Shown in pieces: positions 1 to 64,000 of a stretch of 64,000 bases of DNA (its first letter is position 1; each line of letters opens with the position of its first letter). The position numbers and the translations under genes are program-made. This DNA comes from Fulvivirga maritima (GTDB taxonomy: Bacteria; Bacteroidota; Bacteroidia; Cytophagales; Cyclobacteriaceae): positions 5,389,001 to 5,453,000 of the forward strand of contig NZ_CP089980.1 in NCBI RefSeq assembly GCF_021389955.1, in the 5' to 3' direction. The notes under the pieces were generated by a model, which saw only the letters and a program-made list of their open reading frames with translations, had not been told where the DNA came from and did no database searches.

Positions 1-983
1 TTTACTGTTGAAATTATATTGTTGCATACACATAGCTCTCTATCAATAAGATTACAGAATTCATGAATAGAAGCTTCAATAGCTGGATGAGTGCATTTTG
101 CACTAAATTGAATTAAATCAGGTGTGATGTCCCAAGCCTCAACAGCTCTGTGTTTGTTCCATTCCTTAACTGATACGGGATGCCGAACATATAAATGTGA
201 ATACAGTATTGAAGGAGTTCTTTTTCCATCAAAATCTAGAATGTCCGCTAATCTTAAAATAACTGCGATTAAGGGTAAACAAGCATAGGTACCTACTCCA
301 CATAGCAGACTTTTATCAAAATCCAGAATAGTAAGTGCATCCTCATTGTGGCTAAAGCAGATTTGTGCGAATTCAACGGTTAAGTCAGTATCTCGGAAAA
401 CAATTTTATTGTTCCAGTCTTTTTCAATGATCTCTCTAGCCCGATCAGCATGAGTCTGTCTTATAAACTCTGTTATTAGATAGGATTTTATTGTCTCGGC
501 ATTTGAATGTTTTCCTTGATCAATCAGTTCATTGATAACGTCCTGTTGTGAAGGTCTTGCCGAAAAAAAGCGATTGAATTCATCATATTTTTTCTTCTCA
601 TGTTCGTCTGCAAATTCAGGATCAGAATCCCATATTTTTCTCAATGCTAAAACATCCTGTTCATCCGGTGACATCCCAATATCATGGAAAAACGCACTCA
701 AGATTAGAAGCATTAACTCTGGAGATGATAATTTTCTAATAGTTTCTTCTGTAAGCAATCGCTCCATTAGATTTAGAACTCGAAATAGGTGATCACCATC
801 ATGGAGAGTAAATTCTCCCATGTGTTTAACGATGGTTTTGGTACGCTGAAAGGCATAGGACACAGCGTTATCAACCAAAGTTATGACCTCAGTATCCTTT
901 TTTTGACACTGATTACGTAGGGTCTCATATATTAAACTCTTTTCGAGTCTCAGTAAATATTCATCCTTGTAATCATCAGGCAT
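1..983 (-). CDS. HD-domain phosphohydrolase-like protein (3' end outside window)
   Basis: An open frame starts at an ATG at 981-983 and runs off the left edge, giving about 327 residues. The translation begins MPDDYKDEYL. It has an HD-type metal site: an H-D-G-D-H stretch near residue 63 followed by RV, then FFHDIGM near residue 95. Later motifs such as FSHNEDA and LRLADILDFDG also fit HD proteins, in which downstream His and Asp residues complete the metal site. HD proteins hydrolyse phosphate esters, often of nucleotides; the substrate here is unknown. The 135-bp leader at 1025-1159 is closely repeated in front of an unrelated HEAT-repeat gene at the other end of the window. This suggests both genes sit in related mobile or cassette-like contexts. 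The C-terminus is not visible. Confidence 0.8.
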   Translation of the reverse strand, partial: MPDDYKDEYLLRLEKSLIYETLRNQCQKKDTEVITLVDNAVSYAFQRTKTIVKHMGEFTLHDGDHLFRVLNLMERLLTEETIRKLSSPELMLLILSAFFHDIGMSPDEQDVLALRKIWDSDPEFADEHEKKKYDEFNRFFSARPSQQDVINELIDQGKHSNAETIKSYLITEFIRQTHADRAREIIEKDWNNKIVFRDTDLTVEFAQICFSHNEDALTILDFDKSLLCGVGTYACLPLIAVILRLADILDFDGKRTPSILYSHLYVRHPVSVKEWNKHRAVEAWDITPDLIQFSAKCTHPAIEASIHEFCNLIDRELCVCNNIISTV

Positions 984-1024
984 AATTAATTGCTAAGATT
1001 TTTCGGGATCACAAATGACACACA

Positions 1025-1159
1025 ACATCCGTATAAGTGAAACACCTCCCCTTATTTTTATTATAGGTTCAATCTAAAGGATTCTTGATTAATTTCATAG
1101 ATGTATTAGCTATATATGTGAATATCTATCCAGTCTTAGTTGAGTTATGCCCCAGCAAC
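1025..1159. repeat. Leader repeat, left copy (partner at 62813-62951)
   Basis: This segment aligns almost end to end with 62813-62951. Shared blocks include cttatttttattat, caatctaaaggatt, gattaatttcata and a final agcaac. Both copies lie just upstream of a minus-strand gene, 41 bp from the start codon here and 23 bp at the other copy, yet the two genes are unrelated. It may carry a promoter, a recombination site, or both. The rest of 1160-1380 shows no gene I can support. Confidence 0.75.
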
Positions 1160-1380
1160 AATTCCATTTAGCGTAAGTTTATTCGGACTGGTCGTAAAAC
1201 CACTAAGCTTAACATGATGGGATCTGCACAACTAATATCACTATTGTTCCATAACTCTTTAACATCTATCAATTTTTGCCTTTAATAACCTGTCGGCACA
1301 TCCCTTTAACTGCCTAATCAATTTAATAGTATCTATTTAAGCTGTACCTGTTAACTGAAATATTAGGTAAGCTCATAATA

Positions 1381-1412
1381 AACAAAGCCGGAAGTAACTC
1401 TCCGGCTTTGTT
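1381..1412 (-). terminator. Strong hairpin after the PL11 lyase fragments
   Basis: A perfect 12-bp stem (AACAAAGCCGGA with its complement) encloses an 8-nt loop. On the minus strand the stem ends in a T-rich run. It lies about 55 bp beyond the stop of the upstream minus-strand gene and would terminate it. The stem is symmetrical enough to work in both directions. Confidence 0.8.
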
Positions 1413-1465
1413 TCATTTATAGTACTGTCAATTATGTGCAGCACATCGTATTTATCGAAATGGAT

Positions 1466-2608
1466 CTATTTCACTATGAGTTTTTGGTTAATACTAGAGC
1501 TTCCATCGTTGATTTCTACAATGTAGTTGCCCGGCGGTAATTGGGTGCTTACTGATAGGCGATCATCATTTGCCTGGATACTATAGGCCAGTTTGCCCAA
1601 CATGTTATACACTTTAACGGATTGAATTTTATGATTAGCATCTCGTGCCTGAACCACAAAATTTCCGCTGTTTGACGGGTTCGGATAAAGCATAAAATCC
1701 GGTCCTACCACCTCACTATCTTCTATTGAGGCAGCCGTTCTTGCACTTTGGTTAGAACTCACAGGAATCAATTCCCAACGTTGATTATCATTATCATGAC
1801 AGCTCCATTGTGCTATATTGGCTCCATTTTCTGCATCTGAGCCAGACAAATCAATACACAGGCCGCTATTTTTATTGATGATTTTGTAATAACCATCACT
1901 CATTAATTGAAATTCAAAAGACTGGCAGTCGTGTCCGTTATTGTACCACTGCTGTAGGTTGCCACCATTTTCGTTTGAGGCATCAACAATTTCAACACTC
2001 AGGCCGCTATAATCTGATACTATGGTATAATACCCATCACTTTGCCTGGTAAGGTTAAAAAACTGACTGGCGCCTTCCCAGTATTCCCATTGTGATATAT
2101 TGCCTCCGGCAGCAGTAGACCAATCATATACTTCCATGGCCTTTCCACTACTTTTTGAAATAATGGCATAAGTACCATTGGCTACATTTCCTGCAGCCGG
2201 CGTGGCTGATTGCGGCCCTACAGTAATCTCATTACCGGACTCATCGTAAGTTTTCAACCAATAATAATAGGTAGTACCATTGCTCACATTGGTATCAGTA
2301 TACGAATTGTCTCCCCACACTATGCCCACTCTGGTTCTACCTGCAGGGTCAGGGTCTGTATCTCGCATTACCTGAATACTACTAGACGGAACAAAATTAG
2401 ACGCCCAGTTGAGGTTCACTTCTCCATTTCCTCCACTGGCGCTAAGTGACATGGTTTTATTGGTATTGCCAACCATTACAATATTGGGATTAGGTGGTGT
2501 AGCCATGCCTCCTCCAAAGTAAAACCCCAGGTTGGGCGGCTGGTTGTAAGAGTTGTTTTGCCAGGCCACTGCTAATCGGTAGTTAGGGTCATGCATTAAG
2601 GTATACAT
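1466..2608 (-). CDS. PL11 rhamnogalacturonan lyase C-terminal part with ricin-type lectin and T9SS sorting domain (frameshifted fragment)
   Basis: 380 residues. The opening YTLMHDPNYRLAVAWQN and GFYFGGGM are the conserved end of the PL11 lyase propeller, not a natural N-terminus. A fibronectin-III-like segment (about 50-135) follows. Next is a ricin-type beta-trefoil (about 140-285) with repeated QxW-like signatures (ISQWEYW, LQQWYNN, IAQWSCH, QRWELIP). The end (about 305-380; FMLYPNPS and KLIVK) is a typical T9SS type A sorting domain, so the intact protein would be exported and surface-anchored or released. The frame overlaps the upstream fragment by 20 nt. Removing one base near 2624-2627 would join them into one continuous lyase. 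The listed start is therefore only the first ATG after the lesion. Confidence 0.85.
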   Translation of the reverse strand: MYTLMHDPNYRLAVAWQNNSYNQPPNLGFYFGGGMATPPNPNIVMVGNTNKTMSLSASGGNGEVNLNWASNFVPSSSIQVMRDTDPDPAGRTRVGIVWGDNSYTDTNVSNGTTYYYWLKTYDESGNEITVGPQSATPAAGNVANGTYAIISKSSGKAMEVYDWSTAAGGNISQWEYWEGASQFFNLTRQSDGYYTIVSDYSGLSVEIVDASNENGGNLQQWYNNGHDCQSFEFQLMSDGYYKIINKNSGLCIDLSGSDAENGANIAQWSCHDNDNQRWELIPVSSNQSARTAASIEDSEVVGPDFMLYPNPSNSGNFVVQARDANHKIQSVKVYNMLGKLAYSIQANDDRLSVSTQLPPGNYIVEINDGSSSINQKLIVK

Positions 2609-4340
2609 TCTTTGAGACGTACTGTGTGGCGTTACAAAAAACCACTAAGTGAGTATTGTCTCCACTTCGGTAAATCACCTCTTCACGCCAGTCACCTAAA
2701 ATATCGGCCATCAGGCAAGGGTTAGACTTTGAGCCATTATTATCGCTAATGCTGGTCATATTATAAAGTGTAGCCACTCTGTCGGTTCCTTGATTGGCAG
2801 CATTCCACTTGGTGATCACCATTCGGTCTAGCAATTCTCTTTGCACATCGCCATCCCACCAAACGCCAAAGTTGTAGGTACGTCCACCACCAGCCGAAGT
2901 CGGTTGATTGGTAGAAATGCGGGTACCTGTACTGCTATAGACACCAGAACCTTCTGATCCCCAAATCTCCATACCATAATGGTTTTCATCAATATCAGCC
3001 GCCATACAACGGCCAATGTCGCCAGTAGCGGCTAAAGACCACTGAATATTGCCGTTAGCAGCATTCCTCAGCGATAGACCTGGCACAGAAGAACCATTGG
3101 CGCCTTCCAGACAACTAAAAAACTCTAATCCCGGTATATTCGGATTGATATCAGCCAAATGACCGGCATCTCCATGACCGTGCTGTGTTGAATAAAGGCC
3201 TTGACCATTTTCGCTTACGGCCATTGAGCCATAGATAATTTCATCTCGGCCATCACCATCAATATCACCAGCGGCAAGGTTATGGAACCCCTGTCCGGTG
3301 TAAGCAGTGGCAGAACCATTAGGGTTACTGTCCCAGGCCCACCTTTGAGAAAGAGAACCATTATTAAAATCCCAGGCTTCTAATTTAGTTCTATGGTAAA
3401 TGCCACGGCTAATCACAATACTAGGATTTACACCATCCAGATAAGCAACAGCCCACATGCACTTGGTAGCCCTATGCCCCAGCTGAGAATCGTTCATGCC
3501 GGGCAGCCCCCATTGCACCATAGGTTCACGATCAATATACCAGTCCCAAGCTATTTCTCGTCCTGTTTCGCCATCGAAAATAGAAATATAGTCAGGCCCA
3601 TCAACCCGATAATAACTCGAATTAAAAGCCATGGTAGAGCGATAACTTGTCTGCCCATCACCATCGCGGTCTCCAATATTGGTGCCCACGCCATCAATCA
3701 TTCCGTCTGAGGTGCGAGTGGCAATCTCCGCCTTTCCGTCATTATCAAAATCATACACCAGAAAGTTTACCTCCACCGGATTAGCAATATTGGGCCCTAA
3801 ATTAATAGCCCAAAGAAAAGTGCCATCCATTTCATAGGCTTCCAGATAATGATAGGTAGTAGCTGAAGGCGTAGCATCATTAGACAGTCGTTTGATAACA
3901 ATTTCATAGTCACCATCACCATCCAGATCTCCAACCGAAGCATCATTAATGTTATAGGCGGCATAACTGCCATTAATAGGCCGAACAGGGATGGTAAAAT
4001 ACTGATTAGTAAGCGTACTCACGGCCTCAGAAAGTCCTTGCTCTGCACCATTGATTACCGCTGCTACGCGGTAGCTGGCATTGCTGTTAGTAGCATCTAC
4101 ATAATTAGAAACATTAAGGTTAGATGCAATCAGGCTTGAGCCCCGATAGAGATTGTAAGTAGCGCCCTGGGCATATTCATCTCCCAGAATCCGCCAATTG
4201 ACCAATACCTGGTTACTAGAAGTGCGCACGGCTACTGTGCCGCGATTCAAATTCTCCATGTAACGTTGTGCATGGATAGGGTTTATATTGCTTATGAATA
4301 GCCATAGCAATACCATAAAGTTAAATAGTTTAAACTTCAT
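2589..4340 (-). CDS. PL11 rhamnogalacturonan lyase, N-terminal part (frameshifted)
   Basis: 583 residues with a signal peptide (about 1-24, ending IHAQ). It belongs to polysaccharide lyase family 11, which cleaves the rhamnogalacturonan-I backbone of pectin by beta-elimination. Visible family features are repeated calcium-binding DxDGDG-type loops (GDLDGDGDYEI, GDRDGDGQT, GDIDGDGRDEI) of the beta-propeller, plus GLPGMNDSQLGHR and STQHGHGDAGHLAD. A family member should continue past the stop at 2589 into the conserved YTLMHDP region, which is found one frame away at 1466-2608. Together they form a lyase plus fibronectin-III, lectin and sorting domain of about 950 residues. No SusC/D pair or other pectin gene is visible in the window. 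Confidence 0.9.
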   Translation of the reverse strand: MKFKLFNFMVLLWLFISNINPIHAQRYMENLNRGTVAVRTSSNQVLVNWRILGDEYAQGATYNLYRGSSLIASNLNVSNYVDATNSNASYRVAAVINGAEQGLSEAVSTLTNQYFTIPVRPINGSYAAYNINDASVGDLDGDGDYEIVIKRLSNDATPSATTYHYLEAYEMDGTFLWAINLGPNIANPVEVNFLVYDFDNDGKAEIATRTSDGMIDGVGTNIGDRDGDGQTSYRSTMAFNSSYYRVDGPDYISIFDGETGREIAWDWYIDREPMVQWGLPGMNDSQLGHRATKCMWAVAYLDGVNPSIVISRGIYHRTKLEAWDFNNGSLSQRWAWDSNPNGSATAYTGQGFHNLAAGDIDGDGRDEIIYGSMAVSENGQGLYSTQHGHGDAGHLADINPNIPGLEFFSCLEGANGSSVPGLSLRNAANGNIQWSLAATGDIGRCMAADIDENHYGMEIWGSEGSGVYSSTGTRISTNQPTSAGGGRTYNFGVWWDGDVQRELLDRMVITKWNAANQGTDRVATLYNMTSISDNNGSKSNPCLMADILGDWREEVIYRSGDNTHLVVFCNATQYVSKNVYLNA

Positions 4341-4966
4341 AAGATTAGGTAATTAGGTTGAACTAATATTAAAATCATTTTGAAACATGTTGCCTCCTCA
4401 CGATCTTTTATCCAGACTACGGGATACTACTATCAATGTAACTCGGTCCCATTAAGATGTGCGGCCATGAACATTACGTATCCAGCGTGCGCAATTAATT
4501 AGTGAAAGCTCATTTTATTCTGCTAATAAAAAGTAGAAGTAAAAACCACCTGTTTACTTCATATATTCCGCTCAAAAAATCGAGTAATCAGCTCAGCTTT
4601 GAATCAAAACGATGGATAAAATAAAGGAATTTATTTGTGAATAAATAAGTAAACGTTGAAATAATTCATGAATAACACCCGATACGCTGTGATTTATCAT
4701 GTGCATGGATTACTGTTTTTTGAGCGAGGGTTGGGATCAAGACTTGAAGCAATAACGTCTAACCCACTGATAACCAAAAGCGTACTGGCTTAAAAATGAC
4801 TGCTCTGACCTTCTCTGTGTTTTAAGTATAGTTAACGTATCAGAATTTCTTTCATAGTAAATGGATTTATCCTATCATACCAATGACATGAGTATAAAAA
4901 TATAGTCAGATAGCACGTAATATGAAAAGGTCCAGATAGTTGAGATGTAATAAATAAAGAATCCGC
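4341..4966. other. Intergenic stretch upstream of the lyase and before the tandem array
   Basis: About 625 bp with no reading frame I can support in either direction. The end next to the lyase must hold its promoter, but I could not pick out a convincing TAnnTTTG element or regulatory site. The last 60 bp lead into the tandem array without clear similarity to its units. Confidence 0.5.
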
Positions 4967-7048
4967 ACCGATCGTCTACACTTCGACGGGGCTCAGTGTG
5001 ACTCGGCTGTGGTTTCATCTTGCTGTACCGTCGTGAGATGAAATAATATTGAAAAGCAGGCTTTTCTCAAGTCCTTAGTGGCAGTTCATTTATATGAAAT
5101 GCTTCAGTGAGCGGAAGACCTCACAGCAAGAAAGAGATTTTTGTTACTTTTTTGATCGATTGTAAAAAAGTAAAGAACCTCCGCTATGAAATGTAGACAG
5201 TGGATTCTTAAAGCCAGCAGATGTTTGAAAAGTCCATGCTAGATGAATACATGGATCTCTCCTGCCGTCGAGATGACCTCGGGTTTTAAGGAGTAGGTTA
5301 TGTCAATTCTATTGGTGAGTTTAAATCAAATATTAGTTCTAAAAGGTCAGTATGAGGGAACAGGTAAAATTTACCTAGATCATGAATCAGTACCGATCGT
5401 CTACACTTCGACGGGGCTCAGTGTGACTCGGCTGTGGTTTCATCTTGCTGTACCGTCGTGAGGTGAAAGAGGTTTGAAAAACAGGCTTTTCTCAAGTCCT
5501 TAGTGGCAGTTCATTTATATGAAATGCTTCAGTGAGCGGAAGACCTCACAGCAAGAAAGAGTTTTTTGTTACTTTTTTGATCGATTGCAAAAAAGTAAGA
5601 AACCTCAGCTATGAAATGTAGATAGTGGATTAACCAAGCCAGCAGATGTTTGAAAAGTCCATGCTAGATGAATACATAGATCTCTCCTGCCGTCGAGATG
5701 CCCCTGGATTTTAGGGAGTAGGTTATGTCAGTTCTATTTGTGACTTTAAATCAAATATTAGTTCTAAAAGGGCAGTATGAGGGAACAGGTAAGATTTAAC
5801 TAGATCATGAATCAGTACCGATCGTCTACACTTCGACGGGGCTCAGTGTGACTCGGCTGTGGTTTCATCTTGCTGCACCGTCGTGAGGTGAAAGAGGTAT
5901 GAAAAGCAGCCTTTTCTCAAGTCCTTAGTGGCAGTTCATGACTATGAAATGCTTAAGGGAGCGGAAGACCTCACAGCAAGAAAGAGTTTTTTGTTACTTT
6001 TTTGATCGATTGTAAAAAAGTAAGAAACCTCAGCTTTGGAAAGTAGACAGTGGATTCTTAAAGCCAGCAGATGTTTGAAAAGTCCATGCTAGATGAATAC
6101 ATAGATCTCTCCTGCCGTCGAGATGACCTCGGGTTTTAAGGAGTAGGTTATGTCAATTCTATTGGTGAGTTTGAAAGAAATGTAAGATCCGGAAAGGGCA
6201 GTATGAGGGAACAGGTAAAATTTAACTAGATCATGAATCAGTACCGATCGTCTACACTTCGACGGGGCTCAGTGTGACTTTGTGGGTGGGGAGCAACACC
6301 TTCCCTACCTGGTAATTACGAGGAAGATATGACGAAGTAATCCTGAAGCTATGGAAAACAGTCTGCTTTGGGCAGCATAAGTAACTTCGAGATTGCTTCA
6401 TTACGCTTCGCTGCATTCGCAAGAACCACTATCATCATTACCGTCATCCCTGCCGAAACGAAGTGAAGAGCAGGGATCTCACTGCTCAGGTAACTCAGTC
6501 TGATCAGTGAGATTCCTGATATCATTCCGCTATGCTTCATGATTCAGGAATGACGTCTTTTTTCTTTTCGGGTAATTACGAGGAAGATATGACGAAGTAA
6601 TCCTGAAGCTATGGAAAACAGTCTGCTTTGGGCAGCATAAGTAACTTCGAGATTGCTTCATTACGCTTCGCTGCATTCGCAATTACCAATTGTTAATGAT
6701 AAGTGCGAAATCTTGCTGTACCATCGTGAGATGAAATAATATTGAAAAGCAGGCTTTTCTCAAGTCCTTAGTGGCAGTTCATGACTATGAAATGCTTCAG
6801 TGAGCGGAAGACCTCACAGCAAGAAAGAGTTTTTTGTTACTTTTTTGATCGATTGTAAAAAAGTAAAGAACCTCTGCTATGGAATGTAGGCAGTGGATTA
6901 TACAAGCAAACAGATGTATGAAAAGCTTTCCTTAAACCAATAAATAGATCTCTCCTGCCATTGAGATTACCCTGGATTTTAAGGAGTAGGTTATGTCAAT
7001 TCTATTGGTGCGTTAGAAAGAAATGTAAGATCCGGAAAGGACTAAACC
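4967..7048. repeat. 425-bp tandem repeat array (three full units plus an interrupted fourth)
   Basis: Units begin with accgatcgtctacacttcg at 4967, 5392, 5817 and 6243, so the periods are 425, 425 and 426 bp. Each unit contains an exact short palindrome, TTACTTTTTT with its complement (5144-5173 in unit 1). It also has a wider inverted pair, CTTGCTGT with ACAGCAAG, about 110 nt apart, and recurring segments such as gagcggaagacctcacag. Unit 4 is cut after 6280 and resumes near 6709. No open frame runs through the units. They are far too long and spacer-free for CRISPR, so I treat them as noncoding repeats of unknown role. Confidence 0.9.
6281..6708. repeat. Insertion of a dispersed repeat family into array unit 4
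   Basis: This block interrupts the fourth 425-bp unit. It contains two nearly identical segments of about 110 bp (6311-6420 and 6571-6680) that share ggtaattacgaggaagatat and end in cgcttcgctgcattcgcaa. Related diverged copies occur at 34394-34521, 33255-33330 and 48797-48840. Between the two copies is a palindromic stretch (6481-6555). I infer a mobile or dispersed intergenic repeat; no transposase is encoded here. Confidence 0.8.
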
Positions 7049-7137
7049 GGGATTTTGCCTTAAAGGCACAAGAGAATATTTGCGCCAGACTAATATTGAC
7101 ATTGTAGCATTAGATGGATACAGTCAGGCCTCAATCA

Positions 7138-9525
7138 CTATTCGCTCCGTAAACTATCAATTACCGGCTTGTTAATAGCGGCAATTATTTGTTTCATCAG
7201 TACACTGCCTACTATAAAGAAAAAAATGATCAGTGGAAGTACGAAAAAAGACAGACCTAATTCAACTTTATCTGCAAAATCTGAGAGCCATAATTCCATG
7301 ATAACATAAGCCAATATTATGGCAGCAACATATGCTACTACAAATATTTTAAGATAGCCCTTACTCAAATGAAACATGATATGTCGCAAGCCTGCACCAA
7401 GGATTTTCCTTATTCCTATCTGCTTTTCCTTTAGTTGAAGATGCTGCAAGATAATTCCTAATAATCCAATGATTGAAACAAGTATAGAGATTAGGCAAAG
7501 TACAGAAAAGAATTTCTGGAATCGGAGATCACTACCATACTGTTTATTAAAGAATTCATCCAGAAAAAAGTAATCAAATGGCGAATCAGAAAAGGATTTA
7601 TTCCATTGCTCCTGTAGCTGTGCCACCAACTGCCGAGTTTCTGATGATTTAAACTGAACAATATAATAGTTCATGTTACCTGCTGCATAATTATAAATGG
7701 TAGGTTTTATATCACTCTTTAATCCTTGTTGGTAAAAATCCTTGACTACTCCACGTATAGTCAACCCGTTATCATTAGCATAAATCACTTTTCCAATAGC
7801 CTCTTCAGAATTCTGAAAGCCCAAGGCCTCAACTGCGGTTTGGTTTATAATTATGGTTCCATTGTTGCCCGTTTCTGCTTGAAAGCCTACGCCATTCAAT
7901 ATAGGCATATCAAACACTTCAAAGAAATGGGACTCTACATTAAGATAATTAAAAGAATGGTCAGATGATTTTCCCTGATCACGACTATAATCATTTGATC
8001 TCCAATAAATCTCCATGCCAGGCACGGCATCAGCAGCGGTTATTCCAGTGACATCAGGTAATTGCCTGAATAGTGATTTTACTAACGGTAATGACTGCTT
8101 AGCATCATCAATATTGGGTTGCCTGATTACTAGCTTATTACTGGCATCCAAGCCAATATCATAGTAAAGAATATAGTCTATTTGTCTACTTACCGTGAGC
8201 GTTCCGGCTATAAGGAAAATGGATACCACAAACTGAATCAATAAAAAAACACTTCTCAGCCGTATCCCTCCTATTTTTACCTGACCTCCACCTTTCAATA
8301 CTAGCTGAGGCTGCCATGCAGACATTACCAATGCCGGGTAAAATCCTGTAAAACAAGTTCCTGCTAAAAGCAATACACATAATTCAGGGATATAATCACT
8401 AATCGATTGAATATTAAGTGAGCCATGAATATTAAAATAAGACTCAAATGCCGGCAATATAGTTTGTATTATGGTTATGGCTACCACTATTCCGGCCAGA
8501 TTTATAAAGAATGATTCAATCATAAATTGCCAAAACAATTGTTCTCTGCCTGCTCCAGAAGACTTCCTCACTCCTACCTCTTTCATTCTTTTACCGGCGA
8601 TAGAAGCATATAGGTTAATAACGTTGATGTAGGTAATTACCAATATCAAAAATGCCAGCATCAGCAGATAGTTCAGTGTCTCTGCATTAACAGGTACATC
8701 AAACTCAGAAAAAACAGACGGATCATTATGAATATCTGTTATATTTTGAAATTCATACTGCCCTTCAGCCTGAGTAGGTAAATCCTCCACATAATGATTA
8801 AACTGAATTTCCAGATCATCAATAAAGGCCTTTTCATTGACCAAAATATAGGTAAAGAGGTTATTCCAATGCCAATTACTTTCAATATCTGCTCCCAAAT
8901 GCTGTTTTACTGTAGCAAATGAAACCAACAGCTCTGGCTTCAAATGACTGTCTTTTCGAATATTTTCATAGACTCCTTTGATTTCAAACTCCTGACTACC
9001 TCCCAGGTTAGGGCTATTAATCTTAACATTTAGACCTACAGGATCTGCTTCACCAAAAAGCTTTTGAGCTAATCGCTCTGAGATAACCATGGTTCCAGGC
9101 ACATCAAATCCCTCTAACCTACTGCCTGGTTTAAATTGGTATGAAAACAAATCAAAATGTCTCTTTTCAACTAATAAAATATCTGATTCCTTTACACTTT
9201 TTTGATTGGTTATAACACTGGCATCCCCAAACAGCACTACCCTTGAAAAATCCTTTACCATAGGAAAATTATCTACCAGCGCTTTAGCTACAGCAGGAGA
9301 TGTACGAGCTGAATTCTGTTCATCACTATTAGGGTTCACCATATTTACTCGGAACAATTGACCAGAATGATCCAGGTATTTATCGTAATTACTTTCATAA
9401 TCACAATACTTATAAAGCATGATAGCTGCCGAAACCCCTACCCCAAGACACATAATGTATAAAACACCGAGCGTTTTATGCTTAAGCAATTGCCTAAAGG
9501 CGATTATGAGGTAGTTCTTCAACAT
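7138..9525 (-). CDS. FtsX/MacB-like ABC transporter permease (6th gene of the array)
   Basis: 795 residues. It follows the doubled layout of large Bacteroidota permeases: one N-terminal membrane helix (about 17-37), a MacB-type periplasmic domain, a helix block (about 285-430), a second helix-plus-periplasmic-domain half, and a final helix block (about 675-785). The conserved cytoplasmic motifs KEVGVRKSSGA and KQIGIRKILGA mark the two FtsX repeats. Such permeases work with a separate ATPase in exporting peptides, lipoproteins or drugs, or in mechanotransmission; the substrate is unknown. It is the promoter-distal gene of the run, 7 bp after its neighbour. The C-terminal NPVxSLxxE signature is degenerate here (KPVIDSLRSE). 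Confidence 0.9.
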   Translation of the reverse strand: MLKNYLIIAFRQLLKHKTLGVLYIMCLGVGVSAAIMLYKYCDYESNYDKYLDHSGQLFRVNMVNPNSDEQNSARTSPAVAKALVDNFPMVKDFSRVVLFGDASVITNQKSVKESDILLVEKRHFDLFSYQFKPGSRLEGFDVPGTMVISERLAQKLFGEADPVGLNVKINSPNLGGSQEFEIKGVYENIRKDSHLKPELLVSFATVKQHLGADIESNWHWNNLFTYILVNEKAFIDDLEIQFNHYVEDLPTQAEGQYEFQNITDIHNDPSVFSEFDVPVNAETLNYLLMLAFLILVITYINVINLYASIAGKRMKEVGVRKSSGAGREQLFWQFMIESFFINLAGIVVAITIIQTILPAFESYFNIHGSLNIQSISDYIPELCVLLLAGTCFTGFYPALVMSAWQPQLVLKGGGQVKIGGIRLRSVFLLIQFVVSIFLIAGTLTVSRQIDYILYYDIGLDASNKLVIRQPNIDDAKQSLPLVKSLFRQLPDVTGITAADAVPGMEIYWRSNDYSRDQGKSSDHSFNYLNVESHFFEVFDMPILNGVGFQAETGNNGTIIINQTAVEALGFQNSEEAIGKVIYANDNGLTIRGVVKDFYQQGLKSDIKPTIYNYAAGNMNYYIVQFKSSETRQLVAQLQEQWNKSFSDSPFDYFFLDEFFNKQYGSDLRFQKFFSVLCLISILVSIIGLLGIILQHLQLKEKQIGIRKILGAGLRHIMFHLSKGYLKIFVVAYVAAIILAYVIMELWLSDFADKVELGLSFFVLPLIIFFFIVGSVLMKQIIAAINKPVIDSLRSE

Positions 9526-9532
9526 ATCGGCA

Positions 9533-11944
9533 CTATTCAGATTTTAAATATTTTACAGGATTCACGCAAATACTTCTGATTATCTGAGAAAGCGTAGTAA
9601 TAATGGCTACTGCCAAAATCACCATGAGAGGCATCAAATAATAAACTACTCCAATGGATATTTTTGCTGCATACTGCTGAAGCCAAATCTCTGAAATGTA
9701 GTGAAATAATGGTAAACTTATTATCGAGCTCACCAGCACTAATAAAACGTATTTCTGAGTAAGTATTTTGCCAAGATCAACGGCAGTAGCTCCCAGCACT
9801 TTTCTTATACTTAGCTCCTTCATCCTTAGGTTAGCATTATAGTTAGCTAGCCCCATTAGTCCCAGGCAAGCCAAAAATATTGCCAATATGGAAAAACCCA
9901 TTAAAGCCTGTAACAGGAGGCGATCTGCTTTAAACTGCATCATCATATGATCATCTATGAAGAAATATTCAAAAGGCTTATCAGGAAATAGCGCTTCCCA
10001 CTCTATTCTGGCAGCTTCAATGGCCTCTTTGTAATTACCTTGCCGGAAGGCTACGGACAAGAATGCCTTATGTCCATGAACGAGTGTATACATGGTGGCT
10101 TCTATTTCACTTCTCGGAGAAACCATATGAAAGTCTTCCAAAATTCCTATGATAATGACCTCTGTGCCGAACAGACTTAGTTTCCTTCCAATAGCCTTTT
10201 CTATGTCCTGATAGCCCATATCAGCGGCCATCTTCCTATTAACAACCAGCTGATTTAGAGGATGCAATTCATCTGCCGCGTTATAAAACCTACCAGCCAG
10301 CAGTTTTATGCCATACACTTGAGCGAAATTTTCATCAATCATGGTGCGGGCTGCACTTATTCTGGTATCATTGCCAATATCTATTTGTCCTACCCAACTG
10401 TAATCCTGACCAGGAATATTAGAACTGATAGTTACCGCCTCTATACTCGGATAATCAGATAGTTCCTTACCTAACAGATGAAATTTATCGAGGTAAGTAG
10501 TATCCATGTTCTCCTGTACTGTTTCATAGGACTTGACTACCAATACGTTTTGGTTAAAATCTTTGCTCAGATCAACTATGTAATTGATCTGCGAGTACAC
10601 CAAAAGGGCCATAGCACATAACAGCATAGCTATACCAAACTGAAAAGTCATCAATACAGATCGGAAGGAATACTTTTTATTTCTGTTCCCTCCTTCTTTC
10701 AATAACCTGGAAGGTGCAAAACGACTAAGCACTAAGGATGGATAAAATCCGGCTAAAAGGGTGATTACGATAGTACTTAAGCTGAGGTACGCATAAAACC
10801 TAATGTTCATCCACCAATCAGTTTTAATAGCACTTCCCATCCAGAGGTTGAAAAGAGGTGCGCCCAGTTGAATAGCAGTAACTGCTAAGACATGAGCCAG
10901 TAACACCATGCAGAATGATTCTAATAAAAACTGTAGTCGGAGCTGATACTGGCTAGAGCCAATGACTTTACGCAGGCCCACCTCGCGTGACCGCTCAAGA
11001 GAACTTGAGATTGAGAGGTTGATGTAGTTAAATATAGCGATCATCAGAATAGCAATGGCGATGATTAGCAGCGCATTGACTATTTTTCCATTACCATTGG
11101 CTTCCGTTTCTCCCCGAAGGTTAGAATTAAGATGAATCTTTGTTAGCGATTGTAAACCTATCTCTGAACTCAGGTTCTTGCCTTTGTTGTAGTCTTCTAG
11201 GTAGGCTTTAGAGAAGTTATTGACTTTAGCTTCCAGGGCTTCAGGATCAACATTTTTATTAGTTAAAATATAAGTGTAAAAGCCATCCCATGATTTAAGG
11301 CTCCTATCTCCATAAACTTTAGCCCAACTCATGAGCATATTAAAATGTAGATGACTGTTAGGCGGAATATCTTTAAAAACGGCTGTTATTTCATAGTTAG
11401 GATTAAACATTCCTTGCCATTCTAACTGCTCGCCCACCACATCAGTTGTGTGGAAAATTTTCCGAGCCAGTGATTCTGATATAATAAGTTTATTAGGTTG
11501 GTTCAGTGCAGAGTGCAAATCTCCAGCTATGGCCTCTAAATCGAAAACCTCCAAGAAAGAGCTATCAACCGTAAAAACAGAACTTTCGGAAAAGCTATCT
11601 CTACCTTCGTTATAAGTGAACACAGGCTCATATTCTGATGCAATATTGAACAGTCTGCATGTGTTCTCTATCTCAGGAAATGCCCGCTGAAGCTCTAAGC
11701 CTAATTCAGGAAAAACCGAAGCACGTTGATAAGATTCCTCTCCATTTACAGACCTGGTATGAGTAAGCCTATAAATGCTATCTGACTTTTTATTCCAATT
11801 ATCAAAACTATATTCATACCTCACATACATCAGCAATAATAAAGTAGAGGCCAACCCTACTGTAAGACCAATGATGTGGATCAAAGAAAAAGCACGGTTC
11901 TTTCTAATGTTTCTTAACGCGATTTTGATGAAATTTTGCAGCAT
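9533..11944 (-). CDS. FtsX/MacB-like ABC transporter permease (5th gene of the array)
   Basis: 803 residues with an N-terminal helix after the basic start (IRKNRAFSLIHIIGLTVGLA). Two periplasmic MacB-like domains follow, and the helix blocks carry REVGLRKVIGSS and KELSIRKVLGA. It ends NPVKYLKSE. Its stop overlaps the start of the upstream gene's stop by a single base (TAATG), so translation is likely coupled. Divergence from its neighbours is high outside the helix blocks. The array therefore looks like old paralogues, each with its own periplasmic surface, and not a recent duplication. No nucleotide-binding domain is present in the protein. Confidence 0.9.
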   Translation of the reverse strand: MLQNFIKIALRNIRKNRAFSLIHIIGLTVGLASTLLLLMYVRYEYSFDNWNKKSDSIYRLTHTRSVNGEESYQRASVFPELGLELQRAFPEIENTCRLFNIASEYEPVFTYNEGRDSFSESSVFTVDSSFLEVFDLEAIAGDLHSALNQPNKLIISESLARKIFHTTDVVGEQLEWQGMFNPNYEITAVFKDIPPNSHLHFNMLMSWAKVYGDRSLKSWDGFYTYILTNKNVDPEALEAKVNNFSKAYLEDYNKGKNLSSEIGLQSLTKIHLNSNLRGETEANGNGKIVNALLIIAIAILMIAIFNYINLSISSSLERSREVGLRKVIGSSQYQLRLQFLLESFCMVLLAHVLAVTAIQLGAPLFNLWMGSAIKTDWWMNIRFYAYLSLSTIVITLLAGFYPSLVLSRFAPSRLLKEGGNRNKKYSFRSVLMTFQFGIAMLLCAMALLVYSQINYIVDLSKDFNQNVLVVKSYETVQENMDTTYLDKFHLLGKELSDYPSIEAVTISSNIPGQDYSWVGQIDIGNDTRISAARTMIDENFAQVYGIKLLAGRFYNAADELHPLNQLVVNRKMAADMGYQDIEKAIGRKLSLFGTEVIIIGILEDFHMVSPRSEIEATMYTLVHGHKAFLSVAFRQGNYKEAIEAARIEWEALFPDKPFEYFFIDDHMMMQFKADRLLLQALMGFSILAIFLACLGLMGLANYNANLRMKELSIRKVLGATAVDLGKILTQKYVLLVLVSSIISLPLFHYISEIWLQQYAAKISIGVVYYLMPLMVILAVAIITTLSQIIRSICVNPVKYLKSE

Positions 11945-14346
11945 TACTCTTCTTTTAGGTTATGAATAGGGTTGATTAGAGCTACTTTTATAGTTTGATA
12001 AGAAATGGCCATAAGACCAATCAGCGAAAGAAAAATCACAGGTATGATGAATAACCATACTCCTAATGCAATTTTTACAGGGAAGCGTTGCAGCCAGTAG
12101 TTCCCCAAATAATAAGACAGCAGTGCAGCTATGACTCCCGCTATTAGGATCAATCTTATGAAATTCCAAGTAAGTAAGCGAAACAGCTCCGGCAAGGAAG
12201 CACCAAACAATTTTCTTATGCTGATCTCTTTGAGTCTTAAATTCAGGTGGTAAGAAGACAGCGCCAAAAGTCCGATACAACTAAGACAAATAGCTATGAT
12301 TCCAAAATAAGAAATAATGGATTCTAATTGTTCATCAGACTGATACTGATGGTTATAATGATCGTCTAAAAAGAAGTAATCCGCTGTTTCTTCAAAAGTA
12401 CTTTGGTAAATACCATTTATTTCCTTGATTACCAAAGACCTATTAGCAGATCGTAGATTAACTGAAAAGAAACCACCATAGACATTGAACCCCACATATA
12501 TGGTAGGCAGAATGGCATTTTGAGCTGACTCATGTCTATAATCTTTAATAACTCCGATAATATGTATATCCTTAATATCTTCTCCTTCCCAGATCATAGG
12601 TGCTCCTATAGCATCTTCTGCACTATTAAAACCCAGGTTGGCAAGTGCCCTTTCATTAATGATCAGACAATTTCCCTTCTTAATTTCGTCTTTGGTGAAA
12701 TTGCGACCAGCTATTAGCTCCAGATTATATGTAGATAGAAAATCATCATCCACCCAAAGCAGAAAATTGGAGTTGATATGAGAAGGGTCAGCTTTTGGTT
12801 TATGAATACTGGTAATATTGTCTTTAACCCTTGAGCCTGGCACCTCAGAGGAAAATGTTACTTTCCTTATATCTGCTTGCCGCCCAAGTTCTTGCTTAAA
12901 TCGATCAACCCTATTGAAAAAAGTTGAATCAGTAATTACCGGCTTTTCTATCACCAATACTTTTGAAATATCAAAACCTGACTTTTGGTGTTTTAAGTAT
13001 TGGATCTGGCTGTAAACAATCCACGTGAGAATGACCAAGCATATGGCTGCGGCAAACTGTACGACAATCATAACATTTCTGAAGGTGAATTTTTTGTAAG
13101 AACGATTCACTCCACCTTTCAAAGTCTCCATTAAATTGCTTGAGTTGAAAGTTAAAGCTGGAATTATACCAGTAAGCAATGTGCCTAGTAATAGCACTAT
13201 GAAGGAATTGATTATCACCTGATTATTCAACAACTGTGGTATACTTACTCCTAACCAATTGTAAATGTGAATTCCTAAAGCCTGAAATAGTGTAAAAGCC
13301 ACCAAAAAGGCAATGAAATTATGAATGAAACCTTCAGTTAAAAATTGCAAATAGAAAGACCATCTACCCGAACCCAAGATTTTTCTAACCCCTACTTCTC
13401 GTGACCTTTCTGTTAAACGGTTTATGGAGAGATGTATATAATTGAGCCATGAGACTCCCAAAATGACCCATGAAAGAATATATAGAAAATTTAGCTCGTT
13501 AGTGTTTATTATAGGAGATAACGCATAATCCCTGGCAATACCTGTATGAATATGATCAATCCTGTCAAAGTTAAATCGGACATCATAGCCTTCATCTTTC
13601 CAAAAGTGCTCATGGGGCTTAATTACTTCAGCATACTTATTGATAACACTTTGAACTGAAGACTGCTTATCTAGTTTAATATACAGGTAATCACTAGTCC
13701 ACTCCCAGTCGATAGCTCTACCCTTTCCCAAGAGTTCATAATTAAGCAAAATATCAGGTCGAAAATGAGAGTTTTCTGGTACATCTATTACAGCTTTTAC
13801 CTCTAAATTCAGTACCGTCCTGTCTCCCTTAAGTGTAATTATTTGGTATAGAGCTTCTTTAGTCCCAAATAGTTTAAGCGCTGTTGATTTGCTAATTACT
13901 ACATCATGTAAGTCATGGAAAACAGAGGATTTCTCACCTTCCAAAAGAGGATAGCTAAATACATCTAAAAAAGAGGCTTCTGTGAAAAAGGTTTTATCCT
14001 GATGCAGCTGCAGTTCCCCAACCTGAAGTATGCTTCTACCATAATAGGCATTAACCCGTACCTGTTCCTCTATTTCAGGAATACTCTCTTTCATAGCAGG
14101 TCCAGCAGCAGGCCAGTTCATCGCTCCATCAGACTCAACAACGCCATCCTTCTGCCAAATTTGACCTACTCTGTAGACTCTTTCCTTATCTCGATGAAAG
14201 TTGTCAAAACTATAATGATAAGACACATACTGGTTGATTAGAAAATAAGCCAAAAGGCTCAGGCTCAAGCCAAAAAATGAAACAAATGAAAACCACTTAT
14301 TTTTAATGATTTGTCGCCAAGCTATTTTAAGATAAGTCTCAAGCAT
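11944..14346 (-). CDS. FtsX/MacB-like ABC transporter permease (4th gene of the array)
   Basis: 800 residues. The N-terminal helix covers about 20-40 (FVSFFGLSLSLLAYFLI). FtsX motifs REVGVRKILGS (about residue 317) and KEISIRKLFGA (about 690) bracket the second periplasmic half, and the tail is NPIHNLKEE. Its start lies 2 bp from the upstream permease, in line with one polycistronic transcript. The first periplasmic domain is rich in aromatic residues (HYSFDNFHRDKERVYRVG), as in other members of this group. Partner ATPase and substrate cannot be deduced. Confidence 0.9.
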   Translation of the reverse strand: MLETYLKIAWRQIIKNKWFSFVSFFGLSLSLLAYFLINQYVSYHYSFDNFHRDKERVYRVGQIWQKDGVVESDGAMNWPAAGPAMKESIPEIEEQVRVNAYYGRSILQVGELQLHQDKTFFTEASFLDVFSYPLLEGEKSSVFHDLHDVVISKSTALKLFGTKEALYQIITLKGDRTVLNLEVKAVIDVPENSHFRPDILLNYELLGKGRAIDWEWTSDYLYIKLDKQSSVQSVINKYAEVIKPHEHFWKDEGYDVRFNFDRIDHIHTGIARDYALSPIINTNELNFLYILSWVILGVSWLNYIHLSINRLTERSREVGVRKILGSGRWSFYLQFLTEGFIHNFIAFLVAFTLFQALGIHIYNWLGVSIPQLLNNQVIINSFIVLLLGTLLTGIIPALTFNSSNLMETLKGGVNRSYKKFTFRNVMIVVQFAAAICLVILTWIVYSQIQYLKHQKSGFDISKVLVIEKPVITDSTFFNRVDRFKQELGRQADIRKVTFSSEVPGSRVKDNITSIHKPKADPSHINSNFLLWVDDDFLSTYNLELIAGRNFTKDEIKKGNCLIINERALANLGFNSAEDAIGAPMIWEGEDIKDIHIIGVIKDYRHESAQNAILPTIYVGFNVYGGFFSVNLRSANRSLVIKEINGIYQSTFEETADYFFLDDHYNHQYQSDEQLESIISYFGIIAICLSCIGLLALSSYHLNLRLKEISIRKLFGASLPELFRLLTWNFIRLILIAGVIAALLSYYLGNYWLQRFPVKIALGVWLFIIPVIFLSLIGLMAISYQTIKVALINPIHNLKEE

Positions 14347-14348
14347 AA

Positions 14349-16760
14349 CTATTCACTTTTCAGGCTATCCACCGGGTTAATTCTTATCACCTTGATGAGC
14401 TCTATGGAAACGGTAAACATAATAATTACTAAAAAGCCAATTATGCCGAATGTGTATAGTATGTAAGGCTGAGCAATTTTATAAGCGAAACCTTGCAGCC
14501 ACTGATTCATCATCATATAAGCAGCCATTACTCCCATGAATGCCGCTATGCTATATACACTCAGTAGCTCTTTCCCTAACAACTTCCAAATATTTAAAGC
14601 ACTGGCTCCCAGCACCTTTCTTATACCTATTTCTTTAATTCTATAGGCGAAATTTTGCATAGTAACACCAAATACCCCCACCAATACAATCAATATGGCA
14701 AAAATAGACGCCGTACTAAAAGCCTTTTTAAATTGTGTATCATCAGCGTATAGCTCTGTTAGCTTGTCTTCCAGAAAGAAGCTTTCAAACGGCACCAGGG
14801 GAAATACTTGTCTCCATTTAGCCTCAATAGCCGCCGTGACGTCTTTTGTGTTTCTATTCAACTTAAAACTTAAAAAACGAAAAATCTCAGCAGAATCTAC
14901 AGGAGTAAAATACAGGCCTCTCATATTTTCGTGTAATGAACTGAAATGAAAGTCCTTTACTACTCCAATGATTTCTCTCTGCTTCATGACTCTTTCATCT
15001 ATCATTTCTCCCACAGCGGGTTTATCGCCAAATAATGATTTTGCTGCTGTTTCATTAATCACTACCTTATTCAATGCCTTGTCTGAATCATTAAAAAAAC
15101 GACCCTCCGCCATTTCAAACTCATATACATCCTGATACTCAGCGTCACAAATAATTTGACCGAACAGCTCGTAACTATCTTCGTTAGCCGAGGAAGGTTT
15201 CACTGATTGTTCCATGCCAAATCGGCCATCCGGTATCTCATAAGACAGACTCACTTGTTGCACACCTGGTATTTCGTTAAACTCGTGCTTCATGCTTAGC
15301 ATTTTGGATACACCTGAAGGACCATACCATCTGGGCACTGAAGAAACCACGAGGACATTACTATTATCATATCCTAAATCTTTATTCAAAAGATAATCCA
15401 TCTGAGAGCTTATGGTGAGCGTAGACAAAATAAAAAACAGAGCCAGGCTGAACTGAGCTACTAGTAATACCTTTTTAATATCGAATGCATTATGACGAAC
15501 TATTACTTTTCCCTTTAAAGCTTTCACTACATGTAGCTTAGATAAGATCAGAGCGGGGTAAAGTCCGGATAGTATACCTGTAATTATGGCTATGGAACCC
15601 ATTATCAATGTTAGAGGCCAGAAGCTAATATTAGAAAAACCAGTCTTCTGAAGCAGCTGAGCATAATATGGAATAACAAGCTGAATTAAGCTCATAGCCA
15701 GAGCAAAGGCCAAAACAGAAAGCAGCGTTGACTCTAACAGAAATTGCCAAATCAGCTCTTTTCTATTACTGCCAATAGCCTTCCTTACTCCTATTTCTTT
15801 CATTCTCCTATTAGCAATACCAATGGATATATTTACAAAATTGATCATGGCCATCAAAAGAATGAACAAAGCCACCAAGCCCAAAACTAAAAGCACACGC
15901 TGCTTAGCCTCTTCATTTTGAATCAAATTATAAGATTTCAAAGGAGTTAATTTTGCAGTCAGGTCTTTTGCTAGGAAATCAGGAGCATTAGCACTAATCA
16001 ATTCATGCAGTGGCTTTTCCAAATCTTTCGGATACACTCCTGGTTGAAGCTCCAAACGGGTCTGCAGTATGTAATTACCCCATGATTGAAATACATCCTC
16101 GGATCTAAAATATATTGCATTAGCGCTGTTAACATATATATCTACCCTGTCGCCCAAATTGTCAGTTAAAGAATTTTCAGGTATTTGGTCAATGACTCCA
16201 GATATCCTATATTCCTTAAATCCTCTAGAGTTATGATTTTCATTTTGCGTTTCCAGAATAAGTGTTTTTCCTAATATGTCGGTAGAGCCAAAGAACTTGA
16301 GAGCCACATCGTGTTGTAGCACTAGTCCATCGGGATCATCCATAGCCGTTTGAGGATTTCCTGTTACCAGTGGAATTCCGAACATGGTGAGCATATTGCC
16401 ATCAGCAATTTGTAAATTAAGTCTGAAGTTCTTCTTTTCTCCATCAGATACATTACAACTGACTGCGTCTATGGTGAAATAATTAGCCACCAATTGTGGG
16501 TATTGCTCTTTCAGTTCTTTACCCAATGGAGCCAGTGTAGTGAACTCGGGTCTGCTAACTCCTGCTGCCCATTCAGACTCTAGCATGTAGTGATTTTCGG
16601 TGTGCTTAAACCAGTTATTCGCTTGCCATTCATCCGCCATAAATAGTAAAATCAGAAAGGTGGCACTTAGCCCTGTAGCCAGACCTAAAATATTGATAAC
16701 GGCAAACCATTTTTGCTTCTTAATATTCCTCCAGGCCAGTATCAGAAAGTTAGTAAACAC
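14349..16760 (-). CDS. FtsX/MacB-like ABC transporter permease (3rd gene of the array)
   Basis: 803 residues, with an N-terminal helix at about 20-40 (INILGLATGLSATFLILLFM). FtsX motifs are KEIGVRKAIGS and KEIGIRKVLGA, and the tail is NPVDSLKSE. It is the only member preceded by a sizeable gap (87 bp), which contains a 32-bp near-perfect palindrome at 16811-16842. The three distal permeases could therefore be expressed at a different level from the first two. I see no second sigma-54-type promoter in that gap. Confidence 0.9.
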   Translation of the reverse strand: MFTNFLILAWRNIKKQKWFAVINILGLATGLSATFLILLFMADEWQANNWFKHTENHYMLESEWAAGVSRPEFTTLAPLGKELKEQYPQLVANYFTIDAVSCNVSDGEKKNFRLNLQIADGNMLTMFGIPLVTGNPQTAMDDPDGLVLQHDVALKFFGSTDILGKTLILETQNENHNSRGFKEYRISGVIDQIPENSLTDNLGDRVDIYVNSANAIYFRSEDVFQSWGNYILQTRLELQPGVYPKDLEKPLHELISANAPDFLAKDLTAKLTPLKSYNLIQNEEAKQRVLLVLGLVALFILLMAMINFVNISIGIANRRMKEIGVRKAIGSNRKELIWQFLLESTLLSVLAFALAMSLIQLVIPYYAQLLQKTGFSNISFWPLTLIMGSIAIITGILSGLYPALILSKLHVVKALKGKVIVRHNAFDIKKVLLVAQFSLALFFILSTLTISSQMDYLLNKDLGYDNSNVLVVSSVPRWYGPSGVSKMLSMKHEFNEIPGVQQVSLSYEIPDGRFGMEQSVKPSSANEDSYELFGQIICDAEYQDVYEFEMAEGRFFNDSDKALNKVVINETAAKSLFGDKPAVGEMIDERVMKQREIIGVVKDFHFSSLHENMRGLYFTPVDSAEIFRFLSFKLNRNTKDVTAAIEAKWRQVFPLVPFESFFLEDKLTELYADDTQFKKAFSTASIFAILIVLVGVFGVTMQNFAYRIKEIGIRKVLGASALNIWKLLGKELLSVYSIAAFMGVMAAYMMMNQWLQGFAYKIAQPYILYTFGIIGFLVIIMFTVSIELIKVIRINPVDSLKSE

Positions 16761-16810
16761 TATATTCTATTTTAAATTGTGGAATTTAATAAATTGATAA
16801 TCAAATAATT

Positions 16811-16842
16811 ATGTTGAAGTTAACTCGAGTTAACTTTAACAT
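16811..16842. other. 32-bp near-perfect palindrome between permease genes
   Basis: The core AAGTTAACTCGAGTTAACTT is a perfect 20-bp palindrome. The arms extend to ATGTT/AACAT with one mismatched pair. It sits 6 bp past the stop of the upstream minus-strand permease. There is no T-tract after it, so it is a poor terminator. It could be an mRNA-stabilising or processing hairpin, or a protein-binding operator. Confidence 0.75.
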
Positions 16843-16847
16843 AGTCA

Positions 16848-19253
16848 TTACTCTTGCCTCAAAGAGTCTACCGGATTAGCTATGGCGGTCTTTATGGTAT
16901 TGAAACCTATAGTAACCATAGCCAAAAGCCCTACAACGAACAATGGAAATACGAATAACCACCATGATAATTCTATATGATTAATATAACTCGCTAACCA
17001 TTCTTTTAAAGAGAAATAAGCCAGAGGAATGGCCAAAACATTAGCGATTAAAATAGAAATGGCTATACCCTTAGATAACAAAGTCACTATTTCACCCAAA
17101 GAGGCACCTAATATCTTTCTGATGCCCATTTCCTTATTGCGCTGAGCTATATTAAAGGAAGAAAGTCCAAACAAACCAAGACAAGCAATGAATATAGCCA
17201 GAACTGCAAACACCGTTATTACTGCTCCAAAATTGGCATCAGCCTTAAATTGCTGATCATAAGTTTTATCTAGAAAAAAGTAATCAAAAGTACTTTCAGG
17301 GAACAAGGTATTCCATTCTTTCTCTATAGTACTCAGGGTGCTTTTAGTGTCTTTACCTCCAATTTTAATGGAAATATAGTCTTCCAAAGGTCTATAAGGA
17401 AACAACATAGGCAGATGGCTATCTTTCGGAGATCTCTGATAAAAGTTCTTTATAACTCCAATGATTGTAGAGGGCTTCTGATCATAATAATAGGTAATCT
17501 TTTCACCAATCGCGGCTTCTGGCGATTCAAAGCCTAACACTTCTGCCGCCCGTTGATTAATAAGTATTTGACTGCCCTGGGCTGTGGTATTGTCGAAATT
17601 ATGCCCACTCATTACCTCCATGCTTAATGTAGGCACAAAATCAGCATTCGCTCTTATCACATAATAAATTAAGCCATTACCTTCACCTGAATTATCTCCC
17701 CATCTTCTTATTCCAGTTGAGCTGCTCAGCTCATGTAAACTAAGGCCTGGCACTGACTCTGAAAATGCCACGTTTTGAATATTCGGATAATTAAGTAATT
17801 GATTTTTAAATCCTTGAAGCTTTGTATCGAGAATAGAATCATTTTCATTGATTTGCGGACCTCTCAAAGTCAATGTGTGTTCCAGTTTCATTCCCAAATC
17901 TCTGGTTCTTAGGTGGTCTAGCTGCAAATAGACTACGGCCGTACCTATAATCAGAAAAATGGTACACGAAAACTGAAAAACAACCAATGCCTTACGCAAC
18001 CACTGACCATGACTTGAGTTTTTCAGTTTACCCTTTAAAACCACCACTGGCTTAAAACCTGATAGCACCATGGCAGGATATATTCCTGACAATAAACTGC
18101 CTATAATGAAAATGGCAAATAGCAATATCCAAAACTGATAATCGGTTACTACATTAAGTGCTATAGGTTGGCCCGAAATATCTCTGAAATAAGGCAGGCT
18201 TATCTGCATAAGCGTAAAGGCTATGATTATAGCGATGAGGTTTACCAGAATCGATTCAAATAAAAACTGAAACACCAACTGGCCTTTAGCTGATCCTAGC
18301 ACCTTCCTCACTCCCACTTCCCTGGCTCTACTGATAGCTCTGGAAGTAGATAGGTTTATGTAGTTGACCCAGGCAATAGCAATTATAAAAATGGCTATGA
18401 GTAATAAGAAAGAAACCGTTTGTGCTCCTCCTGTAGGCTCAGGCTCATATGTTTTATCAGAATACAAATGAATATCACTAATGAGCCCTGCTTTAAATAC
18501 TTCTTCTTCAACATCTTCCAGTGCTTCAGACAGCTTTTCTAACTTTTTATTGAAAGCTGGCAAATCAGTTCCGGGCTGCATGAGTAAGTAAGTATATTCA
18601 TTATTACCCTGCCAGGCATATTTTTCATACCAATCATATATTTTAGGTATAGACTGATGAGATAAAAGCAAATCAAACTTGAGATGTGTATTAGGAGGAA
18701 TATCCGCCATAACTCCTGTAACCTGATACTCATTCCCATCTATATTCATTGATTTGCCTAAGACATCATCAGTATCAAAATATTTCAACGCTGTAGAATG
18801 TGTGAGCACCACTTGAAAAGACTTATTGAGGGCTTCCTCTTTATTGCCTTTTAACATGTAATAGGAAAATACATCAAACACTGAAGGATCAGCGAAATAG
18901 ACCTGACTTTCATAAAAGCTTTCACTGCTCGATTTCACCTCTACCACATCAGTATAAAACATGCGTGCATATTCTTTTACTTCAGGATATTTATCCTTTA
19001 ACAAAGGGCCTAATGGCCCATAGGTCTCACAATCAGTTACTATGTATTCATTACCATCGTACATATCCAGGGTTACCCGGTAAATGTTATCTACGTTAGC
19101 ATTAAAGTCTTCATAACTTTTCTCAAACCTCACATACTGTATAATCAACAGGAATGCGGCCATGCCAATAGCTAAACCCAGAATATTGATTATTGAAAAG
19201 GCCTTGCCCTTAATCAAATTTCTTATACCGATTTTCAAATAATTCCTAATCAT
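16848..19253 (-). CDS. FtsX/MacB-like ABC transporter permease (2nd gene of the array)
   Basis: 801 residues. The N-terminal helix (about 20-40) follows RNLIKGKAFSIINILGLAIG. FtsX motifs REVGVRKVLGS (about 312) and KEMGIRKILGA (about 695) are clear, and the tail NPVDSLRQE is nearly the same as in the first gene. It starts 2 bp after the first permease ends. An acidic first periplasmic domain (EDVEEEVFKAG) separates it from the other members. It is most similar in overall layout to the adjacent first gene, fitting a local duplication, but substrate and ATPase remain unknown. Confidence 0.9.
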   Translation of the reverse strand: MIRNYLKIGIRNLIKGKAFSIINILGLAIGMAAFLLIIQYVRFEKSYEDFNANVDNIYRVTLDMYDGNEYIVTDCETYGPLGPLLKDKYPEVKEYARMFYTDVVEVKSSSESFYESQVYFADPSVFDVFSYYMLKGNKEEALNKSFQVVLTHSTALKYFDTDDVLGKSMNIDGNEYQVTGVMADIPPNTHLKFDLLLSHQSIPKIYDWYEKYAWQGNNEYTYLLMQPGTDLPAFNKKLEKLSEALEDVEEEVFKAGLISDIHLYSDKTYEPEPTGGAQTVSFLLLIAIFIIAIAWVNYINLSTSRAISRAREVGVRKVLGSAKGQLVFQFLFESILVNLIAIIIAFTLMQISLPYFRDISGQPIALNVVTDYQFWILLFAIFIIGSLLSGIYPAMVLSGFKPVVVLKGKLKNSSHGQWLRKALVVFQFSCTIFLIIGTAVVYLQLDHLRTRDLGMKLEHTLTLRGPQINENDSILDTKLQGFKNQLLNYPNIQNVAFSESVPGLSLHELSSSTGIRRWGDNSGEGNGLIYYVIRANADFVPTLSMEVMSGHNFDNTTAQGSQILINQRAAEVLGFESPEAAIGEKITYYYDQKPSTIIGVIKNFYQRSPKDSHLPMLFPYRPLEDYISIKIGGKDTKSTLSTIEKEWNTLFPESTFDYFFLDKTYDQQFKADANFGAVITVFAVLAIFIACLGLFGLSSFNIAQRNKEMGIRKILGASLGEIVTLLSKGIAISILIANVLAIPLAYFSLKEWLASYINHIELSWWLFVFPLFVVGLLAMVTIGFNTIKTAIANPVDSLRQE

Positions 19254-19255
19254 TA

Positions 19256-21619
19256 TTACTCTTGTCTTAATGAGTTAATAGGATTAGCTACGGCTGCTTT
19301 TATGGTATTATAACTTACTGTAACTAAGGCTATGAATACCGCCACAACACCAGCTATTATAAATGGTATGGCGTTGAGATCAATCCTATAGGCAAACTCT
19401 TCCAGCCAGCGATTGATAAAATAATAGGCCGAAGGAATAGCTATGATAAACGATATGAATACCAGCTTAAGGAAGTCTTTTGAAAACATACTGGTAAGGC
19501 TTAAAACTGAAGCTCCAAATACTTTTCTCACGCCTGTTTCTTTCGTGCGTTGCTCGGTCATGTAAGCCGTAAGCCCAAACAAGCCTAGGCATGAGATAAA
19601 TATGGCTACAATGGCAAAAATATTAGCGAGTTTTCCTGCTGTAGTTACCTGATCATAATTTTGTGAAAGATCTGAATCTAAAAAGGAATAGGTAAAAGGA
19701 TATGACTGATCATATTTTTCAAAAATGCCTTTTATCTCACTTAAGGTTTCTGAAGTATGCTCTCCAGTAAGCCTAATGTACGCTCTGTAGGTAGCATCTC
19801 TTTTCAATCTTAAAATTACTGGCTCTATTTTTTGAAATAAACTCTGATGATGAAAGTCCTTTACCACACCTACAATAGGCGCTTTAGCTTCCCAAACAGT
19901 TATTTCTTCACCAATAGGATCTGTGAGGCCCATCGCTCTAATAGCGGCCTCATTAACTATATACTGGATCTTATCATCATTAGGAGCGGCTGTAAAGTTA
20001 CTGCCAACCACTAAGTCTAGATTAAAGGTTTTTAAAAAGTCTTCATCTGTCTGCACTACATGAAACTGAGCTTCTTCATCTTGCCTTCCGGGCCAGCTTA
20101 CGCCCCATGAAGTAGAGGTGATATTCAATGGGTTTTGATCTGCTGCTGCCACTGAGGCCACCCCTGGCAGTGCACGAACTTCGTTCAGGTAACTTTCTCT
20201 GTGAAAGGTGGCTTTATACAGCGGCTGTTGCACCAGGTTATCTCTGGCTATACCCAGATCCTTGTTCATTACAAACTGAATCTGCTCATAAATAATTATA
20301 GTGCCACTGATTAAGGCTATAGATAAGGCAAACTGCAGCACTACCAACATACGCCTAATCCCTCCAAATGATTTTGATTTATGATTGGCTCCCTTTAAGA
20401 TAGTGACGGGTTGAAAACCAGAAATATAAAATGCAGGGTAACTACCCGCCAATATGCCTACCACCAGGCTAAGGCCTAATATCACCAAAAGAAAAAGTGG
20501 ATCAGTATAAGGAATGGTCAGCTGCTTATCTACCAGCTGGTTAAATAATGGTAAACATACATCTGCCAGAGTCACGGCCAATACTGCGCTAATCAGTGTT
20601 ATAATAACAGATTCACTCAGAAATTGAAATATGAGCATACCCCTTTTAGCTCCAGAAGTCTTTCTAATGCCTACCTCCTTGGCTCTTAATCCAGATTTAG
20701 CAGTAGATAGATTCATAAAATTCATCACTGCTATTAAAACTATAGCCAATGCCACAATAGTAAACATGCGTACATATTCTATTTTGCCAGTGGCATTTTC
20801 TACACCGGCACTCATATCAGATTTTAGATGATAATCATTAAAAGAGTATAAATGCAACCGGGTATAATCTTCACCATCTTCTTCTTTAGTATACTCCTTC
20901 ATGAAATCACGTATTTGCTGATCTACCTTATATCTATCAGCACCCTCCCTGAGCATTACTAATAAGGTTTCATTATAATTATACCAATCACTGTCCGAAA
21001 AGCTACTTTGTGGCTCAAAAGGCAAGAGAAAATCGAATTCAAGCGAGCTCTGTTTTGGCAAGTCCTCCAATACACCCGTAACCTTGTATTGAATGATGCT
21101 ATCTCCTTCGGCCATTTCCACTATTTTGTTAATCGCTGATATATCACCAAAAAGAGATTCTGCGTACTTCTTCGATAACACTACACTATAGGGATCATCC
21201 AAAGCAGTATTAACATCTCCTTCTACCAAAGGGAAAGAAAACATATGTAAAAAAGTTGAATCTACATATATGCCTGAGGGCTTCACCTTCTTTTCTCCAT
21301 GAGTAAACAGTCTCCCCACTTCACTTGATATACGGCTGGTTTTTTCCACATCACTCACCTTTTCTGCCAAAAGTGGCCCTACCGCAAATGGTGTGGCATT
21401 CCAGTAAGAAATTTCTCCACCAATCTTAATTTCAGAAACCGTTAAGTATAATCTATCATGATTCTCATGAAACTGATCATAGGCCAACTCATCTCTGACC
21501 CATAATGAGATAAGAATAGCACAAGTAAGACCGAAAGCCAATCCGATAATATTGATCAAAGAAAATGTTCTCTGTTTCAAAATACTTCTAAAAGCTACTT
21601 TTATGTAATTTTTGAGCAT
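19256..21619 (-). CDS. FtsX/MacB-like ABC transporter permease (1st gene of the array)
   Basis: 787 residues. It is the promoter-proximal gene, 28 bp from the sigma-54-like element at 21648-21663. The N-terminal helix spans about 18-40 (FSLINIIGLAFGLTCAILI). FtsX motifs are KEVGIRKTSGA (about 312) and KETGVRKVFGA (about 685), and the tail is NPINSLRQE. With the divergent sigma-54 response regulator next door, this is a regulated envelope transport operon. In this family the energy comes from a separate MacB-like ATPase, and none is encoded in the window. Confidence 0.92.
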   Translation of the reverse strand: MLKNYIKVAFRSILKQRTFSLINIIGLAFGLTCAILISLWVRDELAYDQFHENHDRLYLTVSEIKIGGEISYWNATPFAVGPLLAEKVSDVEKTSRISSEVGRLFTHGEKKVKPSGIYVDSTFLHMFSFPLVEGDVNTALDDPYSVVLSKKYAESLFGDISAINKIVEMAEGDSIIQYKVTGVLEDLPKQSSLEFDFLLPFEPQSSFSDSDWYNYNETLLVMLREGADRYKVDQQIRDFMKEYTKEEDGEDYTRLHLYSFNDYHLKSDMSAGVENATGKIEYVRMFTIVALAIVLIAVMNFMNLSTAKSGLRAKEVGIRKTSGAKRGMLIFQFLSESVIITLISAVLAVTLADVCLPLFNQLVDKQLTIPYTDPLFLLVILGLSLVVGILAGSYPAFYISGFQPVTILKGANHKSKSFGGIRRMLVVLQFALSIALISGTIIIYEQIQFVMNKDLGIARDNLVQQPLYKATFHRESYLNEVRALPGVASVAAADQNPLNITSTSWGVSWPGRQDEEAQFHVVQTDEDFLKTFNLDLVVGSNFTAAPNDDKIQYIVNEAAIRAMGLTDPIGEEITVWEAKAPIVGVVKDFHHQSLFQKIEPVILRLKRDATYRAYIRLTGEHTSETLSEIKGIFEKYDQSYPFTYSFLDSDLSQNYDQVTTAGKLANIFAIVAIFISCLGLFGLTAYMTEQRTKETGVRKVFGASVLSLTSMFSKDFLKLVFISFIIAIPSAYYFINRWLEEFAYRIDLNAIPFIIAGVVAVFIALVTVSYNTIKAAVANPINSLRQE

Positions 21620-21647
21620 ATCTATTTAACCTTTTTCTTTTATTAGA

Positions 21648-21663
21648 AGCCACGCACATGCCA
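21648..21663 (-). promoter_or_regulatory. Sigma-54-type (-24/-12) promoter of the permease operon
   Basis: On the minus strand the sequence TGGCATGTGCGTGGCT matches the consensus TGGCACGN4TTGCW at 9 of 11 fixed positions, including GG at -24 and GC at -12 with correct spacing. The predicted transcript start falls about 15 bp before the first permease start codon. A divergent sigma-54 activator gene and two upstream palindromes support the call. Confidence 0.75.
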
Positions 21664-21726
21664 CAAACACAAAATACTGAATATCAATATTTTAAGTAAA
21701 TAAAAATTTTAAAATTCACCTTAATC

Positions 21727-21765
21727 GTATCATAATGATACAGTTTATTTGTGTCAACATGATAC
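21727..21765. promoter_or_regulatory. Paired palindromic operators (candidate activator sites)
   Basis: GTATCATAATGATAC (21727-21741) is a perfect palindrome with 7-bp arms. GTGTCAACATGATAC (21751-21765) is a diverged second copy matching 11 of 15 positions. The centres are 24 bp apart, close to two helix turns. They lie about 65-115 bp upstream of the -24/-12 element, as expected for enhancer sites of an NtrC-like activator, and directly in front of the regulator gene. Confidence 0.7.
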
Positions 21766-21805
21766 AGTTTTTAGATTTAGGAAAATAAAGCTGTCGATTA
21801 ATTTA

Positions 21806-23173
21806 ATGAAAAAGAAAGCCACTATTCTAATTCTTGATGATGATGATGATGTTCTCATCACCGCTAAAATGATTTTAAGAGCTCATTACCAAAAAATCAT
21901 CACTGAAAATAGCCCTAAAAGTCTGGAAAGCCTACTAAAAAAGGAGCCTATAGATATCATCATCCTTGATATGAACTTTAAGGTAGGAGCTACGAGCGGT
22001 AATGAAGGGTTATTTTGGCTTCGGAAAATCAAGGAATTGACCCCGGCTACTTTAGTAATTATGAATACGGCTTATGGAGATATACAGCTGGCAGTTGAAT
22101 GTATGAAAGAAGGTGCGACAGATTTTTTAGTGAAGCCTTGGGAAAAGGAGAAGCTCCTGGCTACGGTAAATACTGTTTACCAACTGGCATTATCTGAGAA
22201 AAAAATAGAACGCCTAACTGAAACCAAAACTGTACTCCATCAAGACTTGAGTGATCAGATGGGGGAAATGATTGGCAGCTCCGAGGCTATGAAAAAAGTG
22301 TATGATGCCATTAAAAAAGTGGCAGCGACAGACGCCAACGTGCTTATTTTGGGAGAAAATGGCACTGGAAAAGAACTAGTGGCAAGAGCTATTCATCAGT
22401 TATCTAAAAGAAAATCAGAGGCCTTTTTAAAAGTTGATTTAGGCGCAATATCAGATAACCTGTTTGAATCTGAGCTCTTCGGCCATACTAAAGGCGCATT
22501 TACAGATGCTAAAACAGATAAGCCGGGCCGTTTTGAAATTGCTGATCAAGGTAGCCTGTTTTTAGATGAAATAGGTAACATATCATTAGCACATCAGGCC
22601 AAGCTGCTTTCCGTATTGCAAAACAGGCAAATTACGCGTGTTGGTGCTAACAAGTCTACGGCCATTGATATCCGGTTAATATCTGCCACCAATAAAAACA
22701 TTAACGAAATGGTAGATCAGGAGCAATTTAGAGAGGACCTGGTTTATAGAATTAATACCATTGAAATCTCCTTGCCCCCACTACGCGAACGAAAAGGAGA
22801 TATTCCTCTACTGATTAACCATTTCATAAAAAAGTATGGCTCAAAATATGACAAAAAGTCCTTATCGGTTAATGATGAGGTAATGAGCAAACTGAGTCAA
22901 TACCCATGGCCCGGAAATGTAAGAGAATTACAGCATGCTGTGGAAAGAGCGGTCATTATGTCGGCAGCCGGTACACTTACAGAAGATGACTTTCTAACGA
23001 AGAAAACTGTAAACTTCAATGTAAGCGAAGCATCTCTAAACGTAGGAGACGTAGAAAAGCAAACCATTATGCAAGCTTTAGAAAAAAGCGGTGGTAACTT
23101 AACAAAAGCGGCCAAAACGTTAGGTCTTGGCCGCAGTACTTTATATCGAAAAATGAATAAGTATGGATTATAA
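21806..23173 (+). CDS. Sigma-54-dependent response regulator (REC-AAA+-Fis)
   Basis: 455 residues from the ATG at 21806. I prefer this start over an in-frame ATG 57 bp upstream because MKKKATILILDDDDDV begins the receiver domain directly, and the longer form would run into the operator at 21751-21765. REC domain: acidic pocket at 11-13 and phospho-acceptor D55. AAA+ domain (about 150-380): Walker A GENGTGKE, sigma-54-contact loop GAFTDA (a common Bacteroidota variant of GAFTGA), and WPGNVREL. The C-terminal Fis-type helix-turn-helix includes LTKAAKTLGLGRSTLYRKM. It is divergent from the permease operon and most likely activates it. The cognate kinase is probably the gene at 25991. Confidence 0.93.
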   Translation: MKKKATILILDDDDDVLITAKMILRAHYQKIITENSPKSLESLLKKEPIDIIILDMNFKVGATSGNEGLFWLRKIKELTPATLVIMNTAYGDIQLAVECMKEGATDFLVKPWEKEKLLATVNTVYQLALSEKKIERLTETKTVLHQDLSDQMGEMIGSSEAMKKVYDAIKKVAATDANVLILGENGTGKELVARAIHQLSKRKSEAFLKVDLGAISDNLFESELFGHTKGAFTDAKTDKPGRFEIADQGSLFLDEIGNISLAHQAKLLSVLQNRQITRVGANKSTAIDIRLISATNKNINEMVDQEQFREDLVYRINTIEISLPPLRERKGDIPLLINHFIKKYGSKYDKKSLSVNDEVMSKLSQYPWPGNVRELQHAVERAVIMSAAGTLTEDDFLTKKTVNFNVSEASLNVGDVEKQTIMQALEKSGGNLTKAAKTLGLGRSTLYRKMNKYGL

Positions 23174-23184
23174 TTTCTTACTTA

Positions 23185-23373
23185 TCACTTATACACATAT
23201 TCGTAACTTAGAGGATTCTGATCATAATCGCTATGCAGTACATTTCCTCCCGGAGTACCCGACGGACTAGTCGAGTTTTCTTCTGTTGGTCTTAAAGATT
23301 TCACAAAAACATTTCTCTTCACAAAATTGCTCAACTCCGTAGCATGTTGCTTGTATATATCATTTATTTCCAT
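23185..23373 (-). CDS. Small hypothetical protein (62 aa) after the peroxidase
   Basis: I do not recognise it. The 62-residue frame starts MEINDIYKQHATELSNF. The first half is a charged helical segment; the second half is polar and rich in Ser, Pro and Gly (SPSGTPGG), ending YEYVYK. It lies 150 bp downstream of the heme peroxidase on the same strand and converges on the sigma-54 regulator. An A-rich leader precedes the start codon, typical for this genome. It could be a small partner of the peroxidase or a chance frame. Confidence 0.4.
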   Translation of the reverse strand: MEINDIYKQHATELSNFVKRNVFVKSLRPTEENSTSPSGTPGGNVLHSDYDQNPLSYEYVYK

Positions 23374-23525
23374 GGTGATTATTTTTTTAATCTTGCCTGG
23401 TTAATATCAAAAACCTGACCAAGAATTAAAAAGAGCTTTAATTTTCGTTAAATCGAGCTTATACATCAATTAAGCACTCATCATATTTCCACAACATGGA
23501 ACATTTTGTTGAATTTAGAAGACAA

Positions 23526-25007
23526 TTAGCTGATATACCGTACAATATCTGCCAAAGTGAATGTTTTTTCGCCATGTTTGTCACTCATCAAACATGGATC
23601 GGGCTGCCAATCTTTCTTTAAAAAGCTGTCACATTGTAACAGCATAGTGCCGAACACCTCCAGCAAAATGGCAGACGCCACAGGTCCCAGTTTTTCACCC
23701 TTCCCTATAATGTCCGCTTCACGCAGAAGATAAAAGAACAAAGGAGTATGATCGCATAGCTTATCTGCTATTTTCTTACTTATATCATTATCTGCAAAAA
23801 CCTTTTCGAGCTTCAAATCCTGATTAGGATCTATCATGGAATATTTCTCTGACAACGCCTTTGCTACTGACTGCCCGGAAGGCAAAAGCATGACATAGCC
23901 GCGCAACAAGTTTCTAAAGGCTAAGGAATGATCATTCTGAGAGGAAAATTTACCTACTATTTCATCTGGCATTCTTATGAGTTCATCAGTAAGCAAATGG
24001 TCTATGGCCTTACAGCGTGCATAGTCCTGACATGGGTCTACATCAAGAATAAAGCGCCAGTCTATGGTTAGCTCCTTGGGTACATGACTAAAGCCAGAAG
24101 TATTAAAACGCTCATCAAACAACTCTATAGCTGTATATTCTGAGTTTATGGGGTATAATGATCTTACCAATGTATGACCAAAGCGATAGGCCGCCACAGA
24201 AAACTCTACCGGCATACAGATACGTCCAAAAGGATCTACAATATCATACTTGGGGTATTCATTATTCTTAATTTCGTTGAGCACGTAATCATAGATCTTT
24301 TCATCACATACTCGTTTAAGAAAATCATTTAAGACCAGGTATTGATAATGGTAAATTACATCTTGCTTGGCCTCTTTAAAATCTCTACCTACCAGCCGCC
24401 TATTATGAAAGCGAATAAAAAGAAGCTGCATCTGAGCCACAAAGATATTTTCATCGTTTCTGGGGTCTCCTATTAGAGCCGTTCCGGTTTTGGTTCTGGC
24501 CAAATCATTTTCATTAAACTCATTGCCCGTAAGCAACCTGCCATGCTGACTGTCATCATACAAATACGGACTGGCCTCAGGGCCAAAGCCATAGATACAA
24601 TCAAGGTCTAATGAAGCTGATCTGAGGTTAGGCAATGCCTCATGATGATGGTGCCCTTTATGAGCAGGACAGCTTACCATCATCAATTTCTCGGCTTTCT
24701 GCTCCCCTCCATGCAAGGCTGTGGTAGTATCAAGAGTAACATCATGATCAATAAACTGAGCAAAAAAAGTATATGCTGCAGGAATATCACTGTTGGCAGA
24801 TTCTAATCTAACATCATGCATTACCCCATTAGCTCCACCTAAAAGTGCTGCAATGCGTGCCGCTTCCTTATCTCCACTAATGCCATAGTCTGCTGCCCAG
24901 GTAGATAATTTAGGAAACATTTTACAGAAGGTTCCTAGTTGCAAGTGGCTGCAGCCTTGAGCCTTAGCCATGCCATGAATATGCTTTTCGCCTAATATTT
25001 GAGCCAT
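23526..25007 (-). CDS. Animal-type heme peroxidase
   Basis: 493 residues belonging to the peroxidase-cyclooxygenase superfamily. The distal histidine motif FAQFIDHDVTL is at about 83-93 (H88). The ALIGDPRNDEN segment and a histidine in LFIRFHNRR follow, and YRFGHTLVRS, near residue 270, fits the proximal histidine helix. Such enzymes oxidise halides or organic substrates with H2O2. There is no signal peptide, so it is probably cytoplasmic. The LuxR-type regulator ends 88 bp upstream on the same strand and may control it. The gene sits between a response regulator and its probable kinase, suggesting the block was inserted there. Confidence 0.88.
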   Translation of the reverse strand: MAQILGEKHIHGMAKAQGCSHLQLGTFCKMFPKLSTWAADYGISGDKEAARIAALLGGANGVMHDVRLESANSDIPAAYTFFAQFIDHDVTLDTTTALHGGEQKAEKLMMVSCPAHKGHHHHEALPNLRSASLDLDCIYGFGPEASPYLYDDSQHGRLLTGNEFNENDLARTKTGTALIGDPRNDENIFVAQMQLLFIRFHNRRLVGRDFKEAKQDVIYHYQYLVLNDFLKRVCDEKIYDYVLNEIKNNEYPKYDIVDPFGRICMPVEFSVAAYRFGHTLVRSLYPINSEYTAIELFDERFNTSGFSHVPKELTIDWRFILDVDPCQDYARCKAIDHLLTDELIRMPDEIVGKFSSQNDHSLAFRNLLRGYVMLLPSGQSVAKALSEKYSMIDPNQDLKLEKVFADNDISKKIADKLCDHTPLFFYLLREADIIGKGEKLGPVASAILLEVFGTMLLQCDSFLKKDWQPDPCLMSDKHGEKTFTLADIVRYIS

Positions 25008-25095
25008 AGTTATAAAATTTAGTTACGACGCTAATAATTGAAAAAGGACATTCACGTTCAGACCTCCGAGTAATGGAAGGTGGTGGTTCAGGGGA

Positions 25096-25788
25096 TTACA
25101 CTAAATCAAATGCTTGTGCATATTTCATTAGCGTAACAAAAGAATTGCTATTGAGCTTTTTATTAATGTTTTTTCGATGTTGCTCTACGGTCTTTCTACT
25201 TATAAACAAATAATCAGCTATAGAAGGATTGTTATGGCCCAAGGCAAGAAGTGTTAATACTTCTCTTTCTCGCTCTGTGAGACTAGCGAAGACTTCATAA
25301 CGCTTTTTTACGAATTGTTCTTCACCCATCATGCGCTGTAGCTTTTTAGATGAGTAAGACACCTTGTCCATAGATTCTGTGGTTACATAAAAGCCATCAT
25401 GCAAGCGCGACCTTTTGGCAGTAAGCAAAGTAGCTTTGTATTCTGCAGTATCAGGATCCAGCATTTTTATAATATTACTATAACTACGGAAGTAATCATT
25501 CTTATCATAAAACTGGCTCAAATCATGCCTAACATGATGGCAGGATGAATGATAATACTTAGTAACAAAAGTACTTTTTAAACTACGAGCTTCAGATAAG
25601 CTCAGATTGAGTTGCTGGCATCCTTCAGGATTAAGATATTGTATAGATAGATCAGTGTTATCCAAATGAAAGACAAAAGGCATCATCTCCCCTACTTCTT
25701 CCAAAGCTATTCTTCCTTCGCAAAGCCATTTATCAATCAATAACAGGTTAACACTGCCGGTATGCAGTATTTCCTGAGTATGATTCAT
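25096..25788 (-). CDS. LuxR-family regulator with N-terminal PAS-like domain
   Basis: 230 residues. The C-terminal 60 residues hold a clear LuxR/GerE helix-turn-helix: LTEREREVLTLLALGHNNPSIADYL is split by the usual loop, then SRKTVEQHRKNINKKL. The N-terminal 150 residues resemble a PAS sensor fold (MPFVFHLDNTDLSIQYLNPEG), so it may bind a small ligand or sense redox state; this is inferred. It is upstream of the peroxidase on the same strand, and its leader is shared with the divergent kinase gene at 25991. Control of the peroxidase is the simplest idea. Confidence 0.85.
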   Translation of the reverse strand: MNHTQEILHTGSVNLLLIDKWLCEGRIALEEVGEMMPFVFHLDNTDLSIQYLNPEGCQQLNLSLSEARSLKSTFVTKYYHSSCHHVRHDLSQFYDKNDYFRSYSNIIKMLDPDTAEYKATLLTAKRSRLHDGFYVTTESMDKVSYSSKKLQRMMGEEQFVKKRYEVFASLTEREREVLTLLALGHNNPSIADYLFISRKTVEQHRKNINKKLNSNSFVTLMKYAQAFDLV

Positions 25789-25990
25789 AAATTTGTAAAA
25801 TTAAAGCCTACAATAAATAATTTTAGTATTATTTTAAAACACTATTAAACAACTTATAATAAAAATACAATATATATGCATAATATTTATTGGAATTTCA
25901 ATATATAACTATTATTCAACACTCACAAATCTTACTTAAGTAATTTTATATAGCTTCTCTTAAGCCCATATTGTAGTATATTTAAGAACT

Positions 25991-27340
25991 ATGCAATTCA
26001 GACTTTCTTTTAGAGCTAAAATTATCACTCGCCTACTGTTGATTATAATTCTCAGCGTATCAGGAATTTATATACTTACGCATACTTATTTCTGGCTGGT
26101 GAGCTTTTGGTTGTTCTTGTTTAGCTTTATCCTCACCTATCGGCTGATCAGGTATCTGGAAAAGGTAAAGGCTGACCTTACTGGCTTTCTCATTAGCGTA
26201 AAGCAAAATGACTTCAGCGGAAATTATAGCAGACTACTGTCTGATAAACATGACCTGGATCTGCACCAGGCTTTTAATATTATAACCGGCGAATTTCAAA
26301 AACTAAGGAAGGAAAAGGAATCTAATTATCATTTTTTGCAAACCATAGTTGAGCATGCCACGGTACCTATGCTGAGCTATAGAGAAGATACTAATGCCAT
26401 TAATGTCATTAATCAGGCGGCTAAAGAGTTGTTTAAAAAACCTTTTATCAATCAAATTGATTCATTAAAACTCATCAATGCAGACCTTACTTCACTCATA
26501 CTACGGATAGAAAGTGGCCAAAAAGAGCTCATTAAGCTATCTATAGATAATGAATACTTAAACCTATCGGTCAGTGCAAAACAAATTAGGCTAGAAGGCG
26601 TGCCTTATAAACTGATTTCATTACAAAATATAAAAGCTGAACTAGACGAGAAAGAAGTAGAATCATGGCAGCGCTTAATACGAGTACTGACGCATGAAAT
26701 AAAAAACTCTGCCATCCCCATTTCTACCCTTACTTCTGTAATTATACAGCTCATCACCAACCATGATGGGCATCTCATAGACCTATCTACTTTAGATGAA
26801 GAAGACCTTAATGATCTGCATTTAGGCATCAAAACTATTGACAAAAGAAGCAAAGGGCTGGTACACTTTATAAATGCCTATGGAGAGCTGGCCAAGGTGC
26901 CACAGCCGGAGTTAAGAACCATTACTTCGCAAGAACTTTTCAATTCTATAATTCCCCTTTTTAAGCAGCAGCTGGAAGAGAACGACATTCATTTTTCCCT
27001 CTCAGGAGAGAGCATGCCTTTACTTATAGACCATGATTTGATAGAGCAAGTACTCATTAATATCATTAAAAATGCGAAGGAGGCATTAGTCAATACCAAG
27101 AATGCTGAAATATACATCCATACTTACCAGCATAAAGGGCAGAAGATTATTCAAATAGATGACAATGGGCCGGGAATACCGAAAGAAGAATTAGACAATA
27201 TATTCATTCCTTTTTTCACCACTAAAAAAGATGGCTCAGGTATAGGTCTAAGCCTATCCCGACAAATTATGCGAGCACACAATGGTAACATACAAGTGAG
27301 CAGCACAGATAAAGGCACGTCATTTTATTTGCAATTTTAG
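25991..27340 (+). CDS. Membrane sensor histidine kinase (NtrY/NtrB-like)
   Basis: 449 residues. Two closely spaced N-terminal helices (about 12-50) anchor it with almost no periplasmic loop. A PAS-like segment follows (about 115-200), then HisKA with H in RVLTHEIKNS (about 236). The ATPase domain carries the N box NIIKNAKEAL, G1 DNGPGIP and G2 GSGIGLSLSRQ. NtrY-type kinases commonly pair with sigma-54 response regulators, so its partner is probably the regulator at 21806-23173, from which it is separated by an oppositely oriented block. With almost no external domain, it likely senses membrane state or an accessory protein. Confidence 0.9.
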   Translation: MQFRLSFRAKIITRLLLIIILSVSGIYILTHTYFWLVSFWLFLFSFILTYRLIRYLEKVKADLTGFLISVKQNDFSGNYSRLLSDKHDLDLHQAFNIITGEFQKLRKEKESNYHFLQTIVEHATVPMLSYREDTNAINVINQAAKELFKKPFINQIDSLKLINADLTSLILRIESGQKELIKLSIDNEYLNLSVSAKQIRLEGVPYKLISLQNIKAELDEKEVESWQRLIRVLTHEIKNSAIPISTLTSVIIQLITNHDGHLIDLSTLDEEDLNDLHLGIKTIDKRSKGLVHFINAYGELAKVPQPELRTITSQELFNSIIPLFKQQLEENDIHFSLSGESMPLLIDHDLIEQVLINIIKNAKEALVNTKNAEIYIHTYQHKGQKIIQIDDNGPGIPKEELDNIFIPFFTTKKDGSGIGLSLSRQIMRAHNGNIQVSSTDKGTSFYLQF

Positions 27341-27410
27341 TTAGTGTAAATACCCTTAGTCATAAGATCGGTTAAATCACAAATAGGTCTTCATTCCTGT
27401 TGGTTTATAT

Positions 27411-27418
27411 TACCTTTG
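27411..27418 (+). promoter_or_regulatory. TAnnTTTG -7 element of the hydrolase gene
   Basis: TACCTTTG matches the Bacteroidota -7 consensus exactly and lies 18 bp before the ATG at 27436. The longer in-frame start at 27400 would lie upstream of the promoter, which supports the shorter protein. I did not find a good -33 TTG at ideal spacing. Confidence 0.5.
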
Positions 27419-27435
27419 AAGAAGAAACTATTAAT

Positions 27436-28119
27436 ATGGCTAAAACGACTACTACAGTATTTATTTCGGATGACATCGGTTCCGTTAGCGCAGAATGGTT
27501 ATATGCAAAAGATGCCGTAGCTCAAATGGTATTGGGTCATGGAGCCGGAGCTGGCATGTACCACCCTTTCATGAAGCTCCTGGCTGTTAAATTACAGGAA
27601 AACGGCATTTCTACCCTTAGATACCAGTTTCCATACATGGAAGCAGGTAAAAAAATGCCTGATCGACCAAAAAAAGCAACTAAGACTATTGAACAGATTA
27701 TAAAAGCTGTACATCAGGATTTCCCTGACACTCCCCTATTTGCTGCGGGTAAATCTTTCGGCGGCAGAATGACCTCGCAATTATTGTCTGAATGGCAGCC
27801 TGACTATATCAAAGGCCTTGTTTTTTATGGCTTTCCCCTTCATGCACCAGGTAAACCCTCTATAGATCGTGCAGAGCATTTAAAAGCTGTGGAGCAGCCC
27901 ATGTTATTTTTACAAGGCACGAGAGACAAGCTGGCCACACCCGAACTGTTAGACCAGGTTACTAGCGGATTGACGCTTTCTACAGTAAAATATTTTGAAG
28001 GAGCTGATCATTCATTTGCCTATTTAAAGAAAAGCAATGTTAATGTAGATGAATCTATAGAAATGCTGGCCACAGCTACCCGAGAATGGATTGATAATAT
28101 CCTTAACGGCGAATCTTAA
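27436..28119 (+). CDS. Alpha/beta hydrolase (dienelactone hydrolase/KANL3-Tex30-like)
   Basis: 227 residues from ATG 27436. Features are the oxyanion-side GHGAGAGMYHPFM near residue 35, the nucleophile elbow GKSFGGRM (Ser near residue 108), an Asp in LFLQGTRDKLA, and a His in GADHSF: a complete Ser-Asp-His triad. Proteins of this small single-domain type are cytoplasmic hydrolases of unknown physiological substrate. There is no signal peptide. Its last 17 bp overlap the stop of a convergent 54-codon gene. Confidence 0.85.
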   Translation: MAKTTTTVFISDDIGSVSAEWLYAKDAVAQMVLGHGAGAGMYHPFMKLLAVKLQENGISTLRYQFPYMEAGKKMPDRPKKATKTIEQIIKAVHQDFPDTPLFAAGKSFGGRMTSQLLSEWQPDYIKGLVFYGFPLHAPGKPSIDRAEHLKAVEQPMLFLQGTRDKLATPELLDQVTSGLTLSTVKYFEGADHSFAYLKKSNVNVDESIEMLATATREWIDNILNGES

Positions 28120-28267
28120 CAAAAAGCCATATTACTATAGCCACAATTAAAAATACCAGCAAAATACCAGTCCAGAAACCGGCTTTAAAAATACCTCCTA
28201 TTACTTCACAACCAGGTAATAACAAGGCGAGAAACAAAAGCACTGTAGACCATTTAAGAGTTTTCAT
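28103..28267 (-). CDS. Small lipoprotein-like membrane protein (54 aa)
   Basis: 54 residues, start ATG at 28265-28267. It begins MKTLKWSTVLLFLALLLPGC, a signal peptide with a lipobox-like LPGC. The motif EVIGGIFKAGFWTGI follows, then a hydrophobic helix, and it ends FVKIRR. Very similar tiny proteins with CEVIGGIFKAG are common in Bacteroidota and are often misnamed. It is predicted to sit in the inner membrane. It lies downstream of ytxH behind a terminator and converges on the hydrolase, overlapping it by 17 bp. Function unknown. Confidence 0.75.
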   Translation of the reverse strand: MKTLKWSTVLLFLALLLPGCEVIGGIFKAGFWTGILLVFLIVAIVIWLFVKIRR

Positions 28268-28294
28268 ATTAGAGTGGGTTTTGCTATATAAATC

Positions 28295-28327
28295 AAAAAA
28301 GGCCTTGTTTGTTCAACATAGGCCTTT
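28295..28327 (-). terminator. Terminator after ytxH-like gene
   Basis: Stem AAAGGCCT/AGGCCTTT with a 14-nt loop; read on the minus strand it is followed by further T residues. It lies just past the stop of the YtxH-like gene. Confidence 0.8.
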
Positions 28328-28344
28328 CATAATTCGTTCTGAGC

Positions 28345-28548
28345 TTAATCAGCCATTTCTTTAATCTTCTTTTTCCCTTTTTCTTTCACTTTTTCTGATT
28401 GGTTGAAGAACTCATCCAGCTTCTTATCTATAGAATCCTCGATAAGCTGCAAGGTATCTTTCCCTTTTCTAGGTGCAAACAGTACTCCGGCTACCACGCC
28501 TACACTAGCACCTAATAAAACTCCTAAAATGATTTTACCTTTTTCCAT
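28345..28548 (-). CDS. YtxH-domain general stress protein
   Basis: 67 residues. One N-terminal glycine-rich helix (ILGVLLGASVGVVAGVLFAP) is followed by RKGKDT and a lysine-rich amphipathic tail, the classic YtxH pattern. It is a small inner-membrane protein linked to general stress in many bacteria; the molecular role is unknown. It is monocistronic, with a strong hairpin right after its stop. Neighbouring genes (coiled-coil lipoprotein, two-helix membrane peptide, peroxide-stress YaaA) fit a stress-related neighbourhood. Confidence 0.85.
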   Translation of the reverse strand: MEKGKIILGVLLGASVGVVAGVLFAPRKGKDTLQLIEDSIDKKLDEFFNQSEKVKEKGKKKIKEMAD

Positions 28549-28805
28549 TGTGATATTGGTTTTATTATAAACGTTAGGATAGAAAATAATATGCCAACTG
28601 ACTTTATGAAATTAATTAGTTTACCGTCTATTTAAAAGAGAGGCCCCAAAAATAGTGTAGTTACTGGTGGATAAATCTCAACTACCGTGTATTAAATACC
28701 ACACCATAATTTTAATAAAACCTCAAAATATTAAAATAAAGGACTTTTTAATATGGCACACCTTTTTCTAAGGTTGTGATGAACTAAAACCAAATATGAA
28801 TTACC

Positions 28806-29252
28806 ATGAAACTATTTAATTTATTATTCGCGATTATATTTTTATCATCAGTGATGGTAGCATGTGATGCTCAAAAGACCACAGAAGCTGATAATGATGA
28901 TCAAATCACAGTAGAAGATTTTAAAAGAGAAAGAGACGAGCTAAAAGCTGATATAGAAAGTGAATTAGAGAAAATAGACAATAAGATTGACCGCTTCACT
29001 GCTAAGAAAAAAGATCAGGCAGATGAGCTAAGCGATGAAGCTGAAGAAGAATATGATGAGCTTATCGACAACTTAAAAGACAAAAGAAAAGAGCTTAATG
29101 AAGAATTAGAAGAAGTTGAAAAGTCTTCTGAAGAAAACTGGGAAAACACTAAAGCCGATATCAAAAAAGGTTTTAATGATGCCAAAGCTGGAGTAGAAAA
29201 AGCTGCGCAAGACGTAGAAGACTTTTTTGAAGGTGACAACGATAACGTTTAA
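28806..29252 (+). CDS. Coiled-coil lipoprotein
   Basis: 148 residues with signal peptide and lipobox (SSVMVAC, Cys20). The rest is highly charged and helical, with long coiled-coil potential (about 35-110, Glu/Lys/Asp-rich) and an acidic tail (FFEGDNDNV). It resembles small stress-response coiled-coil lipoproteins (sll1863-like) but I cannot assign a function. It is probably anchored in the outer membrane facing the periplasm. It may share a transcript with the 53-residue membrane peptide that begins 48 bp downstream. Confidence 0.75.
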   Translation: MKLFNLLFAIIFLSSVMVACDAQKTTEADNDDQITVEDFKRERDELKADIESELEKIDNKIDRFTAKKKDQADELSDEAEEEYDELIDNLKDKRKELNEELEEVEKSSEENWENTKADIKKGFNDAKAGVEKAAQDVEDFFEGDNDNV

Positions 29253-29299
29253 TCCATAGAAGAACCACAATAACCAAAACCTAACCAATAGAAAGATAT

Positions 29300-29461
29300 A
29301 TGCTTAAGTTATTTATGCCTTTTCCACTAATACTCACCTTATTATGGGGAATATTACATGTGGGTTACGAAATGGGTAACTGGACGTATATCTTTCTTAT
29401 TTCTGCTTTAGGTATACTGCTATATCGCCTACATAGGTATAACAACAACCTCTACATGTAG
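29300..29461 (+). CDS. Two-helix small membrane protein (53 aa)
   Basis: 53 residues (MLKLFMPFPLILTLLWGILH...). Two hydrophobic helices (about 4-20 and 27-43) are separated by GYEMGNW, with a basic end RLHRYNNN. The layout resembles the tiny lmo0937/DUF5670 membrane proteins often found with YtxH and CsbD stress proteins, but the match is only by pattern. Its stop (29459-29461) is 1 bp from the end of the convergent yaaA gene. Confidence 0.55.
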   Translation: MLKLFMPFPLILTLLWGILHVGYEMGNWTYIFLISALGILLYRLHRYNNNLYM

Positions 29462-29462
29462 C

Positions 29463-30227
29463 TTATTTCCGCTTAAATGCTAGCATGTTTTCAGTAGAAT
29501 CCTTCTCATCGTACCAATACCCATCATAATCAAAACCTTTTAGCTCATCTACGCTGGTAAGGGCATTTTTGATCATATATCTGGCCATCATTCCACGAGC
29601 CTTTTTAGCATAAAAGGAAATGATTTTATACTTATCGTTCTTGAAGTCTTTGAACTCAACATCAATCACTTTTCCCTTAAGGGCTTTTAAATTAACAGAC
29701 TTAAAATACTCCTGAGAAGCCAGATTAATCAAAACATCATCTCCTTGGGCTTTCAAATCCTTATTTAAAGTCTTAGAAATGGTATCACCCCAAAATTCAT
29801 ATAAATTAGCGGCCTCTCCTACCTTCAGGCTTGTTCCCATTTCCAATCGGTAGGGCTGTATTAAATCTAAAGGGCGCAAGAGTCCATATAGGCCAGATAA
29901 AATACGGAAATGATCCTGAGCAAAATCAACCTCCTTTTCTGAGAATGATTCAGCTTCTAACCCTTGATAAACGTCTCCCTGAAAAGCAAGCATAGCAGGC
30001 TTAGCATGTTTGGGATCTTTCTTCTGAGTAAAATTATGATAACGTTCTACATTTAAAGTAGCCAGCTTTTCACTTATACTCATCAACTTTTCAATGTCTT
30101 GCTCTGATTTTTGCTTCAAAACCTCAATAAGCTCAAGGGCTTCTTTCTGAAATCTTGGCAATGTCTTTTTTGTAGAATAAGGTGTTTCGAAATCTAAAGT
30201 CTTAGCTGGAGAAACTATTGCTATCAT
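29463..30227 (-). CDS. yaaA: Peroxide stress protein YaaA
   Basis: 254 residues from the ATG at 30227; a longer frame adds 13 residues before the conserved MIAIVSPAKTLDF. Family hallmarks are SPAKTLDF at the start, the central FRILSGLYGLLRPLDLIQPYRLEM (shown here as a known block), NLASQEYFKS, and the end segment KARGMMARYMI. YaaA limits free iron and oxidative DNA damage during H2O2 exposure and contains a DNA-binding-like fold. Length is normal for the family (about 250). It is separated from the flavoprotein gene upstream by about 100 bp. Confidence 0.95.
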   Translation of the reverse strand: MIAIVSPAKTLDFETPYSTKKTLPRFQKEALELIEVLKQKSEQDIEKLMSISEKLATLNVERYHNFTQKKDPKHAKPAMLAFQGDVYQGLEAESFSEKEVDFAQDHFRILSGLYGLLRPLDLIQPYRLEMGTSLKVGEAANLYEFWGDTISKTLNKDLKAQGDDVLINLASQEYFKSVNLKALKGKVIDVEFKDFKNDKYKIISFYAKKARGMMARYMIKNALTSVDELKGFDYDGYWYDEKDSTENMLAFKRK

Positions 30228-30330
30228 TAATCTATATTTTTTCTGTAAAACTATGATAAGCACCACTGCTGTGCAATGAGATCATATAGTACTTATCTAT
30301 GGCGCCAAAGATAGGATCTATGAAGAACTT

Positions 30331-31533
30331 TTAACCAAGCTTGCCGGCAATATAACCGGTAGTCCAGGCTGCCTGAAAGTTAAAACCGCCTGTAACGCCA
30401 TCAATATCCATCACCTCTCCGGCAAAGTACATTCCTTCTACCACACGGCTCTGCATGGTTTTCACGTCAATTTCCGAAAGGCTAACACCCCCGCAAGTAA
30501 CAAACTCCTCTTTAAAAGTGGTCTTACCTTTCACTTCATATATATCATTGATCAGTACATTCACCAGCTTATTGATACCCTTATTGCCTAACTCACCCCA
30601 AAGAATATCATTTCTAAGTCCGATTTTATTAATCAGAAACTCCCACAATCTGGATGGAATTTCAAAAGGATGTCCATTAAGCATTTTCTTCTTAGTATGC
30701 GCTTGTTGAAAATCGGCAATTGTAGTCCTAAGTATACTTTCGGCTTCATTAACCCAGTTGACTTGAATTTTAAAATCATAGCCAAGATCAGCCAGTATTC
30801 TTGCCCCGAAGGCTGAAAGCTTTAATACTGCAGGGCCACTCATTCCCCAATGGGTAATAAGCAATGGTCCTTCTGATTTTAGCTTGCTGCCCTGCACCTT
30901 CACCGCAGCGTGCTCTACAGAAAGCCCCATGAGCTCACGAATAGGATCATTAGGCATATTAAAAGTAAACAATGACGGAACCGGAGGCTGAATACTATGT
31001 CCTAGTTTTTCAATCCATGAAAGCATAGTCTGCTTTGGCGTTCCTCCTATAGTAACTATCACTTTATCCACCTCATAAACAGCACCTTCTGTTTGCAATT
31101 GAAAGATGGAATTTACTTGTTCAATATCATTTACTCCACATTTCAAATTGACCTTCACTCCTAGCTTTCGCGCCTCAGTAAGCAAACAATCTACAATAGT
31201 TTGAGAATCATCGGAGTCTGGAAACATGCGATTATCTGCTTCCGTTTTTAGACTTACACCCTGGCTTTCATACCAGTTCACAGTATCCTCTACGGCAAAT
31301 TGACTAAAGGCCTTTTTTAAAAATTTTTCCCCTCTTGGGTAATATTTAGATAGTGCAGCATTATTATAGCAAGCATGCGTAACATTACACCTTCCACCAC
31401 CTGAAATCTTCACTTTAGAAAGCACTTTAGTGGTTTTTTCATAAATAGTAACATCTGCCTCAGGGTGATGCTGCTTACACGAAATGGCCGCAAAAAAGCC
31501 TGCTGCTCCACCACCTATTACTGCTATCTTCAT
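30331..31533 (-). CDS. HI0933/YhiN-family flavoprotein (NAD(P)/FAD-dependent oxidoreductase)
   Basis: 400 residues from ATG 31533, which places the FAD-binding Rossmann motif IGGGAAGFFAA at the very N-terminus; 13 extra upstream residues do not fit. Other family blocks are KVKISGGGRCNVTHA near residue 52, LITHWGMSGPAVLKLS in the middle, and the C-terminal GEVMDIDGVTGGFNFQAAW. It is a soluble flavoprotein of unknown physiological substrate. It appears monocistronic, with the divergent GH3-type gene about 160 bp upstream. Confidence 0.92.
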   Translation of the reverse strand: MKIAVIGGGAAGFFAAISCKQHHPEADVTIYEKTTKVLSKVKISGGGRCNVTHACYNNAALSKYYPRGEKFLKKAFSQFAVEDTVNWYESQGVSLKTEADNRMFPDSDDSQTIVDCLLTEARKLGVKVNLKCGVNDIEQVNSIFQLQTEGAVYEVDKVIVTIGGTPKQTMLSWIEKLGHSIQPPVPSLFTFNMPNDPIRELMGLSVEHAAVKVQGSKLKSEGPLLITHWGMSGPAVLKLSAFGARILADLGYDFKIQVNWVNEAESILRTTIADFQQAHTKKKMLNGHPFEIPSRLWEFLINKIGLRNDILWGELGNKGINKLVNVLINDIYEVKGKTTFKEEFVTCGGVSLSEIDVKTMQSRVVEGMYFAGEVMDIDGVTGGFNFQAAWTTGYIAGKLG

Positions 31534-31692
31534 ATTTATTCTTTCCTTATAAAAGTTGCAAAATAACCACATTTTGGGGAAATATTATACCAACGAGGAA
31601 ATGAAAGGTCTGCTTCTACCCACAGATAGGCTAAGATGATACAAAGGCATTATTTTAGCTTAATCTCCTCTGAAAACCATATATAAACACTA

Positions 31693-33240
31693 ATGGCGGT
31701 ACTAGGAAATCTGATTAAAACGGCAATTGATTTAAGAGATAAGTTCACCAATGACTATCCTGATGCGGAAGCGCAACACCAAACACTTAAAAAGTTATTA
31801 GAAACAGCCAAGGATACAGCCTTTGGCAAACACTATAATTTCGAAGAAGTACTTACAAGTGATGATATAGAGAAAGCTTACGCTGAACGCATTCCTCTTC
31901 ATAACTACAAGAAAATTCATGACGAATGGTGGCATAAAATACAAGAAGGTGAAGAAAATATTACCTGGCCAGGCAAACCTAACTATCTGGCGCTGAGCTC
32001 AGGAACCACCGGTAGCCACAGCAAACGTATACCTGTAACCGATGAAATGCTAGAGTCGATAAGAAAAGCGGCAATTATGCAAATTACCAGTATGGCCCAT
32101 TTTGACATGCCTGCAGAGTTTTATGAAAAGGAAATTATGATGCTGGGCAGCAGCACCGACCTGAATATAAATGGTGAATTTGCTGAAGGAGAAATCAGTG
32201 GTATCAGTGCTAGCAATATTCCTTTTTGGTTTAAAGGATATTATAAACCAGGAGATCAGATTTCTAAGATTGAAGACTGGGATGAAAGGGTGCAGAAAAT
32301 TGCTGAAAATGCCAGTAATTGGGATATTGGAGCCATTTCAGGCATACCCTCTTGGATTGATCTCATGCTTAAAAAAGTGATTGAATATAACCACTTAGAC
32401 AATATCCATGAGATCTGGCCTAACCTAGCTGCTTATACCTCTGGCGGGGTGGCTTTTGAGCCTTACAGAAAGAATTTTGATCAGCAAATGGGTAAACCCA
32501 TGGTTTACATAGACACCTACCTGGCCTCTGAAGGTTTTATAGCCTTACAAACCAGGCCTCAAACTGACAGTATGGCCATGCAGTTAGTAACAGGAAATGG
32601 TATTTACTTTGAGTTCGTTCCCTTTAAACCGCAATATCTTGATGAAAACGGTGAAGTAAAGCCAGATGCCCCTACCGTAACCTTAGATGATGTAGAAGAA
32701 GAAACAGATTATGCATTAGTGATTTCTACTGTAGCAGGTACATGGAGATATCTTATTGGTGACACCATTAAGTTCACTGATAAAAGCAGACAAGAAATAG
32801 TGATTACCGGTCGTACCAAGCATTTCCTTAATGTGGTTGGTTCACAGCTATCTGTCGATAAAATGAATGCAGCCATTAGCGGCATAGAAGAAAAATATAA
32901 CATGACCATTCAGGAGTTTACCGTAGCTGCCGTGCGTGAAAACGGTGATTACATCCATAAGTGGTACCTGGGTTCTGACCATAATCAAAGCAATGAAACC
33001 CTGGCCCAGTCAATTGATGAGGAGCTTAAAAGTAGAAACAAAAATTATGGCGTAGCCAGAAGTAAAGCCTTAACGGGTGTTAAAGTGGAAGTGATATCTC
33101 CTGAAATTTTTCATGCCTGGAGCGAAGCAAAAAAGAAAAAAGGCGGACAAGTGAAAATGCCCCGAGTAATGAAAGAAGACGAGTTTGCAGAATGGGAAAG
33201 CTTCGTAAAAGAGAAACAAATGTCCGTTTCACGGGTGTAG
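31693..33240 (+). CDS. GH3-family acyl-amido synthetase-like protein
   Basis: 515 residues. The ATP/AMP-binding motif SSGTTGSHSKRIPVT (about 101-115) and later blocks YIDTYLASEGF and TGRTKHFLNVVGSQLS are typical of the GH3 adenylate-forming superfamily, best known from plants. Bacterial members are common in Bacteroidota and probably join an activated carboxylate to an amine, but their substrates are not established. There is no signal peptide; the predicted location is the cytoplasm. It is preceded by a good intergenic region and appears to be a single-gene unit. Confidence 0.88.
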   Translation: MAVLGNLIKTAIDLRDKFTNDYPDAEAQHQTLKKLLETAKDTAFGKHYNFEEVLTSDDIEKAYAERIPLHNYKKIHDEWWHKIQEGEENITWPGKPNYLALSSGTTGSHSKRIPVTDEMLESIRKAAIMQITSMAHFDMPAEFYEKEIMMLGSSTDLNINGEFAEGEISGISASNIPFWFKGYYKPGDQISKIEDWDERVQKIAENASNWDIGAISGIPSWIDLMLKKVIEYNHLDNIHEIWPNLAAYTSGGVAFEPYRKNFDQQMGKPMVYIDTYLASEGFIALQTRPQTDSMAMQLVTGNGIYFEFVPFKPQYLDENGEVKPDAPTVTLDDVEEETDYALVISTVAGTWRYLIGDTIKFTDKSRQEIVITGRTKHFLNVVGSQLSVDKMNAAISGIEEKYNMTIQEFTVAAVRENGDYIHKWYLGSDHNQSNETLAQSIDEELKSRNKNYGVARSKALTGVKVEVISPEIFHAWSEAKKKKGGQVKMPRVMKEDEFAEWESFVKEKQMSVSRV

Positions 33241-33502
33241 ATTAATAAGGTAAGTTAGGTGATCTCGAAGCAATGGAAAGCAAGCAGGCTGGAAGGAGAA
33301 GAAAGTTCGAGATGGCTTAACTACTCTATTTTCAATCGTCAAGTTTATTATAATAAACGCCGAAAATTCATCTAATTAATAATCACAACAGCTCCCGAAA
33401 CATTAAACTTTTAGATGAGACATTTACACCTAATTTGCCAAGTAATATATTTAGGATAGAGTGAAACGGATTATTAAGAAGTCCTCTGGTTGTAGAAAGT
33501 CG

Positions 33503-33538
33503 CAAAAAATAGGCTTATTCTCAAAAGACAAGCCTATT
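33503..33538 (-). terminator. Terminator of the MORN-type lipoprotein gene
   Basis: Stem AATAGGCTT/AAGCCTATT with a 13-nt loop, followed on the minus strand by a T run. It begins exactly where the frameshift-corrected gene would stop (33534), which supports the longer, corrected coding region. The preceding 33241-33502 has no gene and includes a diverged repeat copy at 33255-33330. Confidence 0.75.
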
Positions 33539-33613
33539 CTGACTTAAAGTAAAATTCACCCATAATATTCTCACTCGGCATTTCTATTTCATATAATACT
33601 CCTGTCAAAGGAT

Positions 33614-34228
33614 CTAGCTCTGCTCCAATTCTAATTTCAAATCCTTACTTCCGAAAACCTGTAAAGTATCAGTAAGGTGATTTCTGCTATCTAAATGGCC
33701 GATAATAACGCCAATTCTTGCAGAATCTAATTCAGTATGAAGTAACTCTATTTCATACTTATTCTTATCAATATTTTCTACACTAATAGGTAAAAAAGCA
33801 TCATAAACATACCCCATTGTATCATACCCTTTATAATAAACTAAACTATCAAAATACAGTAAATATTTTCGATGTATTTTTCCATCATTATAATATTCAA
33901 CACCATAACTATTTAGTTTATCATCCACATATTGTTCCTCTGCATATATACTTCCGTCAGGATAATATCCTCGGTAAGTACCATTTCTCTTGTTATGTGA
34001 AACCTGAAATTCAGAACGCAAATTCCCAAGACTATCATACATTTTTACAACTCCATTAATCATACCATCACTATATGGCTCAATGGATTTGATTTGCCCG
34101 TTAGAATAATAGGATATTGAATTACCATTGTATCTTTCATTTTTTAAGACAGCAGTTTTTTCATTCCTTGAATTATCTTTTGAGCACCCTAGAATAAAAA
34201 GTATTACTATTATTACACGTAAATTCAT
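33614..34228 (-). CDS. MORN-2/YwqK-like lipoprotein, probably frameshifted near its end
   Basis: 204 residues in the uninterrupted frame. A lipobox (LFILGCS) follows a short signal peptide. Residues about 35-130 hold MORN_2-type repeats (YYSNGQIKS, YYPDGSIYAEEQY, EYYNDGKIHRKY). In other bacteria such YwqK-like repeats occur in immunity and surface proteins. After LQVFGSK the frame ends quickly, but a shifted frame reads FEIRIGAELDPLTGVLYEI and continues to a stop at 33534, next to a terminator. The native gene therefore likely spans 33534-34228 with one indel near 33640. Function unknown. Confidence 0.75.
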   Translation of the reverse strand: MNLRVIIVILFILGCSKDNSRNEKTAVLKNERYNGNSISYYSNGQIKSIEPYSDGMINGVVKMYDSLGNLRSEFQVSHNKRNGTYRGYYPDGSIYAEEQYVDDKLNSYGVEYYNDGKIHRKYLLYFDSLVYYKGYDTMGYVYDAFLPISVENIDKNKYEIELLHTELDSARIGVIIGHLDSRNHLTDTLQVFGSKDLKLELEQS

Positions 34229-34393
34229 AAAACAGTCAGTAAAATAAATTAGCTATTCTAAGCTTGTATAAAGGCTTATGCCTCAAAAAGAAACCTGAGT
34301 TTTAAATATAGATAAATAATTACTTTCTAAATAAAGTGACCTATCAGGAAATGTCTAATAACACTCTGCCTCCAGCACATTATCAAGTAGCGA

Positions 34394-34521
34394 CCTCCCT
34401 ACCTGGTAATTACGAGGAAGATATGACGAAGCAATCTGGGGCTGTGGAAAGCAAGCAACTCTGGACAGTGAAAGAAAGTTCGAGATGGCTTAACTACGCT
34501 TAGTTGCGTTGGCAATAACCA
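34394..34521. repeat. Dispersed repeat copy (family of 6311-6420)
   Basis: It shares acctggtaattacgaggaag, gatatgacgaagcaatc and a downstream gttcgagatggcttaactacgc with other copies in the window. It occupies most of the gene-free stretch 34229-34554. Confidence 0.75.
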
Positions 34522-34554
34522 GTTGTTTGAGCAATTCAGTCAGCTACTGACCAA

Positions 34555-35328
34555 CTAATACAAGTCCTCAATACCATAACTAGTAGGATGATTAATACTT
34601 ATATTATTGTCTTCAAAATCTTTAAAATATCTAGCGAGAGCTTTATAATTCTCCTCAGAAGAGTTATTGAGGTCAGCAATGCTAAACTTTAAATTGCTCA
34701 ACTCGTCATCTCCTGACTGTTTTACGAGTACACATCTACCCGCAATAGGATCATTTCCCATAGACGTACCGGCAAAAGTACCTTGAATAACATCAGGAGC
34801 CGTAGTCTTGCCTAATTTATAAATGTGAAAAAACATTTTACCTCCATCTCCACGAATTAGTGCTGTCATAGCTCCTTCGGCAAAAGATAACTCACCCGTA
34901 TATTGTCTTTTAGGGCCATTTAGCAAAAAGGCCATTCTTTTTTCTATAACATTATGATTTATCTCCACTGGCGACTGGAGAATATAACCCTGCTGCTTAT
35001 TATTCATTCTCAAATAAGAATAATATTTACCTTCCATAGCCAGCAAAGACTCATGAATGTCTGGAGATTTACTGGATACGAAATGATCAAAGTTATTGTA
35101 GCCCAAATGATTAACAAGTAATTCAATATTATGCTGTGCTAAACTTATCTCTTCACTCTCACTTTTTTCACACTTTTGCCAAACTTCATACAGGTAGCGC
35201 TCTCCTATATTCAGACCACAGTCATACCAAACGCTACTCAACCCATGATGATCTGCCAGTAAGCCATATTTAGCAGTCAAATCAATTAACAGCGTTTTAA
35301 TTTGTCCAACATTATAATTATTAGCCAT
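34555..35328 (-). CDS. Hypothetical soluble protein (257 aa)
   Basis: I do not recognise a family with certainty. 257 residues with no signal peptide or membrane helix. The N-terminal third (MANNYNVGQIKTLLIDLTAKYG...) is helical. The C-terminal half has a beta-rich pattern with YTGELSFAEGAMTALIRGD, GTFAGTSMGNDPIAGRCVLV and FHIYKLGK, which could be a ligand- or effector-binding domain. It sits alone between repeat copy 34394-34521 and the odd stretch 35329-35694. Start choice: the ATG at 35328 gives the only form that begins at a sensible place after a TTATTTGG leader. Confidence 0.7.
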   Translation of the reverse strand: MANNYNVGQIKTLLIDLTAKYGLLADHHGLSSVWYDCGLNIGERYLYEVWQKCEKSESEEISLAQHNIELLVNHLGYNNFDHFVSSKSPDIHESLLAMEGKYYSYLRMNNKQQGYILQSPVEINHNVIEKRMAFLLNGPKRQYTGELSFAEGAMTALIRGDGGKMFFHIYKLGKTTAPDVIQGTFAGTSMGNDPIAGRCVLVKQSGDDELSNLKFSIADLNNSSEENYKALARYFKDFEDNNISINHPTSYGIEDLY

Positions 35329-35694
35329 AATCCAAATAAACGAAAAGCAACCGTAATTAAAAGTAAAACGACCGTAAACAGACGTACAACAGCATTACAC
35401 TTACCCCTTTTCATTTTCTCATCTTTGTATTGTAATGATTGATTAATCACACCGAGGCAGTTTTCGCGAAGCTGCTTCACCGGCCCTGCTGCTGAGGCTG
35501 TAGCAGGATTGAACGTGGGAATACTATCCTCACAGTTCTCAGTTTGCAGGGCCACCTCCCACAGTTTAAACGGCTGCCTTCAACGGAAATCGTCACTGAA
35601 TTCAATCCTCTGACTAGGCCTAGTCTTGAGTACGTAATCACTGTGTCCTTTTCCGTCCACCGCAGCCCATTACTAACAATTGAATTAAAAAAAA
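35329..35694. other. Gene-free stretch of unusual composition
   Basis: About 365 bp between divergent genes. The part 35440-35660 is visibly richer in G+C than its surroundings. A minus-strand frame (35286-35555) exists, but it overlaps the neighbouring gene and has no family signature, so I leave it out. No riboswitch or known RNA motif was recognised. It may be a remnant of transferred DNA. Confidence 0.4.
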
Positions 35695-35886
35695 ATGAAA
35701 AAGTTTAGATATTTTTCCCTCACAGCCCTGCTGTTCAGTTCGTTGATATTTGCTTGTAATGAAGAAAGCGTTAATCCTTTAAGAGGAGGAGGTGATGAAG
35801 AAGAAGATGACCCTATTGTTGTACCACCTCCACCGCCGCCTTCAAGTAATAATGTGACGCCAATCGATTCCCTATTAATAGTGTAG
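35695..35886 (+). CDS. Small proline-rich lipoprotein (63 aa)
   Basis: 63 residues with a signal peptide and lipobox (SSLIFAC, Cys21). An acidic run (DEEEDDP) and a proline run (VVPPPPPPSS) follow. It has no domain; it may be a truncated remnant of a larger proline-linker surface lipoprotein or a genuine short lipoprotein. A good terminator follows 8 bp after the stop, so it is an independent unit just before the kinase gene. The start is preceded by a run of A residues. Confidence 0.65.
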   Translation: MKKFRYFSLTALLFSSLIFACNEESVNPLRGGGDEEEDDPIVVPPPPPPSSNNVTPIDSLLIV

Positions 35887-35893
35887 ATTTAGA

Positions 35894-35927
35894 AAGCCAT
35901 CCATTGATATTGGGTGGCTTTTTCTTT
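35894..35927 (+). terminator. Terminator between small lipoprotein and kinase gene
   Basis: Stem AGCCATCC/GGGTGGCT (one G-U pair) with a 9-nt loop followed by TTTTCTTTT. It isolates the two-component operon that begins at 35958. Confidence 0.85.
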
Positions 35928-35957
35928 TATTAATAAGATATTTATTATAAATTTCTG

Positions 35958-37865
35958 GTGATGATACGTTGGCTTTTCTTCTTGCTTTTAGTGAGCAATA
36001 CACTTTTTGCACAAAGCAATAACCATAGCTTATTATTGCAATATAAGGACTCTGTGCAATCATCTCCTGTAGTTAAAAGCTACTGGTATAACCAGGTAGC
36101 TTACAACTATAACCTTCTAAGAAAATATGATAGTGCCAAAGTATATCTGTACTTAGCTATTCACTCAGAACTAATAGATATTCCTGATCAAAAGGCCTTC
36201 ATTTACTCCAATTTGGGTACTGCTCATTACTCCTCTCAAATTGACAGCAGTATGTTTTATTATCAAAAAGCCAAAGAAATATACCTACAGATAAAAGATA
36301 CTATTAACCTGGCCCTCATGAGTGCCAATTTGGGTAAAGTTTATAATGAATTAGGCGTATATGATAGAGCTTTAGAAAATCTACTAGAAGCAACCCTTTT
36401 TTTTGAACAGACTAATGACTTAAGAAATTTAGCATCATGTTATAATACCATAGCTTCCATATATTCAAAACAAGGTGACTATTATAAGGCATTAAATTAT
36501 CACCATCTGGCCTTGAAGCTACGGAAATCATTAAATATACCTCGTCAAATATCAGCGACTTATAATAATTTAGGCATTCTATTTAAAAAAATAGGGCTAT
36601 ATGACAGCACCTTAGTTTATTACAAAAAATCATTGGTAATAAAGAGACATACTAATGATTATCTCGGTTTGGGAGTAGCTATGAATAATTTAGGATCACT
36701 ATATCTGGAAATTGACAATTATGATTCGGCGCATCACCACCTTACTCAAGCATTGCACTGGAGAAAAGAAGCGAATGATAAAACTGGCACCTCCATTACA
36801 TTGAATAATCTGGGGCGGCTATATGTGCTTAACAACATGCCAAAAATAGGCCTTAAGTATTTACTACAAGCCAATGAAGAATTAAAGAATCTTAAACTTC
36901 TAGAAGAGTTAAAAGATAATTTAGAAAACCTCTTATTAGCTTATGAAGCTATGAACCTTCAGTCAGAAGCCCTTTCAACATCTAAAAGCTTAATGGTGGT
37001 AAAAGATAGTTTACTCAATCAGGAAAAGATTGAGTCTCTGATAGAGATGCAAATCAAATATGAAACGGAAAAGAAAATTAGGGAGATAGCATTACTGGAA
37101 GAAAAGCAAAAGGTACAAGAAGCCCAACTTGAAATACGTCAAATCTGGATTTTCACTTTAGTATTAATCACCTTCCTACTATTGATAATAGGTTTACTAA
37201 TTTATACAAGGTGGAATAAGGAAAAAGCAGCGAAACAGGCAGTAGAAACCTTGATGCAAGAACTTCACCATAGAGTAAAGAATAATCTTCAGCTTTTATC
37301 TAGTATATTTAGTTTACAATCAAGAGCCATTAGAGATGAAAATGCTCTTGAAGCCGTAAAAAGTGGAGAAAACAGAGTAAATGCTATGGCTATTATTCAT
37401 CAAAAACTGTATAGAAAAACAGGCAGTAGGTTAGTGAATATAAATGAATATATTACTGATTTAGTGGATGAATTAGCGGCAAGCTATGGGTACAATAATG
37501 ACAATGCTACTATTAAAACAAGCATAGAACCTCTCAACCTAGATGTAGACAAGGTCATTCCTCTGGGTCTAATTGTGAATGAGTTAGTGAGTAATTCATT
37601 AAAATATGCCTTCCCTGCTTCAGGTAAACCATACCTTGAAATTGTAATAAGTGAAGAAAATGCGCTACTCACTTTAAATATATCAGATAACGGTCCTGGT
37701 TTTCAATCGGAAAGTATCTCCAAAAACTCAATGGGCTTAAACATCATCAGGACCTTAGGCAGACAACTAAAAGCCAGCATCTGCTGGGAAACTAATAACA
37801 AAACATCTTTTACTTTAACCCTCAATTTACCCCCTCATGGAAAGAATAAAAATACTTATCGTTGA
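35958..37865 (+). CDS. TPR sensor histidine kinase (HisKA_2 type)
   Basis: 635 residues. Signal peptide about 1-18. A series of TPR repeats (about 45-335; patterns such as YNNLGILFKKIGLYDSTLVYY) would lie in the periplasm. A helical coiled coil and one membrane helix (about 393-415, IWIFTLVLITFLLLIIGLL) follow. The DHp domain is of HisKA_2 class with LHHRVKNNLQLLSSIF, and the ATPase domain shows NELVSNSLKYAF, DNGPGF and MGLNIIRTL. It overlaps the LytTR regulator gene by 29 bp, so the two form a pair. The TPR array suggests it reads a protein partner or peptide in the periplasm. It has no copy of the repeated site found before its probable targets. Confidence 0.93.
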   Translation: MMIRWLFFLLLVSNTLFAQSNNHSLLLQYKDSVQSSPVVKSYWYNQVAYNYNLLRKYDSAKVYLYLAIHSELIDIPDQKAFIYSNLGTAHYSSQIDSSMFYYQKAKEIYLQIKDTINLALMSANLGKVYNELGVYDRALENLLEATLFFEQTNDLRNLASCYNTIASIYSKQGDYYKALNYHHLALKLRKSLNIPRQISATYNNLGILFKKIGLYDSTLVYYKKSLVIKRHTNDYLGLGVAMNNLGSLYLEIDNYDSAHHHLTQALHWRKEANDKTGTSITLNNLGRLYVLNNMPKIGLKYLLQANEELKNLKLLEELKDNLENLLLAYEAMNLQSEALSTSKSLMVVKDSLLNQEKIESLIEMQIKYETEKKIREIALLEEKQKVQEAQLEIRQIWIFTLVLITFLLLIIGLLIYTRWNKEKAAKQAVETLMQELHHRVKNNLQLLSSIFSLQSRAIRDENALEAVKSGENRVNAMAIIHQKLYRKTGSRLVNINEYITDLVDELAASYGYNNDNATIKTSIEPLNLDVDKVIPLGLIVNELVSNSLKYAFPASGKPYLEIVISEENALLTLNISDNGPGFQSESISKNSMGLNIIRTLGRQLKASICWETNNKTSFTLTLNLPPHGKNKNTYR

Positions 37866-38559
37866 AGATGAACTTTTGATAGCTGAAGATTTAAAAATGA
37901 AGCTGGAAGATCATCAGTTTATAGTGCTCGACACTGTAGATTCTGGAGAGGAAGCACTACTTGTACTACAAAATGAAGAACCAGATTTAATTTTAATGGA
38001 TATTCATTTAGCAGGTGATCTTGATGGTATTGAAACCGCTGATATCATTCAAAATAAATATCAAATTCCTGTAATTTACCTCTCAGACCATACTGATCAG
38101 GAAACTGTAGATAGAGCAAAAACCACCAGACCCGTTAGTTACCTCTCTAAACCTTTTAAAGAGGGGGATCTGCTGCGCACTTTAGAATTGGCCTTTTATA
38201 ATGCTACCCATAAAAATTCAAATATCCAATCCAGACTAACTGATCGTATTCTCGTTCGCACTGATAATCAATCTGCAGTTATGATCAACTATAATGACAT
38301 CTTATACTTAGAAGCTAACCGAGCATATAGTTATATCATTACTGAGAACAAAAAATATATCCTTTCCAACAGCTTAAAAACCGTTTTCGATCAATTTGAA
38401 AGCGATGATTTTGTCAAAGTTTCGCGCAGTTATGTCATTAATATTAATCATATAACAGGCATAAATGGCAACATGATCAATTTGGGTACTCAACACAGCG
38501 TTCAAATGAGCAGCCAATACAGAGAAATGGTAATTAACCGTATTAATGTAGTTAAATAA
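37837..38559 (+). CDS. LytTR-family response regulator
   Basis: 240 residues. The receiver domain (1-120) has the acidic pocket E10/D11, phospho-acceptor D55 (LILMDIHLAG) and K in SYLSKPF. The LytTR DNA-binding domain (about 140-240) shows ILYLEANRAYSYIIT, FVKVSRSYVININHI and a C-terminal QYREMVINRI. LytTR proteins bind direct repeats spaced about two helix turns apart. Seven such repeats with a 21-bp period lie before transcription units in the next 10 kb, the first only 3 bp after this gene's stop. I infer that this protein binds them. Its start overlaps the kinase gene, so production of the pair is coupled. Confidence 0.93.
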   Translation: MERIKILIVEDELLIAEDLKMKLEDHQFIVLDTVDSGEEALLVLQNEEPDLILMDIHLAGDLDGIETADIIQNKYQIPVIYLSDHTDQETVDRAKTTRPVSYLSKPFKEGDLLRTLELAFYNATHKNSNIQSRLTDRILVRTDNQSAVMINYNDILYLEANRAYSYIITENKKYILSNSLKTVFDQFESDDFVKVSRSYVININHITGINGNMINLGTQHSVQMSSQYREMVINRINVVK

Positions 38560-38561
38560 AT

Positions 38562-38592
38562 GGTTCGGAAACCAAACAGGGTCACACGGAAA
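38562..38592 (+). promoter_or_regulatory. LytTR-type direct repeat, site 1 (before TIR gene)
   Basis: GGTTCGGAAA and CACACGGAAA, with the CGGAAA cores at 38566 and 38587, exactly 21 bp apart. The site ends 55 bp before the ATG at 38648. Confidence 0.7.
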
Positions 38593-38647
38593 TAAAAATT
38601 GATCAAAAAGAGCCTATAAGCTAACTACGCCTATCAAATGATAGGCT

Positions 38648-39784
38648 ATGACAACAGATACATATGAATATGACGTCTTCATTTCTTATGCCATTGAAGA
38701 CAAAATAAGTATTGTCACCGAATTGGTGCATAAACTTAAAGAATCAGGCATTCGTGTTTGGTATGCAGGACATCAACTATCTATGGGGCATGGTGTTAAT
38801 GAAACTATAAAAGATGGACTGAGCAAATCCCGGCATGCGGTACTCATACTAAGCCATAATTATTTCTCCAAATCCTGGCCAAGAAGAGAATATAATGTAC
38901 TCTGGGCAAAGGAAAACCAAGTGAGGAAACTGCTTCCCATTTGGCATGGTGTATCTGAAGATGAAGTTAAAGAATTTGATGCTACCCTGGCTAATAATTA
39001 CGGCATACCCAGCAGCGAAGGGGTAGATCATGTAGTGAGAATAATAGTTAAGACCATTAATGACGCTAAAGGCACTTCCCCCAGTACATTTAGTATTGCT
39101 CAGAAAAACATTCAGCAAAGAAGTCTTACTATCAGCATTCCCTTAGTACTCATGATATTGGCCTCGTTTATTTATTATCACCTCAATATAGACCTGCCAC
39201 CGGAGAATGTAATAGCATCGACCATTGAAAAACGGATTAAATTACAGGAAGCAAAAATCAATAATAACCACCAAACTACTATAAATACCAAAAAAGGAAA
39301 AACGGCTCAGATATCTGACATCACTCATTACTACGAATACTACATGAGTTTAAAAGCACAGTATCGTAATGAATATTACTTTACTACCGGATACCATAAT
39401 TTCAATTACAAAAAATATGTAGAGCCTGCTGTAGAGCTAAATTTAGAAGCTCTGGCTCCCTATGATAAATATGGTTTCTCCGCTGCAGATATGTTTATAA
39501 TTAACAATAATTTGAAACTTCCTGCCATTGACCTGGAATACAGATTTATTAATAAAACTCCAATAGAATACACCATAGTGAGCCACTATCAAAGAGATGA
39601 GCATACATATACCGTTAATGTAGACTATGATCATTACATTAGATACCTTTCGGTACACCTCTCCTATTCAAAGTATACTAATTGGATAAAGAAGAGACAG
39701 ACCAGCTTGTCTGGTTTGGAGCCACATGAAACCTATGTATTTAAGAAGGAAAACGGACAATGGATTTTCTCCGGTGTAGATTAA
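38648..39784 (+). CDS. TIR-domain transmembrane protein
   Basis: 378 residues. TIR domain at about 6-140: YDVFISYAIED (strand A and BB region), RVWYAGHQLSMGHG, SRHAVLILSHNYFSKSW, then E81 in RREYNVLW at the position of the catalytic glutamate of NAD-cleaving TIRs. One membrane helix (about 160-178, ISIPLVLMILASFIYYHL) is followed by about 200 residues with no recognised domain, which should face the periplasm. Unlike Thoeris or SIR2-TIR systems, no partner sensor or NADase gene is adjacent. It is instead the first target-like gene after a TPR kinase/LytTR pair. It may be an NAD-consuming effector or a signalling adaptor at the membrane. Confidence 0.85.
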   Translation: MTTDTYEYDVFISYAIEDKISIVTELVHKLKESGIRVWYAGHQLSMGHGVNETIKDGLSKSRHAVLILSHNYFSKSWPRREYNVLWAKENQVRKLLPIWHGVSEDEVKEFDATLANNYGIPSSEGVDHVVRIIVKTINDAKGTSPSTFSIAQKNIQQRSLTISIPLVLMILASFIYYHLNIDLPPENVIASTIEKRIKLQEAKINNNHQTTINTKKGKTAQISDITHYYEYYMSLKAQYRNEYYFTTGYHNFNYKKYVEPAVELNLEALAPYDKYGFSAADMFIINNNLKLPAIDLEYRFINKTPIEYTIVSHYQRDEHTYTVNVDYDHYIRYLSVHLSYSKYTNWIKKRQTSLSGLEPHETYVFKKENGQWIFSGVD

Positions 39785-39791
39785 AACGATG

Positions 39792-39822
39792 CATTGGGAA
39801 ACTAATCATCCCCATTGGGAAA
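39792..39822 (+). promoter_or_regulatory. LytTR-type direct repeat, site 2 (before 39875)
   Basis: Two identical CATTGGGAAA copies with cores at 39796 and 39817, 21 bp apart. A TAGGTTTA element resembling the -7 consensus follows at 39852-39859, about 30 bp after the site. Start codon 53 bp downstream. Confidence 0.75.
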
Positions 39823-39874
39823 AATAAATTCTGCCCAATAGATCCAAGCCTTAGGTTTACAATAAACATTTAGG

Positions 39875-40150
39875 ATGAATATGGATGATATTCTGATGGA
39901 TTGGCTAGACTATAATCAAAAGAAAGAAAAGGACTATATGTATTTTTCATGCTCTACTCCCTGGGAAGTAAACTACCTGATTATTAAAATACAAGCGGCA
40001 GACTCCACTATTAGAAGGGAAAAAATAATCAGAGCTATTCAGGACTGCTGCAAGTCCATACCCTCCCCCAAAACCAAGAGAACTATTTGTAAAATGTGTA
40101 TTAACTCAACTGAACTTGAACAATGGAATTATGGAATTTTGAAAATATAG
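39875..40150 (+). CDS. Hypothetical cysteine-containing protein (91 aa)
   Basis: No family recognised. 91 residues, soluble, with several cysteines (FSCSTPWE, DCCKSI, CKMCIN) that could bind metal through the CCK and CKMC pairs. It is expressed from site 2 and overlaps the next gene by 28 bp, so translation is likely coupled. The start chosen (MNMDD) is the first ATG after the repeat and after a TAGGTTTA element. Confidence 0.6.
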   Translation: MNMDDILMDWLDYNQKKEKDYMYFSCSTPWEVNYLIIKIQAADSTIRREKIIRAIQDCCKSIPSPKTKRTICKMCINSTELEQWNYGILKI

Positions 40151-40539
40151 TAACCAGATCAGAATCTAGTAACCTTATTCTGACTACGCACAGAATCAGA
40201 TATCAATATAGAAAAAAAATCACTTCTCTCATGCTTGATCAAATCAGCGGAATTGAAGTGGGATACAAAAGCAAACCTTTCTACTTACTGATAGCCATTT
40301 TATGTGGTGGTGCAGGAGGAATTGCCGCCATGGGGCAATATGCAGATGCAAGTATTCCATTATTTTTTGTAGCCCTGCTAACTCTTGTTATTTACCTTAA
40401 TTCAAGAAAGCATAGCATAACAGTGAGCTCTGCCAGTACTAAAATCATATTTTTCACTTCAGGCATTAATCAAGAAGGAATAAGGCATATTGTTAATCAG
40501 ATAGAACATACAAGAGCCAAACTCATTAAGGCGCTATAA
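40123..40539 (+). CDS. Membrane protein with bacterial PH-like domain
   Basis: 138 residues. The N-terminal strand-rich part (SSNLILTTHRIRYQYRKKITSL) followed by MLDQISGIEVGYKSK is the typical beginning of a bacterial PH domain. Two helices (about 50-85, LLIAILCGGAGGIAAM and IPLFFVALLTLVIYL) interrupt it, and the fold resumes with HSITVSSASTKIIFF. PH-like proteins of this pattern sit in the inner membrane and help assemble complexes. It overlaps the 91-residue gene upstream and shares its promoter. Confidence 0.65.
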   Translation: MELWNFENIVTRSESSNLILTTHRIRYQYRKKITSLMLDQISGIEVGYKSKPFYLLIAILCGGAGGIAAMGQYADASIPLFFVALLTLVIYLNSRKHSITVSSASTKIIFFTSGINQEGIRHIVNQIEHTRAKLIKAL

Positions 40540-40641
40540 TCCTTAACTTAAGCATCACAACTTTAAGTATTTAGTTGCAAAAACGTATTTTCCAACAAGT
40601 AATTCTGTGCAATCATAACTCAATGTCTGTTCATTTTTACT

Positions 40642-40672
40642 TGTTCGGAAAGTACAATAAGTGATTGGGAAA
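40642..40672 (+). promoter_or_regulatory. LytTR-type direct repeat, site 3 (before 40722)
   Basis: TGTTCGGAAA and GATTGGGAAA, with cores at 40646 and 40667, 21 bp apart. The site ends 49 bp before the ATG at 40722. A possible upstream ATG at 40665 lies inside the second repeat, which argues against that longer start. Confidence 0.75.
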
Positions 40673-40721
40673 TAAAATTAGTCAGTATTCAATATTTCAT
40701 CCTATTTACAGAAAAAATAAG

Positions 40722-41918
40722 ATGATGAGATTTCGAATATTACTTCTAGCTCTGGTGTTGAATTATCACCTAGGCTTCAGTCAGGATAGTGCTACATTAA
40801 TTCTAGTAGCCAATAAAAATGCTGATGTATTTATAGATGGCACAAATATAGGCATGCTTTCTCCTAACAAGCCACAAAAGTTTGATGCAGTCTCAGGAGA
40901 GCATTATTTACAGATTATTTCGAAAGAGTCTCCCACTGAAGAAAAAAATGAAATCTTAAGCTTAGATGCAGGAAGTCAAAAAGTACTTAAATTCAATTTT
41001 GACATAAAGGAAACCATTCAGCCCATACCTATTGCTGAGCTGAACTTTGATATACCAGGCATATTATTAAGTGATGCTGAAAGTGGTTCTAATAACAAGC
41101 CTGTTTTCTATTACGCTTTAGATGCCGGAGACCAATTGATCATTAACCTTAAAATGAGCAATAAAAACGGCTCTAACTCCACCAAAGTCTTTTCATACCC
41201 GGACGGCAACATACTGTTTTCAAAAGATGATTTTCAGGACCTCAATCAAAAAATCAATATTGATAAAAAGGGGATATACGGAATAAGTTTCGCAACCAGT
41301 CACTCATTTAACAGAAATATGAAAATGAAAGTGACTCGTGTACCGAGCTCCAAGGAAAGTGTTCAGTTCAATACTAAAGTTGTCTCAAAAGAATACTATA
41401 ATGCTGTTACTGTGCAATCACCACAAGCTTTCTATATCAACAGTGAATCAAATGCCGCTTTTAAAAATGGGAAATCAAAAGTTTTTATACCCTTTACTAT
41501 ACCAGAGAACGCAGTAAAGTGGTACTATACTTTCAGTGCTACAAGAGATAAAGACAAGATCAATGAGAGCTTGAAAAACTTCAATTTGCTTTCCGAAATA
41601 ACTAAATACTTAAATTCTAAACCAGGTATATCTTTCGCCCTGAACATGATTAATCAACCACCCGGATCTGATTATTGTGATATTTATCTAATTGACCATG
41701 AAAATCTATCTCTTTCACAAAATGACCAAGCCTTCTCATACCTTCCCGTTGGCTCAAGGGTCAATTATAAATCAGGAACAGTAGAGGTAAAAGAATTCAT
41801 TAATACTCCCATGTATCTAGCCATAAATAACCCAGACTTTAGCCATGGTATAAATGTAAGTATAGAGATAGTGGCTATTGTAAAAGAAACTCAATTAGAG
41901 ATGGCCGAAAACCAATAG
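40722..41918 (+). CDS. Secreted protein with PEGA-like domain
   Basis: 398 residues from ATG 40722, chosen because the signal peptide (MMRFRILLLALVLNYHLGFSQ) begins there and the upstream start would overlap the regulatory repeat. Residues about 25-90 look like a PEGA-type beta domain (VANKNADVFIDGTNIGML and KPQKFDAVSGEHYLQI). The rest (about 95-398) is beta-rich with no domain I recognise. It is predicted to be periplasmic or surface-exposed. It is a single-gene unit from site 3; the next unit has its own repeat. Confidence 0.7.
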   Translation: MMRFRILLLALVLNYHLGFSQDSATLILVANKNADVFIDGTNIGMLSPNKPQKFDAVSGEHYLQIISKESPTEEKNEILSLDAGSQKVLKFNFDIKETIQPIPIAELNFDIPGILLSDAESGSNNKPVFYYALDAGDQLIINLKMSNKNGSNSTKVFSYPDGNILFSKDDFQDLNQKINIDKKGIYGISFATSHSFNRNMKMKVTRVPSSKESVQFNTKVVSKEYYNAVTVQSPQAFYINSESNAAFKNGKSKVFIPFTIPENAVKWYYTFSATRDKDKINESLKNFNLLSEITKYLNSKPGISFALNMINQPPGSDYCDIYLIDHENLSLSQNDQAFSYLPVGSRVNYKSGTVEVKEFINTPMYLAINNPDFSHGINVSIEIVAIVKETQLEMAENQ

Positions 41919-41922
41919 GCCT

Positions 41923-41953
41923 CATTGGGAAACCCAATTGGGCCAAAGGGAAA
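41923..41953 (+). promoter_or_regulatory. LytTR-type direct repeat, site 4 (before 42004)
   Basis: CATTGGGAAA and CAAAGGGAAA, with cores at 41927 and 41948, 21 bp apart. The start codon of the Excalibur lipoprotein is 50 bp after the site. Confidence 0.75.
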
Positions 41954-42003
41954 TGTGATTATAGATTAAGACATCATTCTTATTACTTGTCATAAAAAAA
42001 AGA

Positions 42004-42330
42004 ATGAAAAAAGTAATCGCACTTCATATAATGATCCTGCTTTCCATATTAGGCAGCTGCAGCGCAGAAACCAGTCCCATTTGCCCTGATAGCAATTGTG
42101 ACAATTACACCACCCAAGAACAAGCACAAGCCGCATTTGATGCTGACCCTGAATGCTTCAAAAACCTTGATGCAGATAATGACCGTAAGGCATGCGAACA
42201 TCTACGCTCAGAAGGAGGCTCTACCAGCTGCCCTGATACTGCTAACTGTGGCTGCTCAGGAAAAACCAAGAGCGAATGTGGCGGACCATGCTGTCAATGG
42301 ATAGTGGGTACTGGCTGTAAGTGCAATTGA
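42004..42330 (+). CDS. Excalibur-type calcium-binding, cysteine-rich lipoprotein
   Basis: 108 residues. Signal peptide with lipobox (LGSCSAE). The Excalibur-like motif spans about 27-60: CDNYTTQEQAQAAFDAD followed by NLDADNDRKACEHL, where the DxDxD and CE residues match the calcium loop. A cysteine-rich C-terminus follows (CPDTANCGCSGKTKSEC, GGPCCQWIVGTGC), likely disulphide-bonded. It is predicted to be a periplasmic or surface lipoprotein. The SH3 gene 36 bp downstream shares its transcript. In other bacteria Excalibur domains often accompany nucleases or surface proteins. Confidence 0.8.
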   Translation: MKKVIALHIMILLSILGSCSAETSPICPDSNCDNYTTQEQAQAAFDADPECFKNLDADNDRKACEHLRSEGGSTSCPDTANCGCSGKTKSECGGPCCQWIVGTGCKCN

Positions 42331-42366
42331 ACCAATCCTATTTCAAACTATAACCTAACTTAATCA

Positions 42367-42783
42367 ATGAAAACAACCATTAAATTATTTGCCTTGTCTA
42401 TTTTTATGATTCTTGCCGAATCATTGTCTGCCCAAAGTTATTATGTAAACACTGAAACACTGAATTTAAGAAGTGATGAAAGTTTGCAATCAGACATTAT
42501 TGGGGAGCTCTCTTATTGTGATAACATTACCCTGGCGGCTGATAGCCTCACAACAGGTTGGGTGAAAATTGAGTTTCGAGGTAGCACTGGCTATGTTTCC
42601 AGCGAATACATTAACGAAGGCACTTGTCATAAAAATATATATACTTATCGAGTAGGAGCCATTTGCAGAGATGGAAGCTCCAGCAGTGCTACAGGCCGTG
42701 GTGCCTGCTCTCATCATGGAGGTGTATCTCGCTGGAAAACACAGGAAAAAACAGATTATATAATCTCCAATAATCAAGAATAA
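42367..42783 (+). CDS. Secreted SH3-domain protein with DUF3761-like C-terminus
   Basis: 138 residues. Signal peptide about 1-22 (ending LSAQ). A bacterial SH3 domain (about 24-80) shows YYVNTETLNLRSDESLQSD and GWVKIEFRGSTGYVSSEY, typical for cell-wall binding. The C-terminal 40 residues hold CRDGSSSSATGRGACSHHGGVSRW, matching the DUF3761 signature (CRDG...GTCSHHGGV). Convergent to the J-domain gene, which also ends in an SH3 domain; a perfect hairpin separates them. It is expressed with the Excalibur lipoprotein from site 4. Confidence 0.85.
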   Translation: MKTTIKLFALSIFMILAESLSAQSYYVNTETLNLRSDESLQSDIIGELSYCDNITLAADSLTTGWVKIEFRGSTGYVSSEYINEGTCHKNIYTYRVGAICRDGSSSSATGRGACSHHGGVSRWKTQEKTDYIISNNQE

Positions 42784-42795
42784 AATTCATCTGTA

Positions 42796-42832
42796 CTTCA
42801 CCTTAAGATTACACTTAAGGTGAAGCTTTTTC
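42796..42832. terminator. Bidirectional terminator between convergent units
   Basis: A perfect 12-bp stem CTTCACCTTAAG with a 6-nt loop (ATTACA) is followed by a CTTTTT run on the plus strand. It begins 13 bp after the stop at 42783 and overlaps the last codons of the minus-strand J-domain gene. Confidence 0.88.
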
Positions 42833-43462
42833 TCTTTCATCAGTTTCTATAAGCTCGCCCCATACCCACCCTTCATAACTCTTATATTTAATCTTTTTCC
42901 AGTGACCTTGTTGGCCTAACACAAAGTCTTCAGGACCTTGATCATCAATAATAAACACCTTTTTATTATTAGGTATTGTAACCAATATCTGAGCATTAGA
43001 CGCTGGACTTTCTCTTACATTGACTCCCTTTCTGGCTATTACTACGCCCTGACGCTGATTATTGGAGATAATGTCCGAAGAAATAAATAACAGAAAAGCC
43101 ATCAAAATATTAGCACAGAGCAATCCTCGTTTTATATTTCTCCATCTACGTACGGGCTTCCAAACGTCCACTTCTTTTCGTTTAGCCTTTGGCACCGGAT
43201 ATTTGGGTGAATCTGGTGCATACGTTGAAAAGTTTAACCTCTTTGCAGACTGCTGCTTGAGGTTTTCATCATAAATGGCCCTCTTGGTAAGATCTCCTAA
43301 AGTAGTATAAGCCTCATGTACCTGTTTGAACATACTGGCATAAAAGGAGTCGTTATCATTTTTATCAGGATGAAATTTTAATGACAATTTTCGATAGGCA
43401 TTTTTTATTTCTTCCTGACTAGCGGAAGTATCTAACCCCAGAATGTCATAGTAATTTTTCAT
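42815..43462 (-). CDS. J-domain (DnaJ-like) membrane protein with SH3 domain
   Basis: 215 residues. J domain about 3-70 with the catalytic HPD at 31-33 (LKFHPDKND), so it should stimulate an Hsp70 partner from the cytoplasm. A basic linker and one membrane helix (about 115-133, RGLLCANILMAFLLFISSDI) are followed by a C-terminal SH3 domain (about 140-205, ARKGVNVRESPASNAQ and KYKSYEGWVWGEL), which should face the periplasm. This links cytoplasmic chaperone activity to a wall-facing domain. It is the last gene of the unit driven by site 7 and is 1 bp from the upstream gene. Confidence 0.85.
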   Translation of the reverse strand: MKNYYDILGLDTSASQEEIKNAYRKLSLKFHPDKNDNDSFYASMFKQVHEAYTTLGDLTKRAIYDENLKQQSAKRLNFSTYAPDSPKYPVPKAKRKEVDVWKPVRRWRNIKRGLLCANILMAFLLFISSDIISNNQRQGVVIARKGVNVRESPASNAQILVTIPNNKKVFIIDDQGPEDFVLGQQGHWKKIKYKSYEGWVWGELIETDEREKASP

Positions 43463-43463
43463 T

Positions 43464-43703
43464 TTATCTCAGTAAGAAAAACAATTGAATAAAGGCGATT
43501 ATAAAATATAACCGCACTCTTCGCTTTACTGATTTTAGATCTTCATGTGCGGCACATTCTTCACATACTGTTCTTAAGCCATAGTATGCCCTTGAAGAGG
43601 CACCACCCGATCGTCTTCCATACCAACCACCCACAGAATATCCCGTATTAACGGTTCTTCTGTAATTGGCTCCACTGTTGCCACATTGATAACAATTTGC
43701 CAT
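43464..43703 (-). CDS. Small zinc-ribbon-like membrane protein (79 aa)
   Basis: 79 residues. The N-terminal CYQCG and a later CEEC form two CxxC pairs that could bind zinc. A middle region rich in Gly, Arg and Tyr is followed by a C-terminal helix (LYFIIAFIQLFFLL). It is nearly contiguous with the J-domain gene, so the two are probably co-produced. Zinc-ribbon plus J-domain neighbours recall substrate-binding partners of chaperones, but this is only a suggestion. Confidence 0.7.
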   Translation of the reverse strand: MANCYQCGNSGANYRRTVNTGYSVGGWYGRRSGGASSRAYYGLRTVCEECAAHEDLKSVKRRVRLYFIIAFIQLFFLLR

Positions 43704-43764
43704 ACGTCTAATTATATAAAGTCTTATAAATAATGTAGAAAATGAGATAGCTCAATATTTAAGG

Positions 43765-44355
43765 TTATATCTTGCCCAGTATAAACTCTAAAGACTCTGC
43801 CTCTCCCTCCACTAATGGCAGCAGTTGTAACATATTCTCTTCATAAAGAAAAAGCTTACCATTTCTAACATCTAACACAGCTAAAGAATAATCTGATTCA
43901 GGAATAGTAATTCTCATCAATGCCAAAACACAAGATATCTTATCCTTAGAAGGTTTAGCAGATTTTAAGTATAACTTAACTAAATATTTTTCTCCGTTCC
44001 ACTCCAAACCGACTTCCGGATTAATAGGTATATTAAGATTCCCGTGGAACCAATTTTCTCTCTCAGGGGGAAACCAAGATATCCTTTTATTACCCATGAA
44101 TCTTTTATACCCAGCTTCCATCTTCTTATAATTTTCCAATTTAGAGGATGGCAACTCTCCAATTATTTCTGATATGTCGTTTTTCGGCCTTCCATGTTTG
44201 TGAAGTTCTTGAATTGCATCTCTAAAACGTTTATAATAATCCTTAATTGGATCATAAACTTCGCCAATTTGATTTTTTATTTTTTTTGCACAAGTCATTT
44301 TAGGGCTACCAGACTTCAACACAAAGTCTATAAAAGAAGTCAATGAAATATCCAT
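43765..44355 (-). CDS. Hypothetical protein (196 aa), first gene of the J-domain unit
   Basis: I do not recognise a family. 196 residues, soluble, no signal peptide. The N-terminal half is helical and basic (YYKRFRDAIQELHKHG, LENYKKMEAGYKRFMG). The C-terminal half is a beta-rich domain (YLVKLYLKSAKPSKDKI, SLAVLDVRNGKLFL). It is the promoter-proximal gene after site 7 (60 bp), followed by the zinc-ribbon and J-domain genes. The start is set by the ATG nearest the site with normal spacing. Confidence 0.7.
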   Translation of the reverse strand: MDISLTSFIDFVLKSGSPKMTCAKKIKNQIGEVYDPIKDYYKRFRDAIQELHKHGRPKNDISEIIGELPSSKLENYKKMEAGYKRFMGNKRISWFPPERENWFHGNLNIPINPEVGLEWNGEKYLVKLYLKSAKPSKDKISCVLALMRITIPESDYSLAVLDVRNGKLFLYEENMLQLLPLVEGEAESLEFILGKI

Positions 44356-44414
44356 AGTATTATAATTTTGATTTACCCTAAAAACCTCATTATAATCGTT
44401 GTATTCAACCTTTA

Positions 44415-44445
44415 TTTCCCTGCACCCTGTTTCCGTTTCCGAAGC
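44415..44445 (-). promoter_or_regulatory. LytTR-type direct repeat, site 7 (before 43765-44355)
   Basis: On the minus strand GCTTCGGAAA (with a second CGGAAA directly following) and TGCAGGGAAA have outer cores 21 bp apart (TTTCCG at 44436, TTTCCC at 44415). The site ends 60 bp from the start codon at 44355. The extra middle core has the same 15/6-bp arrangement as in site 6. Confidence 0.7.
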
Positions 44446-44461
44446 CCACAGTTTTCCAGTA

Positions 44462-45463
44462 TTAAATTCCTAAAAAGTCATCTACTACCTGCTTCATTTC
44501 CTTCTGATCTTTGAAAGTAGAATACATATGCAGGTTCTCTGGCTTTAATCCAGACTCAGTAAGCCACTTTTTCCAGAAAAGCATTATAACTTCCCTATCT
44601 GTAGGTGAGACTGTGGTTACTCCATTAACTATGCTTCTATCATCCATTTCAAGCACCAATAATTCCACTTCACTGAGCAGCTCATTATCTAAAGGAATAA
44701 GTCCATAACCTGATTCCTCAAAAAATTGCTCCATGCTAGGATAATCAGATCGGTTAAACTCCCGCCTGAACCTGGCTATTAAACTAGAGCTAAGAAATTT
44801 AGTGCGGTTAGGATTTTGTTTATCTACCATGGTCTTATCATTGCCATATCTACCGGCTTCTATGTAGCCATCAGTAAGCAAAATGATTTTATTAAGCTTC
44901 TTTTTCACATAAATATGAGCACGATCCATTTTCTCAAAATGAGTAGTATCAATTACAGTATTGTCAAACTCCTTATCCAGATAATACCAGACATCAGCAG
45001 GCAGCAACTTACTGCCCTGGTTATATTCATAAACTGCCTGAATAGATGATTTTACTTTATCGAGATCTTTCCTATAAGTTCTACCTTCTGTTCTTTCAAA
45101 CAGGTAATCAGATCGGTCCTTCTCCCGATTTTCAAACTCTGACATATCCAGATCAAACTTAAAATCAATTGCAGGGTTCTTTATCCTGTCAATACTATAT
45201 TGATTAACAGAATAAAATTTAAAACAATCACTGGTATTTCGCTCCATGGAACGTTTAATCAATGGCTTTAAATCATTCAATACATTAAAAATAATGGTGG
45301 TATCAGCCACACTTTTCGGCTTCATCACCCGGTTACTCAAATCAGATAATACCACTACATTATTACCATATAGCATTATTGGCTTTTCCTTCTCTGTATC
45401 AATAGATGCTGCTGAGCACTGAATAAGAAACGGTACTATGCTTATAATAAATAGCTTTCTCAT
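44462..45463 (-). CDS. VWA-like lipoprotein
   Basis: 333 residues with signal peptide and lipobox (PFLIQCSAA). The domain looks like a von Willebrand factor A fold: a DxSxR-type start (VVLSDLSNRVM), then KIILLTDGYIEAGRYG, giving the metal-site Asp and Thr-Asp residues of a MIDAS-like site. It is predicted to be in the periplasm, attached to a membrane. It follows the membrane coiled-coil gene by 4 bp at the end of the site-5 unit. VWA proteins often act as scaffolds for membrane complexes, which fits its PLD and coiled-coil partners. Confidence 0.75.
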   Translation of the reverse strand: MRKLFIISIVPFLIQCSAASIDTEKEKPIMLYGNNVVVLSDLSNRVMKPKSVADTTIIFNVLNDLKPLIKRSMERNTSDCFKFYSVNQYSIDRIKNPAIDFKFDLDMSEFENREKDRSDYLFERTEGRTYRKDLDKVKSSIQAVYEYNQGSKLLPADVWYYLDKEFDNTVIDTTHFEKMDRAHIYVKKKLNKIILLTDGYIEAGRYGNDKTMVDKQNPNRTKFLSSSLIARFRREFNRSDYPSMEQFFEESGYGLIPLDNELLSEVELLVLEMDDRSIVNGVTTVSPTDREVIMLFWKKWLTESGLKPENLHMYSTFKDQKEMKQVVDDFLGI

Positions 45464-45467
45464 TATT

Positions 45468-46385
45468 TTACTGATTATTGGTTGACTTAAGATTTTGAGT
45501 TCTCCATTGCATCACCTGAGCATCGGCTTCTATGGATTTTCTTTCAGCTATGTGTACTGAAAACTGATCAAAAAGTGCATCTGTCCAGCCCCCCATAAAG
45601 ATGGCTATCCTCTCCAGCATATAAACGGTAGAAAAAGTAAAGTTCTCATTTTCAATGCGTGTGATGCTTATATGAGTGACGTTCTCAAAAACAGATTTCT
45701 GATAGTTGCATTGCTCAGTAATATTATGCTGTAACCGTTCCTTCTCAGCCTCTTTGCTTTGCTTGGCCTTTTCATCCTGCAAGAGGTCTTCTTTGTAATT
45801 AGTGATAACGGCCTTTCTATCATTAATCTCACTATTTACCTGCGCCAGCTGCTCCTTTAACTCTACTATCTTGTTATTTGAGGTTTCAATTTCCTTCATG
45901 CTTTTTAGATATTGAATATCCTTATTCCTATCATCTAGGACCTTTATAAAGTGACCTAGCAGAAATTCAAAAGTGAGTAATGCTAACAGTCCGAAAACAA
46001 ATACCAAATAAAAATTGCTATTCAGCACAACCATACCTATTTCCCATGGCTCAGACCGATCCCCCTTCAAAAACTCAATATTATAAATGGATTCTGCTAC
46101 TTTATATGCAGTAAAACCATCTACAAAAATCATCATGAGTACTAACAAGGAATAACGTCCCCATTTATTTTCGATCTTATTGAGCACAAAGATTAGCCCC
46201 ATAATAAAAACAGGAACTAACAATATAAAGGCGGCGCTCACCCAGCCTCTTTCCTGTGACTTTACTATGGCATCTCCATCAAATATTTCAGGAACTGTTA
46301 TTGTGCCTCCGGTTAATCCTTCGATACGGGCATCCTCCTGAGAAAAAAATAAGAATATAAGCAGCTGAAGAATAGAATATAACAC
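45468..46385 (-). CDS. Membrane coiled-coil protein; probably the C-terminal part of the PLD gene
   Basis: 305 residues in this frame, beginning with GTG inside the preceding gene. Membrane helices lie at about 1-14, 48-68, 78-95 and 120-145, followed by a long coiled coil (about 165-225). The 98-bp overlap with the PLD frame, the GTG start within a membrane helix, and a 7-A run (46343-46349) together suggest that the two frames are one protein broken by a homopolymer indel. Joined, the product would have about 674 residues: PLD domain, coiled coil, four helices, coiled coil. Function unknown. Confidence 0.7.
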   Translation of the reverse strand: MLYSILQLLIFLFFSQEDARIEGLTGGTITVPEIFDGDAIVKSQERGWVSAAFILLVPVFIMGLIFVLNKIENKWGRYSLLVLMMIFVDGFTAYKVAESIYNIEFLKGDRSEPWEIGMVVLNSNFYLVFVFGLLALLTFEFLLGHFIKVLDDRNKDIQYLKSMKEIETSNNKIVELKEQLAQVNSEINDRKAVITNYKEDLLQDEKAKQSKEAEKERLQHNITEQCNYQKSVFENVTHISITRIENENFTFSTVYMLERIAIFMGGWTDALFDQFSVHIAERKSIEADAQVMQWRTQNLKSTNNQ

Positions 46386-47493
46386 AATAGGCCACTACAA
46401 GAATGAGAAATAGTATGTTAGGAATAAAAGAGTACCAGGCAATTTTAGGCCTAAAACTATTGCGCTTCAGCTCATCTATTTTCCCATTATAAGCCGCTAT
46501 TTCATCAGTAAATTTAGACTTATCTCCCTGTGATAAGTTTTCTATTTCTGTTTCCACTATTACCAGTTCACTTTTAGTAACAGTCATCTCTCTATCAATT
46601 TGCTCATTTGCCAGGCGAGTTTCTTTTTCCAGTAGCGCTATTTCATTTTGAGATTTTAGATCAAGGGTACCCTTAGACCTTTCTAACTGCTCAAACAAAC
46701 TGGACTTAATAAGCTCCTTTTTCTCATTAGAGACCTTTATATCCCGCAGAAAATGAGTATAAACATTATCTAACTCCTGAGGCACATTACCTGCAAAACC
46801 AGAACAGTTAAGGCAACGCTCTTTACCCATGGCTCTAAGCTCCAAATCATCATAACTATGTACTTGTGCATAAATAAGCTTGTCTAATAAGGCCTCATAA
46901 TCCTGAATGTTTTTATCTATATCATTAGTTTCAGATGCGGTTTCAGGATGATAACCTTCCACCTTATTGATGTTATCCGGATCAAAATCTTCTGAACTCT
47001 CCAAAAGCTGATTAAACTTATCTGAGTACTGAGCAACTAACTGAGGATCTTCTGTATAAATAATATTCTCTTCGTTATTATTTCTGGCATTTTTACTCCA
47101 GTTGTATGAGCCAGAAATAAGGCTGGCCTCATCTATTATGCAATATTTACTATGCATACTGCCGTAAGATGATTTAACCTTTTTCATTCTTACAACGGCA
47201 CCAATATCTACCAGCTTTTTAAAGGGGAGATAATAATTACTCTGATTGTTATCTAACACTATTTTGATCACTAATTGCGGGTTTTGCTGAGCTCTTCTTT
47301 CCAGAGCATCAAACAAATCAAGATCAGTAAACCAAGAGGCCGCAACATACACACTTTTGTTGGCTGACTCTATTTTAGATGAGATAAGTTTAAAGATCTC
47401 CTCCCCTTCATGTAAAGAATGTTGTCGACTGCCTGTAGCAGTCTGAGGCTTACCGTTACTTTTCCATTTCGGGGTTAATGTTGGGAATTCCAT
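46288..47493 (-). CDS. PLD-family nuclease/phospholipase-like protein with membrane anchor
   Basis: 401 residues. Phospholipase D-like domain about 25-160 with one HKD motif: H114, K116, D121 in MHSKYCIID, followed by SGSYNWS. A single HKD is typical of bacterial PLD nucleases that dimerise to form an active site. A CLNC pair near 228 and a coiled coil (about 265-345) follow, then a membrane helix (about 353-380). The frame ends in an Arg-rich tail (PYRRINRRHNN) unlike a natural terminus. Dropping one A from the A7 run would continue into the next membrane protein. No signal peptide is seen, so the PLD domain should be cytoplasmic. Confidence 0.82.
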   Translation of the reverse strand: MEFPTLTPKWKSNGKPQTATGSRQHSLHEGEEIFKLISSKIESANKSVYVAASWFTDLDLFDALERRAQQNPQLVIKIVLDNNQSNYYLPFKKLVDIGAVVRMKKVKSSYGSMHSKYCIIDEASLISGSYNWSKNARNNNEENIIYTEDPQLVAQYSDKFNQLLESSEDFDPDNINKVEGYHPETASETNDIDKNIQDYEALLDKLIYAQVHSYDDLELRAMGKERCLNCSGFAGNVPQELDNVYTHFLRDIKVSNEKKELIKSSLFEQLERSKGTLDLKSQNEIALLEKETRLANEQIDREMTVTKSELVIVETEIENLSQGDKSKFTDEIAAYNGKIDELKRNSFRPKIAWYSFIPNILFLILVVAYCVIFYSSAAYILIFFSGGCPYRRINRRHNNSS

Positions 47494-47555
47494 AGGCTTT
47501 ATTGATGTTTATTTTTAATCAATTAACCTACGAATGAGAAGATTACGAACTTTTG

Positions 47556-47586
47556 TTTCCTAACGAGGCGATTTGGTTTCCGGAGG
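47556..47586 (-). promoter_or_regulatory. LytTR-type direct repeat, site 5 (before the PLD unit)
   Basis: On the minus strand CCTCCGGAAA and TCGTTAGGAAA have cores exactly 21 bp apart (TTTCCG at 47577, TTTCCT at 47556). The site ends 63 bp before the PLD start codon. Confidence 0.7.
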
Positions 47587-47635
47587 GTATAATTTATTGA
47601 AGTAACACTAATGACATCTCCAAAAAATGGCCACT

Positions 47636-48136
47636 TCACTTATCTATAATAAGTTGCTTCAATTGAAACCAATACTCTTCATCCCAGTACCTTCTGGCAC
47701 TGCCAGATGTTGAAGGCAGCACGAATATTTTGGACTCCCCGATAGTTTTCTCTTGCAAACCATACTTCACATGCTTAGTAACTCCTCCATAGCCAAGAAC
47801 AAATGAGGCTCCTTTCTTACTATTAAAGGCCACATATTTAGGTTGATAGGCTAAAATTTTGTCAATGAAATTATCCACCTCATAACTATCATCAGAAACC
47901 TCATTGTCATTTACATATTGGGTATGCACCAAATCGGTTAAACCTATCCTGTATTGATTAATCTGAAAACAGTCCTTAGGTTCTAACTTGCGGTTAGTAA
48001 ATCCTGCCTGGTATAGTATATCGTAAAATTTGTTACCGGGGCCTGCATAATAAAACCCTTTCTTAAATGAGGCTGTACCTTTAGCCGTACCGCAAAAAAC
48101 AACATCTAGATTATGAGTAAGAACATCTTTAAACAT
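47636..48136 (-). CDS. mug: Mug-type mismatch-specific uracil/thymine DNA glycosylase
   Basis: 166 residues. The start LDVVFCGTAKGTASFKKG and YYAGPGNKFYDILYQAGF match the G:T/U mismatch glycosylase family (Mug), which removes uracil or thymine from mismatches. The C-terminal LPSTSGSARRYW replaces the usual NPSGLN motif of the family with a related Ser-rich loop. It is cytoplasmic. It starts 50 bp after the two-helix membrane gene, so it is probably the last gene of the site-6 unit. This puts a DNA-repair enzyme under the same inferred regulation as the TIR and PLD genes. Confidence 0.85.
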   Translation of the reverse strand: MFKDVLTHNLDVVFCGTAKGTASFKKGFYYAGPGNKFYDILYQAGFTNRKLEPKDCFQINQYRIGLTDLVHTQYVNDNEVSDDSYEVDNFIDKILAYQPKYVAFNSKKGASFVLGYGGVTKHVKYGLQEKTIGESKIFVLPSTSGSARRYWDEEYWFQLKQLIIDK

Positions 48137-48186
48137 AGTAGGAGATTAAAATGTAAAAGTAAGATCTATTTCAATAATGCTCTAAA

Positions 48187-48471
48187 CTACTTCAATCCAT
48201 CAAATACCCTCGCCTTCTCTTCATCAGTTAAAGGATAAATCTTGGCGCTTATATTCTTCAATTCATGAAGAATTTCCGCATCTCTATTTTCTTGAGTATT
48301 AAGAGCTGAAATGGATCGGGCAAAACAATAGGGTATGATAGTAATGCACATAGCAATTGCAGCTACACTAGCTTCCTGAGGCGCACTTTTTGCACTTTCA
48401 AGACCAGAATACAAGAACAAACCTCCTGCAGAGGCACCTACAAGTGAAATTATCCAAACTATAGTTTTCAT
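48187..48471 (-). CDS. Two-helix membrane protein (94 aa)
   Basis: 94 residues. Two hydrophobic segments (about 4-24 and 35-55) precede a charged C-terminal helix (NTQENRDAEILHELKNISAKI). No family recognised; the C-terminal helix should be cytoplasmic. It starts 7 bp after the 44-residue basic protein's stop and is followed by the Mug-type gene, so all three likely share one transcript. Confidence 0.7.
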   Translation of the reverse strand: MKTIVWIISLVGASAGGLFLYSGLESAKSAPQEASVAAIAMCITIIPYCFARSISALNTQENRDAEILHELKNISAKIYPLTDEEKARVFDGLK

Positions 48472-48478
48472 AATAATC

Positions 48479-48613
48479 TCAATCTCCAGGTTGATGTTTA
48501 TGAGGCTTCAAATCCGGATGTTTAGGCTTAGTTTCCGGATTTACTCTTCTCCTTCTATCGGGTGTACCATCTTCCTTTTTAGGTTTTGGCCCAGGTTTTA
48601 TCATGTTTATCAT
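48479..48613 (-). CDS. Small proline- and lysine-rich protein (44 aa)
   Basis: 44 residues starting MINMIKPGPKPKK. It is very basic and rich in Pro, Lys and His, with RRRR in the middle and HPDLKPHKHQ near the end. It is likely disordered and could bind nucleic acid or membranes. It is the first frame after site 6 (62 bp), a spacing that matches the other units and is the main support for it being real. An internal ATG three codons later is also possible. Confidence 0.6.
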   Translation of the reverse strand: MINMIKPGPKPKKEDGTPDRRRRVNPETKPKHPDLKPHKHQPGD

Positions 48614-48675
48614 CTTCTTTTAATTGTTGGTATTACTATAAATTAACTGAAGCAGGAAGTATTAATAAATTAAAC

Positions 48676-48706
48676 TTTCCGAACAACCTGTTTCCCTTTC
48701 CCAACG
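48676..48706 (-). promoter_or_regulatory. LytTR-type direct repeat, site 6 (before the Mug unit)
   Basis: On the minus strand CGTTGGGAAA (with a second GGGAAA directly following) and TGTTCGGAAA have outer cores 21 bp apart (TTTCCC at 48697, TTTCCG at 48676). The site ends 62 bp before the ATG at 48613. Confidence 0.72.
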
Positions 48707-49053
48707 TAGGCATGTTACAATAGGTCAATTCTGACCTTCTACCCTTAGACAAGCTCAGGCCGACTCGGTTGGAGCAACAGCCATTCTCGGTTTGATAATT
48801 ATTAGGAAGATATGACGAAGTAATCTAGCAGCTATAAAATATAACCTTCGGATTTTTAAAACTAGCAGATCTTTAAATACCTTTGCTATTCATGTACAGA
48901 CATGTCTCTTTTCTTCAACTTGATTTAGATTTTAGTAAAAGCATTCAGCAATTAATCAGTGTAAGTAAAACAGTCACTTAACAATAAACATTTTTACAAA
49001 CGGTAAAGATGTTCTATGGCTTTCCTACTTTATTTGTAATATAATATAGTTGT
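48707..49053. other. Intergenic stretch between the regulon and the efflux operon
   Basis: No gene supported. It holds a diverged dispersed repeat copy (about 48797-48840, aggaagatatgacgaagtaatc) and fragments resembling the start of the 425-bp array units (acaagctcaggccgactcgg). The promoter of the efflux operon should lie in its right part, but I could not fix it. Confidence 0.5.
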
Positions 49054-50136
49054 ATGAACGCTAACGTCAAAAAAATACTTATCGCCGTCATTATTCTAGC
49101 TGCCTTGGGCTTTATATTCTACCCAAGAATTTTTAATGATAATGAAAACAATGCCACTCCTGCTGCTGATAGTTCTGAGAAGAATGATAAAAAGCTGCCC
49201 GTTTCAGCATTAGTGCTCCAACAAGGGGCTCTGAGTAACACCTTAAGGTCAACGGGTTCTTTATTGGCTAATGAGTCAATAGAATTAAAATCTGAGGTCT
49301 CTGGCATTGTAGAAAGCATCCATTTCAAAGAAGGGCAAAAGGTTAAAAAAGGGCAATTGCTACTTACCATTAATGATGATGAAATTCTGGCTGAAATAGA
49401 AAAGCTGAAATTCACCAGAAAGCTTAATGAAGACATCACTGACAGGCAGCAGAAACTACTGGCTAAAGAAGCCATAAGTAAAGAAGAGTATGAAACTGCT
49501 ATGACTACCTTAAATACTACTTTGGCAGACATAAAAGTAAGAGAAGCTCAACTCAATAAGCATCATATAAGAGCGCCTTTCTCTGGCATCATCGGGCTTA
49601 GAGAAATTAGTGTGGGTAGTTATCTTAATCCTGATGACCGTATTGCTAATTTGTACAACATTGATCCCATTAAAATTGATTTTTCTGTTCCTGGCAAATA
49701 CATTTCTGAAGTATCTTCCGGAGACAAGATCACTTTCACTACAGATTCTTATGAAGAAACATTTAGTGGTGAAATCTACGCTATAGAACCACAGATAGAC
49801 CCTCAGACCAGAAGCCTGAGAATAAGAGCTCTATGCTCTAATGATGACAACAAACTTCTACCAGGCCAATTTGCCAAAATCAATGTTACCCTTTCCACTT
49901 ATGAAAGTGCATTAATGGTGCCTACAGAAGCTATTATTCCAGAGCTTAACGGTAAAAAAGTATTTGTATATAAAAACGGCTTGGCTGAATCTCGTCAGGT
50001 GCAGACAGGCATTAGAACTGCTGACAATATTCAGGTTACAGAAGGCTTATCTGCGGGAGACACCGTATTAACTTCTGGCACCCTACAGCTAAAACAAGGA
50101 TTACCGGTTACAATAGAAATCAACAGCCAGCCATGA
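49054..50136 (+). CDS. RND efflux periplasmic adaptor (MFP)
   Basis: 360 residues. An N-terminal membrane anchor (about 7-25) leads into a periplasmic adaptor. The biotinyl-lipoyl half-motifs (VSGIVESIHFKEGQKVKKGQLLL and RAPFSGIIGLREISVGSYL) flank a helical hairpin (about 110-165). A beta-barrel (about 205-285) and a membrane-proximal domain follow. It bridges an RND pump and an outer-membrane channel in a tripartite exporter. Its stop overlaps the pump gene start by 4 bp (ATGA). No regulator gene is adjacent. Confidence 0.93.
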   Translation: MNANVKKILIAVIILAALGFIFYPRIFNDNENNATPAADSSEKNDKKLPVSALVLQQGALSNTLRSTGSLLANESIELKSEVSGIVESIHFKEGQKVKKGQLLLTINDDEILAEIEKLKFTRKLNEDITDRQQKLLAKEAISKEEYETAMTTLNTTLADIKVREAQLNKHHIRAPFSGIIGLREISVGSYLNPDDRIANLYNIDPIKIDFSVPGKYISEVSSGDKITFTTDSYEETFSGEIYAIEPQIDPQTRSLRIRALCSNDDNKLLPGQFAKINVTLSTYESALMVPTEAIIPELNGKKVFVYKNGLAESRQVQTGIRTADNIQVTEGLSAGDTVLTSGTLQLKQGLPVTIEINSQP

Positions 50137-51695
50137 GTTTAGCCAGCATAAGTGTAGACAGACCCGTACTAGCCATAGTAATGTCCATTACTATCATTCT
50201 CTTTGGTATAGTAGGTTTCAATTTTTTAGGAGTAAGAGAATACCCCAGTGTAGACCCTCCTATTATCTCGGTTTCCACCAGCTACTCTGGTGCTAACTCA
50301 GATGTTATAGAAACACAAATTACAGAACCGTTAGAAGAATCTATCAACGGTATTGAAGGTATTAAAACGCTAAGCTCCACTTCTACAGAAGGTCGTAGTT
50401 CTATCAGAGTAGAGTTTAGTCTGGATACAGACCTGGAAGCTGCGGCTAACGATGTGAGAGACAAAGTATCGCGGGCCATTCGTAACCTGCCGGAAGATGC
50501 TGATCCGCCCATTGTATCTAAGGCCGATGCCAACTCATCCCCTATCATTGCGTTGAGGATTTTTAGCAAGAAAAGAAATCTGCTGGAAATCTCAGAAATA
50601 GCTCAGAACACATTTAAGGAGAATTTTCAGACTATTGAAGGGGTAAGTGAAGTTCGTATTTGGGGTGAAAGGAAATACTCAATGAGACTTTGGATGGATC
50701 CTGATAAACTAGCAGCCTATGACGTAACTCCTCTCGATGTTTACAATGCCGTAGAAGCTCAAAATCTGGAACTGCCATCTGGGCGTATTGAAGGTAATGC
50801 TACTGAACTCACCATCAGAACATTAGGCAGACTTAACTTGCCTGAACAATATGATGACCTGATCATAAGAAATGATGAATATGGCCTTATTAGATTCAGA
50901 GATGTTGGCCACGCGGAATTCTACCCTGAAAATGACCGTACCATACTAAAAAACAACGGTATTCCTATGGTAATGACTGCCATAGTGCCACAACCAGGAA
51001 CTAACAACCTAAGTATTGCAGAATCATTTTATAAACGATTAGAGGAGATCAAGCGTAACCTGCCAGAAGATATTGAAGTAGGCGTTCGTTTTGACAATAC
51101 AGAATATATTGAAGAGTCCATCAATGAGGTGCAGGAAACCATCTATATGGCCTTTATTTTAGTAGTATTGATCATTTTTATATTCCTGAGAGATTGGAGA
51201 ACCACCTTTATTCCGGTAGTGACAGTGCCTATTAGTCTTATTGGTACTTTCTTCCTGATGTACCTGTTTGATTTTTCTATTAACGTACTAACCCTTCTGG
51301 GTATAGTGCTGTCCATTGGGCTGGTGGTAGATGATGCCATTGTGGTTCTAGAGAACATATACAGTAAAATAGAGCAGGGAAAGAACCCTGATGAAGCCGG
51401 TAAAGAGGGAACCAATGAGATATTCTTCGCTGTAATAGCCACTACAGTAGCGCTAACGGCTGTATTCTTCCCTATTATTTTCCTTCAAGGAATTACTGGT
51501 CGTTTATTTAGAGAGTTTGGCCTGGTGGTAGCTGGCTCGGTGGTTATTTCCAGTTTTGTAGCCCTTACGCTTACGCCTATGCTTTCCTCTAAAATGCTGA
51601 AAAAGAGAGAGAAGCATAACTGGATTTACAATAAAACAGAGCCATTTTTTGTATGGTTAAATAACAAATATGGTAATGCTTTAGAGTATTTATGA
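50133..51695 (+). CDS. RND efflux pump, N-terminal half (split)
   Basis: 520 residues. It contains the conserved start SLASISVDRPVLAIVMSI (TM1), the periplasmic porter subdomains (about 40-325) and TM2-6 with GLVVDDAIVVLENIY (TM4 region, Asp pair of the proton relay) and the cytoplasmic linker. It stops at NKYGNALEYL just before where TM7 should begin. The following frame starts ATGA-overlapped with MKARWIAF, which is that missing helix. Either one base is missing (TTTT becoming TTT near 51689) or the pump is truly made of two half proteins. Each half corresponds to one internal repeat of the RND fold. Confidence 0.9.
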   Translation: MSLASISVDRPVLAIVMSITIILFGIVGFNFLGVREYPSVDPPIISVSTSYSGANSDVIETQITEPLEESINGIEGIKTLSSTSTEGRSSIRVEFSLDTDLEAAANDVRDKVSRAIRNLPEDADPPIVSKADANSSPIIALRIFSKKRNLLEISEIAQNTFKENFQTIEGVSEVRIWGERKYSMRLWMDPDKLAAYDVTPLDVYNAVEAQNLELPSGRIEGNATELTIRTLGRLNLPEQYDDLIIRNDEYGLIRFRDVGHAEFYPENDRTILKNNGIPMVMTAIVPQPGTNNLSIAESFYKRLEEIKRNLPEDIEVGVRFDNTEYIEESINEVQETIYMAFILVVLIIFIFLRDWRTTFIPVVTVPISLIGTFFLMYLFDFSINVLTLLGIVLSIGLVVDDAIVVLENIYSKIEQGKNPDEAGKEGTNEIFFAVIATTVALTAVFFPIIFLQGITGRLFREFGLVVAGSVVISSFVALTLTPMLSSKMLKKREKHNWIYNKTEPFFVWLNNKYGNALEYL

Positions 51696-53185
51696 AAGCC
51701 AGATGGATAGCCTTTATCATCATTCTGGCTTCTGCAGGTGGCATTTACCTATGCATTAAGGTGCTGCCGCAGGAGTTAGCTCCTATGGAAGACAGAGGTA
51801 CTTTTAGGATTATGGCTACAGGCCCGGAAGGCGCTACATTTGAATATATGGATTTCTATGTAGACCAAATGGTACAACTAGCTCAGGACGAAATGCCTGA
51901 GTCTGAGTCTATCATCTCTATCACCTCTCCTGGTTGGGGAAGCTCCGCTGTTAACAGTGCCTTTCTGATCGTAAACCTAAGCGATGCCGCTGAGAGAAAA
52001 AGGAGCCAGACAGAAATAGTAGATGCATTAAAGCCAGAAATAGCTAAAAACACCAGAGCACGAGCTTTCGTTTCGCAACCTCAAACCATTGGGGATAGCC
52101 GTGGAGGGCTGCCAGTACAATATGTGGTTCAGGCCACTACCGTAGAAAAACTAAAGAAGGTGCTTCCCGCTTTTCAGGAAAGAGCACAGCAAAGTGAAGT
52201 ATTCGACTTTATTGATTTAGATCTCAAGTTTAACAAACCAGAGCTTAACGTAACTATAGATAGAGACAAAGCCAGAGATATGGGCGTTTCTGTCCGTAAC
52301 ATCGCTCAAACGCTTCAGCTTTCACTAAGCGGTCAGCGCTTCGGTTATTTTGTGAAAGATGGTAAGCAATATCAGATTATAGGTCAAGTAGAAAGAGATA
52401 ACAGAAATGATCCTTTAGACCTTAAATCTATTTATGTGAAAAGTGATGATGGTGAACTCATACAAATGGATAACCTGGTTACACTTACAGAACAGAGTAC
52501 GCCACCACAATTGTACAGGTATAACCGTTTTGCTTCAGCCACTTTCTCTGCCAGTTTAGCTCCAGGATATAGTCTGGGTGCAGGTATTCAAGAGATGGAC
52601 CGCATAGCAGATGAAATATTGGATAGCTCTTACAGCACTTCTTTATCAGGTAGCTCATTAGAGTATCAGGAAAGTGCCAGCAACCTCTATTTTGCTTTCG
52701 GATTTGCCCTTATTCTGATTTACCTGGTGCTTTCTGCTCAGTTTGAGAGCTTTAGAGATCCATTAATCATTATGTTTACCGTACCGCTTGCTTTGGCAGG
52801 AGCCCTGGGCTCTTTATGGTTGTTTGATCAGTCACTCAACATCTTCAGTCAGATAGGAATTATCATGCTCATTGGTCTGGTAACTAAAAACGGTATCCTA
52901 ATAGTGGAATTTGCTAATCAAAGAAAGGCACAAGAGCTAACCATGCAAGAGTCCATCATAGGCGCCGCCAAGGCTCGCTTTAGGCCTATTCTTATGACTA
53001 GTTTATCTACCATTCTTGGCATTCTCCCTATTGCACTGGCCTTAGGAGCAGGATCAGAGAGCAGAGTTTCTATGGGTATAGCAGTAATTGGAGGTATGGT
53101 CTTCGCTACCCTACTCACCTTATTTGTGATCCCCGCCATTTATACTTACATCACCAGCAAGCAGAAAAGATTAGCGCGAGTATGA
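51692..53185 (+). CDS. RND efflux pump, C-terminal half (split)
   Basis: 497 residues. TM7 lies at the N-terminus (WIAFIIILASAGGIYL), followed by QELAPMEDRGTF, which opens the second porter domain. TM8-12 include LVTKNGILIVEFANQ (TM10-11 region) and GSESRVSMGIAVIGGM, typical of RND pumps. Together with the upstream half the length is about 1017 residues, the normal size of one pump protein. Its stop overlaps the channel gene start by 4 bp. The ATGA at its own start is the same coupling pattern as at the other two junctions of the operon. Confidence 0.9.
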   Translation: MKARWIAFIIILASAGGIYLCIKVLPQELAPMEDRGTFRIMATGPEGATFEYMDFYVDQMVQLAQDEMPESESIISITSPGWGSSAVNSAFLIVNLSDAAERKRSQTEIVDALKPEIAKNTRARAFVSQPQTIGDSRGGLPVQYVVQATTVEKLKKVLPAFQERAQQSEVFDFIDLDLKFNKPELNVTIDRDKARDMGVSVRNIAQTLQLSLSGQRFGYFVKDGKQYQIIGQVERDNRNDPLDLKSIYVKSDDGELIQMDNLVTLTEQSTPPQLYRYNRFASATFSASLAPGYSLGAGIQEMDRIADEILDSSYSTSLSGSSLEYQESASNLYFAFGFALILIYLVLSAQFESFRDPLIIMFTVPLALAGALGSLWLFDQSLNIFSQIGIIMLIGLVTKNGILIVEFANQRKAQELTMQESIIGAAKARFRPILMTSLSTILGILPIALALGAGSESRVSMGIAVIGGMVFATLLTLFVIPAIYTYITSKQKRLARV

Positions 53186-54492
53186 AAAAGTTGTATATAG
53201 TTATTTTTATGGTACTCAGCTTACCATTTTTAACACAGGCACAGGATAATTTACTTACTCTGGAAGATGCTATAAAAATAGCGCTGGATAATAATTATTC
53301 CATCAAGATAGCGCGTAATGAATCTGAAATAGCTGAAAACAACTACACCTGGGGTAATGCCGGCTTCTTGCCTACGGTAACAGCAGATTACCAAAGGTCT
53401 TATGGTAATCAATGGTTCGAGCAGCAGCGTGCCACTGGCGACCTTAACTCTGGCGATAATGTGCAAAGTAGAAGACAAACCTACGGCGCTACCCTCAACT
53501 GGACAGTTTTTGATGGCCTTAAAATGTTTACCAGCTATGATCAGCTGGCCGAGCTTAATCAGCAGAGCAATGAAAGCTTGCAAGCCAGCATTGAAATGTT
53601 GATTTATGACATCACTTCAGCGTACTTTTCAGCGGCTCAGGAGAAAGAGCGGTTGCAGTCGTTTACCAGTAATGTTGGGCTCTCAGAAGAAAGGCTACAA
53701 ATAGCTCACGATAAATATGATCTGGGAAAAGCCTCTAAACTGGAATTTTTACAGGCTCAGGTAGATTTAAATACGGATAAATCATCTCTGGTACAACAAA
53801 GAGAACTGTTGGCAGTAAGAAAATTCGAACTGCTCCGCCTTATGGCTGTTGATAATGACACTATCGATTTTGTCCTTAATTACGAACTAACAAATGATAC
53901 TTCATTACAATTGCCCTTGTTACTAGACAACCTGGAAGCACAAAACACTCAGCTATTAACATTAAAAAGAAACCAGACTATAGCGCTATATAATGAAAAG
54001 CTAGCCAAAGGAGATTTACTGCCTCAGGTAGATTTTTTTGCAGGGTATACACACTCCAGTTTCGAAACGCCATCTGGTTTCGCTTTAAGCGGAAACTCTA
54101 ATGATGTTAGCTATGGGGTAACCGCTTCCTGGACTTTGTTTAATGGCCTTAATGTATGGCGACAAACTCAAAATGCTAAAATTCAGCATGAAAACTCTAA
54201 GTTCGAATACCAAAATCAGTTGTTAGATTTTCAAACCACGGTAAAAACTACTTATATCAATTATCAAAATAATCTCGACCTCTTGTCACTAGAAGAAGAG
54301 AACCTGGATGTAGCCAAAGAAAATAATGATATAGCCCAAGAGCGTTATAACATAGGGCTTTCCAATGCATTGGAACTCAGAGAATCACAAATAAATTTGA
54401 TTAATGCTGAAATCAGATATCAAAATGCTGCCTTTGCGGCTAAACAAGCTGAAGTACAGCTGAAATATCTCAGCGGCCTTTTAGTTGAATAG
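53182..54492 (+). CDS. TolC-family outer-membrane efflux channel
   Basis: 436 residues. Signal peptide about 1-20 (ending TQAQ). The rest has the doubled TolC layout: LTLEDAIKIALDNNYSIKIA at the start, long helices alternating with short barrel strands (TLNWTVFDGLKMFTSYD and SWTLFNGLNVWRQTQN, one in each half), and a C-terminal NALELRESQINLINAEIRY. It is the third part of the exporter. A short hairpin (54534-54558) lies between it and the convergent next gene. Confidence 0.93.
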   Translation: MKKLYIVIFMVLSLPFLTQAQDNLLTLEDAIKIALDNNYSIKIARNESEIAENNYTWGNAGFLPTVTADYQRSYGNQWFEQQRATGDLNSGDNVQSRRQTYGATLNWTVFDGLKMFTSYDQLAELNQQSNESLQASIEMLIYDITSAYFSAAQEKERLQSFTSNVGLSEERLQIAHDKYDLGKASKLEFLQAQVDLNTDKSSLVQQRELLAVRKFELLRLMAVDNDTIDFVLNYELTNDTSLQLPLLLDNLEAQNTQLLTLKRNQTIALYNEKLAKGDLLPQVDFFAGYTHSSFETPSGFALSGNSNDVSYGVTASWTLFNGLNVWRQTQNAKIQHENSKFEYQNQLLDFQTTVKTTYINYQNNLDLLSLEEENLDVAKENNDIAQERYNIGLSNALELRESQINLINAEIRYQNAAFAAKQAEVQLKYLSGLLVE

Positions 54493-54533
54493 ATAAATAA
54501 AGGTTTAAAACCAAAGTTAAATTCCATAACAGA

Positions 54534-54558
54534 AGTACACTCTATTGATGAGTGTACT
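54534..54558. terminator. Hairpin between convergent genes
   Basis: Perfect 9-bp stem AGTACACTC/GAGTGTACT with a 7-nt loop. No clear T-tract follows on either strand, so termination is likely but not certain. It overlaps the end of the minus-strand gene. Confidence 0.55.
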
Positions 54559-55033
54559 CTAATTCCTTCATAAACATTACTAACTGTTTCTCCGTCTTTT
54601 TAAGATCATTATACAAACGCAATGCATTAACAGCAACGGATAATAATGCGACCATTAATCCATAGATAGCATTAGTCATTTCCGCTACAAAAAAATATAA
54701 TACAAGGGCAACTAAAAGTGAACTGAGCATAAACATGGAAGAGGACACCAGCCTGATGGTTATTTGTTTAGCTCCCTCCTGCTCCTTAATGCCAATCACT
54801 TTAACCACTGAAACATGGCTTCCCCATCTGCCTTTTGTAATTGCCTTAACCGAAAAACTCCCTCTTTTCTTATCTACTTTTCCTACCCACCTTTTTTTAG
54901 AGTCTAAAATTTCATCATGAATCAGCAAATCTGGAGAAAACGGTTTCCTTCTTATTAAACTGACCTCCATCATTGCCACGGGATCATAATGCGCCTGTTC
55001 AAATGAGAGCGTTTTCTGTTTTAGGAAGATCAT
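54542..55033 (-). CDS. Hypothetical two-helix membrane protein (163 aa)
   Basis: No family recognised. 163 residues: a soluble, basic N-terminal part (SFEQAHYDPVAMMEVSLIRRK and KKRGSFSVKAITKGRWGSH), two adjacent membrane helices (about 98-140), and a charged C-terminal helix (NDLKKTEKQLVMFMKELEY). It is convergent with the efflux operon and upstream of nothing else on its strand, so it is a single-gene unit. Confidence 0.65.
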   Translation of the reverse strand: MIFLKQKTLSFEQAHYDPVAMMEVSLIRRKPFSPDLLIHDEILDSKKRWVGKVDKKRGSFSVKAITKGRWGSHVSVVKVIGIKEQEGAKQITIRLVSSSMFMLSSLLVALVLYFFVAEMTNAIYGLMVALLSVAVNALRLYNDLKKTEKQLVMFMKELEYTHQ

Positions 55034-55078
55034 CTAAATCAATTATAAAGTGAAGGTGGAATGCTTTGGCTATAGATT

Positions 55079-56788
55079 TTAATTTTTCCGCCTTTGTCCA
55101 CCAACATACTTTCTGCTATCTTCTCTGCGAACATTAATTTTTGGATTACGCTTTTTAATTTCTTCTATGTTTTGATCGGTAATAATTTCATGATCTACCA
55201 AAACATGAGTTAACTTTTTTAAATCAGCAACTTCACCAGGAATAGTTGGAATGTTATTGTTATGTAGCCAAAGATTTTGAATACTCTTCACCTGCAATAC
55301 TTCTAATGGAAACTCTTTAAATCTATTATACTCTAAAGATAAAATCGTAAGCTGATTCAACTTGCTAATACTATTGGGCAATTTATCAATTTCATTACTC
55401 CCTAAATGAAGAGAGGTAAGGTAAGTAATGTCTCCTATACTATTTGGAATGCTCTCAATATTATTATAACCTACATCCAAAAACCTAAGGTTCTTTAAAT
55501 TTCCTATGCTGCTGGGCATAGTTTCTATTTGAGATGCATTAGCCTTTATTGCTACTAAATTGTAGCATAAGGCAAGCTCTTCTCTTAATCGTTTCATACC
55601 ACCTCCAGATACATCGATAACATTCAGTTTTTTGAGGTACCTGATTTCTTGTGGCAAATCAGTCAGTTTTAAGTTATTTCTAAGGCTTAAATAACTCAGT
55701 GAATACAATTTTCCTATTTCAGGAGGGAGTCGGCTAATATTAGAACCCTCAACTGATAAGCCTTTTAGATGATTTAATTTCCCAATTGAAGGAGGAATAT
55801 ACTTCAAATTTGATAAATCTAATTCTAAATATTCCAGACTAGGTAGGTGACTAAGTAGCTTAAATAATTTATCAAAATCAGTAATTTTATTTCTGGATAA
55901 ATCAAGTGCTCGCAGATTTGTAAACCCTAGTATGTCATCAGGAAGTTCCGTTATATTAGCGGAGCTTAAATTTAGTAATTCGATACTTTTATCCAAACCT
56001 GCCAAATCATCGACTTTATGCCGAGGCTCATAGTATAACTCTTTTGAATAAGCGGGGATGTAAACCATGCTATATTCTAATGGTAACTGTATCTGAATTT
56101 CTTTTCTGATTTCTTCTATGTCTATAGAAAGAGGTACACCTTCATAATCTTTGATATCAAGTTTTTCTTCAGAAATGGCTTTCATCAAAACCGTATCTCT
56201 CTTAATACCATAATTTTCTAAAAAGCCTGCTTGCCAGAAGGCTGACTTTTTATTTCCTGAAAAATAAGTTGAATAGATTTTATAATAAATCAATGCTTCA
56301 AATCTATCCTTTCGAGATGGGTATAATGATGCTTCTTCATAATCAAAGGCTGCTTTTTCATAATCCCTATTCAAGAAGTAAGCATTAGCTTTCATTTGAA
56401 GGGTATAGGAGGATATTCCGTAATATTTTTCCAAGAGTTCAACATCCTTTATTGCCTCTTCAAACTCTCCTTTATTAATTAGAACCGAATGCTTCAGCAA
56501 CCGTCCTAAAATAGAAGCCTTATAACGCTCTAAATATACATCTAAAACCTCCAAAACCTCTTCAGAATTCCCTACAGAGTCTATTCGATTTAAACATAGA
56601 GCCAGACTAAAATATAAAGAAGAATCATTAGGATTACGTCTTAGGCCTTCTTTCACATACTTATATGCTTGCTCCCACTCTCCCAAGCTCGAATGATTTT
56701 GATATCCTTCCATTAACTCTTTATCAGACAAAGTCCTGAGACAGGAAGACAGCACCAAAACAAGAGCAACTATTATGTGCAGCCTCAT
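55079..56788 (-). CDS. TPR and leucine-rich-repeat lipoprotein
   Basis: 569 residues from ATG 56788, chosen because the signal peptide and lipobox (MRLHIIVALVLVLSSCLRTL, Cys16) start there; 19 upstream residues do not belong. TPR-like helices span about 25-195. From about 255 to 535 there is a run of leucine-rich repeats (SIELLNLSSANITELPDD, LTSLHLGSNEIDKLPNS and similar, about 23 residues each). It is predicted to be a lipoprotein on the periplasmic or outer surface acting in protein-protein contacts. The flanking gene-free stretch 56789-57137 contains a palindromic repeat copy at 57013-57080. Confidence 0.85.
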   Translation of the reverse strand: MRLHIIVALVLVLSSCLRTLSDKELMEGYQNHSSLGEWEQAYKYVKEGLRRNPNDSSLYFSLALCLNRIDSVGNSEEVLEVLDVYLERYKASILGRLLKHSVLINKGEFEEAIKDVELLEKYYGISSYTLQMKANAYFLNRDYEKAAFDYEEASLYPSRKDRFEALIYYKIYSTYFSGNKKSAFWQAGFLENYGIKRDTVLMKAISEEKLDIKDYEGVPLSIDIEEIRKEIQIQLPLEYSMVYIPAYSKELYYEPRHKVDDLAGLDKSIELLNLSSANITELPDDILGFTNLRALDLSRNKITDFDKLFKLLSHLPSLEYLELDLSNLKYIPPSIGKLNHLKGLSVEGSNISRLPPEIGKLYSLSYLSLRNNLKLTDLPQEIRYLKKLNVIDVSGGGMKRLREELALCYNLVAIKANASQIETMPSSIGNLKNLRFLDVGYNNIESIPNSIGDITYLTSLHLGSNEIDKLPNSISKLNQLTILSLEYNRFKEFPLEVLQVKSIQNLWLHNNNIPTIPGEVADLKKLTHVLVDHEIITDQNIEEIKKRNPKINVRREDSRKYVGGQRRKN

Positions 56789-57012
56789 ATAAATGATAAT
56801 ATTCTTATTGAAATTATAAAATCTAAAATTACAATAAGTATTCAATACATAACTATATATTCAGATTTCAAAACAAAGATCTAAAGTTGATCACTTTAAC
56901 AACTATAACCCCAACAGGGCGTAGCATCTGCTCAAATTACTTTTTTTTAAGCACAAACTTGTATTCATGCAATACTCTCTGTGCCTTTTCGCATCAGCCA
57001 TTAACTTATTTC

Positions 57013-57080
57013 ATTCCGAGCGAATGCTCTTGCTTATGGTAGTTAGTAGGACCGCTACGCTTAACCTACGACTAGTGGCT
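57013..57080. repeat. Double-hairpin palindromic repeat, copy 1
   Basis: Two hairpins in a row: GAGCGAATGCTC and a longer one built on TAGTAGG...CCTACGACTA around accgctacgcttaa. Three related copies lie at 58458, 61527 and 63146. This copy is the most degenerate of the full-length ones. Confidence 0.75.
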
Positions 57081-57137
57081 TTTTACATAAAGAGCCGGGG
57101 TTACATTGGGCTAATTATCACACTGACACTCCTGCTA

Positions 57138-58208
57138 CTATTTCAGTGCACTCAGCACCTTCCCGAGAATCTTATAAGCCCTTCTATGTGGATATCCTTG
57201 ACCATAAGCACTAGAGGTCAATGCTATTACTATGCTTTCTTTTGGAACTACTACCAGATGATTCCCTCCATTTCCTGAAGCGAACAGATATTCGTATTTT
57301 TTACCATGATACACCCTTTCAGCCTTATACCAAAGCATTCCATAATAATCAGTCAAGAACCAATAATCTTTCAAATCAAAAGCCTTGTGAGTTAACAACC
57401 TTTTTAGATAATCTTGTTGAATTATTTGCTCTTCACCCCATCCCCCACCGTTCACTACTAACATACCCAGTTTAGCAAAATCCAAAGTGGACAGGTATAA
57501 ATTTCCAGCAGCTACGGTTTGATTAGCTGCGTTGGTGTACCAATAAAATTCTTTAATACCTAAAGGATCAAAAACTTTTTCCTTGGCATAATCTCTCAGA
57601 CTCATTCCTGCTTTTTCCTCTATTATTGCTCCTATGATGGCTGCATTGATATCTGCATAAACCCAGGCTACACCTGGTTCTTCAATAGTAGGAATACTTA
57701 GTATATATTGAACCCATTCATCTCTTCCTATCCATTGACCAGCACTACCAGGGGCATCTGCATTATCAGTATCTGCATTCAACCCTGAGCTCATATCCAG
57801 CAAATGGCTGATTTTGATTTTCTTATAATCCTCATGCATATCGGGATATTTCTCTTTTGGAAAAAATGAGTAAACATCCTGATCTAAGCTTTTAACCAAT
57901 CCATCTTTCATGGCCACACCTAACAGCAAGGAGGTAATACTCTTACCTGCAGACCTGATATCATGAATGTGATTGCGCCAAAAGGTATTAAAATACCACT
58001 CAACCGCTATTTGATTATCTTTGATCACCACTAACCCTCTGAAATCTTTGTTTTCAAAGTTTTCAATACTCGTATAGAGATTGTCCAAAGAATCTCTATT
58101 AAATCCAGCCTCTTCCAGATCAATCTCAGGAAGATTTGGTGCAGGTTGCGCTTGTAGGAATGAACAAATGGATGAACATAAACAAGCTGCAAGAATGATT
58201 TGTCGCAT
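57138..58208 (-). CDS. Serine hydrolase of the class C beta-lactamase family
   Basis: 356 residues. Signal peptide about 1-20 (ending LQAQ), so it is exported. The catalytic Ser-x-x-Lys is in RSAGKSITS (near residue 87), with the Tyr motif YADIN further on and the C-terminal HLVVVP region. This group includes esterases, D-aminopeptidases and 6-aminohexanoate-dimer hydrolases more often than true lactamases, so no resistance role is implied. It appears monocistronic. The sequence downstream of its stop contains palindromic repeat copy 1. Confidence 0.88.
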   Translation of the reverse strand: MRQIILAACLCSSICSFLQAQPAPNLPEIDLEEAGFNRDSLDNLYTSIENFENKDFRGLVVIKDNQIAVEWYFNTFWRNHIHDIRSAGKSITSLLLGVAMKDGLVKSLDQDVYSFFPKEKYPDMHEDYKKIKISHLLDMSSGLNADTDNADAPGSAGQWIGRDEWVQYILSIPTIEEPGVAWVYADINAAIIGAIIEEKAGMSLRDYAKEKVFDPLGIKEFYWYTNAANQTVAAGNLYLSTLDFAKLGMLVVNGGGWGEEQIIQQDYLKRLLTHKAFDLKDYWFLTDYYGMLWYKAERVYHGKKYEYLFASGNGGNHLVVVPKESIVIALTSSAYGQGYPHRRAYKILGKVLSALK

Positions 58209-58457
58209 GTAGGGTAGTTTTGCGGTTGGTAAGTCTATTTCTAATTATTGTAAGTCTCTGCGTGCAACTATGTGAGCCACAGAAACTATAAGCTTTCAAA
58301 ATATGAAAATCTTTTGGAGCTCCATACAGCCATGAGCACTTATTTTAAATAAATAGCCAACTTGTCGTACACTCGCTCAAATTATTTCATTATCCTTATC
58401 AATGATATGCTTGAAATACTGCCTTTGCTTAATAGCTAAAGCTATCCACTGATCCAG

Positions 58458-58524
58458 TTCCGAGCACATGCTCTTGTTCATGGTAGGTGGTAGGATCGCT
58501 GCGCTTAAGCTATGATCAGTGGGG
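58458..58524. repeat. Double-hairpin palindromic repeat, copy 2
   Basis: GAGCACATGCTC followed by a second imperfect palindrome around ggatcgctgcgcttaa. It directly abuts the IS91-type remnant starting at 58524. Together with the remnant it fills most of the gene-free stretch 58209-58909. Confidence 0.75.
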
Positions 58525-58637
58525 AAGCCTACAAAAAAGCGGTTTGTCCTCATTGCGGAAAAGGTAAACTCATTACCATCATGCGCTTTGATAACAGAGG
58601 ACCTCCTAAGAACATCTGCCTACTAGAATTTAGTTAG
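58524..58637 (+). pseudogene. C-terminal remnant of an IS91-type transposase
   Basis: The frame reads EAYKKAVCPHCGKGKLITIM, then RFDNRGPP, ending in a stop at 58635-58637. CPxCGKG followed by a hydrophobic stretch and a PP is the usual zinc-ribbon tail of IS91-type transposases. Only about 37 residues remain, with no start, so this is debris of an older insertion. Confidence 0.6.
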
Positions 58638-58867
58638 CGACTTTTTTTATGCACAATTCTGGTGCAATGGAAATCCTATGCCTAAAATCCAATAAAACGG
58701 ACTTTAAAACTGAATTTCAACTCATAGACACCTCTCAAGAGGCTTTACATGCTTAAAGCCAGCCGCTGATCCAAAGCCACAGCCCTTAATCTCAATAAGC
58801 AGGGCTTCAATATCATATATCAATAATGACTAATCCCCATAGACTGTGCCACGGTTCGTTCAACACT

Positions 58868-58902
58868 GTCTTCATGCTTGGCTCGATGAGCCACACGAAG
58901 AC
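58868..58902. other. Two-tier hairpin with attC-like features
   Basis: Outer stem GTCTTC/GAAGAC and inner stem TGGCTC/GAGCCA are separated by an asymmetric bulge. On the minus strand it is flanked by AATAAC on one side and GTTGAAC (fits GTTRRRY) on the other, as in integron attC sites. It lies just past the end of the small lipoprotein gene. An ordinary terminator-type structure is also possible. Confidence 0.4.
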
Positions 58903-58909
58903 TTAGTTA

Positions 58910-59412
58910 TTAGGGCATGTCTATTCTTCTTAATGTATCACCATCCCATGTCAGTAAGTTGGGATTAATGGATTTGTATTGTCTTGTATATTTTGACCCA
59001 TCTTCAGAGTCAATAAGTGTTACAATGGAGTCATTAATATTAAACTCGTAGGTCAAGTCTTCAAATGCTAGCAATTCAGGCGGATTTTCAGTTAATGAAT
59101 CAAAGCGAAACGTAATTATCTTACCATTAAGGTCATTGATGAAATCGAATTTGATGCAAAAAAATATTTCCTGATTAGTGATTCTAACTTTTTGATCTTC
59201 GAAATAGGAATGCTTTTGCCAGCCTGAATCAGAATGAATTAAATATTCTGTTTTGTGCCATCCAAGTCACTAAAATCCTCTGAAATGGATAAGGTATCAG
59301 AAATCAACTTAGGGTTGTATTGCCATGTTCCTTCAAATATGCTTTTTGGAGTCTTTGTGTCTGGAATACAGGCTGATAAAATTAAGATTAAAAGAAAATA
59401 GTAATATTTCAT
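58910..59412 (-). pseudogene. Small lipoprotein gene with an internal frameshift
   Basis: It begins MKYYYFLLILILSACIPDTK, a signal peptide with lipobox LSAC, and continues to about residue 50 (EDFSDLDGTK). The frame then stops, but the next frame takes over at once (WHKTEYLIHSDSGWQKHSYF...) and runs about 115 residues to a stop at 58910. The junction is near 59255-59270. The gene has either decayed or suffered a one-base sequence error. No domain recognised. It is bordered by GTTAGGGCAT upstream and TAGGGCAT at its stop, next to an attC-like hairpin. The IS4-family element lies 35 bp before its start. Confidence 0.7.
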
Positions 59413-59447
59413 ATCGCAATATGCCCTAACAAAATAGTATTTTATAT

Positions 59448-60839
59448 CACTAGTGTCCGACTAAACTCTGGTCTAAGAAATTTTAGCGATTCTAAGCAAA
59501 AATAAAGTGGTTTTCTTCTAATCTGGAAAAGTGAGCCCTCTATGGACTAAATAAAGGGTATTGATTGGTTTTATATATTGTTTTTTGAAGTTCTAGGTCT
59601 GGATTGTTTAGAAAGCGGGTAAGGTGAACATAGGCCATCAAGTGAAACCTTACCAATGAGACCATATTAGAGAAGGCCCATCTTTTTTTGATCTGTTTTC
59701 GGACTACTTCCATCAATAATAGACAGATCAGGGCACTCCAAATTTGGATCTCAATAGCATTTTGGTTGTCCCCCAGAAAATATTTGAGAGGAAAGTTCTG
59801 CTTCAGCTTTTTAAATAAAAGCTCTATCTGCCATCGGTATTTATAAATGGCCGCTATTGTGGCTGCTTCCAACTCCATATTATTGGTCATAAACACTAAT
59901 AATTTATTATTGAGGTCATCATAATAGGCTATTCTTCTATTTTGAAGCTCTTGCACTTGTCCATCAGTCTTGAAACTGATAACAACTTTTTCATCCTTAA
60001 GTACACAAAAGTCTTTATCTTCAGGCAGTTCTAGCTCATCTATTGATTGATATCTGGCATTTTCCTTCATTCTAGTAATGTAAAATATCCCTTGATGACT
60101 CCATTGTGCGTATTGTCTATAATCGATATACCCTTTATCCATCACCACATAGGATCCTTCTGGGAGTTGTAATTGCTTTAAAAATGTATGATCATGCTGA
60201 CTTCCCTTGGTCAACCGTACTAAACATGGCATTAATTCTGCCGCATGAATCATTACATGAGCTTTAATGCCTCCCTTGCTTTTGCCATCTTTTCTAGGGC
60301 GTCCTGCTACCTTGAGAATATCTTTAAACAGACTAATAATCGTTGAATCAACAATATAAAGTTTATTGAGAACTTCCATTCTCAAGCGGCTGTCCGGCAA
60401 AAGGTGCCGATACTTTTTAAACAATTTCATGTAAATGTCTGCAAAGACTATACTACTGCGTTTTTTGTTGCTATCTGATAAAGTGGAACGTCTGGGTATA
60501 AATTGAATACCTAAATGGATCAGCTTGTTTTGGCAGGCCAAAAGCCCCGTAGTAAGCTCTCTGAGAGCACTTGCCCCACTGAAACAGCAGTATAACATGC
60601 TTACTAGGTGATGCCAAGTATTCAATTTCTTGTAATATCTGTCAGATTGGTATTTTGATATTATTTGATTTAACACCGATTTATCTATCAGCGATAATAG
60701 TTGAGAAAAGATTGGCTGTCCGTAGAAATATGTATTTTTACTCATGTGTGATTTTTTGTTGTGGTAAACCGAAAATACACATTATGGGGCACTCTTGAAA
60801 TTATTCAGAGGCCCCTATCTTTTTTCTCGGACACTAGTG
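59448..60839 (-). mobile_element. Complete IS4-family insertion sequence (1392 bp)
   Basis: The ends are perfect 13-bp inverted repeats, CACTAGTGTCCGA (59448-59460 and 60827-60839). They are flanked by a perfect 9-bp direct repeat ATTTTATAT (59439-59447 and 60840-60848), the expected target duplication. The single transposase gene fills the element. Intact ends, intact gene and exact duplication point to a recent insertion. The empty site would join 59438 to 60849. Confidence 0.93.
59540..60745 (-). CDS. IS4-family DDE transposase
   Basis: 401 residues. Catalytic triad: D in LYIVDSTIISL, D in YVVMDKGYIDY, and E in YKYRWQIELLFKKLK (the Y-(2)-R-(3)-E-(6)-K signature of the IS4 family). The N-terminal HLVSMLYCCFSGASALREL and the later RAGRPRKDGKSKGG-like linker are usual for this group. 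Length is normal. The gene is complete and inside perfect terminal repeats, so it is probably active. Confidence 0.95.
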   Translation of the reverse strand: MSKNTYFYGQPIFSQLLSLIDKSVLNQIISKYQSDRYYKKLNTWHHLVSMLYCCFSGASALRELTTGLLACQNKLIHLGIQFIPRRSTLSDSNKKRSSIVFADIYMKLFKKYRHLLPDSRLRMEVLNKLYIVDSTIISLFKDILKVAGRPRKDGKSKGGIKAHVMIHAAELMPCLVRLTKGSQHDHTFLKQLQLPEGSYVVMDKGYIDYRQYAQWSHQGIFYITRMKENARYQSIDELELPEDKDFCVLKDEKVVISFKTDGQVQELQNRRIAYYDDLNNKLLVFMTNNMELEAATIAAIYKYRWQIELLFKKLKQNFPLKYFLGDNQNAIEIQIWSALICLLLMEVVRKQIKKRWAFSNMVSLVRFHLMAYVHLTRFLNNPDLELQKTIYKTNQYPLFSP

Positions 60840-61132
60840 ATTTTATATAATGTTTGCATAAAAATAATGAATGAATAAGTGACATCCTATCCGGCACATA
60901 TTATATAAAATTCAGTTGGACTACGCCTCCCCCTCAGGCTATGGGCATGGCAGTGCGCTTGGTTAGCTCTGGGAAGTGATTCTGGAGTTCGATAATAGGG
61001 TATTTGGGTTCTTTGATACATGATTCGATAATATTTATAATTTACAATGTAGACTAGACACAGTTTTCCCTGCCAATACATTAGCCATTAGCTCGTAAAA
61101 CAACAAGTCAAAGAACATGCACTATACCCAGG

Positions 61133-61399
61133 CTATACAGGGTCTAGAATGGTTTTTGGCTCCATGATACCCTTTCCACATTCAGTACATTTATTGAGAT
61201 CTTTCCCCTGTAATATTTCCTAAACTGTGCTGGCAGATAATCCTCTAAACAAAGCCGTATATAATGACTTACCGAGCAGTGAATAGCATTTCTCCAGCTT
61301 CTCTTTATTCACCGAGGCCAACAAACCATAATATCGTATTTTGTAAAACCCACTTGGTAACACATGATGCATAAACCTGTTAATAAAATCATCGGCTTC
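61133..61399 (-). pseudogene. C-terminal remnant of an IS91-type (Y2) transposase
   Basis: The frame reads ADDFINRFMHHVLPSGFYKI, then RYYGLLASVNKEKLEKCYSL, matching the conserved tail region (FIxRFLxHVLPxGFxKIRYYGLLA) of IS91-type transposases. It then meets an in-frame stop before a zinc-ribbon CTECGKG. Neither the N-terminus nor the catalytic tyrosines remain. It is separate from, and of different type to, the remnant at 58524. Confidence 0.8.
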
Positions 61400-61526
61400 T
61401 AGTTATCCTTAGTCCTACCGAAAAGTGACTAAGGATTTATTAATACAAGGAGTGTCTCTGAAACGGCAAATATGCCCTTTGCAAGTAACTATATAAGCCG
61501 ATTATTGGGCTTAGCCCCCCTATTTT

Positions 61527-61593
61527 ATTCCGAGCATATGCTCTTGTTCATTGTAGGTCGTAGGACCGCTGCGCGTAACCTACGACCAGTGGG
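61527..61593. repeat. Double-hairpin palindromic repeat, copy 3 (best preserved)
   Basis: GAGCATATGCTC (perfect 12-bp palindrome) is followed by GGTCGTAGG/CCTACGACC (perfect 9-bp arms) around accgctgcgcgtaa. It lies near the IS91-type remnant at 61133-61399, as copy 2 lies next to the other remnant. Confidence 0.85.
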
Positions 61594-61671
61594 AAGCTTA
61601 AATTACTGCCAACGACGTGGCTATGCACCGTGGCGTGTTTAAGTTCGTATTTCGTTTCGTTTATCTAAGTA

Positions 61672-61733
61672 GCGAATTCTTCGAATTCGCATAGTAATTT
61701 GTTTTTCACACTAGGCGAATTCAGAGAATTCGC
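61672..61733. repeat. Two identical-stem 19-bp palindromes
   Basis: GCGAATTCTTCGAATTCGC (61672-61690) and GCGAATTCAGAGAATTCGC (61715-61733) share perfect 8-bp arms and differ only in their 3-bp centres. They lie 43 bp apart, downstream of the HEAT-repeat gene. A further imperfect hairpin follows at about 61762-61790. They could be operators, transcript 3' structures or recombination sites. Confidence 0.8.
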
Positions 61734-61799
61734 GGGGCTTGTAAGTAACCACAAACCTATCGTGACCCACTGGCACGACATGGTGTCATAGGTGATGTT

Positions 61800-62789
61800 C
61801 TATGCTTTTTTAATGTTCTCGTGAAACCATTTTGATTCAGTTTCACCCATTAAATCAAGCTTCTTGGAAGTTATAAAATCAATGAGTTTATCAACTCTTA
61901 TGTCTTGGTATTTTGTCAGGAATTTGAGTATGTGAACTAACTCTGGCTGAGAACCGCCAACATAATGAATCTTCGACTTACGAGCTTTTGATAAAATGTT
62001 CTTAGCTCTCTTAATTAATAAATCAATTACGGTTTCATTTCCATATTTACATAATGCTTGTGTTGACATAGATTTAACGTCATTGTTTTTGTTCTTTTCA
62101 AAGATTTCTTTAAAAAACTCCAACTCATTAGCTCCGTTAATCGAAGCAATGGTTCCTAGAGCTGTGTTAACTGTAAATGCTTTGCTGTTTGTTCTAGCAA
62201 TCTCTTTAATTGACTCTAAAGAATTTATTGAGCCATGCTTGCTTAATACCCCACATAAAGAGCTCAATTCATGAGGTTTCTTTTTGTTTTGCGTAATTAG
62301 TTCCAGGCAGATATCTTCTATCCTTGCAGAATAAGAATTGTCGAGTTTTTTGAGCAAACCGAGTGAACTAAGCTTAATTTGCCAATCTTTGTTTTTTACT
62401 AGTTCAAACAAGTGTTCCTTCTCACTTCTTATTTCAAGGTTCGAACAAACTAAATCTCCAAGAGCTACATCCTTGACCCATCTTACTTTTTCTTTCTTGA
62501 CGAATTTGATGATGAAGTCAGCGATTGAATGATCTTCAATTCTGTCTGCAAGACCTACTAAAACATGAATGATATTGATTTTTTCCTTGGTTACTTTTTC
62601 TTGTTCTAGTCGTGTTGTCAGCAAAGGAATAAAATCAGGATTATCCAGTTGTTTACTTTCATTTCTTGCTTCCCAAGAAATGGTCAAATCAGAACTGTAT
62701 GTAACGCCATCGGGCAGATTCAAACCTGGTCTAATGTTGTTGTTTTCAAGTCTGATAAATAGGTCGTCTAAATATTCTTCGTGAGTCAT
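61800..62789 (-). CDS. HEAT-repeat protein
   Basis: 329 residues from ATG 62789. This start (MTHEEYLDDLF) is preferred over one 72 bp further upstream, which would begin inside the leader repeat. The whole protein is alpha-helical, with repeated pairs typical of HEAT/armadillo folds (DWQIKLSSLGLLKKLDNSY, KAFTVNTALGTIASINGANE, NDVKSMSTQALCKYGNETVI). No enzymatic motif is visible. HEAT proteins act as scaffolds or peptide-binding surfaces. Its leader (62813-62951) matches that of the HD-domain gene at the left edge. Confidence 0.8.
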   Translation of the reverse strand: MTHEEYLDDLFIRLENNNIRPGLNLPDGVTYSSDLTISWEARNESKQLDNPDFIPLLTTRLEQEKVTKEKINIIHVLVGLADRIEDHSIADFIIKFVKKEKVRWVKDVALGDLVCSNLEIRSEKEHLFELVKNKDWQIKLSSLGLLKKLDNSYSARIEDICLELITQNKKKPHELSSLCGVLSKHGSINSLESIKEIARTNSKAFTVNTALGTIASINGANELEFFKEIFEKNKNNDVKSMSTQALCKYGNETVIDLLIKRAKNILSKARKSKIHYVGGSQPELVHILKFLTKYQDIRVDKLIDFITSKKLDLMGETESKWFHENIKKA

Positions 62790-62812
62790 TGTTGATTGTG
62801 TAATTGCATAGA

Positions 62813-62951
62813 ATATCCGTGTAAGGGAAACACATTCCCTTATTTTTATTATGGGGATCAATCTAAAGGATTTCTGATTAATTTCATAGAGGTGTTAGCT
62901 ATATGTGTGTATACCTCTGTGGTCTTAGTGGAGTTGTGCCCAAGAAGCAAC
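62813..62951. repeat. Leader repeat, right copy (partner at 1025-1159)
   Basis: It aligns with 1025-1159 over almost its full length, with a few short indels. It stands 23 bp before the HEAT-repeat gene start. The rest of the stretch 62952-63258 has no gene. It contains short gcggaacaacaagg/gcggaacaacaggg repeats and palindromic repeat copy 4. Confidence 0.75.
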
Positions 62952-63145
62952 TGTATTTGACATAATCTTCCAATAAGTGAGTAACCAGTCTAATATAAAC
63001 ATATGCGGAACAACAAGGACTTTGATCATCAATAATTTTCATCATTCCTTCCCTGATTAGCCGACTAGATGGCACGCGCCATAAACAGCGCGCCAACGGC
63101 TCTGGACATACGCGGAACAACAGGGCACATACGCGGACGAACGGG

Positions 63146-63187
63146 AAGGTCGTAGGATCACTGCGCTTAACCTACGACCAGTTGGGG
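63146..63187. repeat. Palindromic repeat, copy 4 (second hairpin only)
   Basis: GGTCGTAGG/CCTACGACC with the loop atcactgcgcttaa. The first hairpin (GAGC...GCTC) is absent, so this is a partial copy. Confidence 0.8.
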
Positions 63188-63258
63188 CCTGTTATTCATA
63201 GTAAATGGCATAAGTGGACACTTGCGCCAGGTTTAAAACCTTAGACCAGATTGAGGTT

Positions 63259-63870
63259 TTATTCCTTTAACTTTATTCTCAACTCCTTACCTACCCCTAT
63301 ATCAGTTATGGGAATAGATATTGAATAATGAAGAATAAGTTCATTAGTTAAGCTGTCAACTCTTCTAAAATGAGGTTTTTTAAGTACTCCATATTTTTTC
63401 AACTCCTCAGATAATTGAAAGTCCTGCTTAGAAGCAGTTTGTTTCACTAAAGTATCTAGCAGATTAGTAACTACAATATCAGTAACATAATTATGAGTGA
63501 TAAATTGCTGAAGACTGTCACTACCCCATATGTACTTATTAGGTAACACCACTGCACTATCAAATAGACAGTAATGCTTAAGAGTAATCATTACTTCCTT
63601 TCCACTCACATTAGCAACGGTATCCGTTTCAATTGTATTAGAATAACTGGTAACGTAATCTTCTCTCATTCTTTCAAATGGATTATTATCCACAATTTCC
63701 TCCTTATTTGGTTCTATTTCTTTCATTTTTGAGGAAACAACCTCCGATTCACTTGATTTCAAAGCACTTATGTTTTTAACTCTGTTTCCTGGTTCACAGG
63801 CACAAAATGTTAAAGCAACCGCTATGACACACGTATAAAAATTATTACTGACCATTATTTTTCCTTTCAT
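63259..63870 (-). CDS. Hypothetical lipoprotein (203 aa)
   Basis: 203 residues. A signal peptide with lipobox (ALTFCAC) lies about 16-25 residues in, after a short basic start (MKGKIMVSNNF). A later ATG (MVSNNFY) is an alternative start. A Ser/Glu/Lys-rich linker (about 35-70) leads to a beta-rich domain (about 80-203; VMITLKHYCLFDSAVVLPNK) of no recognised family. Its start overlaps the end of the upstream frame by 26 bp, so the two are probably co-produced. Confidence 0.65.
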   Translation of the reverse strand: MKGKIMVSNNFYTCVIAVALTFCACEPGNRVKNISALKSSESEVVSSKMKEIEPNKEEIVDNNPFERMREDYVTSYSNTIETDTVANVSGKEVMITLKHYCLFDSAVVLPNKYIWGSDSLQQFITHNYVTDIVVTNLLDTLVKQTASKQDFQLSEELKKYGVLKKPHFRRVDSLTNELILHYSISIPITDIGVGKELRIKLKE

Positions 63871-64000
63871 TTTCTTGATCCGATAACCCTAGATCATTTC
63901 CTGTAAATATAAAATATATATGAGCTCCTATTATATTATTTTTCGCCCAACCTGCTGCACTATATGTTGCAGGTTCAACCTCTTTTGCTTCAGTTTTTTT
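63845..64000 (-). CDS. C-terminal end of a gene running off the right edge
   Basis: The last 51 codons are visible (KKTEAKEVEPATYSAAGWAK...), ending in a stop at 63845-63847. The tail contains GAHIYFIFTGNDLG and is polar afterwards. Its end overlaps the lipoprotein gene start by 26 bp. The family cannot be judged from this part. Confidence 0.65.
   Translation of the reverse strand, partial: KKTEAKEVEPATYSAAGWAKNNIIGAHIYFIFTGNDLGLSDQENERKNNGQ

Follow-up and report, generated by a model that had tools for sequence, protein, structure and literature searches.

The coordination of multiple defence systems within a bacterium is still largely an open question, on which a cassette of Fulvivirga maritima bears. 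In the window, a 64-kb stretch of contig NZ_CP089980.1, the genes for a TPR-containing sensor kinase and a LytTR response regulator precede an island in which seven pairs of direct repeats lie upstream of successive transcription units. The initial annotation proposed that this single regulator controls all of these units. Is that so, and does the regulon end with the island? The genes concerned are as follows.

34555..35328, minus strand: cl2, 257 aa, divergent from the kinase operon (full-length in the cassette genomes; structure model)
35695..35886, plus strand: small predicted lipoprotein, 63 aa (homologues by BLAST grouping in 6 of 12 loci)
35958..37865, plus strand: TPR / HisKA_2 / HATPase sensor kinase (Pfam; found in 12 of 12 loci)
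37837..38559, plus strand: response regulator with LytTR domain (Pfam Response_reg 4.8e-22, LytTR 1.2e-16)
38648..39784, plus strand: TIR-domain protein that also has a hydrophobic helix and a C-terminal domain (Pfam TIR_2 3.1e-18; PDB TIR match 5e-11)
39875..40539, plus strand: overlapping pair of small genes, 91 aa and 138 aa (the second with family members in 5 of 12 loci)
40722..41918, plus strand: secreted protein without Pfam match (homologues in other cassettes)
42004..42783, plus strand: 108-aa Cys-rich lipoprotein and 138-aa SH3_3 protein (family members of the former in 5 of 12 loci)
42815..44355, minus strand: DnaJ/SH3_3 protein, 79-aa protein and 196-aa protein (ORF list, Pfam)
44462..47493, minus strand: PLD-like protein and 333-aa lipoprotein-like protein (PLDc_2 2.2e-21)
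47636..48613, minus strand: 44-aa ORF, 94-aa membrane protein and Mug/UDG-type DNA glycosylase (ORF list, Pfam/NCBIfam)

The domain labels first given to these proteins hold in part. TIR, DnaJ, SH3_3, PLD and Mug/UDG are recognised by Pfam or NCBIfam, while PH-like (the 138-aa protein of 39875..40539), PEGA-like (the secreted protein), Excalibur and VWA (the 333-aa protein) have no Pfam match at E <= 0.001. The PLD-like protein is encoded here by two overlapping ORFs (46288-47493 and 45468-46385) and in F. sediminis by a single ORF of 674 aa. In one relative, stomatin/NfeD-like proteins were seen by eye in the corresponding position of the island.

A motif scan finds all seven GGAAA pairs with a 21-bp period at the positions and on the strands originally claimed:

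38563..38595, plus strand: site 1, before the TIR gene (equivalent position in 13 of 18 cassettes)
39793..39825, plus strand: site 2, before the 39875-40539 unit
40643..40675, plus strand: site 3
41924..41956, plus strand: site 4
44412..44444, minus strand: site 5, before the 44355-42815 unit
47553..47585, minus strand: site 6, before the PLD unit, with one AGGAAA half
48673..48705, minus strand: site 7, before the 48613-47636 unit

The short gap to the start codon that had been described is present at all seven, at 49-62 bp from the second core, provided that at the seventh the 44-aa ORF (48479-48613) is the first gene; otherwise the next ORF start is 204 bp away. Within the window, period 21 accounts for 7 [ACG]GGAAA pairs, all inside the island, as against 11 in total over the other 52 periods (8-60 bp). 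We carried out the genome scan that had been suggested as a check and find that 7 of the 30 VGGAAA-N15-VGGAAA pairs in the 6.39-Mb genome fall within the 10.1 kb of the island. Given that the reversed control yields 48 matches, the loose pair has no genome-wide excess. The strict pattern TTSGGAAA-N13-TTSGGAAA has five matches in the genome, three of them in the island, and none in the control. Eight loose SGGAAA pairs outside the island were examined in 4-kb stretches: four lie inside ORFs (87073, 1577691, 2536103 and 2630130), two lie outside listed ORFs with no same-strand ORF of at least 90 aa behind them within 350 bp (4014106 and 4620858), and the remaining two are the strict matches at 1066508 and 2787269.

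Comparative genomics indicates that the arrangement is conserved as a cassette with the order cl2, TPR-HisKA2 kinase, LytTR regulator, site, TIR protein, site and variable accessory genes. The genes for cl2, kinase, regulator and TIR protein occur together around 12 of 12 regulator orthologues examined and in six further named loci, and in 13 of these 18 cassettes the regulator gene is directly followed by a repeat pair. The comparison with relatives, also suggested at the outset, shows that pairs are kept before like kinds of genes in diverged relatives, and the cassette sites are conserved across diverged genera. In 273 kb from relatives we find 33 [ACG]GGAAA pairs at period 21 and at most four at any other period (8-44); nine pairs inside genes or taken as chance were left out of the site alignment. 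Site positions agree in a held-out locus (L181) that was not used to define the motif, where a triplet of half-sites lies upstream of the homologue of the window's 94-aa gene. We find no pair whatsoever in the cassettes of UBA5867 and a Chitinophaga MAG or in the second cassette of G009, and no equivalent of site 7 at the matching position in F. sediminis.

The sites are phase-locked to the Bacteroidota -7 promoter box and, in cassettes, also to the -33 box. Among 42 sites, counted without the near copy of the window in G006, the outer pair of triplets and sites with fewer than 60 bases behind them, a -33-like TTTG lies at offset 4-6 in 33 (shuffle mean 7.9) and a -7 box at 28-31 in 29 (shuffle mean 11.4); 0 of 2000 shuffles reach either count. 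About 5 bp separate the last half-site from the -33-like block downstream. A -7 box follows four of the seven window sites, and in the held-out locus it is found within two mismatches at just 2 of 8 pairs. While the spacers within pairs have diverged, the 21-bp period and the -7 phase stay fixed. The family-2 sites may be a wholly separate element, but their -7 phase is identical. Based on these data, the repeat pairs are most likely candidate activator sites of the adjacent LytTR regulator.

The sites extend beyond the island. TTNGGAAA pairs number 60 in the 12 cassette genomes, against 6 for reversed controls, and 34 in 46 cassette-free genomes, against 30. Outside the cassettes, six genomes have pairs upstream of CRISPR genes, and four have them upstream of CBASS, Gabija-type and other defence genes. 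Among 13 close cas6 genes of cassette genomes, five have a pair upstream and eight lack a clean one; in genomes without a cassette the count is 0 of 4. In F. maritima itself, one CRISPR operon has a pair upstream, so that sites of this kind stand before cas genes there as well as at the five cas6 genes; additionally, a type I-D-like CRISPR operon is headed by a paralogous kinase/LytTR/cl2-like set. Of 18 genes scanned behind distant sites, 6 match PADLOC at E < 1e-10 and 12 have no strong match; among flanking control genes, 0 of 10 match. The -7 box follows all six CRISPR sites, 27 of 33 other distant sites and 6 of 11 sites from cassette-free genomes; these counts, like that of the held-out locus, also leave out sites with fewer than 60 bases behind them. 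Distant sites show no excess of the -33 box, which is what one would expect of promoters where an activator takes the place of that box. A composite pattern, GGAAA-N16-GGAAA-N28-31-TAnnTTTG, occurs at 43 places in 291 genomes of the order against 23 for the control. This count says little, because demanding an exact -7 box is too strict and cassettes are scarce in the sample (6 of the 291 genomes have a cl2 match at E <= 1e-20). One of these places is in the F. maritima genome and one in G170, where no kinase or LytTR gene was recognised beside a cl2-like gene on its 5.8-kb contig.

Could the pairs be chance matches or a dispersed repeat, with no regulator involved? The loose pairs lack a genome-wide excess, and the distant sites come mostly from three genomes (G001, G008 and G014) in which shared sequence extends beyond the half-sites. 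Yet period and phase are held despite the diverged spacers, and 33 of 38 distant matches lie outside ORFs of at least 100 aa. Given the conservation of cassette sites in diverged genera, we reject this explanation and leave it next to no probability. Taken together, the concentration of pairs in the island, their conservation in relatives, the excess limited to cassette genomes and the 21-bp repeat support the single-regulator regulon over the island. Two outcomes named beforehand as refuting it, pairs just as common elsewhere and pairs not kept in relatives, did not come about. As to its extent, the proposal is supported for the island units and was incomplete, because CRISPR and further defence genes at other places in these genomes have sites upstream too: the regulon is wider than the island, and it is probably anti-phage. 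The same regulator and sites could instead serve an envelope, oxidative or DNA stress response in which defence genes are just some of the clients, as DnaJ, SH3_3, the DNA glycosylase, several exported proteins and the stomatin/NfeD-like proteins of a relative's island (by eye) would suggest. We consider this unlikely, given the CRISPR, CBASS and Gabija-type genes behind distant sites and the TIR gene in every cassette seen.

Does the cassette's own regulator bind the repeats? AgrA, for example, is a LytTR regulator that binds repeats two turns apart. For RcoM and CoxC, the available text of PMC11347149 describes 8-9 bp direct repeats of about 21-bp period in two or three copies. The regulator here likewise combines a receiver with a LytTR domain (Pfam), and the direct repeats upstream of the predicted target promoters are spaced by about two helix turns; this fit to published LytTR binding supports the regulon reading, while the GGAAA half-site, the Bacteroidota promoter and defence genes as predicted targets set it apart. 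A different LytTR protein might bind the repeats, leaving the adjacent one a bystander, or several might share the distant sites. The F. maritima genome has 47 matches to the regulator protein (E <= 0.001, receivers included), pairs flank an unrelated TPR-kinase/LytTR in G021, and G027 and G055 each have five pairs and no cassette. Cassette genomes alone, as a group, show an excess of pairs, and in 13 of 18 cassettes the pair lies immediately behind the cassette's own LytTR gene, and we regard this alternative as distinctly improbable. We think it less probable still that the regulator is a repressor released on a signal. CoxC represses from a site overlapping the -35, and the half-sites here end close to the -33-like block, but most LytTR regulators in that text bind upstream of -35 and activate (PMC11347149), and the missing -33 excess at distant sites fits an activator.

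What would such a regulator switch on? E81 of the TIR protein, which we take to be the catalytic Glu of TIR NADases, is invariant in 12 of 12 homologues, and from the sequence we infer NADase activity. The best PADLOC match is PDC-S66 (9.2e-40, confined to the TIR part). Anti-phage TIR effectors (PDC-S66, ThsB and TIR-retron in PADLOC) likewise have a TIR domain with a conserved Glu, whereas the protein here adds a hydrophobic helix and its own C-terminal domain and its gene is tied to a two-component system. We rejected membership in Thoeris: among ten window proteins searched with PADLOC, ThsB-like matches were confined to the TIR domain and no ThsA appeared. Neither ThsA nor a reverse transcriptase was seen beside the TIR gene among the ORFs listed for the island and 17 other cassettes, the genes of the latter judged by eye. 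The cl2 protein is full-length in exactly the 12 cassette genomes among 58. Its model (pLDDT 86) predicts a helical N-terminus and a C-terminal beta barrel. The window's cl2 has no Pfam match at E <= 1, and a scan of 12 cl2 proteins gave chance-level matches, each in a single member. Fold comparison gave nothing beyond weak matches to calycin/lipocalin-like barrels (best E 2.1e-3, TM about 0.3), so we claim no function from them; cl2 may be a sensor or adaptor.

Gac/Rsm of Pseudomonas is a post-transcriptional Rsm pathway, in contrast to the LytTR direct repeats at promoters here. The two are alike in that one signalling pathway governs a broad defence set, there against phage and bacteria (available text of PMC11888443). 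In Marinomonas mediterranea, the histidine kinase and response regulator PpoS/PpoR control two CRISPR-Cas systems and phage resistance, and the cassette pair is likewise predicted from its sites to control cas genes; unlike the LytTR regulator here, PpoR has a LuxR-type DNA-binding domain of the BarA/UvrY kind and acts also through Csr, with no TIR cassette in the text available (PMC8523701). VicR/K and KinB/AlgB are likewise two-component systems controlling cas genes, as described in a review on CRISPR-Cas control whose text does not mention LytTR (PMC10013973), but they are general regulators and are not encoded beside any TIR effector.

We therefore favour, as probable though well short of certain, a model in which the kinase/LytTR pair activates the TIR island and distant defence genes through predicted binding to the repeat sites. 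The TPR-HisKA2 kinase and LytTR regulator would form a two-component system; on a signal, the regulator would bind ycnTTsGGAAA half-sites, in pairs or sometimes triplets two helix turns apart and about 29 bp upstream of a TAnnTTTG (-7) box, where it would meet RNA polymerase and activate transcription. This would turn on the TIR gene and the island's accessory units and, where present, cas6, type I operons, CBASS, Gabija-type and other distant defence genes. More tentatively, we suggest that the TPR-kinase/LytTR/cl2 set is a portable immune command module, which in its TIR-island form would command genome-wide defence systems (CRISPR, CBASS, Gabija-type and more) through phase-locked activator promoters and in its paralogous form would head a type I-D-like CRISPR-Cas operon, with cl2 as infection sensor or adaptor.

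In Fulvivirga and some relatives, one signalling pair thus appears to switch on a TIR island and distant defence genes, those of CRISPR included, via a common DNA switch immediately upstream of the promoter; such a circuit would be dedicated to immune control. The TIR effector, CRISPR-Cas genes and other systems seem to be under the command of a two-component system of their own, acting through a single switch that can be read in the sequence. If this is true, searching cassette genomes for the switch could point to new defence genes, and a simple reporter would make the infection signal testable.

We find all seven pairs of GGAAA cores described in the initial annotation in the window sequence. 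For [ACG]GGAAA, the 21-bp period accounts for seven pairs in the window, whereas the 52 other periods (8 to 60) account for 11 summed. Across the whole F. maritima genome the loose pair shows no excess over its reversed control (30 versus 48); scanning these pairs for clustering, as had been suggested, places seven of the 30 within the 10-kb island, against about 0.05 expected by hand estimate. The distance from pair to start codon, given previously as 50-63 bp, is 49-62 bp as measured, and the seventh pair conforms only when a 44-aa ORF is taken into account.

To examine relatives, we searched 58 genomes for the regulator and fetched the regions around the 11 best orthologues outside F. maritima. 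In these 273 kb there are 33 [ACG]GGAAA pairs with period 21 and no more than four with each other period between 8 and 44, bearing out the expectation that the repeats are conserved. All 12 loci, the window among them, retain cl2 (divergent), kinase, LytTR and TIR in this order, with a shorter TIR gene in G013 and G030; BLAST grouped the small lipoprotein in six of the 12. Scanning named genomes with the cl2 alignment returned 15 loci, nine of them already among those above, and cl2, kinase, LytTR and TIR are present at each of the remaining six (Agaribacillus aureus, Flammeovirgaceae UBA5867, Chryseotalea sanaruensis, Dawidia soli, a Chitinophaga MAG and Parachryseolinea silvisoli). The F. 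sediminis regulator is 99% identical to that of the window. The first GGAAA lies 5-12 bp after the regulator stop in 13 of 18 loci; the pair there has period 22 in G012 and one degenerate half in G009, and among the 18 none was found behind the regulator in G033, UBA5867 and the Chitinophaga MAG. Sites occur as triplets in G030. A second, more diverged cassette in G009 (C20, stretch L165) has cl2, kinase, LytTR, TIR and accessory genes, with no 21-bp GGAAA pair anywhere in it. The PLD-type gene of the window (45468-47493, minus strand) consists of two overlapping ORFs in different frames; its F. sediminis (G006) counterpart is a single ORF of 674 aa, and that of F. marina is two ORFs.

Alignment of 54 sites, after exclusion of nine pairs inside genes or taken as chance, gives the half-site consensus ycnTTsGGAAAsy and T-rich blocks at +31 to +34 and +55 to +61. 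Promoter boxes were counted at 42 sites, leaving out G006 and representing triplets by their last pair. TTTG (at most one mismatch) lies 4-6 bp past the second GGAAA at 33 of 42 sites (shuffle mean 7.9), and TAnnTTTG (at most two mismatches) lies at 28-31 in 29 of 42 (shuffle mean 11.4); four of the seven window sites have the latter. Neither count is reached in 2000 shuffles, a certainty that is overstated because sites that share a genome or are orthologous are not independent of each other. We take these boxes to be the -33 and -7 boxes of Bacteroidota, and the sites therefore sit directly upstream of a promoter. LytTR regulators mostly act as activators from such positions, according to an excerpt of PMC11347149. 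The favoured reading is that the adjacent LytTR regulator likely binds the pairs and activates. At a locus outside the motif definition (G263, stretch L181), eight pairs have period 21 and other periods have at most two; six lie within the cassette, namely after the regulator, after TIR, before a Cys-rich lipoprotein and as a triplet preceding a homologue of the 94-aa gene behind site 7 of the window. Just two of the eight have a -7 box with at most two mismatches.

We counted TTNGGAAA-N13-TTNGGAAA in the 58 relatives together with a reversed control. The 12 genomes with full-length cl2 contain 60 pairs versus 6 controls, and the other 46 contain 34 versus 30. Of the 60, 22 are in cassettes and 38 elsewhere; a script placed three of these 38 inside ORFs of at least 100 aa, and two more are inside ORFs leaving the stretch. 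Of the 33 distant sites not at CRISPR genes, 27 have the -7 box at the same offset (shuffle 11.4), as do all 6 CRISPR sites (shuffle 1.5); the -33 box shows no clear excess at either set. Sites from genomes without a cassette carry the -7 box in 6 of 11 cases (shuffle 2.6), and therefore some may belong to other regulators. In G021, a genome lacking the cassette, an unrelated TPR-kinase pair has a GGAAA pair on either side of its LytTR gene (L154, 6003 and 6932). Many distant sites of G001, G008 and G014 have a longer sequence in common, at a distance of 136-270 bp from the gene. Many of the distant sites in these genomes also have, about 75 bp upstream, a palindrome like TACCCAAGGTTGGGTA followed by TTGACA (L081, L082, L085, L097, L100 and others); in G034, where there is no cassette, the similar TACCCTGATCAGGGTA stands upstream of cas6 (L115). 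This palindrome may be an operator for a second regulator.

F. maritima has two distant strict sites, and one is upstream of a type I CRISPR-Cas operon whose ORFs, judged by eye, run from cas8 to cas4 with the repeat array after them. This site lies about 600 bp ahead of cas8 with a 114-aa ORF in between, and its 18 bases from the first GGAAA onward are identical to the pre-TIR site of F. marina. A strict site of the same F. maritima genome, at C1:2787269 (L062, 2270), has a perfect -7 box, TAGATTTG, at offset 29 and no same-strand ORF of at least 60 aa soon downstream; it perhaps marks a small RNA or a relic. The cas8 of the type I operon was found in two of 58 relatives. Searching the same relatives for Cas6 yielded 17 close genes at E < 1e-20; cassette genomes account for 13. 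A pair precedes five of the 13 (G014, G002, where it is without TT, G033, G009 and G012), two have one degenerate half and six have no pair; none of the four in genomes without a cassette has one. Type I-B matches are Cas6b and Cas3b in G014 and Cas8b in G002, and by eye no further cas gene was recognised behind cas6 in G009. Many relatives, with or without a close cas6, also show one weak match to Cas6 (about 24% identity; E between about 1e-13 and 1e-4), in an open frame that mostly spans 270-305 aa.

A PADLOC scan took 18 genes behind distant sites, the first batch being chosen as defence-looking. Six matched at E < 1e-10:

PADLOC matches behind distant sites
CBASS cyclase, G002, 1.4e-117
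GajA, G008, 2.4e-269
PDC-S06, G014, 4.3e-284
Argonaute-associated helical REase, G014, 3.1e-26
GajA/OLD-like ATPase, G001, 4.1e-17
LmuA, G001, 4.5e-14

Three more matched weakly (1.6e-6, 7.7e-5 and 6.4e-4) and nine had no match, one of which has an ABC-3C domain by Pfam. Ten random flanking genes, scanned as a control, gave no match. The TIR protein of the cassette has a fold of the TIR kind, PdTIR being its best PDB match (E 5e-11), and E81 is invariant at 12 of 12 loci. It also contains a hydrophobic helix, and its C-terminal domain was modelled at good confidence. Its nearest PADLOC family is PDC-S66 (9.2e-40, TIR part alone), and we infer that it has NADase activity.

A paralogous set, comprising a lipoprotein, a TPR kinase (divergent), a LytTR gene and a cl2-like protein of 345 aa, heads a type I-D-like operon in F. 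maritima and F. sediminis (L164 8302-19001, L148, L167). A 939-aa protein without a PADLOC match adjoins the set, ahead of the other operon genes; cas4 and cas2 were identified by eye.

Matches of the F. maritima type I-D-like operon
Cas7d, 2.9e-28
Cas5d, 4.3e-23
Cas3 of type I-D, 2.5e-36
Cas6b, 8.6e-59
Cas1b, 4.5e-158

No 21-bp GGAAA pair was found at this kinase/LytTR set. The cl2 N-terminus recurs adjoining or close to other LytTR genes in G023, G046 and G016, and cl2-like genes without LytTR neighbours occur in G102 and G170. A 20-kb span of G016 (C121, L170) contains two TPR-kinase/LytTR pairs, and close by are large genes and a short cl2-like ORF.

Control of CRISPR by two-component systems is already known, as excerpts of the respective papers describe for VicR/K and KinB/AlgB (review PMC10013973) and PpoS/PpoR (PMC8523701), and Gac/Rsm exerts control over defence at large (excerpt of PMC11888443). 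Text searches found no paper that joins TIR domain, LytTR and histidine kinase, or LytTR, TIR domain, Bacteroidetes and two-component; judged by title and start of abstract, none on LytTR with phage defense, or with CRISPR-Cas and histidine kinase, concerns such a system. The regulon is real as a feature of the sequence, and it probably serves anti-phage defence. What is new is the kind of regulator, the TIR cassette that accompanies it, the readable switch and the wide range of systems that this switch precedes.
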